Positions 1-64,000 of a stretch of DNA of 64,000 nucleotides are shown here, piece after piece (the stretch's first letter is position 1; each line of letters begins with the position of its first letter). The stretch spans positions 29,131,449 through 29,195,448 of the forward strand of contig NC_079491.1 of assembly GCF_020520425.1 (NCBI RefSeq), read 5' to 3'. The notes under the pieces are model-generated. The model had not been told where the DNA came from. It saw only the letters and a list, made by a program, of their open reading frames with translations, and did no database searches. The stretch comes from Spinacia oleracea. Taxonomy: Eukaryota; Streptophyta; Magnoliopsida; Caryophyllales; Amaranthaceae. A program made the position numbers and the translations under genes.

Positions 1-3000
1 AATATTCTATTCTCCTTGAAGCACTTGTAAAGTCTTCTAAGAGATGTCTATTCTTTAAAAGCTACTTCTAAAGTCCTTTCAGAATAAGTTCGGATTTTCT
101 GAAGCACTTCGAAAAGCCTCCGGAATGTCCGTTTATGTTTGTTGTTCGCCTCGAAAACTTTCGAGGTCTATTTTCTCCCACTTGTCATTTTGGAAACGAA
201 TCTCCAAAAGGACATTATTTCGAGCAAACAAACATTATGTTCTCAAAAATTCGTGGTAGAAACAATACCCTTGTGTCTCATTTGAATAAATCACAATGAA
301 ACATATATCTAGACTTGGGCCTTAGTTTGTTGAATAACAAACACTAAGCTCCCACTGAGTTTAGCAACTCTTTAGATATATATAATTGAAAAGATATCCT
401 GAAATTATTTTTCAATAGCTTTGACGAATTTGGTTTAGTTTGGTGGTAGTTGAGCATTTTGTTTTAGAAATTATAGGAAAAGTCTTTATGATTCATCATT
501 GATCGAATCAAGTACTAATTGACTTCGATCATTCCAACGTAGATATGCCATATCTCATGGAGCTAGATTGTGAAATTACAACACACAATCATTGATGATC
601 ATATTTGGTCTCAAGTAATCATCAACATGATCTAACCTAGATCTTTATGATTTCTTGCCGAGTGGATTTTATAATTCTGAATCTTTGAACTAGCCAAACA
701 GATTCAACTTATATCACATTTGAGTAAATAAACCTATATTCACTCAAATCCATGTGAAATAATAAAGTCATAAAACCTTTCTTTAGCTTTGAACTCTATC
801 GTCTAGGCGTTCTAACAATAGTTCATATTCTTTGTTACTTTCAACAAGTAAGACTAGCTTGTCTTAAGTTGATCTAGAAATCAACCAACTTTCAAAAGTC
901 CATCAAAATAGAGCTTATGAATGTTAACTTGTTGATATGGTCTAAGCAACAATGCCAAAGATTTAATGGAACTCAAATCAAGGGTTTGATTTGAACCTAG
1001 TAAAGTTCTTTAAAGAGTTGTTTGTTTTAATCAAGCATATTGACTCAACCAGTAATTGACCATTTCATTCAAATAAACAAACAAACAAGCATTGTTTTTG
1101 TTCTTCTGAATGTGAGTCTTTCTGTGTTTGAAGCAGAAATTTAGGTATGCTGATTATGGAACAAAATAGCCATTAAGTTCCAGCCTTTGAAAGGACTTAA
1201 AACAAACTAGATGACCCTACAACTAATGTAGCATTGCCATGCTTCATTTCCCACTTGTAGGTCATTAGTGTATCCTAGCTTCCATTATTTGAGTTATTAC
1301 CGAAGTAAGAACCTCAAGCGGTATATGATACCAAGGAAGTTTGATTGCTAGGTCACTTCTCTTTAAACATAAATTTATAGGTAGAAAACGGAATCGTAAA
1401 TTCCTTTCATTTGTTCCTCGTTTTCCTATTTCTTGTACCCTTTCTTATAGTCTTAAGAATTGAATTCTTTAGTGTTGACTTTTATACTTTGTTAGACATG
1501 TCCAATGTCACCAACAAGGTTCTTTACCATTTTAATTTATGTTGAATATTCTGTTTCAACTAGATGATCTTACCAGAAGCTTCTAAAGTTCTCTAAGCAT
1601 CGATCTATTCGAATGTCTAGGAACTAGACTCATTCGAGAATTAAATGGAAAAAGGATTTTAGGTTGTTAACCATTGGTAAAGCTGAGCGTTTAAACTCAA
1701 TGCTTTATGATCTCAAAACCACATTGTATTTTGAATTCACAAGCACCAATCGGTTTGCCATTCGACTTTGATACTCGAAAACAACCATAAAAGTCGATAT
1801 AAGAAACGTACATTTTAAATTGCTCACTTTCTCTCATTTCCGTGAATCGTTCTTGGATTCACTACCAATCGAGGAAATTTACTGTTACCTTTCTAAAAGG
1901 ATTTATTGCAGTGCAAGATATTTAATTATAAACAATAATTAAAACATACATTGAAGCATGCAAAGTCTAAACATTTATCATGAATAATAACTTGAAATTA
2001 AAGCAACCATGCAATTCAAACAAGTTATTAGCATTTTATTCGATTTTATTGTTCCGGCAGGTGTGAATAAAATGATTCCAAGATCCTAAAACCATTGAAG
2101 AATTAAGCACAGTTTGTCGACTCAATTCTAAAACATTTTAGGTAAGCAAAAGCCTTTTGCTAATAGTCTAAAAACTATTCTTGGTTGATAGGTACGTCTA
2201 AGAACTTATTAGGTAAACCTATCGATGTTGCCACGACATAAAAGGACTCCTTACTTATATCGTTGAGTTTCACCAAAACTAACATGTACTCACAATTATT
2301 TGTGTACCTTGCCCCTTTAGGACCAATAAGTAACACCTCGCTGAGCGAAAACTATTACTAGATTGATGTAAAGGATATCCAAGCAAGTGTATATTTTGGC
2401 ATGGCACCTTTTAACTCAATTTTTAAGTTTGGAACTTAAGGCTCTTACTATGTTGGTTAGATTTTAAGTGAACTAAAATCCTTAATCATGCAACATAATC
2501 AAGCTTTTGATCTCATGCATTTTAAGACATATTTAAAAGCAATAAATAACTTAAAACATGCATAAGATATTTGTGATCTAGTATGGCCCGACTTCATCTT
2601 GAAGCTTTGACTTCAAAGTCCGTCTTGAAAATCTCCGTGGGAGGCACCATTTTCTTCAAATAGGATAAGCTATAACTAATTACAACTATTTGATGGTTCG
2701 CAGACCATATTTGAATTGAAAAATAACTTTGGTACTTTAGACCAATTACATTCAAATTAATGGTACGCAGACCATATTTTCTATCCTATTTGGGCCATAC
2801 TAGTCACTTCATAACCTGCAAAACAGTACATATACAATATATATACCATTCACCCATTCATTATCATGAATGGCCCATATAGCTGGTTAGTAAAACACAT
2901 TATGCATCACGTAAACATTTGCAGCAATTAATCAAGGGCACCAATAATCTACCAATTATTCAGTCCTTATTAATTCCAATCAAGTTGTTTTAACCTTAAG

Positions 3001-3529
3001 GATTTGTAGACCTAATCAAGAGTTTATGACTAAAAAGCGCTCCCACTTAAACCAATAAATTCATATGCTTTACTAATTTTAAACATAAAAATGTATTTCT
3101 AGTCTAACCGGAAACATACAAATTTAATTAAAATTTAAAGCTCATATAAATTTATAATTGAATCCAAAAAGTTTAATTTAATTTCAGTCGTTATTTAAAT
3201 TAATTCATGATTTTAATTTTAGTAAAATAATTAGAATAAATAAAATTTATTATAATTACAATATTCAAAATTAAAATCCAAGAAAATAATTTAAATTATT
3301 AATTTTAAAATTAATTAAAATTACGTGAACTGAAATTTTCAAATTAAACATTCAAAACGATCTTTAATCGTAACGCAAACACCCTACGCGTTGCACGTCC
3401 ATGGGCCGCACGCACACAGCCATTGCTGGCCATGTGTGCGCAGCCCATGCGCTCGTCGCATAGCTGCTGCTTCCCTATCGCAAGCCTCCGCACGCATTGG
3501 TGCTCGCTGCGCGCGCCAGCGCTCATCGC

Positions 3530-3765
3530 ACGCGAGCTATCGCTCGCAGTGCGCGCGCGCGCGACATCGCTCGCTGGGCGCGCGACATCGCTCGCTGGGC
3601 GCGCGACATCGCTCGCTGGGCGCGCGAGCCATCGCTCGCTGGGCGCGCGACATCGCTCGCTGGGCGCGCGACATCGCTCGCTGTGCGCGCGAGTCATCGC
3701 TCGCTGGGGCGCGACATCGCTCGCTGGGCGGGCGACATCGCTCGCTGTGCGCGCGAGTAATGCTG
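3530..3765. repeat. GC-rich 21-bp tandem array in the LTR
   Basis: About ten copies of a 21-bp unit of the form GCGCGACATCGCTCGCTGGG are arranged head to tail, with small variants (gccatc, gtcatc, ctgtgcg). The array is very rich in GC and CpG and sits inside strongly AT-rich DNA. Long overlapping reading frames appear on both strands here only because the unit is a multiple of three and lacks stops. They are Arg/Ala/Ser-rich repeats and I do not regard them as genes. Confidence 0.85.
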
Positions 3766-4678
3766 GGCGCAGCGCTCGTGGCACGCGAGCTTGCGCTCGC
3801 TGCGCGCGAGGCTGCGCGCTCTTGTGCGAGGCAGCGCGCGTTGTGGCGCAGCTCGCTTGCTGCCCACACGCGACTGCCTTGGCTCGCTCTTCGCCCATGC
3901 CCATTCGTTCATTGCTCGTGGCACACGACACAAGGCAGGGCTGCTGCCTTGTGCTCGTGCACTACGCCCTTGCTCATTGCATTCGTGTCGCACGGGCGAC
4001 GAGCTCCCTTGCTCGTCGTCGCATGCCCGCATTATACAACACCCCTTAAGGGTAACACGAAGCGTCCATTGCTTCGTGCGTGCAAGTTTTATGAACGAAT
4101 CGCATAAAATTTAAAATTTATATTTAAAATTAATGACAAATTAATAAATAATATTAATTTCATAATTTTAGGGCGAAAAATCGAAAATTTATTATCCAAT
4201 TTTCTCTCAAAAACTCACTTTGAATACTTTGAAACTTGTGTTATAAATTGTGAGCCCTAGCCTCATATTTATAGCGGTATGGAAAGGGAATCGAAATCCT
4301 ATTCAGATACAAATTAATCAAACCTAGAATCCTACAAGAACTCTAATTTAATTAATTTATCAATTAGAATTAGGAATTTAATCATTAACCGAACTCTGCA
4401 TGTTTTAGGAAACGTGCACGAACACAAACACTTGCACACACACGCACGACAGCCACGATGGGCCTCATGCGTGCGCGCGAGCAGCAGCCCACTCAGCGCC
4501 CGCGCGCGCTGCGCGCTGCGCGCGCTGTGCGCGCTGCGCGCTGCGCGCAGCCTGCTGGGCCTGGCCTTGCTGTTTGTGCGGCGCGCTTGGCTTGCTGGGC
4601 GATGGCCTGGCTTCGTGCTGGGCCTCGTCCGGCAGGCCTCGTCCGATGCTTATTCGTACGATGCGCTTCCGATTAAAT

Positions 4679-4990
4679 TTTCCGATTCCGGAATTCATTT
4701 CCGATACGAACAATATTTAATATTTCCGATTCCGGAATTAATTTCCGTTTCGAACAAATATTTAATATTTCCGTTTCCGGAATTATTTTCCGATTCCGGT
4801 AATATTTCCGATTCTGACAATATTTCCGTTTCCGGCAATATTTCCGATTCTGGCAATATTTCCATTTCCGATAATATTTTCCGATACGTACCATGTTTCC
4901 GTTTCCGGCAACATCTACGACTTGGATAATATTTATATTTCCGATACGATCCATATTTCCGTTTCCGGCAATATCATCGTTTCCGGAGTA
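4679..4990. repeat. TTCCGATTCCGG-type short tandem array in the LTR
   Basis: A diverged array of 16-20 bp units built from TTCCGATTCCGG or TTCCGTTTCCGG followed by AATATT. The same array lies at the matching place in the solo LTR (about 12345-12600), so it belongs to the LTR family and not to this locus. Confidence 0.8.
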
Positions 4991-5302
4991 TTCATTCCTT
5001 GCCTGTGACGATCTTAGCTCCCACTAAAACCAAGATCCGTCGGTTCCGAATATTCATAGATGGAGTATTTAATGCTATTAAATACTTGATCCGTTTACGT
5101 ACTATTTGTGTGACCCTACGGGTTCAGTCAAGAGTAAGCTGTGGATTAATATCATTAATTCCACTTGAACTGAAGCGGCCTCTAGCTAGGCATTCAGCTC
5201 ACTTGATCTCACTGAATTTATTAACTTGTTAATTAATACTGAACCGCATTTATTAGACTTAACATAGAATGCATACTTGGACCAAGGGCATTATTTCCTT
5301 CA

Positions 5303-5395
5303 CAAAGATGGGGCCTCCCTCCGCACAAGATTACGGAGACTATTAACTGCAGGGGTATTGCCCAGTCCCCTGCAGTTAAGGCTTAAGAGACTCAT
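5303..5395 (-). pseudogene. LINE ORF2 start (endonuclease N-terminus), truncated
   Basis: An ATG at 5395 opens 31 codons that read MSLLSLNCRGLGNTPAV and continue to a LRNLVRRE segment. The pattern NCRGLGN followed by LR is the usual beginning of the apurinic-like endonuclease in plant L1 ORF2 proteins. The frame is broken by the LTR element whose end lies at 5302. All of the reverse transcriptase is missing from this window. Confidence 0.8.
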
Positions 5396-5564
5396 TGTTG
5401 AGGGCGGGGTTGGGCCTCTCCAACCTCCGCCTGAGCATACTATCCTACTTGCTTGGAAACCAAAGAAGTATCCATAAGACCTCCAATGGCTGACCTCTTC
5501 AGTGGGATACCATTCACCTCAACTTCCATCGCATCCACTCTTTCTCGCTGACTGGCCATGGACT

Positions 5565-6746
5565 TCACACCCCCCCCCCCACAACCTCTCCCACCTTACC
5601 TCCATTTCTTCCCTGTCGAGCCAATCTCTTCCATTTCCTCTCTCCACTTCCCTCTGCCTTCTCACTTACAATACTACCACTTCCCGCCTCTACATCCTCT
5701 TGAACCACCTTCTTTGCCACTCTCTTAATTTCTTCAATTCCCTTCTTATTCCCTACCTCCTTCCCATTTACTTCAGTTTCCCTATCCCTCCCCGCGCTCG
5801 TGGCACTTGAACTTTTCTTCTCCCCCTCCTCCACTTCCCTCACTACAATTGTGTTTTCTTTCACCCCATCGTCCCCTTCATCCTCTTCCGAGCCAACTCT
5901 AACTCGGCTCTTTGGTTTGGTATGGAAGACAAGGGTCCTCTTCCCCTTTAGCAATCTAGTCACTTCCTCCTCCATTAGGGCTCTACCTTTTCGTGGAGAA
6001 GCAACAATACTAGGTCCCCATGCTAGCTTTTTCCTGCCTTGCTCCTCCTGCACCTCTTCAATGCAATCCCTCTCCGTATGACCCATCATTCCACACCTGT
6101 AACAAAAGTGGGGAAGCCTTTCGTATTTTATCCGTGCTTCCAGGACTTGACCCATCCTATTCTTGAATTTCTGGACTTTGCGAAGGGGTACCATTGTGTT
6201 CAACAAAACCCTAGCACGCATTGACTTGTCCCACACGATTTCTCCCTCTTCCACCTCCATCACCTCTCCCACCTTACCGGCTAAGCTTCTCACGCTCCCA
6301 CTCGACCTGCAGTCAAGAGGAAGGTCATAGATTCGTATCCAGAATGGGCACCTGTCAAGGACAACCTCCTTCGGTTTCACCCCCTTCGGAATCTCCTGTA
6401 ACACCATCAGGAAATGATCAAAACACCATGGCCGTCCTTTTAAGACCTTCTATTTGTCCTTCTAATGAAAGAACTGGATTATAAACAACTCGTTCTCTAT
6501 CTCTCGGAATATCGCCTTCTTCGACAGCGACCACACCTGATTCATGGTGTTCTTCATGGCACCAAAATTGTACGATCTGGTCGTTTGCAACCTACCTACG
6601 AGGGAAAGTTCTATTCTCTCGTCTACAGTTTTATCGACATCCTCCGTCAGGTCCACTATGTCATCATCGTTACCATCAATTGTCAATTGAGCGCATTTAG
6701 TTAGCAGGTCATCCGCCATGGCCGTCCCGATCTTGCCTCTTCGCAA
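5565..6746 (-). pseudogene. LINE ORF1 protein (DUF4283, zf-CCHC_4), with two stops
   Basis: One frame of about 393 codons runs from 6746 to 5565. The first 94 codons end at a TAG (codon at about 6462-6464), and a second TAG follows four codons later. The same frame continues through a GRPW motif into a region typical of DUF4283 (CPFWIRIYDLPLDC) and then a zinc knuckle CYRCGMMGHTERDC, which fits CX2CX4HX4C. The tail is charged and low in complexity. In L1 elements this protein binds the element RNA and acts as its chaperone. Both stops are TAG, in a short stretch rich in AAG and AAA codons. Confidence 0.8.
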
Positions 6747-6987
6747 GGGAAAACTTGTACTTCACAAGGGTGACCTCAAACCCTATGGTTTATCTCAAGA
6801 GTTCTCAATCATAATTCTTTCTTATTGATTCCTCAGTCCTTATTTGTTTACCCGCACCTTATTTAGTTAATTTTTCCACTTGCTTTCTCTCTATTATATA
6901 GGGACTAACTTGCAATTTTTGTAAATTTACAAGCCACTAGCCAATCATTGAAGTACATATGAACAATTAGCCAAGTTAAGTAAATTA

Positions 6988-7619
6988 GAGCATCTTTAAT
7001 GGTTAGCTAATATCATTGTAGCTTGGTATGCCACATCAAATTTTCAAGCAACAACATTTTCTAGCTACAACATGCTCCAATAGTTAGCAATTAGCTTGAT
7101 TTTTGTTTAACTTCTTTTTTTATTTTTTTACTCTATTCTTACGTTTAGATTCCTAATAATTAGGGAAAAAAGTTGTTTTTTCCAAGCTAATTAGCTTGGT
7201 AGAGCTAATTTTCTTTGTCTATCTAGAGCATCTCCAATAGTAAATTAATTTGACAATTAGCTTGTTATGCCATATAAGATTTCAAACTATTTCATTGTCT
7301 AGCTAATTTGTGCTCCAATGGCTAGCAACTAGCTTGTTATTTATATTAGTCACACTTGTCCCACTTGCCAATTAATTATTTGGCAACTTTGGAAGCTAGT
7401 TAACAAGCAAATTAGCTTAAAGAAGCAAATTTGCTTAAAACAAGCTATTTTATTAATTGCACTCCAATGGTCTAGCTACTAGCTTGAAACTTTTATAAAT
7501 TTCAAGCTAGTCCCTAGCTACAACCATTGTAGATGCTCTAACAAAATTTCTCCAATGGTTTAGCTCCTTGTTTGAAAGTTTTGGAAGCAAGTCCCTAAAT
7601 GCAACCATTGGAGTTGCTC
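6988..7619. mobile_element. Tourist-like MITE (PIF/Harbinger type) with TTA target duplication
   Basis: The left end GAGCATCTTTAATGG and the reverse complement of the right end (GAGCAACTCCAATGG) form imperfect terminal inverted repeats. The element is flanked by TTA on both sides (6985-6987 and 7620-7622), the duplication typical of PIF/Harbinger. It has no coding capacity. It is longer than usual because a related element is inserted in it. Confidence 0.7.
7226..7538. mobile_element. Second Tourist-like MITE nested in the first
   Basis: The left end GAGCATCTCCAATAG and the right end CCATTGTAGATGCTC are inverted repeats like those of the surrounding element, and the interior shares words such as AGCTTGTTATGCCA. 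The flanking triplets are CTA and TAA, so the target duplication has decayed or is only TA. This looks like a transposition into an older relative. Confidence 0.6.
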
Positions 7620-8018
7620 TTAGCTTTGTGGAAAATAGAACGGAAAAGAAATTGTTTATTTGATAAAAATGTGAATTGAATAATAAAAAATAAAAAAAAA
7701 ATCAAGCAACTTCCTAACCATTAACGACATCATATTATTAGGTAGATTTAATTATTAACAACATCATGTTTAATTAATATTTTACCTACTAAACACTCAC
7801 CAAAACAAATTATGTGGAAGTTTTATTCCGAAAAATCCTCTCTTATGAGCATATTGGAATTTTTACGCTTAAACTTGTACTGAATTTCACGTGCATATGA
7901 ACTAATTTTTGCACACCACTTTGTTGATTGACACAACTTATGTGAGCAGAGCATCTTTTCCTATATACTCATAATGAGTGTGTAAAAACTACTTTTTGGT
8001 GTGACAAAATCACTTCAA
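7620..8018. other. AT-rich intergenic DNA, nothing recognised
   Basis: About 400 bases between the MITE pair and the Helitron start. I see no open frame, repeat structure or promoter that I can support. Confidence 0.6.
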
Positions 8019-9186
8019 TCTATACCTAGTATTTAAAAACTCAAACCACTAACCCCATATCTCCACGTGTCACTCTTTCCCTATTTTCTCTTTCACTCTT
8101 CTCCTTCAACGCTCCCTCTTCTGCTCTTCACTCTTCCTTGTGATATGTTTTTTCTAAGACTACTTGAGCCTCTTCCTCTTCTCCTTCAACCGATTTAACA
8201 TTTATTTACTAATTAATTAATTCATTTTTTTAATTCAAATTCAATGTGATATCTATCGACTGATTTAATCTTTCAAATTCTCACATTTCCACGTTTAATT
8301 TGACCGTTTTAGATAATTTAATTGTGACCATTAATTGAATAATTGAGAAAAACTCTTTGTAAAACCCAATATTATTCTTCATATAAAAGTCTATGACCTC
8401 GCCAAATTGGTGCTCATGATTCAAATGGTGGCTTCAGTTTAGTCTTTCGGTTATAGTTATGATTTATGAACAATTTATATTTTAAGGATTTGGCATCGGA
8501 CCTTAATTATTTGTTTCATGGTTGCAGTCACAACAACAGTTCAAATGCCATACTTATGTTTATCCAAAATGGAAAAGCGGTGTAATACAAAACCCATATC
8601 TGGTGTTTGGATGAAAGCATCGGGTGGATTGCCTGGTATGTGCCAACAATGGCTTGTGTGAAGGGAGGAGGTCCATCTTTTTCTATCTCCTTCTATGATT
8701 CTGGCGAATTCAACTACAGAGTTTGATATTATTATTATTATTTTTCAATTAATTATATTGTTGAATTTAATTATTCTATTGTGCTTGGATTTCTATTGTG
8801 CTTGGTTTCCAATGGGCATGTCCACCAAATTATCCTGCTTGTATGTTCAGTTTTGTCCAATTTAAAGCTTTATCCTTAGGGACATGCCACAATTTCAAGA
8901 GTCTGAGCTATTTATTCACCAAGAGATTAATAATGTTGAGGTCGGAGGTAGAAGAAGGGCAATTGACTCATTTTCACTTTGATTATGTTTCTTTTATTGT
9001 CTCAAGCCACTTAATTCTTCAAGCTTCCAAATAGATAAATAGGTGGTTGATTTCTATTTCATTGTAGAAAAACTAACTAGCAATTTTCAATGTCTCCGTC
9101 GATCAGATGGGTTGAGCAGGCTAAGGTGATATTTTACGGTCATGATACCAACGAGGAAGCTTCACATATTGTGATAAGCCTATGAC

Positions 9187-9453
9187 TTGGGAGGCACTTG
9201 GTGCGGGCCTGCGGGGTATTTCAAGGTGATTGTTGATGTCGGGATGCTTGATGATGTTGGCTCGGGGCTGGGTGGTGGAGGTTGTTGTGATTCAAGTGTG
9301 GAAAAGTGGGAGTCGAGTGTGAGAGACGGGAATACCAGTTTTTGGGGTTTCAAGTTGGCTTTGGAAAAAAGGATGAATAGTGTTTTGGTAAGAGTGACTT
9401 TGTTGGTGAATCATGCTTCGAAGAACAACACCAATAATTTTGATCTCATTATA
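9187..9453 (+). pseudogene. RNase H-like (RVT_3) fragment inside the Helitron, N-terminal part
   Basis: The frame reads a WCGPAGYFKVIVDVG segment, then GSGLG, then FWGFKLALEKRMNSVL. This follows the pattern of plant RVT_3 RNase H domains (W..P..G.FKVNVD, G.G.G, A...GL.LALEKG) found at the 3' ends of L1 elements and in related host genes. It has lost the catalytic spacing and is interrupted at 9453 by the Copia element. It may be a LINE 3' piece or a host exon captured by the Helitron. Confidence 0.45.
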
Positions 9454-9677
9454 TGTTAAACTCACAAACACACAAATATGAGGAGAAAAGTATCTCCTTG
9501 TATTACAATATGTACAACTATTTATACAAAGAATAGGAAACTTAACTTACCAAAACTCCTAAAAACCATAATGGACAACATTAATTCTTACATCAATTTC
9601 CTACATCAAGTCTTAGTCAATTCTTAGGTTACATTATGTTACAAGAATTCTAGCTAGTAACTCTAGAATTCATAACA
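9454..9677 (-). repeat. 3' LTR of the minus-strand Copia element
   Basis: A 224-bp LTR with TG...CA ends (TGTTAAACTCAC on the plus strand to TTCATAACA). The C-rich tract immediately right of it is the polypurine tract of the element read on the minus strand. Confidence 0.9.
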
Positions 9678-11576
9678 CCCCCCCTCAAGATGGAGCATGT
9701 AAGTCACGAATGCCCAACTTGCGCAACAGAAAAGTAAATTGTTGTTTTCCAAGCGCCTTAGTCAAAATGTCAGCCAATTGATGACCAGTAGGAACGTATG
9801 AAGTATTAACATTTCCGTTAACCAACTCATCGCGGATAAAGTGATAATCCACCTCAATATGTTTCGTACGATCATGAAAAACAGGATTCTTAGCAATATG
9901 AATCGCAGACTGACTATCACAAAATAACTGCATCAGCTTGGGATGCAAAACACCAAGAGAGAATAACACAGATTTCAACCACTTAAGCTCACATATAGAT
10001 ACAGCCATAGAACGGTACTCAGCTTCAGCAAATGAACGAGACACGGTAGGTTGTTTCTTTGTCTTCCAAGATATCGGAGAACGCCCCAAAAAAACCAAAT
10101 AACCAGATAAAGAACGACGAGTTAGCGGACAAGCCGCCCAATCACTATCACAAAATGCCGTAAGAGAAATATGAGGCATAGGGCTTAGTAAAATCCCTTG
10201 GTCAGGGCTACCTTTCAAGTAGCGTAAAACACGAGTTGCTGCATCCCAATGTAACACTTGTGGTACGTGCACTTAAAAATTGAGCGAGAGTATGCACTGA
10301 ATAACTCAATTCAGGGCGTGTCACAGATAAATAAACCAGTCGTCCTACCAAACGACGATATTGCTCAGGATAAGCAAACGACTCCCCCTCGGCATAAGCA
10401 AGCCTATGATTTTGCTCCATAGGCGTATCGATAGGTTTACAACCTAACATTCCTGCTTCAGTTAAAATATCCAAAGTATATTTTCGTTGTGAAAGAAAAA
10501 TACCTTCTGGACCTCGAGCAACTTCAATGCCCAAAAAATATTTTAACACTCCCAGGTCCTTCATACGGAAACAAGTACTTAAATAATCTTTAAATCTTAC
10601 TACAACAGCATGGGAAGAGCCTCCAATTATCAGATCATCAACATACACAAGGACATGCATGGAAATACTACCCTGGATATAGCTGAACAAGGAGTAATCG
10701 GCATAAGATTGTTTAAAACCAAATTCCTTTAAAGCGTTGGATAACTTAGCAAACCATTCTCGTGGAGCTTGTTTGAGACCATACAATGATTTTCGCAACC
10801 TGCAAACCTTCCCTGGAGTAGGCGTACTATATCCTGGAGGAAATTTCATATATACCTCCTCAGTCAACTCACCATCTAGAAATGCATTATGAACATCCAT
10901 TTGATGCAATTCCCAATTAAGAGAAACAACAACTGCTAGAAAAAGACGTACAATCCCCATTTTTGCAACTGGAGAAAAAGTTTCATTATAATCCACACCT
11001 GGAACCTGCCGATTACCAAATACAACAAGACGCCCCTTCAGACGCTCAACAATTCTCTTATCTGTATATTTTATTTTATAGACCCAACCACTACCAATTG
11101 CCTTTTTACCAGGTGGTAAATCTTCAACCGTCCAAGTACCACTATTTTCAAGGGCATCATTCCTGCATAGCCTTACGCCAACCGGGATCTTTAACTGCCT
11201 CTTTGAAAGAAGTCGGCTCTTTACCTTTTGTAATTGTTGTTAGAAAGCATTTGTGTCTCAATGAAAATTTATTATATTCCACATAACAAGCTATATTAAA
11301 AGGTTAACCTGAGAACTTTGATGGAGGAGGGTGAGCCTTAGTCGATGAAGTAGGGTCTATATTTTGTAGCACAACTGTATTGGTAACAAAATCACGAAGT
11401 TTCGTTGAAGGAAACTTTTGACGATGACCCCGACCAACATTCTCATTAACTATACTATTTTGTATGCCATCAACATTATCCACGTTTCCAATGGACACTG
11501 TGTGTGGATTGATTTGTTGGCTAGCATCCACTATTGCATCATCATCATGTATGCTACCATGCCTAGCATCAACAAC

Positions 11577-12869
11577 TATAAGGTTATGATACATATGACT
11601 AAACATAAATCATGCGGAAAAACCATAAAGCCAGGAAACATATTATTTACACATAATCATTTAGCATAATTTAGATGCATACACTTTGTAGCGTGCCCTC
11701 CCTAGCTGCGCTCGAACCGAACAAGAACAAGTCTTTAGGACTCTAAGTGTCGTCCCTCCGTAGATAGTCGACAACACGTCCGGATCCGCCTTAAGATTGA
11801 CCAACTAGAATCGCCCTTAAGGTACTAGGATTTTCGGCTAAATAGGGCAAGTGTTTGTGGCTGATTTTTGCTTGAAAATTTTACCTTTGAATACTTCAAT
11901 CCTCGATGTAAATATGTGACCATAGGCACCTATTTATAGAGTTTATGGAAATGAATTATAATCCTACTAGGATGTGGATTTATTAATTAGAATCCTAATA
12001 GAACTCTAAATAATAAATTTAATCTTTTAGGATTTAGGATTTAATCAATGCACGAATTCCGATAGGATTAGGATTCGTTACGAACACGAGCGTGCACGAC
12101 TACGAGCATCGCACAAACCCGCGCAGGCCTTACGGCCCACACGAGCAGGCGCTGCTCGCAGCCCATGAGCATCAGCCCGCGCGCGCCCCATGGCCTTGCT
12201 GGGCCTGGCCTTGCGCTGGGCCTGGCGAGGCTCTGGCAGCTTCGTGTTGGGCGCTTGGCTTGCTGGGCGCGGGCCTGGCTTCGTGCTGGGCCTTCGTCTA
12301 GCAAGCCTCGTCCGATGCTAATTCGTACGATGCGCTTTCGATTAAATTCCCGATTCCGGAATTTATTTCCGATACGAACAATATTTAATATTTCCTATTC
12401 CGGAATTAATTTCCGTTTCGAACAAATATTTAATATTTCCGTTTCCGGAATTATTTTCCGATTCCGATAATATTTCCGATTCTGACAATATTTCCGTTTC
12501 CGGCAATATTTCCGATTCCGGCAATATTTCCATTTCCATTAATATTTTCCGATACGATCCATATTTCCGTTTCCGGCAATATCATCGTTTCCGGAGTATT
12601 CATTTTCTTGCCTTTGACGATCTTAGCTCCCACTGAAACCAAGATCCGTCGATTCCGAATATCCATAGATGGAGTATTTAATGCCATTAAATACTTGATC
12701 CGTTTACGTACTATTTGTGTGACCCTACGGGTTCAGTCAAGAGTAAGCTGTGGATTAATATTATTAATTCCACTTGAACTGAAGCGGCCTCTAGCTAGGC
12801 ATCCAGCTCACTTGATCTCACTGAATTATTAACTTGTTAATTAATACTGAACCGCATTTATTTCCTTCA
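11577..12869 (-). mobile_element. Solo LTR (1293 bp) inserted in the Copia element
   Basis: A single LTR of the family at the left edge of the window. The 5-bp duplication ACAAC lies on both sides (11572-11576 and 12870-12874), so an element inserted here and later lost its interior and one LTR by recombination. Read on the minus strand it starts TGAAGG and ends CTTATA, so its terminal dinucleotides are TG...TA and not TG...CA. It contains a GC-rich patch (about 12085-12300) and a TTCCG array, both shared with the other copy. Confidence 0.85.
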
Positions 12870-15303
12870 ACAACAACATCAACATTGCTAGAATCACCCA
12901 ACCTGCCAGTGCTACCCTCAACTATACTTGGCATACCATAGTTTCCAATAGTCCCACTCCCTTCAACGTCAATGAACTTCGTATCATCCCACAAAGAATT
13001 TTGATTAAAATACAACTCCCATTGCAATTTTTGTTTATCGGGAAGTGACTCAATGTAAGGAAAAATATTTTCAAAAAATTGGACGTCACGACTCACAAAA
13101 AATTCATTCGTATCAAGATCATAAAGACGCCAACCCTTTTTACCAAAAGGAAATCCAACAAAAATACACCGCCTAGATCTTGAGCCGAATTTGTCCTTAA
13201 CACGTGGCCTATTTGCAGCATAACATAGACAACCAAAGACACGTATAGAATCATATGAAGGAATTTGGCCAAACAAGCACTCATGAGGGGTTTTACCATT
13301 TAATACTTGGGTGGGAGTCCTATTAATAAGGTGAACGGCAATGAGAACACATTCCCCCCAAAAGTACTTAGGCAATTTTGCTTGAAACCGTAGTGCACGA
13401 GCAACATTAAGAATGTGCCTATGTTTTCGTTCTACACGACCATTTTGTTGAGCGGTATCTACACAAGAGGTTTGATGCAAAATCCCCTTTTTCTTAAAGA
13501 AAGACCCCATACTTAAGAATTCTTGCCCATTATCACTTCTCAAAATCTTAATTCGTTTATCAAATTGAGTTTTTACCATTGCATAAAATTCACGAATTAA
13601 ATTTCCAACCTCATATTTTCCGCACATCAAAAATACCCACGTAGCACGAGAAAAATCATCAACAATAGTGAGGAAAAAACGTGCATCGCAACTAGAAAGC
13701 ACCTTATTAGGTCCCCAAATATCCTAATGTATTAACTCAAAAATACCAGATGCTTTATTCAAACTTAACGGAAAAGAGTTTCGGGGTTGTTTGCCCATAA
13801 AACAAATCGGACAATTAAAATCACAACCATTAGGCTTTTTACCACTAACTACCCCAGGTAAAGAAGAAATAACTTTCATAGAAGGATGACCTAAACGTCT
13901 ATGCCAAACATATTTGCATCTGAAACAACCACTTTATTTGCTTGCGGACGATCACGTGCACAAATTGGCATGAATATATAGACCCCATTAGACTGCACCC
14001 CCGCTCCAATCAAGTTCCTCAAATTGTGGTCATGAATAGTACATAGCTTGTTAGTGAGAAGAACAATAAACTTGTGACAGTCTAGTAATTGAGACACCGA
14101 CAACAAATTACAGGTTAGAGCAGGGACATATAAAACATTCTCCAATAATAAACCATCGCACACCAAAATATTTCCTTCTTTCGTGGCGGTATTACTTTTG
14201 CCATTAGGCATACCAAAAGGTGATGAAATATCACGCAAATTTGTGAATAAAGAGAGATTATCCGACATGTGATTTGAGCATCCTGTGTCAATTATCCAAT
14301 CACTGAAACCATACGTACCGTTTAATTTTTTGGACGACGAAGAAGATGGTTTAGACCGATTGAATGCAGCCATGAATTGAGCCCATTGCTCATCAGTCAG
14401 TGTTGGTGCACTGCTTCTATCAGCCTCACCAACTTCCTGGGTACTGCCACCACGGGAACTACCAACATTTGCAGTGAAGCCACGACCAGAATTGCGCCCA
14501 CTGCGACCAGAACCACGACTTTCACAGCCTGAGGCAGACCTGCCCCCACGACCACCACGCGAACCACCAACATACCATTCAGGAAATCCAACAAGTTCAA
14601 AGCACTTGTCTTTCTCATGGCCTGCTCGACCACAATGAGTACATAGCCTACCATCAGAGTCTCCCACAACCTTACCAGATCTAGAATACGCCACACCATT
14701 GGTTGCAAACCCCACTGCATCGGGACGGGGGTTTTCTTGAGCCTCCGAAACAGTTTGCTTTCTCTCATCAGCAATCACACGAGAATAAGAAACATTGAGA
14801 GATGGCAAAGGATCCATCATTAACAAATTGGAAACAACACTCCCAAATTTCTTTGATTCGAGACCAATACAAAATTGATGGAGAATCTCTGTTTCACGAA
14901 TCTGGACATACTCATTAGCAGCGGAACACGTACACGTAGGCAATTTTGTATAACTAGACAATTCATATTGTAAACTACTTAATTCACCATAATATACAGC
15001 CACAGGTCTCCCCCTTTGTTTACAATCAGTAATTTTATTTTTTAATTCAAGAATACGAGGCCCGTTCCCCAGAGAATATCTATCCCGCAAATCATCCCAT
15101 AAATACTTAACATTCTCAGGAAAACGCATAGTAGAACGAACAGACACATCTAAAGTATTAAAAATCCAAGCAACAAGCATAGAATTAACAATACCCCATT
15201 GATTAAAATCATCCGATGTTGCATCTGGAACATCAATGGTACCATCGATGAAGCCGAGTTTGTTTTTTTCACGGAGATTATTGCGTAGGGAACGAGACTA
15301 GGC

Positions 15304-15545
15304 ATGCTTATGAGCGAGTCGAGTTCGAGTTTTGCTGGAGGTGCAACTCGACTCGAACTCGAAAACTCGAAAAACTCGAAAATTCGAGCTCGACTCGAAC
15401 TCGAAAACCAAAATTCAAACTCGACTCGGACTCGAACTCGAATTCAAGCTCGAATTCAAGCTCGGACTCGAACTCGAATTCAAGCTCGAATTCAAGTTCG
15501 AATTCAAACTCGAATTCAAGCTTGTATTATTACGGAGCTCGATTT
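15304..15545. repeat. hAT subterminal CTCGA repeat array, left
   Basis: About 20 copies of CTCGAA or CTCGAATTCAAG words are packed into 240 bases next to the terminal repeat. In hAT elements such subterminal motifs are the binding sites of the BED domain of the transposase. The array creates spurious long frames (ELE/TRT repeats) that are not genes. Confidence 0.7.
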
Positions 15546-15913
15546 TCAAAATCAAACCTGTGTTTACATTAAATAGATGCCATTTGCGTTTCTTAGCATC
15601 TTATTATTATAAAAGTGCTATTTTAAGATATAATACATAATTCATAATAAAAAACCAACAACTTAATTGAATTAAACACATGAAAATATCCCAATAAAAA
15701 TATTAAAGAAAAATTATTCCACAACATTATTTTTTCAATACAACAAATGCAAATAGTACTCAATTTTGACATCAGCTTGCGGATTCCTTCGAAGGTACCG
15801 GGATGAAAATTTCTTTAGGTTGATCTTCATCTTTGTTCTGCAATAGTATCAAATTTTAAGATATAAATGTTCAGGGAAAACAACAAAGACATAAATTACG
15901 ATAAAAAAGTAAT

Positions 15914-18091
15914 TCATACCTTGTTCTTTCTTTTCACTCCATGGAGGGATCTGCACCAGTCACCTGTGCATATTAACATTTGCACTGTTTCTGGTGAAAG
16001 ACTTGCTCTGTAAGAATCTATTACACGACCCCCAGCACTAAAAGTTGCCTCAGAAGCCACAGTGGTGATGGGAACTGCTAAAATTTGTACCGCTAACTTA
16101 GACAAAATTCGGTACTTCATTGATTTTTCTTTCCACCAAGACAAGACATCAAATTTAGAATCTTGAGTAATGAAAAGCCCTTCATCAAAATACAAATCGA
16201 CTTCGGATTTATTAGGCTCCACTACTTGCCCACATCTAACCGATTGCAAAATTTCTGACAAACCACTTACGGAACTACCTCCTTCCACAACACTTGAAGC
16301 AACTTCACATTCTGAACTTTCTTCATCAGTAAAGGAAGAATGCATTCTCACATATTCGTCATACAATTGATATATTAGTTCTCTAACTTTACTAATGTTT
16401 TCCCGAGCTACATGTGAAGGAAACAGTTTGGGGAATGTAATCTCTAGAACCCTCAATTTTAATCTTGGGTCCAATACAGCTCCTATTGACATAAGAATAT
16501 TGCATTCACCCCAATACTTGTCGAACCTTTGTTTCATGTTTTGAACCATACTCTTAACAAAATCATCAGGAGACTCAGCTTTTTGATCCAACGGGACTTT
16601 AACTCTATGCACCTCGGTAAGAAACAAGTTAGAAGTTGGATATTCTGAACCTGATATGATGTTAGTAGTGTCTTTAAAAACTTTTAAGACTTGAAGCAAT
16701 TTTTCAATCTTTTCCCACTCATCATTCAGGACAGCATCATAACTATTATCATGTAAAGCATATCTAGGAAATACCTTTCTAAACTTGATAGCACAATCCA
16801 ACATATCATAAGTTGAATTCCAGCGAGTCTTGCATTCAAGGACTAATTTCCGTGATTGCAAGTTGTATTGGCTAACAAGCTCACCAAACCGTTTAAGTCG
16901 TGCTTCACTTGAGTTCAAAAAGTCTACGCTGTCATGTACTCTTTCAATGATGCTCTTCACTTGTTGAAGCCCATGTTGAACCATTATATTGAGGATATGT
17001 GCACAACAACGCACATGAAATAACCTTCCATTTGCATAACAACCTTCCATTAGATGCAAAATTATCCTTCAAAATCTGAATACAAGAATCATTTGCAGTT
17101 GCATTGTCCACCGAGATTGTGAAAATCTAAGAGATTCAAAAAAACATTTCATTAGTTTAAGACTCCAATCACAACTAATACATACTGAGTATTAGGAAAA
17201 AAAATACAAGTACACTTACTTTGTCTTCAATTTCCCACTCTCTTAAGCATGTTAAGATGCAATCTGCTATATTAGGACCTTTACGTGGAGGAGGCAAGTG
17301 GACAAAATTGAGCACCCGCTTCTGAAGCTTCCATTGCGGATCTACAAAATGAGCTGTTAAAACCATGTATTCGATCTTTTGAGGCCTTGATCGCCACAAA
17401 TCTGTAGTCAAGCTAATTCGATCTACTGTTTTCAACAATGCTTTCAGTTTCTTCTTCTCAATGTCGTACACTTTGAAGGAGTCTGTCCTTATAGTGTGAC
17501 GAGACACACTTGTCCATTGTGGTATTCCCCGTTTTAGCATCAAATTGAAGCCCTCCTCTTCTACAGTAGTGAAAGGATGCTCATGCATGGTGATCCAATG
17601 TGCTAACCCCTCTCTCATCTTTATCATGTCAAACTTACCATTATGCAAAGCACTAACAAATTCAGAATGGTTTGCACCAGCACTTTTATCATATGGCATA
17701 AGTTAATCAATTGCTGTTGTTTCATATGCAACGTCTTATTCGGACAAACATGTCGACTCAAATGAATAGTACTTTTAGATACCAAGATCGAAAGAGGACT
17801 GTTGCAATACTTACACCTTACTTTCCATTTCCTTTTGATTAATTCAGGTTCAAGAAAATCATTCCAGACTTTTGATCTTCTTGGTCTCTTGTAAGCTTGG
17901 AATGAGTTTTCTACCTCTGTTTCTTTCGATGTAGTGCTGGGAGTGTGCTCACCACCTGTTGCATTCACATCTTCACCTTCATCTTCATTTGGTTCCATAG
18001 GAAAATCCTCAGGATTCACATTAAACTCCTCTACTCTTGAAGAGCCTACAGGCGTTGACGATGCTTGTGGTCCACTTGAAGAATTGGTCAT
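15914..18091 (-). pseudogene. hAT transposase (BED finger, RNase H-like core, hATC), damaged
   Basis: The start is set at the ATG at 18091 (MTNSSSGPQASS), because a 3' splice site (TATTTCAG) lies directly upstream and a 5'UTR donor (CAAG|GTTAGT) lies near 18889. Exon 1 runs to 17220 and carries a BED-type finger (VRCKYC...STIHLSRHVC). An intron follows at 17127-17219 (donor GTAAGT, acceptor CTTAG). Exon 2 runs to 15914 with the core motifs SVDNATAND and LFHVRCCAHILNI and a C-terminal dimerisation region containing SEATFSAGGRVI. A one-base frame change near 17,700 and a 19-bp near-duplication near 17,050 each break the frame. Without them the length would be usual for Ac-type transposases. Confidence 0.85.
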
Positions 18092-19257
18092 CCTGAAATA
18101 CATATGAACGATATTATACGTCACTAAATACATTAAGAATGCTATTATAGTAGTACATACAAGCTAATAAACAACCAAATTAATGACACTGATAAATGAT
18201 ATAGATTTAGGCTTCTTGTAAGCTAGTATAGGATGAATCTGTCATCTCAAAAACAAATTTGTCATCTAAAAGATGCAATTTTAAAACACTAACCGACTGA
18301 CTGTATAAGGGTGTGCTTTGTTTGGTATTAGAAATTTAGAACCAGTAAAACTAAGCTGGTCTACACTTATTATGGCTTATGTAGCACTTACTTTTCTTGA
18401 ATTCTCGTAAACAAATGTTAAAAAGAACTAGGCCTAATTGGGTTCCAAAAAATTGAATAGTTTACCTCCACATACGAAGTACATGAATATATACAATACT
18501 CTTTAATAATGTAATCTACCATGATAATAATGGTTATTTCAATTAGTAAAGCAAGAAGAAGACAAAGTAGCTTAATAAGCTAAAATGGATGTAATCACTT
18601 AACTCATCCACGAATGTTTTTGTGGAACATTCTATAATTAAATAAATTAAAATCAATCTAATAAACAAGTCAAAAACCATAGAAAACAGAGACTATTTGC
18701 TGCTACGAGTGCTCCATGATTTCTTTAATTAGAATCACCCAACAATCACCATTCACCCACTAATAAAACTACAAAAAAATAACAGGCCATTCAATTTTTT
18801 CCAATAAATCATCACATAATTCACATAAATTACAAATAAGTAAAGAACTAAACAACGATGAAAAACAAAGAGATGATGGTAAAAACTAACCTTGAGAAAT
18901 GCAGATGATCGGTCGAAAGAGTGATAGAAAGAGATGAGACTATGAGAACGAGTCAAGAGTGCTTTGCTTTGAAGAATATGGAGCTCGGGTAGGACTGAGG
19001 AGGAAACGGCGGTAGTCTGTAGTTCGAGATTGACTAGGGTTTGAGAGTGAAATATTGGAGAGTGGAGACTGGAGACTTGGAGAGACTAAAGAAGACTCTA
19101 GATCTCCTAGAGGACCTAGATGAGCGGTTTAGATTAGTTCTTTGATTACTTTATCTCCCTTTATATATTTTTTTTTCTTTTTTTTTGTAGGAAAAACATT
19201 TAAGTAAAAGTGTTGAAATAAAACATTCATATTTTCAGAAAAATTATATATGTTTAA

Positions 19258-19415
19258 ATAATTCGAGTCTCACGAGCTTCTCGAGTCGAGTATCGAGTAA
19301 CTCAACTCGACTCGTTAGATTTTCGAGTCGATCTCGAGCTCGAGTCGAGCTCGCTCGAGTCGAGCTTTGACCGAGTTTTGACCGAGTCGAGTTCGAGTAA
19401 CTCGCGAGTTCTGTA
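19258..19415. repeat. hAT subterminal CGAGT repeat array, right
   Basis: Copies of CGAGTCGAG and CTCGAGTCGAGC mirror the left array in inverse orientation, next to the right terminal repeat. Their palindromic nature could let this end form hairpins. Confidence 0.7.
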
Positions 19416-19679
19416 AGCTCATAAGCACCCCTAAACGAGACCATTCCTCGTAGTTGTCTCCTTTCAGCAGGATAGGGCTTATGACTACCCCTGTACCTTC
19501 ACTCGGGTGAAGGTAGTATTCAGAAAATGGCTTATAGCGAGGAGCCTTAGATTTATCATCATAACCCATGAAACACAAATGGAAATTGCGCAAACAGCAG
19601 CAAAGAATATAAAAAAAATGCAAGAACACGTCTATTTGAAAGGGAAAAAAATCTCTAATTTAGAGATGGCTTGATACCA

Positions 19680-19905
19680 TGTTAAACTCACACACACACA
19701 CAAATATGAGGAGAAAAGTATATCCTTGTATTACAATATGTACAACTATTTATACAAAGAATAGGAAACTTAACTTACCAAAACTCCTAAAAACCACAAT
19801 GGACAACATTAATTCTTACATCAATTTCCTACATCAAGTCTTAGTCAATTCTTAGGTTACATTATGTTACAAGAATTCTAGCTAGTAACTCTAGAATTCA
19901 TAACA
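19680..19905 (-). repeat. 5' LTR of the minus-strand Copia element
   Basis: Nearly identical to the LTR at 9454-9677. The sequence GGCTTGATACCA just left of it is the reverse complement of a tRNA-Met primer binding site. Confidence 0.9.
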
Positions 19906-19929
19906 TTTTACATGATACTTTATAACTAA

Positions 19930-20080
19930 GGTGTAGCTTTGTTAATGTTTTTTGATCCATTGTCAAGCCGAGCTTAGTAATAATAACGAAGCCCATGAAT
20001 TGACTCACTTGCAATGTTGGGAGTTCAGTCGTAGAATTTGGGAGGATGATTTTTCGAGTCGAATTTTGAATGTAGCTACT
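19930..20080 (+). pseudogene. RNase H-like fragment, C-terminal part, beyond the Copia insertion
   Basis: Just right of the Copia element a frame reads AHELTHLQCWEFSRRIWEDD, which resembles the end of plant RVT_3 domains (N..AHELAR...W.dd.P..I). Its position fits the idea that it and the piece at 9187-9453 were one segment before the Copia insertion. The match is short and should be treated as tentative. Confidence 0.35.
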
Positions 20081-20643
20081 TATAACTCATTAAATCAATT
20101 TTTGTTTGATGATTTTTCCTATAAAAAAAATGGAGTATTTATGCTAATGTTCACTTTGTCTAGTGTATGAAATTACATGATGTTGGAGTAGTTGTTTCAG
20201 ATCAATTGCAAATTGTTAAATTACTAAGGGGGTGTTTAATTAGTTGACACTACAAATGGCGGAAGTGGAAATCTGGGTGAGATTTTATAAGTAGTGTAGT
20301 TGTTTGATTGACATAAAACGGTCGAATTTATAGATAGGAAGTTCGAATTCATGGGAAGTAAATTACCTTACACCCCTTGGTCAATCATTATTGATAGGAA
20401 TTTTTAATTCTCATGTTGTCCACCAAACAATTAAAGGAAATTCACATAAATTGAACAAATGAAGTTATTTCCAATTGAATTACAACTTCATATGGGAATC
20501 TCATATCAAATTGTCACTCAAACTAGCCATAAGTATGAATATACACTTCCCACGTGGCACAATTTTGATGTAAAAATTTGTTATAATAAATTGATGCACA
20601 ATTTAGCACTTTATTGTTTAAAATTGCTTAAATTTATGCACAG

Positions 20644-20672
20644 TCCGTGCCTTGCACGGACCACGAAACTAG
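20644..20672 (+). other. Helitron 3' terminal hairpin and CTAG end
   Basis: The stem GTCCGTGC / GCACGGAC with loop CTT is followed by cacgaaa and CTAG. The hairpin is the replication terminator of rolling-circle Helitron transposition, and the next host base is T. Confidence 0.75.
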
Positions 20673-20808
20673 TTGAATGAGTATGGTCTATTAGAGAGTA
20701 GTCGGCAGAAATATATTGTTTCTTAGGGTTTAGTAACAAGGTTCTAGTCTTTATATTTTTTGATGTTTCATGATTACATGTCCTCAAAGATGAAATGTGA
20801 TATAGCTA

Positions 20809-21256
20809 TGTTGGAATTTTAGTTAAGTAATTAATTAATATCTAGTCAACTAAATAATATATGGTCCATATTTTAAGTGGGTGGTTGCCTATGATCAAGG
20901 AACTACCCATGATCCCATGATCTTCTCCCCTTCTTTTGAAACTACTCACCAACTGTACACCAATTTGTTGGGATCTTTGATGGCATGACTCCACTATAAA
21001 TATAGGTGTTTTATTCTGAAAAAGGTCACTGAATCTACTCTCCAAAAATTCTGAAACACCATCTAATATTAAGAGAGTGAAGATTTGGCACCGAAAGTCA
21101 GAAGCAAAGATCGAATTCGGTACGCGGGTTCGCGGCACAAGCAGACGATACAATAGAAATGGATGGAGGTATTCTTGATCCTTATAGCTTCCGCTCCTAC
21201 ATTACATGTTCGTATTTAGTTTGATGAACATGATTAATTATCTGATTGTTCTAACA
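20809..21256 (+). repeat. 5' LTR of the plus-strand Copia element
   Basis: A 448-bp LTR from TGTTGGAATT to TTCTAACA. A TATA box (ACTATAAATATAG, about 20994-21006) would start the element's transcript within the LTR. Confidence 0.9.
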
Positions 21257-24200
21257 TTTGGTATCAAAGCCGTTTTTTACCTCTGTCTTGTATACTGTAT
21301 ATTGTTGCTGCGTTGATGATGATGATGTATGGTTCTGATTTTTTTTTCTTCGATAATGCTTCAGTTTCGACATCTCTGTTCTCCTAATTATCTTTTGATA
21401 TTACTGTTGAATGTCTGGAACTGTGATGTTGCTTGTTGTATGCTATGCATATTATCATCAATTTTTTTCTCTTTATCTTCCATTGCATTGTTCATGAGGT
21501 TTGAGTATATGATGATGGGTTCTTTTCTCCTTTTTTTATATTGGTATACTGGAGTGATGTGTGTGATTGTATGAGTAATGAATGTGTACAGTATTAAAGC
21601 ATATGGAATTAAATAAATAACTCTATTCCATAATGGTCCATTAATCAATAATAACTTATACCTTAGGTTCCTTGTATAAGCCTTCATCAAATTTTCGTAT
21701 GCTCATATGGACTTTCATGTCTTGCATTCATTAAATATCGAGTGTTTATGTTCTGGTTAATTGATGATGTTGAGCCTTTATTGTCTGTCATTCATAAAGT
21801 ACTACCATTGTTTGTTTGATTGTCTCAAATTAATTTTCTGGTCAAATGTAGTACTTGTGTAGATAATATCGAGTATATTAAATTAAGTTAAAGTTGAGTG
21901 ATTCGAAATTTTATCAGTTAGGGAGTAGCCACATCACCTCTAATTATTAAAATTTTATTTTGGAATCACATGTGAACTTACCCACAGGAACTTTATTGTA
22001 TTCGAACGATTAATTGGGGTGAAATATTAAATTTTGTTTCTTAAGCATCTCACAAGAATTAAGAAATTGATACAATTTAGTAGACTCGCCATATGGTTAT
22101 TGTAAATCTAATTGAGTAGAACTTTAGCCCACATGCAAGTTTTATGTCATCAGATTAATATTTTGCATGATTTACATTGGTAAAGCATGATTAATGCTAA
22201 AAGTCTCAAAAATTGATAATAAGCATGATTACTTATGTTTGTACCTTATTTTGCAGTAGTTTTACCTAGAAACATTTCCGATATCAAAAGTGACATTCCT
22301 GAATTAAAGGGTGATAACTATAAGGTGTGGAGAGACAGAGTGCTTCTGCAGTTAGGATGGATGGATATTGACTATGCTATTCGGAAAGACGAACCAACTG
22401 CAGATGAGGTTGATCTTTATGAAAAGTGGGAGAGGTCTACCCGCCTTTCCGTTATGTTCATAAAGACCAAGATCAGTGCTAGTATTCGGGGTTCTGTCGA
22501 TCAGCATACCAATGTCAAAGGTCTTCTGAAAGCCATCGATGAGCAGTTTGTGTCTTCTGACAAGGATCTTGCTAGCACCTTAATTATGCAGTTTTCATCC
22601 ATAAGGCTTACCGAGATTAAGGGAGTGCGTGATCATATCATGCACATGAGGGACATTGCAGCTCAGCTTAAAGATTTAGAAGTTACCATATTTGACTCTT
22701 TCCTTGTGCATTACATTTTGTGCACTCTTCCACATAAATATGTCCCTTTTAAGGTCTCTTACAACACACATAAGGAAAAATGGTCAATTAATGATCTTAT
22801 GACCATGTGTGTTCAAGAGGAGGGAAGACTGGTGATGGAGGAGGGTGAAAAGGTGAACCTTACTACTTCTGTAAAGAAGAAGGATCACGCTAAGGACAAG
22901 GGAAAGGGGAAGATTCCTGCAACTCAAGCCATTAAGAAGGAGTCTTCGTGTTTCTTCTGTAAGAAGAAGGGACACATGAAGAAAGACAGTGTGAAGTTCA
23001 AGGCTTGGCTCAAGAAGAAAGGTAATTTTCGTGCGTTTGTTTCTTATGAATCTAATATGGTTAATGTGAATAATAATACATGGTGGATTGACTCTGGTAC
23101 TACAATTCATGTTTCGAATACCTTGCAGGGTATGACAAACCTAAGGAAACCAGTGGGCAGTGAATATCACATCTATTCAGGAAATCAGATGAGTTCACAT
23201 GTAGAAGCCGTTGGGACATGCAACTTAACTTTAAGTAGTGGTTTTATTTTGCATTTAGAAAGGACATTTTATGTTCCAAATTTCTCTAGAAATTTGATTT
23301 CAGTTTCAAGACTTGTACCTTTGGGATTTTCCTTTAATTTTTCAGATTCTGGTTTTAGTTTAATTCAAAATTCTGGAATTATTGGTTATGGTATTTTGTC
23401 TGAGGGTTTATACCGCCTTGAATTGCGAAATGAGATCGCCCATAGTTCCTTTCATGTCAATAATGGTTTAAAACTATGTATTATAGATGAAAATTCATCC
23501 ATGTTATGGCACCGAAGATTGAGACATATATCCATTGAGAGAGTCAAAAGATTAGTAAAGGATGGGGTACTTGATACTCTAAACTTTGCTGATTTTCAGA
23601 CTTGTATTAGTTGCATTAAGGGAAAGCAAACTAACAAATCTAAAAAGGGTTCTAAGAGGAGTTTTGACCTATTAGAAATCACACATACGGATATTTGTTG
23701 TCCGGACATGAACGCTAAAGATCCGAAATACTTTATCACATTCATTGATGATTATTCGCGATACATGTATCTCTACTTGCTTCATTCCAAAGATGAAGCT
23801 TTGAGTGCCTTTAAATTGTTTAAAGGTGAAGTAGAGACACAATGTGGTAAGCACATTAAGATCGTGAGATCAGATAGAGGTGGAGAGTACTATGGTAGAT
23901 ACACCGAGAATGGACAAGCATGTGGTCCATTTGCGAAATTTCTTCAAGAGCATGGGATTGTTTCCCAATACACTATGCCTGGTACTCCAGAACAAAATAG
24001 TGTGGCAGAAAGAAGAAATAGAACCTTATTGGACATGGTGAGAAGTATGCAGAGTAATGCGAAACTTCCACCATTTTTGTGGATTGAAGCTCTTAAGACG
24101 GCAGCCTATATATTAAACCGGGTTCCTTCTAAGGCTGTCACTAAAACGCCTTTTGAGTTGTTCAAAGGATGGAAACCTAGTCTACGTTATATGCGCATTT

Positions 24201-26532
24201 GGGGATGCCTGTCAGAAGTAAGAGTTTATAACCCGCATGAAAAGAAGCTTGACCCGAGGACTATTAGTGGGCATTTCATTGGATATCCCGATAAATCTAA
24301 GGGTTATAGATTCTATTGTCCATCCCACAACACCAGAATTGTGGAATCAAGAAACGCTAAATTTCTTGAAAATGACTTAGTCAGTGGGAGTGATCGATTA
24401 CAGGACATTGTTTCTGAAAACGATCATGTTGAAGTTCCACCCTCTGATTCAAGTGATAAGATGATTGTCATTCACACCGCTCCAGTTCAATCGGGTGTTA
24501 GGCAACCAGTAACGGAAATTCCACAAAATCTTGATAACATTTTGATATATCATGAAGAAAATGAGGAGCATCGGGATGATCAACACATTGATCAAGCTCC
24601 CTTAAGAAGATCTGTTAGAATGAGGAGATCAGCTATTTCTGATGATTATCAGGTGTATTTGCAAGAATCGGATTGTAATAATGAAGTTGATAATGATCCA
24701 ATTACGTTTTCACAAGCCACAAGTTCTGCGGATTCAAACTTGTGGATGAATGCCATGAAAGATGAGATGGATTCTATGGCATCTAATCGAGTTTGAGATC
24801 TCATCGAGTTGCCCGATGGAGTAAAATCCATTGGATGTAAATGGGTATTTAAGAGAAAGAAAGACTCACTGGGCAACATCGAGAGACATAAGGCTAGACT
24901 CGTTGCAAAAGGATTCACTCAAAGGGAAGGAATCGATTACACGGAGACTTTCTCTCCCGTATTAAAGAAAGATTCTTTTCGAGTGATTATGGCCTTACTA
25001 GCTCATTTTGATTATGAGTTACATCAAATGGATGTGAAAGTAGCATTTCTCAATGGTGATTTAGAGGAAGAGGTTTACATGAAACAACCTGAAGGATTCT
25101 TCTCTAAAAAGGGTGAGCATCTAGTTTGTAAGCTAAATAAATCCATATACTGACTGAAACAAGCTTCTCGCCAATGGTATATGACGTTCCATCAAGTGAT
25201 AATTTCATTCGGTTTTGAAGAAAATGTCATGGATCAATGCATATACCAGAAGGTTAGTGGGAGTAAGATTTGTTTCCTTGTGTTATACGTGGATGATATT
25301 TTGCTAGCAACCAATGATAAGGGGTTGTTATATGAGGTGAAACAATTTCTTTCAAGTAAATTTGATATGAAATATATGGGTGAGGCATCTTATGTTATTG
25401 TCATTAAGATCCATAGAGATAAACTTCGAGGCATTTTAGGTTTGTCTCAAGAGACCTATATAAATAAAGTACTTGATAGATTCCATATGAAAAAAATTTC
25501 ACCAAGTGTAGCACCAATTGTGAAGGGTGATCGGTTTAGTTTGGACCAATGCCCCAAGAATGATATTGAGAAGGAACAAATGAAAAATATTCCTTATGCT
25601 TCAGCTGTTGGAAGCATCATGTATGCTCAGGTTTGCACTATACCTGACATTGCATATGTTGTTGGAGTGTTGGGAAGATATCAGAGTAACACATTTCCTG
25701 ATCACTGGAAGGCTGCAAAGAAAGTGTTGAGGTACCTTCAGGGTACCAAAGATTACATGCTTATGTAGTTATGTATAGGCGAACTGATACTCTCGAAGTA
25801 GTGGGATATTCTGACTCCGACTTCGGTGGCTGCATTGATTCACGAAAATCCACCTCAGGATATGTGTTTATGCTAGCTGGTGGTGTCGTTTCTTGGAGGA
25901 GTGCGAAGCAGACTTTAACTGCTACGTCGACTATGGAGGCTGAGTTCGTATCTTGTTTTGAGGCTACCTCACATGGTGTTTGGCTGAAAGGTTTCATATC
26001 TGGGCTAAGAGTCATTGACTCTATCTGTCGGCCAATAAGAATGTATTGTGATAATTCAGCTGCTGTCTTTATGACTAAGAACAATAAGAGTGGAAGTCGA
26101 AGTAAACACATCGACATTAAATTTCGTGCCGTAAAAGAACGTGTTCAAGAAAAGAAAGTGATCATAGAACACATTAGCACTGGATTAATGATTGCTGATC
26201 CCTTGACCAAGGGCATGCCAATAAATGTTTTCAAGGGTCATATAGAAAAGATGGGTCTTGGACTCATCAATTGACATATATTTTTATGTTGTAACCTTTT
26301 ATTCAGTTGGATATTTCTTAAGTTATGTACGTACATGACTTTTGTTATTCTATTAAAGAAATGTCATTATGTTTGGCCTAGAGTAAACATAAGGTTTATT
26401 CATTAAGTGGTATGAGTGGTGAAAGACTGAATATATTGTGATACATGGAAGATTAATTCTTGTTCTAAGAGAATTTGTCGCTATGATTCGTGTATGAAGT
26501 TTTTCTTAGTAAATATGGACCAAGTGGGAGAA

Positions 26533-26980
26533 TGTTGGAATTTAGTTAACTAATTAATTAATATCTAGTCAACTAAATAATATATGGTCCATACTTTAAG
26601 TGGGTGGTTGCCTATGATCAAGGAACTAGCCATGATCCCATGATCTTCTCCCCTTCTTTTGAAACTACTCACCAACCATACACCAATTTGTTGGGATCTT
26701 TGATGGCAAGACTCCACTATAAATATAGTTGTTTTATTCTGAAAAAGGTCATTGAATCTATTCTCAAAAAATTCTGAAACACCATCTAAATATTAAGAGA
26801 GTGAAGGTTTGGCACCGAAAGTCAGAAGCAAAGATCGAATTCGGTACGCGGGTTCGCGGCACAAGCAGACGATACAATAGCAATGGATGGAGGTATTCTT
26901 GATCCTTATAGCTTCCGCTCCTACATTACATGTTCGTATTTAGTTTGATGAACATGATTAATTATCTGATTGTTCTAACA
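26533..26980 (+). repeat. 3' LTR of the plus-strand Copia element
   Basis: About 97 percent identical by eye to the 5' LTR, with the same ends and TATA region. It is preceded by the purine tract AAGTGGGAGAA. Confidence 0.9.
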
Positions 26981-28850
26981 GGCTAAACCAAGCTTAAGCT
27001 TATGCTTATGCTTATGCTCTTGTATCCTCTTATGATCCATAACTGAGTTGGTTTCCATTGCTCTTTTCCAAGAAGCAGAATAAAGGCCCTAGACTCTTTT
27101 CCAAATTTATAAAAAAAAACATATTTTCTTCCTTATTTTTTCCCACCAAGATGGGCAAAAAGATTAACAAAAGGTTTAAATATTAAAATTTATCACATGA
27201 TAACAAATAAAATAGAGAAAAAAATGTTAGGTAACAATGGTAAATGTTAAATGTGAGTAAGAGAAAAATAGTATTTAGTGTGTGACCGAAAATCATGTGA
27301 AAATATATCATAAAAGTAAATGGTAGAAGTAATAGTATGCAACTTCCATAAAAGAAATATGATACAAATAAAATAAAATGAAGGACGTTTACAGAGTATG
27401 TGGTTTGTAGTACTTTGTGTTTACTACCCCCACCTTGGTACTAATTATTAAAGATGGTTATGGGATGTGCTACGTTCCAAACCCGCATGCCTCGGGTCTA
27501 AACGACACACGCCCAGTGGTGAAACCACTATGAGATAAGGATGGTCGGCCGACCAAAATTTTTTTTAAAAACGTTTAAACCTTGTATTTATTAGAAAACA
27601 AGTTAATGATTAGGGATTAGATAATTAATAGAATTAAGCATGTGCGATACACAGATCAATAAAGTAAAATTACAAAGGAAATTAATGCATAATTTGTTAC
27701 TTTTTTATGGGGTAAAAGTATTAACAACGGGATTTTCCGTCGTAAAAGAACAATTACGACGTGATTTCGTCGCAAGCCCGGCCGTCGTGAAAAGGGGTCG
27801 TCATAATTGACTACCTCATCTCATGTATCGATCATGTTGGTAATTAGATACCATGTCGTAGAATATTTCAATTAAAAGACTGGATTTGATTGGTTAGTGA
27901 GATTGTTTTTTATTTTTATTTTTATTTTTTTAGTTTTTGTAATGTAGTTGACTCCTAGTAAAATTTATCTCTTATTATCTTTTACTAATTATTTATTTAT
28001 CTATTTGGACTCTTAGCAAAATTTATCTTTTATTATCTTTAACCAGTAGTTGACTAGTATTAAATTCGTCTCTTATTATCTTTTACTAAGTATTTATTTA
28101 TCTATTGATATGTTATTATCTTTTACCGGGTCTTTATTATATATTTTTATTTTAATAAATCTGAAGTAATATTAGTTATATGTATACGATGACATGGAAA
28201 TCTTATGTGGCGCTCCGAATGCTCTCCAAAAAAATATTAGATTTTATCAACATGCTGACACCCCGACTCAAAATCCTGACACCGTCACTGCACACACCAA
28301 TATCAATTGTTTCGTGACTGGCTGTGTCGGGTAGAAATTTTAAAAGGGCAATTCAGGCACGATCCAAGCCCACATGTCAAGACGTGTCGTGCCTTCGTGC
28401 ATAAATCTAATTTACTCAATTTAATGTGTTTAGTCGTGTCGTATTATGCATTCTTGTGCTTTTAAAAAAAAATTATGGTCCAAGCCTAACTTACAGAGTC
28501 ACAGTACATAGCTTTGTGCCCGTGTTGGGTCATGCTTTTTGTATTGGCCTATGTTGTGCCTTGGGCCGGGCCGTCCAGTGGCATCTTTAATGGGTACTTG
28601 AGATATTTAGGTGGTTATAGATAGAAAAGAAGAAAATGAAACGACAAAGGTCGGCAACAACAAGTACATTATACATGACACTTCCTTGTTCCTACGCTAG
28701 TGTTGTAAAGAGAGAAGAAGTTGAGTGCAGTTAGCAAATTAAAAAAGAGGCGTCTGAGTTGGGAATTCCATGATTGTAGTCTATTTTGAGGGATGCTGGT
28801 AAATTAATTAGTGGAGGAGGGCGGAGGGCATTTAAATATCAATTCTTCAT
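26981..28850. other. Intergenic AT-rich DNA, no gene seen
   Basis: No supported reading frame. A short GC-rich patch (about 27470-27550) and a stretch of ACGACG/CGTCGT words (about 27725-27810) look like remains of DNA transposons, but I could not find paired ends. The last 100 bases lead into the first LEA_2 gene. Confidence 0.5.
27945..28140. repeat. Imperfect tandem repeat, about 65-70 bp unit, three copies
   Basis: Three diverged copies of a segment containing GACTCCTAGTAAAATTTATC, then TTATTATCTTTTACTA and ATTTATTTATCTATT, follow one another. AT-rich and non-coding. Confidence 0.55.
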
Positions 28851-28901
28851 CATCAGTTCAGACAGTTGAGAAAAGAAACAAAAAGAGAGCAGTAGCATAA
28901 T

Positions 28902-29492
28902 ATGATCCATATGGATGAGAAGCGGCGTAAGAGGAGGCGGCGGTGGTTGGTTGGGCTGTCAATGGTAATTGGAATGGTGTTGCTACTATCAATATTGGGT
29001 GGTACAGTGTTCAAAGCGAGGCGGCCTATCACCACCGTAAACTCCGTCAGCCTCCGTGACATGGACTTCTCCTTTGACGCCCTCCGTTTGAGAGTCCATA
29101 TCAACATCACCCTGGACGCTTCCATCTCCGTTAAGAACCCTAACAAGGTTGGTCTCAAGTACACCGACAGCTCCGCCTTTTTAAATTACAGGGGTGAGTT
29201 AGTTGGGCAGGCTCCTATTCCTGCGGGACAGATCTCAGCCGGACAGACAGTGCCCATCAATATCAGTCTCACCATAATGGCAGATCGATTCCTGTCCAAC
29301 TCACAGACTCTAATTTCCGATGTGGTTGCCGGAACGCTGCCGCTATCAACACGGGCACGCATCTCCGGGAAGGTGAATGTATTGTTCATAAAGGTTCACG
29401 TGGTCTCTTATGCGTCTTGCAATCTCAACATCTCCGTCTCCTCACAATCAATTTCAAATTCCGACTGCACATACAACACGCGTTTATCCTAA
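28902..29492 (+). CDS. LEA_2 domain membrane protein (NDR1/HIN1-like family)
   Basis: A 196-residue intronless protein. A short basic N-terminus (KRRKRRRR, residues 7-14) faces the cytosol, followed by a single membrane segment at about 15-37. The rest is a LEA_2 domain outside the membrane, with the family's NPN motif in VKNPNK (79-82) and the usual strand pattern ending in a Cys-containing tail. Members anchor at the plasma membrane or related membranes; several act in pathogen or stress responses, but the role of this one is unknown. The first ATG is used, though the next one (28911) would also serve. It forms a tandem pair with the gene at 30710. A TTTAAATAT stretch near 28832 may be its TATA box. 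Confidence 0.85.
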   Translation: MIHMDEKRRKRRRRWLVGLSMVIGMVLLLSILGGTVFKARRPITTVNSVSLRDMDFSFDALRLRVHINITLDASISVKNPNKVGLKYTDSSAFLNYRGELVGQAPIPAGQISAGQTVPINISLTIMADRFLSNSQTLISDVVAGTLPLSTRARISGKVNVLFIKVHVVSYASCNLNISVSSQSISNSDCTYNTRLS

Positions 29493-30002
29493 AAATCACA
29501 CTTGTTTCTTTTGCTTTTGTTTCTGGTTGGGTAGTTGGGATTATGAAATACCTAAAATTAGTTGTAATTAATTGATTGATGATTAGTCCATTAAAAGACC
29601 AATTTGGTGATTAAAACATGTTTCCTTGAGGAACCAAGCTTATTATACTCATGTTTTCACTTCACCATTTTGATATTATTGATTATTATCTTTGCTTGAT
29701 CATATTTGTAATTCTGCTATTGTATCATTATGAAGTGAAGTATAAAAACCAATTCATGACTTTGTTGGCTAACCAAGAAAAAGACATTTGTTCCCTCAAA
29801 AGAAAAGAAAAAGGAAAAAGACATTCGTAATTGGCATTTATGTTACTTTTAATCTATATTTAACATCTATGTTGGATCCCTCGAACTCGGACATAGGTAT
29901 GGAGACACTCTGGTTTTCGACTAAAATCATGTAATTGCTTTACAAAATATTCGTGTTGAACGCTTAGATACATACATACCCGTGTGGCGTGTTGGGTGTT
30001 GG
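29493..30002. other. Spacer between the LEA_2 genes, nothing recognised
   Basis: The 3'UTR of the first LEA_2 gene probably lies in the first 200-250 bases (AATTAATTGATTGATG region). The remainder shows no gene, repeat or clear promoter. Confidence 0.5.
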
Positions 30003-30360
30003 ATATATTTTTTATTTTTTTTTAAAGGTAAGGAGAATAGTACATTAGGAGCCCCTCCTAATGTTGCTAACAAGCTTCAATAGATATAGTGTTGCTAACT
30101 AGATGACCCACATTTGCTATCCAATCTGCTGCTCGATTAGCTTCTCTGTAGACATGTTTGATATTCCAAGTGTCAAAACTGTTGATTATTTCCAGAATAT
30201 CCTGAATGACAAAATGGAGTTTCCACGGGGTTTTCCACGTTCCTTTGACTACATTGATGACCATCATATTGTCTCCTTCAATGAGAAGGTGCTTGAATAT
30301 AGGTACTTGGAAAATGGTGTGTTGGTTGGGAGTGAACGAATTTCCAAGTATAGGCTTCAT
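30003..30360 (-). mobile_element. LINE 3' fragment with RNase H-like (RVT_3) end and poly-A
   Basis: On the minus strand a frame contains HLLIEGDNMMVINVVKG, then KHVYREANRAADWIANVGH. These are the D...N and H.REAN..AD motifs of the RNase H domain that closes plant L1 ORF2. A T-rich run at about 30009-30022 would be its poly-A tail on the minus strand. Upstream sequence does not look like LINE, so this is a 5'-truncated insertion. I found no target duplication. It sits between the two LEA_2 genes. Confidence 0.65.
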
Positions 30361-30709
30361 ATGGAAAGAAAACGACTTGATACCCAGAAAGTGAAGTTAT
30401 GTTTGCACAAATCAATCTGGAGATGAAAGTAGAGTGGGGTCTCATCATTATTCATTAAGTAATAAGGAGACGGTTCTGTGATACGGAGTAGTTGGTTAGC
30501 GTTAGCGGGGCATTTAAGGAGCGGATGAAAGAGTCAAACTTGATACGGAGTATTCTGCAGTACGTACACATTCGTCCATAGCATTTATTGAAACCTCCCA
30601 ACTCCCATGATCCCCATCCATCCCCTACTACTTAGTACTTCATCCTTGTAAGTTGTAAAACAACTCTATAATCCACACCCAACACTTGCAAGTTGCAGAC
30701 TCACCTTGA

Positions 30710-31348
30710 ATGACCGCCTTTGTAGACAAAACCATGGGTCAAGAAACCGGGCATCCATCTCATCCGAAACAGAGACCAAGGAGGTGTAAGGTTGCTGTTC
30801 TGGCAATCCTTATACTCCTGCTAGCAATAATACTAGTTGGGTTTATCGTAGGAGTAACAGTTTTTAAGGTTAGAAGTGCCAGGACACAGGTGGCGTCTGC
30901 TTCGCTTGATGGCGTGGCTCCCAGGATCTCTTTCCCAGCCATTAAGGTTGAGCTAAATATCACTCTCAACCTCACCCTCCTCATTCAAAACCCTAATCAT
31001 GCCAGCTTCAAAAGCGGGGAGGGAGAGGGTGTATTGCTGTATCAGGGAAACCGGGTTGGGGACACTCGTCTTCATCCTGGGCAGATTCCAGCCAGGGGTA
31101 CCTCCACTTTGATTTGCCTTCTCACTGTCGAGGTTGATAAATTTGCAGATTCAGGACCATCATCTCTCTTCACCGATATAGCAGCTGGACAGCTAGTCCT
31201 GGAAACCAACACCAGGATCCCGGGCAGGGTTACTTTTCTTGGAATCTTCCATAAACATATTGTTTCTACCTCCGATTGCCAGATTGTCATTGGATTTCCA
31301 GATCTCAACATCAAAAGTCAAGACTGCAAGAATCACAATAAACTTTGA
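30710..31348 (+). CDS. LEA_2 domain membrane protein, tandem paralogue
   Basis: A 212-residue intronless protein with the same layout as the gene at 28902: basic stretch (KQRPRRCK, 20-27), membrane segment (about 28-52), then a LEA_2 domain with LIQNPNHASF (NPN at 94-96), a PGQIPARGT segment and a Cys-containing end. It likely faces the apoplast or a lumen as a single-pass protein. The ATG at 30734 (ACCATGG) has better context than the first, so the real protein may begin at MGQETGHP, eight residues later. The two neighbours are clearly related but diverged, so the duplication is old. Confidence 0.85.
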   Translation: MTAFVDKTMGQETGHPSHPKQRPRRCKVAVLAILILLLAIILVGFIVGVTVFKVRSARTQVASASLDGVAPRISFPAIKVELNITLNLTLLIQNPNHASFKSGEGEGVLLYQGNRVGDTRLHPGQIPARGTSTLICLLTVEVDKFADSGPSSLFTDIAAGQLVLETNTRIPGRVTFLGIFHKHIVSTSDCQIVIGFPDLNIKSQDCKNHNKL

Positions 31349-32448
31349 ATCCCTCCTATCACTTTTTGTTTTTGCTTCTGTTCATTTCATATTACACTTT
31401 TCCAGTCTACTGTATATAATGTCATAATTATACTTCATGGCACCTCGTACTGTATGAGAGAGACATCATTTTTCTGATTTCTGCTAGAGTAATTCTTGTG
31501 CTTCTTTTAGACGTTATTCTGGTGATTCTTCTCGGTTGACGGTTTAACAATTATGGTAAAAGGCAGGAGGTAGCGTCTCCTTTTTGAATGGCCCACGGCT
31601 ATAGTAGAAGGGCGCAAAATAATTTATGCACCCAGGTATATTCTTCAAAATGAGCATACGGTTAAAAGTTAACACATACTGTGTAGTTCAAAATAAAAGG
31701 ACATGCAATTATCAGGACGGGGCAACTGAGAGCATAATGCACATCATGCTCTTGACTAAAACAAATTCTCTAGTAAGAAGTACGGAGTATATGTTTACCA
31801 AAAATCTCAGAGTAATAACAAATACAATTTTCCTGCAACTCATGCATGTGTTTTAAATCTGCACCAATCAGTCAGTTTAATTGTTTAAGTGACAGTCACC
31901 ACTTTATAGTTTATGGCCCAACACAAGATTCAAACCCTTAGTGCTTTTATCACATAAAGCAACTTCACATGGGGAAAACCAGCAATCTCCAACCTGTATA
32001 ATGGTGTAATATAAGGAATTTCATGCGAGAGGAAGACCCTCCCTCTATCTTTAGTCCTTCATAAGAAACAGTAACGCCTTAGACAGCCAAACTCTTCTGT
32101 ACTTGAGTTAATCAGATTATAAGCCAAAGAAAAATGCAGCAACTTGTAAGTTGATAAGCTGGTAATAATCAAGATAATCATCAAGCGAATCTTGCACTGG
32201 CAGATTATTGCACAAATTGAGTGTCTAAAACAGCTGTACAAGGGCATAATAATCTAACACCTCTCTAAAGGGTGAATCACTATAACTAAGAGGTGAACAT
32301 ACAGGGGTCTAGAATACACATACAACAGTAAAGGACTTGCAACCCTTGGAGTCAGCAATGTACGCGGATATGCTTGTGTCTGTGGAGCACCAAAAACAAT
32401 AAGTCAGTATTGAACACTCAGGCCTTCTCTGACCAAAGCTGGGAGTAA
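31349..32448. other. Intergenic region between convergent genes, no gene seen
   Basis: The 3'UTR of the second LEA_2 gene and, from the other side, that of the minus-strand gene ending at 32449 should lie here. Short frames exist but none has support. Confidence 0.5.
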
Positions 32449-33288
32449 CTAAAATTCAAGCTTCCTGCACAGTGCCGCGTCAATATTCCTTGACTTTCCA
32501 TTGGCAGCCTTCACGGGAGCTCCAGGGCAGGTCTCAGCAAATCCCATCAAGGGAGGTGGCGGGGAGGATGGTGTACGAGGATCCTCCGATTTCAAAGGCT
32601 GGTTTTCAGCAAAAAACTCCTCTGACTGTTTCAAGATAATAGCTTCCAGAAGAGTTCCATAGACTGTTTCCAGCAACACCTTCTCTATAAGGGAATCCTC
32701 ATTTTCATTATCCTCCTTAGATGCAGTAAAATCGTCATTTTCATTATCCTCCTTAGATGCAGGCAAATCATCAAGATCATCAAAATTAAGCCGCCGGGCA
32801 ACAATTCTACGAGACTCTCTCACAAGCTTTTTACAAATAGGAGCGAGAAGCATCTCATCAGGACCTGGGGCAAACGGATCAAAAACACCCTCATTTGGTG
32901 TGCGAGGGCTAGCATCAAGACCTACAGCCACAACTTCTTCATTTCTTGTAGAATTGAAGCTGTCCACATTCGGTGACTGAGGAGATTCCACTGACAAAGG
33001 GGTGCTAGCCACAAAAACAGAATCCCCATTTTCTCTACGAGGAGTAGGCGTAATAGGGCATAAAACAGATCTCTTGTTATTGCATTCGCCACCAGCTGCT
33101 GTAGTTGGTGTACCACTATCTTTCAACTGAAATAACAAATTTCCATTTGCCTGACCACAAGGCTCCAAAGACTCTTTGGAGACAAAATCCCTTTCTATTG
33201 ATTTCTCATGAATCCCTTGAGCATCCATACCTACCATTCTATATCCAGAGTACATAAACCAATCAACTAACTGCACAAGATCAGACAT
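32449..33288 (-). CDS. Unknown plant protein with a cyclin-docking-like RRLNF motif
   Basis: I do not recognise the family. The open frame has 279 codons and is rich in Ser/Thr-Pro sites (CPITPTPRR, SPQSPN, SPRTPNEG, DPRTPSSPPPP), the pattern of a CDK substrate. A conserved-looking core FDPFAPGPDEMLLAP (137-151) is followed by VARRLNF (163-169), an RxLxF cyclin-docking motif. An acidic ASKEDNEN segment is duplicated in tandem (about 178-196). The first codons may be intronic: a good acceptor (TTGTGCAG) precedes LVDWFMYSG, so translation may start at the Met at about 33255. A 5'UTR exon lies at about 33790-33920 with donor TTTTTAAG|GTAAGC. A nuclear cell-cycle role is only an inference from the motifs. 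Confidence 0.7.
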   Translation of the reverse strand: MSDLVQLVDWFMYSGYRMVGMDAQGIHEKSIERDFVSKESLEPCGQANGNLLFQLKDSGTPTTAAGGECNNKRSVLCPITPTPRRENGDSVFVASTPLSVESPQSPNVDSFNSTRNEEVVAVGLDASPRTPNEGVFDPFAPGPDEMLLAPICKKLVRESRRIVARRLNFDDLDDLPASKEDNENDDFTASKEDNENEDSLIEKVLLETVYGTLLEAIILKQSEEFFAENQPLKSEDPRTPSSPPPPLMGFAETCPGAPVKAANGKSRNIDAALCRKLEF

Positions 33289-33933
33289 GCATACATATTA
33301 GATAAAGGAGCATGAATTTCGGATTGCTGCTCCAAAATGTCACATTGTCACCATGGAAGCTTCAGAACCCCCACTTTGTAGACTAAAATTAAATGTCTTC
33401 TTCAAATTCTAATAATTAGCATATACTTAAGTAACTAAAATCTGGAAATGGGAAATCACCAAGGCTTAAATTTGTAACCCAAACTTAATTTATCTCAAAT
33501 TAGCAGGAATACAGACAATAACTAATCCCAATTAGACGATTAGAGAACACGAACAAATAATTAAAATTTAAAAAAAAAAAACTTTGCCATACAAAAGATC
33601 AATGATATACACATTATTTATCACACGAAAGATGAATGATTTTTACATTCTAATAGAGATACTTGGTAGAAGAAAATGGAGAGACGGTAACAAAATCAAT
33701 TTGGGGGAAATCGAGAAAACCCTAGACTTGAGAAAACAATAGGTAGACAAAAATAAAAGGAAAATGAGATGCGAAATGAAAACGCTTACCTTAAAAACGG
33801 ATAAGAGCGAAGAAAAGAGAAATTCTGATAATCTGGGTGTAGGAAACAGCCGAACGAAGTAGCAAGAAACCCAGTAGCAAGAACACTTGAAGGTGGCGGG
33901 GAGAAGACAGAAGATTCTCAGATTTCAGAACCT

Positions 33934-33956
33934 TTAACCGCGCCGACTTTATATAA
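33934..33956 (-). promoter_or_regulatory. TATA box and E2F-like site of the RRLNF-protein gene
   Basis: On the minus strand TATATAAAG is followed by TCGGCGCGGTTAAAGG. The first is a good TATA box placed before the inferred 5'UTR exon. GGCGCGGTTAAA resembles an E2F site, which would fit S/G2-phase expression. The E2F reading is tentative. Confidence 0.45.
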
Positions 33957-34218
33957 TGGGGCTAATTTTGCTCCAAAATTCTTTTTTATTTTAATCTTTT
34001 CCCAAAAGAGTTTCACCTTTGAGCCCAATAACAGCCTCTGTGGCCTAAATTTAAGCCTGAGCCCATTATCCGGCTAAGCTTCGACTTTATTAATCAACTA
34101 ATCATATTTTTAAGGCCCCACGACCCGATCCCACAAAAATTCAAGTGATCCGGAAAAAAATTACACAGTTAATTCGTGTGGAGTCCACGATTGTTGTATT
34201 ACATACAATCTAATTATA

Positions 34219-34451
34219 GTCTTTTGAATAATTTTGATAGTATTTCTTCTCGTCACATTTATAGGGAAGCCAATCGCGCTGCAGATTATGTTGCCGCCTT
34301 AGGTCATCGCATACAAACGCACCAAGAAATTGATCCATACATAGATAGTAAATTTTCTTATTTTTTATCTTTAGATAAGTTAGGATAAAGTCTTGAGAGA
34401 AGACTATCCTAACTTTTATTGTATCTTTCTGATTTAAAAAAAAAAAAAAAA
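34219..34451 (+). mobile_element. 5'-truncated LINE, 233 bp, with 12-bp target duplication
   Basis: The sequence AATCTAATTATA stands directly before the insert (34207-34218) and again at its end (34451-34462), after a run of about 17 A. The insert encodes the very end of an L1 RNase H domain (RHIYREANRAADYVAALGH), then a short 3'UTR. The clear duplication and poly-A show normal target-primed insertion with loss of nearly all of the element. Confidence 0.8.
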
Positions 34452-34462
34452 ATCTAATTATA

Positions 34463-35560
34463 TAGTAGAATAACCCTAAATCGGATCACACGCAAAAAGT
34501 TTAATCAACCAATATGTTCATTTTCAGAATTATACACAATGCTCACAACATGTCCCAAGTATACTAGATTAAAATGCTCTTTTAGATGGTCTTCTTGGGC
34601 AAAATTAGTGGCAACATAGCTTTTAACGGTTGAGTAGTGGGTAGTTGTTACACTATCGGGTACCTATGAATAGTAGTAGCAGGTAAGGGTTAGCTGTCAA
34701 AGTAGCGATTGAGATTGAATACACAATAAAAGCTATATAAATTGTTTAAAATTGTACTATAATTTAATCAAATGCAAAATGCTACCTTAAAACGCTACAA
34801 TTTTTAATGTTTGAGAAAAGCTACCCAACAACTACCTCTACCGTTAACTACCATTAACTACTACTTGACCGCTAGGGTATAAATTGGAATCGACTGGATT
34901 GGACTTTGCCAAGTCCAAATCTAATCAATCTTTGGACTTGGATATTTAAGTTCAATTCCGATTCAAACTTTTTTCGAATCTGATCCTATCCGATCCATAT
35001 AAATTTTATTGAGTTTGAATCCAGTCCAATCGGATATGATTTAATTTAGATTTTTTTTTATTTTAATTACAAAAATGCAAATTAGTTAAATTCAAATGGT
35101 TCGAACATAAATGCAAATACTATTGTTACCTGCTAACGTTTTTTACACATAAAATTAAATATATGAGTATTAAATATTGCGTATGAAATTATTTAACACC
35201 TAATAACTACGGAGTACAAGTCACTCTTCCACAAAGGAAAAATAAATAGCAAGAATTTAGTTAAGCAATAGATAAAATTACAAATAACAATATGTCTTCT
35301 ACGTCTAAATACTTAGCCAAAGAAGATTTCGTTTCTTAAAAAAATATAAAATAAAAAATATATTTTAAGGGTATAAGGCCTGTTTCTTAGGTTGAATTTC
35401 AGGTAAATTCAATTCATTTCAGTACCATTCAGTTCAGTTTAGTAAAATTTAATTCAATTAATTCAATCTAATTTAATTAGATTAGTATCGTTAGTATTAC
35501 TATTATTTAATAATTTATTTATTTATTATTATTATTATTATTATTTTATTTATTAATTTT

Positions 35561-35599
<39 letters not shown>

Positions 35600-35881
35600 T
35601 TACAATTATAATTATTATTTATAATTAGTTATTATTATTATTATTATTATTATAATTATTATTATTACTTATGTACGGAGTATTACTAATTTAGTTCAGT
35701 TTAATTTAATTCAGTTTAATTTAATTCAGTTTAATTCAAAAGGACAGGGTCTAAAATGCTCAATAGGCATTAACAAACCCATGAAGTTAGGAATTATGAT
35801 GCAAATTTAACTAATTTCGAGTTTCCCGTTCAAACAAACAAAAATACTCAGTACCAATTTCTGAGTTCAACTCATTAAATA
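34463..35881. other. AT-rich intergenic DNA with ATT microsatellite
   Basis: No gene seen. A long low-complexity stretch of ATT, TTA and TTTA repeats lies at about 35505-35670, followed by TTTAATTCAG repeats to about 35740. Confidence 0.6.
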
Positions 35882-36528
35882 TAGGGATGTCAATGGGGCG
35901 GGGCGGATGCGGATGTATGTCCCTCCATCCCCATCCTCACCTAAAATTTTCATCCCCATCCCCGCCCCATCACCCATAGCGGGTACAAAATTCATCCCCA
36001 TCTCCGCCCCAACGGGTATAAACTAAAATTCATCCCCGCCCCACCACCCAACTGGGTATCCATCCCCGTCTTATCCCCGCCCCATACCCACGCCAATATC
36101 CGCCTAATTTTTCTTATTAAGCAAATATTTTCCATATGTACGAAGTAATGAAAGTTAACTTTAGAAAAAAAATACCTTACGACTAAAGAGACATATATAA
36201 TCGAAAAAATACCCGTCATAACAAAAAAAATCTAAACAAAAAACTTAAAATTCTCACCTAAATTCATATTATCACCTAAACATGCACATAAATACAAACT
36301 CACCCCATCACCCATGGCGGGTATGAAGCGGGGCGAGTGGGGATGGGGCGGGGCGGGCGGGGATGGGGCGGGTTCAACACAAAATCCACACCCGCCCCAT
36401 CACCCATGACGGGTACGATTTCTATACCCATCCCCGCCCCATCACCAGCCAAACCTACCTCCATCTCCGCCTACTTGGGGCGGATGCGGGGCGGGTCTCC
36501 CACGAAACCCGCCCCACTGACATCCCTA
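35882..36528. mobile_element. hAT-type MITE, G/C-rich
   Basis: Terminal inverted repeats TAGGGATGTCAATGGGGCGG and, on the other strand, TAGGGATGTCAGTGGGGCGG. The 8-bp flanks ATTAAATA and ACTAAATA differ at one base. The ends are packed with GGGGCGGGG and CCCCGCCCC, while the middle is AT-rich. There is no coding capacity. The 8-bp duplication assigns it to hAT. Confidence 0.8.
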
Positions 36529-36628
36529 ACTAAATACCCCAAGTCCTCAACTAGGCAACTATACATACTCCGTACATTCTTTTTGAAGGGAAAGATACGT
36601 ACTTTGTAGCATAACTTCTAGCAATAGC

Positions 36629-37360
36629 CAGGGCCGGTCCTGACTTTTAGTGGGCCCTAGGACAAAAAAGAGATATGGACCCCTATTTGAATAAGAAGTT
36701 TAAGTTTCAAAATATACCGTACAAATAATTTCATTAAAATAAAAGCTTGATTATAGTATACATTTTGTTACGAAGTACTTCGTAGAGATAAATCAAATGC
36801 ATAAAGATTTTTTCTATCTTATTTCTATGATGTTGTTAAAAGAAAGATGAGGAATATATATTTTGTTTCATGTATATAGGTTTCACAAAGATTATGAAGT
36901 GTGAATGAAATTGATTGTAAATTGTGGAGGACGAGTTTGACATAGATTCTTAACACAAGTAAATTTCATACTATGTAAATGTTAATATATATATTTTTTA
37001 AAAGGAATGATTTTTTTGAATTAAAAGTGCCAAACAACTCAAAAAATTACATTAAATAAAACTAGGAAGAAAAAGACTAAAAATTATCAAACAAAAAAAC
37101 TAGGGGAGATCTCATAGGAAAATAGAAAACAAATTAAAAGAAGCGTCCAAAATAGAGGATCAGTGGGAATAGAACCCGAGACTTCTACCTTAAAAGTTAA
37201 AACACATGAATGTTACCGCTGAGCCATTGATTATCTCCTGCTCATTAAATTTCGTTATTTTGTACTAATATTTTATAACAGGAGCAGATTATTTTAGGGC
37301 CCCTTCCGGCCTTGGGCCCTTGGCCGTCACACCCTTCGCCTATGCCCAGGGCCAGGCCTG
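36629..37360. mobile_element. Non-autonomous hAT-like element with a SINE inside
   Basis: Perfect 8-bp target duplication GCAATAGC (36621-36628 and 37361-37368). The ends CAGGGCCGGTCCTG and CAGGCCTGGCCCTG (other strand) are short inverted, nearly palindromic repeats, followed by GGGCCCTAGG-like sequence on one side and GGGCCC on the other. No transposase. Its centre holds a tRNA-like unit. Confidence 0.7.
37012..37245 (-). mobile_element. tRNA-derived SINE, probable
   Basis: Read on the minus strand, TGGCTCAGCGG (37216-37226) fits the RNA polymerase III A box, and GGTTCTATTCC (37166-37176) is close to a B box, with about 40 bases between them. This is the promoter head of a tRNA-derived SINE. 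T-rich sequence follows. The 3' end and target duplication were not resolved, so the borders are approximate. It is not a functional tRNA gene, as no cloverleaf can be folded beyond the box regions. Confidence 0.5.
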
Positions 37361-37372
37361 GCAATAGCACTA

Positions 37373-37701
37373 CTCCCTCCGTCCCGGAATATCTGATATG
37401 TTTTCCTTATCGGGTCGTCCCTTAATACTTGACCTGTTTCTAAAAATGGAAATATTCTAACAATATTATATTATTTCTCACTCCACCCCTATTAACCCAC
37501 CTACCTTCTACTCCATACAAAAAAATAATTAAAAATTCAACCCCTACTCTCCCCCAACCCCACCTCTTAACCCACCTTCCACTAACTACATTAAAATAAT
37601 ACCCCACTATCAACTACTACCTATTAAATTAAATAAGTCAATTCAAGTCCCTTAAACTCTGTGCCGGTCAAATCGGGTCAAATATTCCGAGACGGAGGGA
37701 G
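37373..37701. mobile_element. Stowaway MITE (Tc1/mariner type)
   Basis: Inverted ends CTCCCTCCGTCCCGGAATAT and CTCCCTCCGTCTCGGAATAT, flanked by TA on both sides. Length 329 bp, no coding capacity. It begins four bases after the target duplication of the preceding hAT-like element. Confidence 0.88.
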
Positions 37702-37703
37702 TA

Positions 37704-38944
37704 TCATTTACGTCTAGAAAAGTAGAAATTGTCAACGAAAAAATTAGAAATAGACTGCTCCGTACTTGTAAAAATTGAAGAGTTTTACAAAATCAATAAA
37801 AATAATATGTGGGTGTCAAATCAGTGAAAAGTTGAGAAATTGTGTCCCTTGTGGAGTTATGGGTTGAATACTTGAATGTGTACGCTTTGACATTTTCTCG
37901 TTTTACAAAATTTGATAGAACCTTCACTAATTATTTATAAAGAAATTTAATGATACAATTTCCTATTTTTATCCGTCTCAATTTTTATTTTTTTTATATA
38001 TTTATAATATGAAGTAATATAATTTTTTTTTTCATATTTTAAAATATTAATTGGTAAAATAGGTACATAAAAACTGTAAAATCAAAGTTTGTAAGCGAAT
38101 AATACACATACTCCATATAAAAATAAATTAAACCTCCCTATGCCCTGTATAAAACATTAGCTCAAGGTCAAGGGTCAAGCCATCAAGGGTGGGTAGGAGA
38201 GAGAAGAGGAAGAAGAATTTAAGAAAATACTATAAAGGTCTAAAAATATCTCATCTTAAACAAACAAGCGATTGTATCAATGGGTAAAAGAATTGCTCAA
38301 ATTTAACAAAACAATATTTGGTTTGAGATTTGGGAATGCAACATGTGTTAGACCCGACTCAATTTTAAATTAGACTGTTTAGAATATTAGGATTAGGCTT
38401 CGTTTGGTTTCAGGGAAAACATTTTGGGTTAAAAATGACTTTCTTAGAAAAAATACAATTCCAAACTAGTTTCTTTATTTTGTTTGGTTCCTTTAAAAAA
38501 ACAAAATCAAAATGTTTTGCATGCACAAGGTGTACAATAACTTTATTATACACCAGGATAACTTTTATCCAGTTTTTTTTAAAAAAACTTTTCATATATT
38601 TTAATTAACTTTTATATTATAAAAAAATTAATATATAAACATTTTTAAAAGGGTTAAATGATTAATTTTATACATTATTACTGATTTTGAAGAAATAGTT
38701 TTTATTAATGATAAAATGTATCACTAAAAAATAGATAACTTCTAAGCATCATAAGTCAAATTTTTCTCTGATGCACAATATTTATTATATACCACTTGTA
38801 AATAAGAATTTGTGAAAACAAATTAATAGGAAAATGGAAAATGAAAGGAGATAGGTAAGGGGTGATGGAAGGAGGGAAGAGAAAGGGAAAAAAAGTGGAA
38901 AAACGGTTTCTCTTCCTTCCAAATGGAAAATGTTTTACATATTA
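37704..38944. other. AT-rich intergenic DNA, no gene seen
   Basis: Scattered MITE-like words (GTTTGGTTTCAGGG near 38402, and a partner CCAAACCAAACACT near 39302) hint at an old element spanning this region, but the ends are too short to prove it. Confidence 0.45.
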
Positions 38945-39232
38945 CTTCATCTGATTCAAAATACTCGCAACACTTGTGTTTGCACTTAGCTTTGGGAAAG
39001 TGTTTGTGGGTAGTACATGTAAATGATGAAATTGATGTGCAAGTAAGGTTAGTGGTGATATTTTAATTGTTCGTGTGAGAGAGTAATAAAAATTGGTGCA
39101 AGTGGAGTAAAAAGGAAAGAGAAACAATAAAGAAATGGTGATCTCATGTCAAAAGAGAAAGTATATCAAGTATAGCTAAATAGCCAAAAGAGATAAGTGT
39201 TGCAACTTGCAAGTATTCAGAAATGCAGGGAG
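38945..39232. mobile_element. Diverged Stowaway MITE
   Basis: The left end CTTCATCTGATTCAAAATAC and the right end (other strand) CTCCCTGCATTTCTGAATAC are imperfect inverted repeats flanked by TA. Inner parts CGCAACACTT and GTTGCAACACTT also pair. Older than the copy at 37373. Confidence 0.65.
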
Positions 39233-39732
39233 TATTAAAAAATGATTGTGCTTATGTTACTGTGTCAAACAACGAAAACTGATTGAGAAATCGTTTTATA
39301 CCAAACCAAACACTCTCTGTAACACGTGTAAGAAAAAGTTAAGAAGAAGGAACGAAAGTATGAGCAGGGCAGTAGGAAGGTGAGAATGCGATGAGGAAAT
39401 TCTTACGTAATAATTAATGAAGGAAATAGTGAGGAATGGAGGTCGGGCGTCAAACTTTAAATGTTAAGACCGAATATAGCCGAGAAGGACGACGCGGTCG
39501 GTTTGTGTCTGTGTCGATTGTCGATTCTTCTAGAGCTGAATCGATTATTAAAAGCAGAAAAATGGTAAACACAAACCAAACCCACCAAATCAAAAGGCCA
39601 TACCAGAACAGAATAATACTTGGTACTAAGTTCCAGCTCTTTCTTGTCTTTGCTTCTTTGGATCTGCATCTGAATCAATTCTTACTCATAGTTTGAAAGC
39701 AATCAATCTTTATCTTTTCATATTTATCTAAG
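39233..39732. other. Upstream region and probable 5'UTR of the CML42-like gene
   Basis: About 500 bases with no supported gene. An open frame at 39436-39696 overlaps the likely 5'UTR, but its sequence has no protein-like features. No TATA box stands out. Confidence 0.45.
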
Positions 39733-40395
39733 ATGGGAGAAGTATCAAGTGATGAAATAATAATAATAATGGATAATAAGGCAGAGAAGTCGAAGAGGAT
39801 GCTTGGGGTAGCAACAGAAAAGCGTTCATTCAAGCTACGAAGCGACAGCTTGAATTCTTTGAGGCTGAGACGAGTGTTTGATCTTTTTGACAACAATGGA
39901 GATGGCTTCATCACAGTGGATGAAATCAGACAGGCACTTGTGCTGCTGGGCCTTGAAGATGATCATATGAATAATAATAATAATAATAATAATACTAATA
40001 AAGAAGATGATCAGCTCGACTCCATTGTCACCTCCTTCATAAGGCCTGGTTACCAAGGTCTGGCCTTTGAAGATTTCCAGTCCCTTCATATCTCCTTAAA
40101 CAACACCTTCTTCTTTGACTGCAACCTTGATCATCATCAACAACATCCTATTATTGATCAGGTGGAATCTGATCTCACTCAAGCTTTTAAGGTGTTTGAT
40201 TCAGACGGAGATGGATACATCTCTGCGTCTGAGCTTCAGCAAGTACTCTCCAAATTGGGCTTTCCAGAGGCTCAACAAGAGCTCCATCACATCCAACTTA
40301 TGATCTCCTCCTTCGACCACAACCACGATGGCCGTGTCGATTTCGGAGAATTCAAGCACATGATGTCCCGTACCCTTCTTCTTCCTGCTTCTTAG
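39733..40395 (+). CDS. CML42: Calmodulin-like protein, CML42/CML43 type
   Basis: An intronless calcium sensor of 220 residues. The segment SLNSLRLRRVFDLFDNNGDG is characteristic of the CML42/43 group. EF-hand 1 has loop DNNGDGFITVDE (53-64). The second hand is degenerate (FIRPGYQGLAFEDF, 102-115), as usual in this group. Hand 3 is DSDGDGYISASE (156-167) and hand 4 DHNHDGRVDFGE (195-206), so three sites should bind calcium. An Asn run (80-87) lengthens the linker after hand 1; it is coded by AAT triplets, so a microsatellite may vary here. Arabidopsis CML42 acts in trichome branching and herbivore signalling. The symbol is by family resemblance only. Translation may also begin at Met13. Confidence 0.85.
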   Translation: MGEVSSDEIIIIMDNKAEKSKRMLGVATEKRSFKLRSDSLNSLRLRRVFDLFDNNGDGFITVDEIRQALVLLGLEDDHMNNNNNNNNTNKEDDQLDSIVTSFIRPGYQGLAFEDFQSLHISLNNTFFFDCNLDHHQQHPIIDQVESDLTQAFKVFDSDGDGYISASELQQVLSKLGFPEAQQELHHIQLMISSFDHNHDGRVDFGEFKHMMSRTLLLPAS

Positions 40396-40578
40396 TTACC
40401 CTTTTTCTTTTTCATTTTTATAATTACTCTTGTCTTTTTATTTCTGTTATTCTAGTTTTGTTTATTACTATTATACTCTTCAATTCAACCCATTCGTCGT
40501 CTTCAATCTTCATTACTCACAGATTCTATTATCTAGCTTTGTATACTTTTCTTGTTCACCAAACATATACAATTTACA

Positions 40579-40614
40579 ATCAGCATCAGCATCAGCATCA
40601 GCATCAGCATCAGC
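40579..40614. repeat. (ATCAGC)6 microsatellite
   Basis: Six perfect copies of a hexamer, 185 bases after the CML42-like stop codon, probably in its 3'UTR or just beyond. Confidence 0.9.
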
Positions 40615-40876
40615 TAGAATGATTCAACTGACTGTGGTATGAGATATTGGGTCAGGTAATAAGTAGAAAGTATCGGGTCAGTTAATTAATCAAGTATGTG
40701 GAAATATCCTCAACATATATCTCTTTACAAACCAGAGTTCTCACAAACATTTCAGCTTGTTAATGAAAATATCACCAAGAAGATGACACATTCCACAGTG
40801 ATCAAATACATTGAATAAATCACACAAACACAACTTACACAAGTCCCTCTTCAGTTAGATAGATCCCATACCATTC

Positions 40877-44056
<3,180 letters not shown>

Positions 44057-44231
44057 TTTTCTGAAAAATCCTTCTTCTCCGATTCTTCGTCTGTGATCCT
44101 TCCCACTTTAATCTCAACTTCCGCTCCTGCAAACCCTAGACCTAAATTATTACACACAGAAAGGAGCGCCTCTTTTGATTTTGAATTTCCCCCAAATTCC
44201 CTAATCCCATTAGTCTATTACCCCCCTTTTT

Positions 44232-44252
44232 ATTGGGTTACCGTTGTGCTTT
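44232..44252 (-). promoter_or_regulatory. Possible mitosis-specific activator (MSA) element of CDKB1
   Basis: About 185 bases before the CDKB1 start codon, the gene strand reads CACAACGGTAACCC. AACGG is the core bound by three-repeat MYB factors in G2/M genes, and the flank fits the MSA consensus at most but not all positions. Known CDKB genes are controlled this way; here it is one candidate site. Confidence 0.35.
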
Positions 44253-44327
44253 CAAGTCCTTTTCTCCTTTTTGGTTAAGGAAAAAAAAAAAATTCAAATT
44301 AAGGGTTTCGCCTTTTGTAAAATACAA

Positions 44328-44603
44328 ACTTTTATATAAGGCGGTCTTACACAAAAGATCGCCTTAGTGTCATACGAAGTATAAGTTAAGCAATAAAATT
44401 AATTAGTTTAACACTCAAACTAATTAGTTAAGCACTGAAACTAATTAGTTAAGCACGGGAAACAATTAGTTAAACAATGGAACTAATATAGTTAAGCACT
44501 GAAACTAATTTAGTTAAGCACTGAAACTAATTAGTTAAGCAATTGTACGAATTAGTTAAGCAATCAAAGTGGTCTTTTCGGTAAGACGGTCTTACACAAA
44601 AGT
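44328..44603. mobile_element. Small MITE-like element with tandem TTAGTTAAGCA repeats
   Basis: The ends ACTTTTATATAAGGCGGTCT and, on the other strand, ACTTTTGTGTAAGACCGTCT are inverted repeats. Between them lie about eight head-to-tail copies of a 20-bp unit AACTAATTAGTTAAGCACTG (about 44390-44570). I could not see a target duplication, so the superfamily is unknown. Confidence 0.5.
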
Positions 44604-44639
44604 TGCCGTTTGTAAAAAGTTTTGGTTTCAAAATACTCT

Positions 44640-46129
44640 CTCCGCCCCACAATACTCGTCACACTTTCTTTTCCCGTCCGTCTCAGATTAGTTGACACTT
44701 GAAGGTTAAGAAATTCAAATTAAAAAGACATTTGGTATGATTACAGGTCTTTTTCATACTCTATTGCACATATTTTTATCCACAATAGCCACAATAAAAT
44801 GGTAGCCGCTATAATACAAAAAATTTCAAACGTTAAATAAAAGTTGACTAATCTAGTTATGCTGACTTTTTTTTAATATAAATCATTTTAAATTAAAATA
44901 AAAACTTCAAAAAAAATGCATTAAAAATTCTCTCGTTCACCCACGAACTACTGCAGTTCCATCTCTAAAAATGAAGAACCGTTCCATTGTTGGCCTTGTT
45001 GCGAGAATCAAACTAGGAAATAAAAGTTGATATTGCTGTTGTGGATTACAAACATGGATGAACTTGTTGAACAGAATTTCTGAAACTCTTGGGTTTTATT
45101 CTTGATGTTCTAGCCAGTATCAAACTAGAAACTTTGATGAAATACTAAAATAAATGAACGTTGTAATCAAATTAGGAAATTTTGGTTTAGCATAATCAAA
45201 TTAACAAGAGCAGTTGGTGATTTAAAAAAATAAAAATTACAGGAAAGAAAGCTTGATGAATAGAGAGAAAATACAAAAACAAAAAAGTTATTAGTAATAT
45301 AAAGTCAACATAACCGATGATCCAGATGAGTCAATAATAATGAATGGCTCATATCTAATATATTATGGTGTCTACCATTTTCATGTGAAATTATTACTAA
45401 ATGATGCATATGGGATCGGTTCGGGGCGGACCGAACTGGAGATCAAAAATTCGAATATTCAAGATCTGACTGACCAGTTATGCTTGGACCGGGTCTGGAT
45501 AGAACCGGAAAATTCGGTCCAAAACCCGAACCAAACCAATCCAGACTCATACCTGTATTTTTAAAAATAGTTCTACAAAATATGGTAAAAAAAAACAAAA
45601 AAAAACATAGGAAACTAATTATTCAATGCGTTTTTCTTAAAACCTAAGTATCAATATTTCATAATATATACGGAGTAGTTATTTTTCCTACGTGTTAAAG
45701 TAGGAAATAAATTTTTCAAAGAAAATTTTATGTTTAACCACCTAAAAATTCCAAATTTGTGTGTTACATCTAAAAATTTCAAACTTTTATTTTACAACCT
45801 AATTTTTTTCGTTTTACCACAAATTAACAACAAAGTTAATGGCGCTGTTACTAAGGCCCACAAATTAAGTTTTCCTCTATTTTTTTTCCCATTTCTGATA
45901 TTTCCTCCTTTACTCTTTCAGTCTTTCTCATTCAAGTCTTACTATGGATGACAATGGATCGGATTCGGGTTGGATGGAGATTCACCTGCATCCATCCACC
46001 CGCATAACCCATCACTTGCATCCGATCTATCCGTCATCCGCGAGTGGAACGGGTGCTTCATAGGTGATGACTATAATATAGAGCCAAAATTATGAGAACC
46101 TAAAGAACATTATGTCTACAATATACATA
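44640..46129. other. Intergenic region with MITE scraps, no gene seen
   Basis: Begins with two Stowaway-like terminal pieces (CTCTCCGCCCCACAATACTC and CGTCCGTCTCAGATTAG) without clear partners. At about 45410-45560 and 45950-46060 lie GC-richer patches with repeated GGACCG or GGATCGG words, probably old transposon ends. No supported coding sequence. Confidence 0.45.
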
Positions 46130-47110
46130 GGGTTGAAAACGAGTTGAGTCTAACCAAAATATAGTCTGTTCGACTAAGCTTGATAAGAATTATTATTGCT
46201 CGAGTTAAATCGAGCTTGAACGAGTTTTGAAATTTCTTGTTTGAGCCGTTAAGAATTTCGTTTGTTCGAGCTTTGCTCACGAACATGTACTGTTCGATTG
46301 TTTTTCGAGTTTGAGCTCGAGCTTGAACAATTTTAAACCGAGCTTGATAAAACAAACAAGACTTAAGTTACCTTTAAACAAAAAATTTAGATTTCTATTC
46401 AATTTGATTCAAGTTTCCTCAATCTTTCTTTAATAAAAATCTAAAGCTAATTTTTAATTACGTAACAAAAACTTTAATTTCATTCAAAAGATATAGAAGA
46501 AAAAAAAAAGCTCATCCAAAAGATATAGAAAAAAAAAACTATACCCCCTCCGTTCTTGAATGTTAGCCCCTTTTGGAATGTAAGACACTCTAACAAAGGT
46601 ACATTTGTCACATGAATTTCAATAGAATATAATCCATGTGGGTAAGAGAGAAATAATTGGGGGTTTAATGTGGATAAAAGTTTACTTGAGAGTAAACGGT
46701 GGGCCTTTAGTATATTTATAAGGGTATAAAAAAGATAACTGTTGGACAAATAAGGAAATATTCCAAAATGAACTAATAAAAAAAAACAACCCAATTAAGA
46801 AAGGGGAATAATAAAAAGAACAACTCAATTAAGAAATGGAACTAACATTCAAGAACAGAGGGAGTAGTAGTTTTAAAACATTAGAATATTTTTTCAAGCT
46901 TCAACAAGCTTTAAACGAGTTATACTCAAATATGAGCACTATTTCAAACGAACTTAAACGAGTTGTTCACAAACATTATCGAGTCGAATGTTGTTCGAGC
47001 TTGAATCGTTTACTGAACAAAACTTAAATTTTTGTTCAAGCTTGTTTATTAACTTAAACGAGTTTTGACTGAGTTTATTCACGAATGTATCAGCTCATTT
47101 TCACCTCTAG
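46130..47110. mobile_element. Possible hAT-type MITE with AACGAG arrays, split by a Stowaway
   Basis: The left side starts TAGGGTTGAAAACGAGTTGA and the right side, on the other strand, TAGAGGTGAAAATGAGCTGA, which pair imperfectly. Both flanks are full of CGAGCTTGAACGAG-type words, like the subterminal arrays of the hAT element at 15299. No clean 8-bp duplication was found. A Stowaway sits in the middle. Confidence 0.45.
46544..46864. mobile_element. Stowaway MITE
   Basis: Ends CCCCCTCCGTTCTTGAATGT and, on the other strand, CTCCCTCTGTTCTTGAATGT, flanked by TA. 321 bp, non-coding, inserted in the AACGAG-rich element. Confidence 0.85.
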
Positions 47111-47393
47111 TCTATACATCATGCCCAAGCTAGTCAGGAACAAACAGGACCAACACAAAACTAACAAAATTTCCAGGGTAAATTGTAAGCAATACTCCTT
47201 GAGCTGAACCACCAGAAACTAGATTGTAAGTTTCTAACTTGTAACAAAAAGGATAATCAAAACTGTATGTCAGGATAATTCCTCCACATAGAAAATTATT
47301 ATTACAAAGAAATCAGAAATAAGGCAAATCAAGATGCAAGTCAGAAATTCCATATTTCTTTTAATCCCAGAATGAAGTCCCTAAGCCAGTAGC

Positions 47394-48795
47394 CTAGTCG
47401 TCTGCAACCTCAATAAGGGTAGGTTCGTAATCACCAGGAGCCTCATATCCATGTAGGTTGATCACTGTGGCAGCTACATTGGCAAGACCACCATCAGGTA
47501 CATCCTTGCGGAATCTAACACCAGGAGCAAGCCCAGGACCTCCAATTGCAATAGGCACCTGAATAAGACAAAATACAATAATAGACAACACGGTGAGAAC
47601 TAACAACATATACTCGTCCTCTCGCAGAACATCATGCACCAAAGAAAAAAGTATCCAAGTTTCTTTAAAAAGGTTACATACCGGTTGTAACGTGTGAGAT
47701 GTAAGAATCTGAACGTTTCCATTCTTATCAAGTTGAGGCTGCCCTTTCTTGTCCCTCTTTACCATGTCTTCAGCATTTCCATGATCAGCAGTAACAACAT
47801 ATATTCCACCAACTTGCTCAATTGCATCGAAGATCATCTGCAAATAATCCAGCCAATCAACATCACTTGCCTTTTTTAGAAAACACAACACTAAAATAAA
47901 CCGAGTTAAACAAATGGGACCTGAAGAGCAAGAGTAACACTCTTTACATCTTAAAACCCTTGATTTAATTAACTACTATGATTTCTCAATTTCTTCTTAG
48001 TCGCAATTCTGCAGTTGATCAAAATAAATATTCCGCACAGCAGAGTATACAATGGTAACTGTAAACACAAATTTACGAGTCTGCAAAAATAACAGAATCA
48101 AAATAATGTGAACAAAATATATTTTTATTGATTTTGCATTTGGGTACAATCTCTAATGTTTATCCACTGATTCGATCTCTACAACAGCAAGAATTTGTGG
48201 TTTGAAGGTAGAACGGCGTTTGTGCTTGTTGTTCTTCTTCCACCGAGATTTGATGTCAGACTTGTGTGCTTGGAAGCCGTCTTCGGGTTTTTTCTGGAGA
48301 GTAGTAGGTTTTTGTATACTACGTTCAGTCTGTCTGCCAAATGACTTGGAGAGAACTTTTTATATCCTCTTCTTAGGTTTAGGGTTTTCCTTTTGTGGAT
48401 AAATGGGCCTCTTTACTTAAGCTCATTTAAATAACCCACTCCTATTAAATGAACGTCATTTATTAAAAATGGGCCTATTTGGTTTATAACCCAAATTAAA
48501 CAATTTATCTGACATTTAATAATAGAAGTCAACATTTGACTTTTTCGGGACAAAAAATGATGATGTGGCATTCTTCATATTTTTAATGCCTACAAATTGC
48601 CCCCTCGAGATCGGTCACGTACACGAATCTTTGAGTGTTTGCTCGTGGTCCGATCTCGAAATCCAGTTTGCATTATTTTTTTCGTATACTCTGCCTTCTA
48701 CTAGAAATAGGAGTAGTACTTAATTAGTATCTTGGCCCAAACCATTACTGACCCATTTTGATGCATGGGCTGGCCTGAAATTTCTTTTCCTTGGA

Positions 48796-48855
<60 letters not shown>

Positions 48856-51800
48856 CTTGATCCATTTTGATACATGCACTTACGTTAAGCATTTTTCTTT
48901 GACATGAAACTTTCCTCAAATAACATCACCCTTTACGAAGAACAATAATATTAGGACTCCATTGATCCCGACTAAACCAATTAGGATAGAGTTTGCTCAA
49001 AATTTATCTTCTTCCAATCTGACTAGTATAGGACCCGAAATCCGACTAACTGATTAAAAGAATTGGATAGAATTTTATCGAAATTTATCTTCCTCCAATT
49101 TGACTAGTAGTAGGATTATGAGCTACAAGACTATAAATACACCTCTTATGCCATCAATTCACCTCACCATCAACAACAACTCGACGACCTTTGATCGGAG
49201 ACTCCGAAATTTGACCAGAAGCCTTGACGCTGCCACAGCCCCGACCCGAAGGAAGAACAACTCAGAGGAGATCAACACCGAATCGTCATCATCGAATAGC
49301 CCGTGAAAGAGGAACGAACCAGTGGACATCATCACCAAACCAACGGTCGTCATCAAATCGGTCCGAACACCAACCCAACGGTCGTCATCAAATCGGTCCG
49401 AACACCAATCCAACGGTCGTCATCGAATAGTTCGTGAGTCCGTCAAGCAGCCCGTGGAGGAGACTTAAAGTCTTGTTGGTATGTATATTTTGAACCTTTG
49501 AACTCTGTTTATCTGTCTTTCAGCAATCTTGAACCTCTGAAGCTTGAACTGTTTGATTTTCATGGTTGAATATGCGTGCCTGCTCTTTTTTTGTATCATT
49601 GAATTTGTATTGCTGTGAATGATGATAAATATATGGAGTATGAAACAAAGTATAGACCAAAACTTCAAATTTGTTTCTTTTTTTGTTTTTTTTTTTTTTT
49701 TTTTCGTTTCTTTGGTCTCGTCCCCCTGTTTGTTTGTTTTTGCTGTAAAAATAATGATAATGATCTTAATGATGTGTGATGGATGAAGACAATGACAATC
49801 CCTCCAAAAGTTCTTTTGTCTTTTTCTCCCCTTTTCTTGTTTACCCACGTGAATGCACCCTCTCTTTTTTCTTCTTCTTTTTTTTTTTCTTTTTTTTTTT
49901 TTTCAACTTTTTTGATGATAGATGACTAGATGAGCATAAGTTTTTTTTTTGTCTTTTTCCCTCTTAGGCTCACGTGACTGCTCATCTTCTTTTCTTTTTT
50001 TTTCTTTCTTTTTTTTTTAAAAAAATAAATAAATAAATAATAACAGTATAAATCATATAAAAATAATGATGATGATTAATGATGAATGATGTTGATGGGC
50101 CCTACAGATTTATTTTCTTCCTGCCAATTCACGTAACTTTGCATAATATACCCCTTTGTTTGGAGATCGGTAACAATGTCCCAATGTTATGGAATATGCT
50201 CCTCTGTATGTCCATATAATAACAGTAGCTTTACAGTAGCAAAAATTCGTAAAGTTGACATATCATTGATAATAATCTGTACTGCCTTTCTCTTTTTTTT
50301 TTGTCTTTTTGATGAATGATGATCGATAACAGCAACCCCAAACTTGAACTTGCTCCCCCTTTTTTGTGCGGTCGAACATAATACAATTGCTTCCTCCGTT
50401 AAATATTACTTTGTTAATTAACTGCATCGTTAAACATGCATTGACTTGCACTTTTTTTTTTTTGCGTTGACTTTGTAGGAACAAAGAGTCACCATGGTTT
50501 ACTTCAAGTATCACAATACTCCTGGAGAAGAGACTTTGTCACTCATGGAAGATGCTAATTCGGTCGATGGAGCGCACTTTCGTTCATTTCCTCCTGTGAT
50601 TGGTCCTTTTGCAAACATCCATTCTTCTACGGAGTTCTCGGGCCCGAAAAGCTGGTACAAGGAGAGTCGTGATGTTAATGCATTTGGTGGAAAAACACCT
50701 AATCCTGTCCTTGTCGCTTCACATCACCGTCCCTGCGATGATGCGTGTTCTTTCCAGACATTATCTACGCGTTTGTCCCGCAAGGAGACCAAATGGAGTT
50801 CTAGTCCGAAATTTGGAGTCGAGCCAACATACATCCCTCTTTACTGGGAATGGTTAGAAGATGTCCTGCACCATTCCAGACGCACACTCGCTAGCACCCA
50901 TATTCTTGATGCCGTCTATGCTTCTATGTACATCTACAAATGTAATTCTCCTGTCATGCAGGCTTTTTGTGAATCCTGGTGTCCTACGACAAATACCTTG
51001 CACACTTCAGTTGGAGAAATGTCAATCAGTCTTTGGGATATATACGACCTTGGTGGGCTTCCCGTAACTGGCCTTTTTTATGACGAGGTCGTCCCTTCTG
51101 CCGTTGAATTGGAAGGCTCCGACGATGAGCACAGTCTATACCTCCCTTACAGTTGCAAATATTTGTTCATGGCTTTGCATTATCTTTCTGAGAAACACAA
51201 GGTGACAACAATAACGTTCGAGACTTGGTGTGATTTTTGGTTTCGCGGTGCATCAAAGTATTTCTTGGCATCTGGCAACAAAAAGTCTGTCCTTCCAACA
51301 CTTATGAAAGACTTCAGCTCCTTTAATGGTCCTCGATCGTGGAGTCATAAGATGTACGAAGCCTTTCGCATCCTACGGATTCCTGAAGCGCATCATCGAC
51401 AAACATATTTGGCTGCCTTTCTCTCATGTTGGCTTTGTGCCTTTGTTTTGCCGGTGTCAGATTTGGGTTGCATCCGTCCTGGATCTTTCAAACCTGCGTC
51501 ATTTCTTGCAAGTGGAAAAGAGACTTCTTTGGCGATCCCTGTTTTGGCGAGCATCTACCACGGATTGAGCAAAATTTCGAATTCTCCTACCCCCGGCAAA
51601 CATCGCGAGTCCTTCCCTGCACAATATGTGTATGCCTGGACCGCTAAGTATTTTCGAAGTCATCACGTCGTCACCTACGATTTTGTTGGTGCTCCCCTGG
51701 TTGGAATTCAAGGCCTTGACTCTGTCATAAAGTCTCCAGATGCTAAATCGCTAGTTTCTTCGGGTAAGGATTTCAATTGGCTTGCTAACTCAATTTGTGG

Positions 51801-53748
51801 TAATTCAGATGAGAAGCGTGAAGATGACAACCATCAACCAAAGCAATTCGCAAACTTCTTCATTAGCATGCGGTCCTGTTTTCTGACCTTGAGGTTCGAC
51901 AACAACTACGTGGTTGAGCCATACAGTCCTCATCGATTCGGTCGGCAATTCGGATTTCACCAAGATGTGCCAGGCGAATTAGTAGTCCAGACACAAAACA
52001 TCACCCGAGAGCATATGTACTATCTTTTTCAGTCCAGCATTCGTCTGCATACTAGGGCTACTTTTTTGGTCCCTTGCCGCACGTTTAATGCCCAATCTCG
52101 AGTCACTCCAAGCTTCACAACATGGTGGAATTCGGTCGTTTCTTTAAATGCGGCTTATGCTTCAAGAACTCCTAGTCCAACAAATGTCAGGTCTAAGAAG
52201 AGAAAGGAGAGAAAGGGCGATGATCTTAACACTTCACCAAAAGACAAAGCTGCCAAGACTTCGGCTGCACCTCGCAAAGTTAGAGTCAGATTGCCTAAAA
52301 GTTCCACGATATCCTGTCCGCCCAAGGAAACATCTTCGAAATGCAGGGACGAGAGTAGAAGACTAGCAAGCAGAGTTGTAAGTAATGAACCTTCCAATGA
52401 CGAAAATGAACCTTCCGATGACGAACACGCAGGTGAACCTACAATTCTGGATGATATTTTCGCTGAAGATTATGGCCCTGAGCTATCGCCGGAAGAGATA
52501 GAGGTTCATTTCTTTACTTTGACATTCTCGTTTTCTTTTTAATTACTATTTTAATACCCTTTATTTTTCACTTTTCAGAATCTTCAAAGCGATGCGAACA
52601 TAGCAGTAGAGCTTACTGCTTGCGAGAATACATTTGTCTCCCTTCCTGAACAACAGTTCATTGATGATGTTGTCATTGATACTGCGCCAACCACAAGTGT
52701 TTCTACTGCTTCGACCGAGTCTCCTTCTTTTAATGCTCAAGACATGATCACTAAGGCGACCAACAGGGCGGACCGATATGCTGCAAGCTTGATGATTAAT
52801 GAAATAAAGGACAAGTTGATGAAGACTCCTTTAGCCAAGGTTCATGAACTAGCGCAGGAGTTTGAACAGGTTTTCTCCTATGTTCGTGATAAGAAGATCG
52901 ACATCTCTGCAATCGAATCTTTTATCAAGGGGTATATTGGGTGCGGTTCTCAACTCCACCACGTTCGGCTAGGGAAACAGGGAGATCCCACTCTCAATGA
53001 CTTGGAGCAACGATCTTTGGAGATAGAGACGAGCGTGCAGACAACTACAATTGCAGGGAAAGCAGAAGAGGAGCGAATGCAAGCTCTTCATAAGGAGATA
53101 GATCAGATTCAGCAAGAACAAGCCGAACATAAAAGGAAGCTCAATGATTTAGCAGAACGAGCGGATAGACTTTTGCCTCTTATTTCAGAATCAGAAGAGA
53201 AGTTCCAAGGGTACGTCATACAGAAGAAAGAGCAAGAAAACTCACTCCTCATCATGAAGGAGAATATTGTTGCTGCGAAAGAGGTGGAGGCAAAGCTAGC
53301 GGAAGCTGAGAAACAATTTGGTGTTGCTCGTGATGCTTTGCAAGCCTTCAAATTTGAACCGTAGTTCCGCCTTTCTTGTTACCATCGTTGCACTTGTTTT
53401 CTTTTAATTCTTTTTTTTTTTTTTTTTTTTTTTTTAGAGACCAATTTGTTTTAAGAATTCCAAAAATGAAATGAATAAGACTCGTCATTCTTCCTGTCAA
53501 AGATTTTTGTCATTGATTCCATATTCATTCAACTCATAGGAAACCAACATGAAATTTTCATTTATTTATTTAGCCGTTCACAGTTTATACTCTTGCGGGC
53601 CAGGAGTAGTACAAAAATGGGAGAGATTTTTGGTGTGGCTGGACTTAAAGTTAGTGATTCCTTCAAGCTGCCTACGTACTTATGAAATGAATAAATTCAC
53701 TCCATAAGATCAAGCCAACGTAGTTCCTTAAAAGCAAAAATAATTTCT

Positions 53749-53787
<39 letters not shown>

Positions 53788-53814
53788 CTGACGTCGTTTG
53801 CTGACGTCATTTCC

Positions 53815-53899
<85 letters not shown>

Positions 53900-56800
53900 T
53901 CAGTTGCAGTTTAGCCTCGTGCTTAGGAGGTTACAATGTTGCACAACTTCAAGGGTAGTAACGCTTCAAAAATTTGCCGTTGATAGGGCCTATGCGCAGT
54001 CCTTCTGCATCAACGATCTTGTAAGCTCCATTTGTGTAGACTTCCTGGACAACGTAAGGACCATCCCATTTCGATGCAAATTTATTTCCCGTTTTGCGAG
54101 AAACAATGATCGGTCTCTTGATAGCAAGGACCGTGTCTCCAACTTTGAAAGACCGTACTCGCACCTTCTTGTTGAACGCCCTTGTCAAACGAGCATGGTA
54201 GCATTCCAACTTTTGTTGCGCCTCAAGCCTCTTTTCGTCAAGTGCTTCCAACTCTGCCAGACGAATCTTAGCATTTTCTTCTTCAGTGAGATTTTCCTGG
54301 ATTGCCATGCGAAGTGACGGAATTTGAATCTCCAATGGCAATATGGCCTCCACACCATACACAAGTGCATAAGGTGTCGCTTGAGTTGGTGTCCTGTACG
54401 TGGTACGATACGCCCATAGAGCTTCGCCCATTCTTTCGTGCCAATCTCGCTGGTGTTTCCCAACAATCTTACTAAGCAACTTGCAAAGTGTTTTGTTGAA
54501 AGATTCAGCTAGTCCGTTTGCAGGTGCATTATACATTGAAGACTTGTTTTGTGCAAACTTGAATTTCTCACAAAGGCTCGTCATCAACTTGTTGACAAAT
54601 GGTGTTCCGTTGTCTGTGATTATGTAACGTGGCACGCCATATCGATGTATGATGTGATTCCGAATGAAATCGACCACGTTCTCTTTCTTGACTTCACGAA
54701 GAGGTATTGCTTCCGCCCATTTTGAGAAGTAATCCGTAGCGGCAAGGATGTATGCATGACCACCTGATGATTTCGGTGTGATTGGACCAACAACATCGAG
54801 ACCCCATGCTTCAAACGGCCAAGATGTCACTGTCGGATGTAGCGGTTCCGGAGGTTGATGAATAAAGTTCGCATGGAATTGACAAGCTTCACATTTTTTC
54901 GCAAGTTCCATGCAATCTTGAACCATGGTTGGCCAGTAGTACCCCATCCTCTTGACACGGTCGTGAAGCTTAGGACCAGATTGGTGAGCTCCGCAAACTC
55001 CAGAATGAGCTTCTTGCATTGTTTTTGCTGCTTCTTCATCTCCCAAACATCTCAACCAGGTTCCAAGGAACGAACGCCTGTAAAGTGTTTCTTTGTAGTA
55101 AATGAAGCGTGGAGCACGTCGTCGAATTTCCATCTTGTATTTCAAATCGCTTGGCAACTTTTCGTGTACCAAGAAATCAATGAGTGGTCGACGCCAATCT
55201 TCTATGTCTATCTCATAGACAGTAACTGCACCTGAGAGTTCTTCAGCTTCAATTTCAACTTCATCTTGAGGGTTTATCACCCACCGATTACAGACCGGGA
55301 CCGACATGTTTTCTTCTGCCCCCAGTGCCAATGTGGCTGCGAGATTTGCAAGTGCATCCGCTGTCTTGTTGGCACTCCTTGGAACATGTTGCAATCGGAC
55401 GCTCTCAAATTCTGCCAGCAATTGTGAAGCATGCTTATAATAAGGAATCAAGTCATCTTTCTTGACATCATAATCATCGAGGAGTTGATGGATCACCAGC
55501 TTGGAGTCACCGTATACATCAAGGTCCTGTATTTTCATCTCTTTTGCCATTTGAAGCCCCAGAACGAGAGCTTGATATTCAGCAACATTGTTCGAGCATA
55601 AGTTGGTGAGCGTAAATGAATACGTGAAGACATGTTTCTCAGGTGATACAAGGATGACCCCTGCTCCCGCACCATCTTGGCGAGCTGCTCCGTCGAAGTA
55701 CATTTCCCATGGAGGTAAGACATCAATGTAGAATACTTCTTCTCCAGGTAGATCATCAGGAAGCTCCCAATGTGATGGAATCGGATGTGCAGCTAGGAAA
55801 TCGGCCAAAGCTTGTCCCTTGATCGCCTTTTGAGGTACGTACACAACATCATGTTGACTTATGAGCATAGCCCATTTAGCAAGTCTTCCGGATAGTACTG
55901 GTCTTGATAGGATGTACTTTATGGGGTCAGCTTTGGAGATCACCTTCACCGTATGTGCCTGCATGTAATGCTTCAACTTTTGGATTGCAAAGATCAAAGC
56001 TAGACACACTTTCTCAATAGGCGAATAATTCAATTCCGCGCCAACCAACGTACGACTGAGGTAGTAAAGAGCAGCTTCCTTTCCGTCACCATTCTCTTGA
56101 GCACACAATGCCCCCAACGACCTTTCATGAGCAGAGATGTAGAGGATAAGTGGCTTCCCTTGAACCGGTGCCCCCAAGACAGGTGGGGTTGAGAGGTACT
56201 GCTTGATGCTTTCAAAAGCTTTGCGACATGAATCGTCCCATTCAAATGGAGCGCCCTTCTTCATAAGATGGCTGAAAGGATGACATCGTCCTGCAAGATT
56301 CGAAATGAAGCGTCGGATATATGCAAGTCTCCCTTGTAATCCGCGCAATTCTTTGAGGTTCTTCGGCTCGGGCATATTCTGGATTGCTGTAATTTTTGAC
56401 TGGTCAATTTCAATTCCTCTATGTCTCACAACAAATCCTAGGAACTTTCCAGAGGTTACGCCGAATGCACACTTCAAGGGATTCATCTTCAATTGATACC
56501 TACGCAATTTCTTGAATACCTCGCGGAGATGAAGCAAATGATCGTTCCTCTTCTTTGATTTGACGACAAGATCATCGACATAACATTCAACGGTCTTATG
56601 CATCATGTCCTCGAAGATTTTCTGCATTGCTCTTTGATAAGTTGCGCCTGCATTTTTCAAACCAAACGGCATCACCTTGTAGCAAAAGATACCCTTTGGT
56701 GTACGGAACGCCGTTGCTTCTTGATCTTCGGGCGCCATGAGGATCTGATTATATCCCGCCGTACAATCCATGAAGGATAATGCTTCATGTCCGGTCGTTG

Positions 56801-59800
56801 CATCAATCATTATCTCGGTGACAGGCAAAGGAAAATCATCCTTAGGACACGCTTCATTCAGATTTCTGAAATCTACACAAACACGCAACTGGCCATTTTT
56901 CTTCCTCACAGGTACAATGTTTGCAATCCAAGTAGGATACTTTACTTCACGAATGAAGCCAGCGTCGATGAGTTTGTTGACTTCAGCTTCAATTTCTGGA
57001 ATTAATTCAGGTCGGAAGCGTCTCTGAGGTTGCTTCTTTGCTGAGACTCCTTTCCTTACTGCTAAACGGTGGACCGCCACTTTGGGGTCAAGACCCGGCA
57101 TTTCCCTGTAACTCCAGGCGAAAACATCTTTGTACTCGGTGAGTATTTCGAAGTATCCCTTCTCTTCTTCCTGAGTGAGCAGAGCACTAACATAGATTGG
57201 ACGCGGATCATCTTGGGTGCCGAGATTCAACTCCTTTAGTTCATCAATTGTGGTCTCAACTCCATCATCAAGATTTTTTGGTGCTTCTGTTGTTTCCATC
57301 TCCTCCTCCAAGTCTACATCCTCATAAGCGGTGATATGATAGGAGGTGACCGTCATATCTTCTACGGCATCACGTTTCTGGCTTGTGGGGCTCTTTTGGC
57401 AGGTTAGAACCATGGTGTGGCCTTTTACACGGAGAGAATCACCTGTCTTCACTTCCAGTACCGCCAAGCGTTTCATTCGAGAAGGTACGTTGCTTCTGAC
57501 ATCGTTTTCCAGCTCGAACTTGTCTCTTGTTTTTGATGCAGTGTTTTTCGGCCTCCACTGCGGCTTGAGCGAAACGTCCTTCTTCCCAAGACGACTGAAG
57601 ACTTCCTTCTTAGGCTTCTGTGACAGACAATTGGTGGGTTTGCCAGTGACTTTTCCCAATCTTGCGAAGACATCTTTTGCATTCGGGCTCTTATGTGCTT
57701 TCCCGGAATGATCTCCCAATCTATCAAAGACTCGACTTGGTGTTGGAGAGTTTACCGGACCGTCGAGCCTATCAAAGACGGAGGACCGTGCTTTAGCTGA
57801 AGACGGATGTATCCTATCAAAAACCGATTCTTTCTGGACTGGCTCAAAATTCTCATCCACACTTTCTTCCATTTCCTGAACTCCAATGTACTGTGATGCT
57901 TGCATTGACCTCCGTCGTCCTGAGATGATAATTGGCTTAGACTCCTTGAATCCCAAACCAACCTTTTTCACCCAAACACGTTCACCTTGTTGCTGAAGTT
58001 TTTGCTGAGTTTTATTGAGGCCGTATGACTTATCTTCAACGAGCTTTCCCATGGGTTTTGGGTTAGAGAAATCATAACCAGAATTTTCCATTAACTTGTA
58101 TGCAACTGGATCAAAGCCATCTTTCCTTGAGCTAGGTGTTTCTGGCGACTTCGTGGAGTTTGGAGTAGGAGAAGCCAATATCTTCGGGTCACTGATCTTA
58201 TGGACCGGCAATGTCATGCTTTTATCAAATTCTTGCGGCATGTCCTTGACCTTTTTTGAAGTTGTTTCTGCTCCACAATTCATAAACGGAGACTGACCTT
58301 CTTTGCGACGCGACATGGGGATGTAACGTAGCACTGGCACTGCTTCTCTAGGATTTTCTTCAACTCTTTGCGAAAGAATCTCCTTGCTTTTCTTCTCATC
58401 AACTGTTTCATGTGACGGCTCCAGAACATTCCTTGAAGGCTTCTCTTCTGTAACCCTTGATTGCAACTTCTTCGGCATGACTTTTCCAGTCGATGCAATT
58501 TCCGTGGGCATTACTTCAGCAGGCTCTCCTTGGCTGGCATAGAATTTCGCATCGGCAAAATGAGACTCTACTTCAGAGAATGGCTTCACGTCCGCATTCA
58601 CCTTTCTTTCACCGTTTCTGTAATATTTGAAGCATTGATGCAAGGTTGAGGCTACTACTCCATTTTCGTGCATCCAAGGTCGGCCTAGCAATAGGCGATA
58701 TGAAGTATTCGAATCAATGACATGAAAAATCGTTGTTGCAGTCATTTCTCCGATAGTCAGATCAACTCTTATCATACCGATGGCTCGTTGCCCGCCTAGA
58801 TTGAATCCTTGGATCATCAATCGACTTTCGGTCAACTCACTTTCGGTGATTCCCAACTTCGTCATGGTGGACTTCGGCATTATGTTCACTGCGGAACCTC
58901 CGTCTACCAAGATGCGGTTGATCTTTTTCTTGCGGATGTATCCACATACAAAGAGAGGTCTGTTGTGAGGCTTTGAACCCAACATAAGGTCTTCGTCTGT
59001 GAATGCCAAGGCCGCACTGCATGCAGCACAACGCTCAGGGTGATTTTCGTAGATCCCTTGCTCAATATTTTCCTTCGATGTATATTGCGTCGGATTTTCT
59101 ATGGCACGTGCAAGGGCGAACCTCATTTCTTCGGGTAGGGATAAAGCTTGGCGCCAACCCATTCGAGAAGGGACTGTACCTAACAACGCCAGAATCTTTG
59201 CATCTCTTTCAGGGTCTCTTTCATGGTTTAGCCCTTCAGAGACTAGACTTTTCTCTTCTTTCTCTTCTTCTTCCGCCACGCTACAGGTCACTGTGTTGAC
59301 AGAAATTTCGCCGAGGTATTCCTGCGGAAGGAAATCATTTAATGTGACATGCTTTCGTACCTCCTTTGTGGGAAAACTGTCGCGCGAGGTGTTCTTCTTT
59401 TTCACGAGACCTTTGTTTCTCGTGACATGCGAACTTTTGGATTTGTTTCTTTTCTGGTGTTGCTTTTGACGAAGAGGAGGTTGCTCTTCTAGCTTCGTTT
59501 GCTTTCTCTTCTTCCTTCTCGTCACTAATGTCCATCCTTCCTCATCTTCCTTGCGAGGTAGAGGGGTGGACGCAGAATTCTTGACGGGATCTATTATCGA
59601 AATGGGATCCAAACTTCCAAACTGGATGACTGAAGCATGATGGGACTCCGCCGCTTCATCCAGATCTAGCACAATCCTCCCTTCTGTTGCAAGTTGCATG
59701 ATTCTCTCCTTGAGAGTGATGCACTTTTCGATAGGATGGCTCACTATTCGATGGTAAGGGCAAAAGTTTGGGTCAGATGTCCTTCCCATTTGATCAGGGC

Positions 59801-62800
59801 GCTTGGACTCAGGCAAGCTTATGACCTTCTTCTCCAACAAATCGTCCAACATGCCGGCCAAGTCTGAATCTGGAAATGGATACTTCTTTGCTTGGAGTTC
59901 TTTAAGCGTTGGCTTATCTCTCCGAGCATCTTTTGTAAATGGCCCTTTCTTCTGTTCAGTTTTAGGCTTCGCCGAAATTTTTACAGGGGCAGAGCTAGTG
60001 GCAACGGCAAATGACTCCTTGGTTGAATCTTTCACGTATTTCTCAGGCTTCTTGAAGTCCTTCTTTTCCTTCTTGAAACTTGAAGAACTTCCTCCACGAT
60101 TATTGGTGATACTGATCTCCATGTCATGAGCACGGGTAGCCAAATCTTGAAAGGATCTTGGTTTTATGCCCTGCAAAATGTACAGCAAATCCCAGTTCAT
60201 ACCTTGGATGCACATTGCAATAGCAGAGGTCTCCGTCAGACGGTCCTTGCATTCCAGGCTTAGAGTGCGCCACCGGTTGATGTAATCTACAACAGGCTCA
60301 TTCTCCCACTGTGTCGTCTTTGTCAATTCAATCATGCTGACGACACGTCGTGTACTGTAGAACCTGGCCTTGAATTCTTCCTCCATTTCTGCCCAACCGT
60401 CGATGGCTTCTGCAGGAAGGTCCGTGTACCAGTCGAATGCCGTGTCCTTTAGAGAACGGACGAACTGTTTGACGAGTAAATCCCCCGATGTGCCAGCGTT
60501 GTTGCACGTTTCGATGAAGTGGGCTACATGCTGCTTGGGGTTCCCCTTTCCGTCAAACTGCTGGAACTTCGGAGGTTGATAACCGACGGGCATCCTTAAG
60601 TGATCGATTCTCTTCGTGTACGGCTTCTCATAAAGATGACTAGGGCCGGAGCTTCCGACGATATGATTCTTCACCGCATTTGTTATCATGTCCTGGATCT
60701 TTTTCATGGTGAATGTGTCGTCGGGTTTTTCACCCTTTGTGGTAGATTTTGAAGTCGTACTCCCTTCAGAGTCGTCGTTCTCTTCGTCTGCGCTCTCTTC
60801 CTGTTTCTTGAGCTTTTTGGTTAAGGAGGAAATCCTCTCATTCTGCTTCTTGATTTCCTCGTCTTTCTCCTCGCCATCCTTCATGAGCTTCACGATCATG
60901 CCCTTCATTTCGGCAAGCTGCTCCTCAACGGTCTTTGATTCGATCGCCATCACCTCCGCAATGTCGGTCTGTAGGGACTGGACCGATTCTTCACAATCTG
61001 ATACTTTGAGGGGTGACGTTGGAGAAGACCCGGTACTACTCTTTGCATCGCTTTCTACATAGAAAGGATCGAACAAAGGACTAGTGTGGATGACCAGCCT
61101 GTCAGGCTTTTGGTGAGGACGCATATCTTCTTCACCGGGCATAAGGAATCGTGCACCTTCAGCAGGAAAGGACCCGAAAACAGGGATGTTGCGGGATTTG
61201 CGGTAATACGGATTCGGGGACACGTCGGAGGAAGCACGGACATGGCTCTTTCTCCTTGTTTTGGTGGTGATAGGAGCCGAACGCAGACTCGAAGCAGCCT
61301 CATTCAGATCAGCGTTCTTCATTCCTCTGGTGCGTATACCCTCGTCACGCCCTTTCATCATCTCAGCCAATTCTGCCGCCCTTTGTTTCACCATAGCGGC
61401 CTTCTCAGCATCGGACATGGAAACGGTTTGTTGAGCAGCCATCTTCGTTGGTAGATTGATTTTTTTTTTTTTGTAGAGAAGGAGATGAGTGGTAGAGTGG
61501 TCCCACCGAGCGTGCCAATTTGTAAACACAAATTTACGAGTCTGCAAAAATAACAGAATCAAAATAATGTGAACAAAATATATTTTTATTGATTTTGCAT
61601 TTGGGTACAATCTCTAATGTTTATCCACTGATTCGATCTCTACAACAGCAAGAATTTGTGGTTTGAAGGTAGAACGGCGTTTGTGCTTGTTGTTCTTCTT
61701 CCACCGAGATTTGATGTCAGACTTGTGTGCTTGGAAGCCGTCTTCGGGTTTTTTCTGGAGAGTAGTAGGTTTTTGTATACTACGTTCAGTCTGTCTGCCA
61801 AATGACTTGGAGAGAACTTTTTATATCCTCTTCTTAGGTTTAGGGTTTTCCTTTTGTGGATAAATGGGCCTCTTTACTTAAGCTCATTTAAATAACCCAC
61901 TCCTATTAAATGAACGTCATTTATTAAAAATGGGCCTATTTGGTTTATAACCCAAATTAAACAATTTATCTGACATTTAATAATAGAAGTCAACATTTGA
62001 CTTTTTCGGGACAAAAAATGATGATGTGGCATTCTTCATATTTTTAATGCCTACAGTAACTGAATGGTAAGACGATAAAACATCCGCAATTAAAAATCTT
62101 AAACCAAGTGTGGTTTTCACAATTCAGTATCTTCTTAGTTTCCAAAGCCCACAACAACATTTCTCCAAGACACACATGTCAATTTATTTATCATACTGGT
62201 TGCTCCAGTTAAAAATTAAATCTTTAATTACAAGTCTCCTTCATCAAACCACCTAACCCCTTCTTTATGTTGAAAGATTAAACCTCACACTTCTATATAC
62301 CTCACAATTCTATATGCTCCCCATTTATCCCAGGGCCATGCACCACGAAATATAGACTACCCCTCAACCTCCTTATACATTCCTTCTAATTTCTAGATAT
62401 GGAATACTCAAAGTAGCATCTTACTTCCAGAAACGGATATTTTGCATAGAAATTGCAGTTAAGACATTCCGCATTTTCCATATCACCCTCTTACTATCTT
62501 ACAAAGAATTTACCACAGACATCCAAGTCACAGGCTTCCCAGCATTCACTACGGATGAGCAAAGAAAGGTCCAAGTGGATCAAGTGTGCGAAATCCAAGT
62601 TTCTACAAGAAAAGAGAGTAAGAGAGAAGAAGCTGAAGAAGGGAGGAAGCATTCACCATGGCTACAACACAGAAAGAGAGAGAAGAGGTTAGTAGCTTCA
62701 ATCAGATCTTTTATTCTGATTGAGAGAGGCGCGTCTGGGGATGACAATGGATAAGCTATGAACAGTTGAACACTTTATAAAAAAAATACCAGAAGAGCTG

Positions 62801-63477
62801 ACTGTCAGCAAAATTGGTTCAACTGATCAAGGTGGGAAAAGAAGAGAGGACCTTTACTGATTTAACCAAAACCAAATTATTAAATTCACCTTAAATTCAA
62901 GTAGGACAGCAGAGACCATTAACACGCTCACATCTGTCATCCTCAAAACAGAATAATCATAGTCTAAAACTCCAAAACTCAATCACTTCAACTCAAACAT
63001 ACACGTCTTATAAAGTACAACATCAAGTTCAGTCCACTGGACTAAAGATGAGAGGAACAAGCTGGAAGTCAGGATAAAAGCAGCAGTAAGAGACATACCT
63101 TCACAGCTTCATCGGCAGCCTTGCAAGCAACAACTGTGGCTTCTACATCACCAGTGTGGCCGACCATATCACCATTGGGTATGTTGACACGGACCTGAAA
63201 TATATGAATAGTAACTTTTTAAAATAAAGCCTTACAAGGGTAAACCTTCTTCAAGGATGCTATGAAAAGAAAGTTCTGAATGACCTGATGGAATTTGCGG
63301 CTCAGAATGGCATCCCTTGCCTTTTCACCAATCTCCAGAGCCTTCATTAAAGGTTGGACATTGAAACTAATGCCACTATCACTAGGAATTTCAACATACT
63401 CCTCCATTTCAGAGTTAAAGTAACCTGAGCGATTCCCATTCCAGAAAAAGGTAACATGTCCAAACTTGACCGTTTCA
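47394..63477 (-). CDS. Cofactor-independent phosphoglycerate mutase, 3' half of the gene
   Basis: Interconverts 3- and 2-phosphoglycerate in cytosolic glycolysis. Four exons lie in the window: 63477-63285, 63194-63099, 47837-47682 and 47558-47394. They are in phase with one another and encode about 203 C-terminal residues; the first two thirds of the protein lie beyond the right edge. Diagnostic segments are VKFGHVTFFWNGNRSGYF, NGDMVGHTGD, YVVTADHGNAEDM (Asp and His ligands of the metal site), LTSHTLQP with a further His, and VPIAIGGPGL. The protein is well conserved and no lesion is seen. The intron 47838-63098 is 15,261 bp because it holds a complete Gypsy element on the same strand. Whether splicing across it still works cannot be told from sequence. 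Confidence 0.93.
48060..48594 (-). repeat. 3' LTR of the Tat element
   Basis: 535 bp, from TGTAAACACAAATTT to TTTTTAATGCCTACA on the plus strand. AATTGCCCCCTCGAGATCGG directly right of it is the reverse complement of a polypurine tract. A 66-codon frame inside is repeated identically in the other LTR and is not a gene. Confidence 0.95.
48801..48855. repeat. T55 homopolymer near the 3' LTR
   Basis: An uninterrupted run of 55 T on the plus strand (A on the element's sense strand), 207 bases from the LTR. It gives a spurious poly-Lys frame on the minus strand. Length may be affected by read errors. Confidence 0.85.
49131..50493 (+). promoter_or_regulatory. Antisense promoter, 5'UTR and 5'UTR intron of the PMD gene
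   Basis: CTATAAATAC (49131-49140) is a good plant TATA box in the antisense direction. A leader of about 310 bases ends at the donor TTG|GTATGTATATTT (intron from 49479). A T-rich 1-kb intron ends in GACTTTGTAG at 50478, fifteen bases before the ATG. Long T-rich 5'UTR introns often raise expression in plants. Together these look like a complete RNA polymerase II gene head inside the retrotransposon. Confidence 0.6.
49335..49432. repeat. Tandem repeat in the PMD gene leader
   Basis: Three copies of a 32-bp unit of the form CCAACGGTCGTCATCAAATC GGTCCGAACA, nearly identical, within the inferred 5'UTR. The unit contains the AACGG core bound by MYB factors, once per copy. Confidence 0.75.
50494..52542 (+). 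CDS. Antisense plant mobile domain (PMD) protein of the Tat element
   Basis: A 682-codon frame running opposite to gag-pol. The core ESWCPTTNTLHTSVGEMSIS, then LWDIYDLGGLPVTG (about residues 165-195), matches the plant mobile domain pattern F...P.T.TFH.P.GE....L.DV..L.GLPV.G. Further PMD-like helices follow to about residue 330, then ETWCDFWF- and SYDFVGAPL-like segments. The end (from about 580) is basic then acidic, with nuclear-signal-like RSKKRKERK. Host PMD proteins of the MAIL1/MAIN group act in silencing and genome stability. The ATG has a strong context (CACCATGG) right after a 3' splice site. The last 13 residues (VHFFTLTFSFSF) look intronic: a GT follows the GAG at about 52503 and an acceptor CACTTTTCAG ends at 52578. 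Confidence 0.88.
   Translation: MVYFKYHNTPGEETLSLMEDANSVDGAHFRSFPPVIGPFANIHSSTEFSGPKSWYKESRDVNAFGGKTPNPVLVASHHRPCDDACSFQTLSTRLSRKETKWSSSPKFGVEPTYIPLYWEWLEDVLHHSRRTLASTHILDAVYASMYIYKCNSPVMQAFCESWCPTTNTLHTSVGEMSISLWDIYDLGGLPVTGLFYDEVVPSAVELEGSDDEHSLYLPYSCKYLFMALHYLSEKHKVTTITFETWCDFWFRGASKYFLASGNKKSVLPTLMKDFSSFNGPRSWSHKMYEAFRILRIPEAHHRQTYLAAFLSCWLCAFVLPVSDLGCIRPGSFKPASFLASGKETSLAIPVLASIYHGLSKISNSPTPGKHRESFPAQYVYAWTAKYFRSHHVVTYDFVGAPLVGIQGLDSVIKSPDAKSLVSSGKDFNWLANSICGNSDEKREDDNHQPKQFANFFISMRSCFLTLRFDNNYVVEPYSPHRFGRQFGFHQDVPGELVVQTQNITREHMYYLFQSSIRLHTRATFLVPCRTFNAQSRVTPSFTTWWNSVVSLNAAYASRTPSPTNVRSKKRKERKGDDLNTSPKDKAAKTSAAPRKVRVRLPKSSTISCPPKETSSKCRDESRRLASRVVSNEPSNDENEPSDDEHAGEPTILDDIFAEDYGPELSPEEIEVHFFTLTFSFSF
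52579..53364 (+). CDS. Coiled-coil tail of the antisense unit
   Basis: The frame is open from just after an acceptor site (CACTTTTCAG) to a stop at 53364; the first internal ATG is at 52744. The first 100 residues are mixed, and from about 52990 on the protein is a long charged coiled coil (EEERMQALHKEIDQIQQEQ, then LAEAEKQFGVARDALQAF). It has no catalytic motif. It most likely forms the C-terminal exon of the PMD gene just upstream, giving that protein a dimerisation arm, but it could also be translated separately. I have not joined the two. It ends 585 bases from the gag-pol stop, facing it. Confidence 0.7.
   Translation, partial: NLQSDANIAVELTACENTFVSLPEQQFIDDVVIDTAPTTSVSTASTESPSFNAQDMITKATNRADRYAASLMINEIKDKLMKTPLAKVHELAQEFEQVFSYVRDKKIDISAIESFIKGYIGCGSQLHHVRLGKQGDPTLNDLEQRSLEIETSVQTTTIAGKAEEERMQALHKEIDQIQQEQAEHKRKLNDLAERADRLLPLISESEEKFQGYVIQKKEQENSLLIMKENIVAAKEVEAKLAEAEKQFGVARDALQAFKFEP
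53752..53897. repeat. T36 and T80 homopolymers between gag-pol and the PMD unit
   Basis: Runs of 36 T (53752-53787) and 80 T (53818-53897), separated by a short segment with two CTGACGTC/GCTGACGTCA words. A further T27 lies at 53411-53437. On the sense strand these are A runs just after the gag-pol stop, in the gap where the two convergent units meet. Confidence 0.85.
53949..61442 (-). CDS. Tat-type Gag-Pol polyprotein
   Basis: One frame of 2497 residues. The open frame begins earlier, inside the LTR, but the ATG at 61442 (MAAQQTVSMSD) after the primer site is the likely start. Gag with its capsid-like region (QHVAHFIETCNN...DWYTDLP) is at about 60.1-60.55 kb. The protease has LVDGGSAVNIMPK at about 58.88 kb. 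Reverse transcriptase has YVDDLVVKS near 56.57 kb, then the normal RNase H, then a second archaeal-type RNase H with YFDGAARQDGAGAG near 55.68 kb. The integrase has an H2C2-type finger (CEACQFH), DYFSKWAEA, TDNGTPF and AESFN at about 54.5-54.9 kb. Between protease and reverse transcriptase lie five VF(D/A/S)RLG repeats. Gag and Pol share one frame, and protease would separate them. Confidence 0.93.
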   Translation of the reverse strand: MAAQQTVSMSDAEKAAMVKQRAAELAEMMKGRDEGIRTRGMKNADLNEAASSLRSAPITTKTRRKSHVRASSDVSPNPYYRKSRNIPVFGSFPAEGARFLMPGEEDMRPHQKPDRLVIHTSPLFDPFYVESDAKSSTGSSPTSPLKVSDCEESVQSLQTDIAEVMAIESKTVEEQLAEMKGMIVKLMKDGEEKDEEIKKQNERISSLTKKLKKQEESADEENDDSEGSTTSKSTTKGEKPDDTFTMKKIQDMITNAVKNHIVGSSGPSHLYEKPYTKRIDHLRMPVGYQPPKFQQFDGKGNPKQHVAHFIETCNNAGTSGDLLVKQFVRSLKDTAFDWYTDLPAEAIDGWAEMEEEFKARFYSTRRVVSMIELTKTTQWENEPVVDYINRWRTLSLECKDRLTETSAIAMCIQGMNWDLLYILQGIKPRSFQDLATRAHDMEISITNNRGGSSSSFKKEKKDFKKPEKYVKDSTKESFAVATSSAPVKISAKPKTEQKKGPFTKDARRDKPTLKELQAKKYPFPDSDLAGMLDDLLEKKVISLPESKRPDQMGRTSDPNFCPYHRIVSHPIEKCITLKERIMQLATEGRIVLDLDEAAESHHASVIQFGSLDPISIIDPVKNSASTPLPRKEDEEGWTLVTRRKKRKQTKLEEQPPLRQKQHQKRNKSKSSHVTRNKGLVKKKNTSRDSFPTKEVRKHVTLNDFLPQEYLGEISVNTVTCSVAEEEEKEEKSLVSEGLNHERDPERDAKILALLGTVPSRMGWRQALSLPEEMRFALARAIENPTQYTSKENIEQGIYENHPERCAACSAALAFTDEDLMLGSKPHNRPLFVCGYIRKKKINRILVDGGSAVNIMPKSTMTKLGITESELTESRLMIQGFNLGGQRAIGMIRVDLTIGEMTATTIFHVIDSNTSYRLLLGRPWMHENGVVASTLHQCFKYYRNGERKVNADVKPFSEVESHFADAKFYASQGEPAEVMPTEIASTGKVMPKKLQSRVTEEKPSRNVLEPSHETVDEKKSKEILSQRVEENPREAVPVLRYIPMSRRKEGQSPFMNCGAETTSKKVKDMPQEFDKSMTLPVHKISDPKILASPTPNSTKSPETPSSRKDGFDPVAYKLMENSGYDFSNPKPMGKLVEDKSYGLNKTQQKLQQQGERVWVKKVGLGFKESKPIIISGRRRSMQASQYIGVQEMEESVDENFEPVQKESVFDRIHPSSAKARSSVFDRLDGPVNSPTPSRVFDRLGDHSGKAHKSPNAKDVFARLGKVTGKPTNCLSQKPKKEVFSRLGKKDVSLKPQWRPKNTASKTRDKFELENDVRSNVPSRMKRLAVLEVKTGDSLRVKGHTMVLTCQKSPTSQKRDAVEDMTVTSYHITAYEDVDLEEEMETTEAPKNLDDGVETTIDELKELNLGTQDDPRPIYVSALLTQEEEKGYFEILTEYKDVFAWSYREMPGLDPKVAVHRLAVRKGVSAKKQPQRRFRPELIPEIEAEVNKLIDAGFIREVKYPTWIANIVPVRKKNGQLRVCVDFRNLNEACPKDDFPLPVTEIMIDATTGHEALSFMDCTAGYNQILMAPEDQEATAFRTPKGIFCYKVMPFGLKNAGATYQRAMQKIFEDMMHKTVECYVDDLVVKSKKRNDHLLHLREVFKKLRRYQLKMNPLKCAFGVTSGKFLGFVVRHRGIEIDQSKITAIQNMPEPKNLKELRGLQGRLAYIRRFISNLAGRCHPFSHLMKKGAPFEWDDSCRKAFESIKQYLSTPPVLGAPVQGKPLILYISAHERSLGALCAQENGDGKEAALYYLSRTLVGAELNYSPIEKVCLALIFAIQKLKHYMQAHTVKVISKADPIKYILSRPVLSGRLAKWAMLISQHDVVYVPQKAIKGQALADFLAAHPIPSHWELPDDLPGEEVFYIDVLPPWEMYFDGAARQDGAGAGVILVSPEKHVFTYSFTLTNLCSNNVAEYQALVLGLQMAKEMKIQDLDVYGDSKLVIHQLLDDYDVKKDDLIPYYKHASQLLAEFESVRLQHVPRSANKTADALANLAATLALGAEENMSVPVCNRWVINPQDEVEIEAEELSGAVTVYEIDIEDWRRPLIDFLVHEKLPSDLKYKMEIRRRAPRFIYYKETLYRRSFLGTWLRCLGDEEAAKTMQEAHSGVCGAHQSGPKLHDRVKRMGYYWPTMVQDCMELAKKCEACQFHANFIHQPPEPLHPTVTSWPFEAWGLDVVGPITPKSSGGHAYILAATDYFSKWAEAIPLREVKKENVVDFIRNHIIHRYGVPRYIITDNGTPFVNKLMTSLCEKFKFAQNKSSMYNAPANGLAESFNKTLCKLLSKIVGKHQRDWHERMGEALWAYRTTYRTPTQATPYALVYGVEAILPLEIQIPSLRMAIQENLTEEENAKIRLAELEALDEKRLEAQQKLECYHARLTRAFNKKVRVRSFKVGDTVLAIKRPIIVSRKTGNKFASKWDGPYVVQEVYTNGAYKIVDAEGLRIGPINGKFLKRYYP
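61521..62055 (-). repeat. 5' LTR of the Tat element
   Basis: 535 bp, identical by eye to the copy at 48060. Directly left of it, read on the minus strand, AATTGGCACGCTCGGTGGGA is the primer binding site region, comparable to the TTGGCGCC-type sites of plant Gypsy elements. Confidence 0.95.
62061..63098. other. Remainder of the phosphoglycerate mutase intron
   Basis: Ordinary AT-rich intron sequence between the Tat element and the exon ending at 63099. No other gene or transposon seen. Confidence 0.6.
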
Positions 63478-64000
63478 CTGTAACATGGAAAATATATCAT
63501 TTGAAACAAATTACAACCAGTGCGGATGCTTTAATCCCAACCAACCAACATTCAGAAAGAGGTAGACATCAACTAAGTTGACCCACCCCATCCCACCCCA
63601 TCCCCCATAGATACATCATACATCTTGCCGTTTACAACACATCAATAACAATAATATTGGATCTCCAACTGAAGTCTGAGCTTTACTGGCTCAAGGCCTT
63701 CAAATTAAACTAAAAAAAATAGTAATCAGGAGAGTTAATAACAGCCAAGAAAATGATCATGCCTAGAAACAACATAACTGTTTCAGACTCTCAGGTCTCA
63801 CACTGTCAACTCAAAACCATAAGGCGGGACTACATGAAGACTTCAAAAAAGTGAATGCAGGACGTAACTGATCTGGAAAAGGCATTACAGCAACTCAGCA
63901 AGTTACTCTTAAGTTAGACTTCATGTAAACACCATACATCACCAACATCTTTCATCCTTATTTGGCATGGAGAACGTAGAGGTAAGGTGTTCTTGACAGG
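63478..64000. other. Phosphoglycerate mutase intron running off the window
   Basis: The next upstream exon should encode the segment before SETVKFGHV. I cannot find it in these 520 bases, so it must lie beyond the right edge. Confidence 0.6.

Follow-up and report, generated by a model that had tools for sequence, protein, structure and literature searches.

The window, the 64,000-nucleotide stretch of spinach DNA analysed in this study, contains a Ty3/gypsy retrotransposon of the Tat type, 13,996 bp long (48060-62055), with gag-pol on the minus strand. Its two 535-bp LTRs, the 3' LTR in gag-pol orientation (48060..48594, minus strand) and the right-hand 5' LTR (61521..62055, minus strand), have the same sequence with 0 differing bases, and the target-site duplication GTAAC is present on the left (48055..48059) as well as on the right (62056..62060). 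A preliminary description of this DNA had spoken of a young Tat insertion with identical LTRs and a perfect target duplication, and was right in this respect. The primer binding site (61500..61517, minus strand) is the complement of tRNA-Arg(UCU); at eight genomic sites, a 3' end agreeing with this complement over the 15 bases before CCA is joined to a CTTCTAA anticodon loop. Gag-pol forms one open frame of 2,553 codons on the minus strand (61610..53949), in which the first in-frame ATG past the LTR lies at 61442. From this ATG, the coding region (53949..61442, minus strand) covers gag, protease, RT, RNase H, a second RNase H and integrase. Pfam profiles matched gag, RT, RNase H (residues 1791-1919), RVT_3 as the second RNase H (residues 1972-2091, before the integrase) and integrase, while the protease gave a weak match under its cut-off. 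Judged from its sequence, the element is a recent and structurally complete insertion, probably of the Ogre type.

The assignment to Ogre deserves some explanation. RVT_3 besides RNase H in pol is the second RNase H that marks the Tat lineage, and its position between RNase H and integrase agrees with the order described for Ogre and Retand (PMC6317226). According to the literature, a plant mobile domain (PMD, pfam10536) occurs in 57% of the Ogre elements, Retand elements often have Transposase_28 instead (Neumann et al. 2019, PMC6317226), and a tRNA-Arg primer site is an Ogre trait (PMC9289625). The element is placed in Ogre because its extra frame matches PF10536, its primer site fits tRNA-Arg, and Transposase_28 had no match in the three proteins scanned with Pfam. 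The last result also disfavours membership of Retand. The element resembles Ogre-lineage Tat elements with a PMD in an extra ORF in its PMD, the position of its second RNase H and its primer site (PMC6317226, PMC9289625). Yet it departs from the typical Ogre structure in its uninterrupted gag-pol and in the shortness of its LTRs. Ogre gag-pol is usually divided over two ORFs that lie ~274 bp apart, although this is no strict criterion, and in the pea and Medicago Ogre elements the gap is an intron (PMC6317226). Here, gag-pol is a single frame, and neither such a region nor an intron separates gag-prot from RT. A further difference from the Ogre elements described in these sources is that the extra gene consists of several exons and carries its own promoter signals.

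This extra gene lies opposite to gag-pol. Its 682-codon plus-strand frame matched PF10536 with 109.6 bits (E 2.4e-31; profile positions 2-347 of 347), far above the curated cut-off of 34.9 bits, and is indeed the plant mobile domain frame that the preliminary description had proposed. The same description listed a PMD frame and a coiled-coil frame antisense to gag-pol. Both are present, but not as separate genes, since they join across a 75-bp GT-AG intron. In our model, the PMD exon (50494..52503, plus strand) has 670 codons, with PF10536 at residues 137-546, and is followed by a predicted 75-bp phase-0 GT-AG intron (52504..52578, plus strand) and a second coding exon of 261 codons plus stop (52579..53364, plus strand; stop at 53362-53364). 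The two exons join in phase to a frame of 931 codons, and base-shuffled versions of the exons retained an open frame in 0 of 2000 trials each. On this evidence, a single gene contains both frames as exons and encodes a predicted protein of 931 residues. Two separate antisense genes are ruled out by the comparison of copies, in which the exon boundary is constant while the intron varies. For the 206-codon frame that was the coiled-coil candidate, Pfam gave no hit at E 0.01. In the C-terminal part of this frame, K, E, R, D, Q and A are abundant and there is a weak hydrophobic period of 3.5 residues, which makes a coiled coil in the second exon plausible. The PMD would thus be followed by a basic/acidic tail and then by the probable coiled coil, and the tail has a basic cluster, KKRKERK, which we take to resemble a nuclear signal. 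A single-sequence AlphaFold2 prediction of the PMD reached a mean pLDDT of 33.7, and a search of solved structures with the query protein P0001 gave no match up to E 1.

Signals for independent transcription flank these exons. A TATA box (CTATAAATA; 49131..49139, plus strand) lies ~540 bp inside the 3' LTR, i.e., inward from its edge. It would serve a predicted 5' leader exon without upstream ATG (49162..49478, plus strand), which coincides with an island of conservation and whose start we place ~31 nt past the TATA box. The end of the leader is uncertain, as GTGAGT at 49434 is a possible earlier donor. The predicted leader intron of 1,000 bp (49479..50478, plus strand) runs from GTATGT to TTGTAG, and its acceptor ends directly before CACCATGG, with the ATG at 50494. 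Past the stop, a spacer between the convergent genes (53365..53948) contains T runs of 25, 36 and 80, and the AATAAA signal of the antisense gene at 53690..53695 (plus strand). This anatomy of promoter, exons, introns and poly(A) signal is a prediction that is very probably correct.

The same signals were followed in 14 sibling copies, picked from the PF10536 list of the genome (894,210,420 bases in 242 contigs). A DNA search with the PMD exon, in which every one of the 40 candidates was scored, yielded 46 matches; 13 of these span the whole frame, including the window and one row outside the 14 copies (C5:66942259). The complete spliced frame of 930-931 codons is open in 10 of the 14 copies, as it is in the window. 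L012 has three internal stops in the spliced frame, and L020, L021 and L022 are without one complete open spliced frame; in L020 and L022 the intron is far longer, with the coding-exon boundary unchanged. The TATA box is found in 12 of the 14 copies, in one of them as GTATAAATA, with no such box located in L012 or L021. We assigned a leader donor in the window and in 11 of the 14 copies, choosing the later motif, but the exact donor is uncertain: the earlier GTGAGT is present in 11 of the 12 leaders (absent from L020) and is the only donor motif in L010. Up to the later donor, eight of the 12 leaders have no ATG, L022 has one, and L011, L013 and L017 have two each, against an expected 3.5-6.3 per leader; the introns that follow contain 24-35. 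In the leader-region alignment, which is rich in gaps, identity to the window was 0.63-0.82 in eight of the nine 40-base bins of 49044-49403 and 0.43 in the ninth, compared to mostly 0.1-0.56 in the upstream and intron bins (five intron bins reached 0.56-0.75, the highest at the acceptor). In all 14 rows with a located stop, AATAAA occurs 294-332 nt past it; these rows include the window but not L021, whose stop was not located. Identical LTR pairs were also found in L013, L016, L017 and L018. In L015, the PMD half forms a 4-kb inverted repeat.

The preliminary description took the intact frame in a fresh insertion as a sign of selection. Our results support selection, but not intactness as the evidence for it; the conclusion follows from divergent copies and from a second element family. 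We estimated dN/dS by the Nei-Gojobori method for each copy against the window, using a PMD block of 410 codons and a Fisher test. Six of the 14 copies (L009 and L015-L019) have at most two PMD differences from the window and are uninformative on selection. Among the others, dN/dS was 0.12 in L010, 0.14 in L011, 0.075 in L013, 0.15 in L014, 0.09 in L020 and 0.21 in L022 (p <0.002 each), and 0.135 in L021 (dS 0.82, dN 0.11, p 7e-42). Values of 0.075-0.21 in these seven contrasts, and of 0.31 (p <0.002) in L012, the copy with three stops, are not near 1, the value that would have spoken against the earlier claim. All contrasts have the window as one side and are therefore not independent, and as four of the eight informative copies (L012, L020, L021, L022) are without a complete open frame, part of their divergence may postdate its loss.

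The constraint is not uniform along the protein. The N-terminal part, the tail and the second exon are under weaker constraint than the PMD, with several non-significant blocks. The second exon gave 0.42 in L020 (p 4e-6) and 0.54 in L022 (p 7e-4), and the tail of L013 gave 1.5 from six differences. For comparison, integrase dN/dS was 0.03-0.20 in L010, L012, L013, L014, L020 and L022; L011 has two synonymous integrase changes only, and L016-L019 have none. Two values were set aside, namely 0.87 for the L009 integrase (six stops, truncated) and 1.12 for the L011 gag (two stops, poor alignment). Of the seven gag-pol blocks, none was recovered from L015 or L021, whereas six were missed in L009 and three in L012. 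The PMD is under purifying selection that nearly matches that of the integrase. Since selection has kept the antisense gene, it probably helps the element.

A second element family has the same layout. Its PMD is 38% identical to that of the window, and 17 of 18 such rows are without a stop in our PMD protein search of the genome, which scored 65 of 396 candidates. The integrase search yielded a group at ~84% identity (112 of 25,164 candidates scored). We then set 28 PMD rows (the 18 plus ten more degraded relatives) against 40 of these 112 integrase rows. A convergent integrase lay within 4 kb in 18 of the 28, mostly at 1.8-1.93 kb from the PMD match; the distance in the window is 1.8 kb. Within 25 kb, 25 of the 28 had an integrase and three had none among these 40 rows. 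In one gene of this family (C4:132131900-132134590), a phase-0 GT-AG intron of 132 bp follows the tail, in the position that corresponds to the window's coding intron. The part beyond this intron gave no convincing alignment to the second exon of the window, with 25 of 1000 shuffles scoring equally well, and homology between the second exons was not established. The gap between 38% identity in the PMD and 84% in the integrase might reflect faster change of the PMD or its replacement, both of which are possible from the sequences.

A tree built from 15 PMD rows, all from the spinach genome, unites the four Tat rows in one clade (support 100/99) and L023, L025 and L027 in another (100/100), while the eight others form a weak group (59/40). 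The stem of the Tat clade is long, and the program warned of long branches. Around six further PMD loci (L023-L028), tblastn detected no Tat pol domain within stretches of 10 kb. By their separation within this genome, the Gypsy-borne PMDs may be of the kind that Ikeda et al. 2017 (PMC5418596) describe as the PMD-A1/A2 clades.

PMDs in Gypsy elements are already in print (PMC6317226, PMC5418596, PMC9289625) and are reported as widespread in angiosperms (PMC5418596). Antisense genes between pol and the 3' LTR are likewise described for gene23 of maize Grande and TRP28 of Retand (PMC7264820, PMC11963269). As predicted for our element, the Grande antisense gene has its own promoter, and its product is nuclear (PMC7264820); however, the protein domain differs in both, being Transposase_28 in Retand. 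By term counts, the word 'intron' is absent from the Grande (PMC7264820) and Retand (PMC11963269) papers, and in the open-licence literature, as judged by titles, abstract starts and term counts, we did not find the split-gene anatomy of such antisense genes described. The element is thus of a known kind, and what appears to be new is the predicted anatomy of a split antisense gene with its own signals.

Retrotransposition tends to remove introns that lie on the strand of the genomic RNA, whereas introns and poly(A) signals in antisense orientation go unrecognised in the sense RNA. The element would carry, opposite to gag-pol, a gene of its own that RNA polymerase II transcribes independently. 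The introns and AATAAA of this gene are read backwards in the genomic RNA; they would survive reverse transcription, and the genome would not be cut short. Sense-strand introns would risk removal. We infer that the gene is placed antisense because its introns and poly(A) signal then escape recognition in the sense RNA.

The PMD protein may be a nuclear accessory factor that acts in trans on chromatin or transcription. The nucleus is its most likely place of action, in view of the basic cluster in the tail, its kinship with the PMD proteins of the host and the fact that the Grande antisense gene has a nuclear product (PMC7264820). There, the protein would most plausibly prevent host silencing of the element's own expression. 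Counter-silencing by an element-borne PMD is already in print (PMC8616336), and we rank it first among the roles, as a tentative choice that falls somewhat short of an even chance. The reading as a whole, a recent Ogre-type element with its own Pol II antisense gene for a nuclear factor that most plausibly counteracts silencing, stands at about an even chance. The silencing link of MAIN and MAIL1 belongs to the genic PMD-C clade, whereas Gypsy PMDs are PMD-A (PMC5418596). Moreover, a simple model in which the element's protein mimics the host proteins is weakened, because the effect of MAIN and MAIL1 is, as reported, at least partly indirect, through MORC1 expression (PMC9899485). The 'DOWN' promoter motif of MAIN/MAIL1-dependent genes was not enriched in the window, with 4 matches (≤1 mismatch) compared to 5.5 expected.

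Alternatively, the PMD protein might, like MAIN and MAIL1, silence its own family and hold its copy number low. The family does look small, with 13 whole-frame PMD-exon matches of 46; in the LTR search, 40 of 370 candidates were scored. Host PMD proteins are reported to promote silencing (PMC5418596, PMC7156037). Yet low copy numbers have many possible causes, and the identical LTR pairs of four sibling copies point to recent movement; we regard such self-restraint as unlikely. To a similar degree, we doubt that the protein guides the choice of integration sites or anchors the pre-integration complex on chromatin. A basic tail, a likely coiled coil and a domain family tied to chromatin and silencing would suit that task, as would the retention of the PMD alongside pol in two families, but the gene model puts the protein on a separate transcript, outside the polyprotein.

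The protein might also be beside the point if the antisense RNA itself mattered as a source of dsRNA or phased siRNA, with the frame as a by-product. Tea PMD genes are reported to yield phasiRNAs (PMC10673657), the transcription units of the element are convergent, and L015 has its inverted repeat. However, dN/dS disfavours this idea, and purifying selection at the protein level, ATG-poor leaders and conserved splice sites make it very unlikely. More improbable still is a host-captured gene that merely rides along in young copies. Six of the 14 copies have a PMD nearly identical to that of the window, so that the intactness of their frames says little by itself, which leaves some room for a passenger; but this is contradicted by the low dN/dS in the seven more divergent contrasts, and the Tat PMDs form a separate clade, with a second family that shares the gene layout despite its distant PMD. 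Counter-silencing remains our preferred role. A more far-reaching proposal, which we consider rather doubtful, is that PMD-bearing Ogre-type elements have a true second Pol II gene whose antisense placement preserves its introns, that the PMD acts as a family-specific counterpart of MAIN/MAIL1 controlling silencing, and that PMD exons have been swapped as modules between subfamilies.

Transposon silencing requires PMD proteins of the host, which makes the role of element-borne PMDs of interest. A defined gene model in young elements turns this into a testable question, as the spliced transcript and the protein are now specified. Surveys based on ORFs alone can overlook the introns of such genes and count the exons as separate 'extra ORFs'. 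PMDs also occur beside or inside MULE transposons (PMC5418596), and L025 appears to be such a case. There, the PMD frame shares its strand with a MULE-like frame of 855 aa (a by-eye call), and its PMD belongs to a different clade from those of the Tat elements.

Two other genomic copies of the PMD gene, L020 and L022, differ from the window copy to very different degrees along their length. Their PMD blocks are close to that of the window (dS about 0.07–0.09), whereas their second exons, which in the window occupy positions 52579–53364, are far more diverged (dS about 0.47–0.49). The tail of L022 is likewise far more diverged (dS 0.93). In both copies the switch in divergence is located near the end of the PMD. 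This switch suggests, as judged from sequence divergence, that modules were exchanged between subfamilies.

Within 49131–49478, the leader of the antisense gene 3′ of the TATA box is CAA-rich, and a 35-bp unit is repeated in 2.7 copies at 49333–49428. At the other end of the gene, T runs of 25, 36 and 80 separate the two convergent genes at 53365–53948. At least one spacer T run of ≥15 was found in 13 of the 14 rows examined, the exception being the genomic copy L012. Possibly, these T runs act as a terminator or insulator.

At the locus L015 (G000:C3:1929783–1939773), the antisense half of the window element is present twice, with the copies head to head. The arms are ~4.06 kb each and 99.9% identical to one another, and each starts with an LTR identical to that of the window element. 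Both antisense promoters would face inward, and an inverted repeat laid out in this way might give rise to double-stranded PMD RNA. Alternatively, the head-to-head arrangement may be an assembly error. Elsewhere, at G000:C5:2564144–2593494, three LTRs of the same family are spaced 13–15 kb apart, as if the middle LTR were common to two elements.

PMD sequences also occur at other loci. Within about 2 Mb at G000:C4:141705962–143718023 there are at least 10 PMD matches, several with long open frames, and this region is probably an array of PMD genes. PMD frames of 310 residues occur many times across the genome. At L025 (G000:C2:63840500–63850499), such a frame is immediately preceded upstream, on the same strand, by an 855-residue frame that by eye looks like a MULE transposase. 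The window itself also contains copia-type fragments at 10208–15180 and 22235–24796, and a hAT transposase fragment at 15914–17059.
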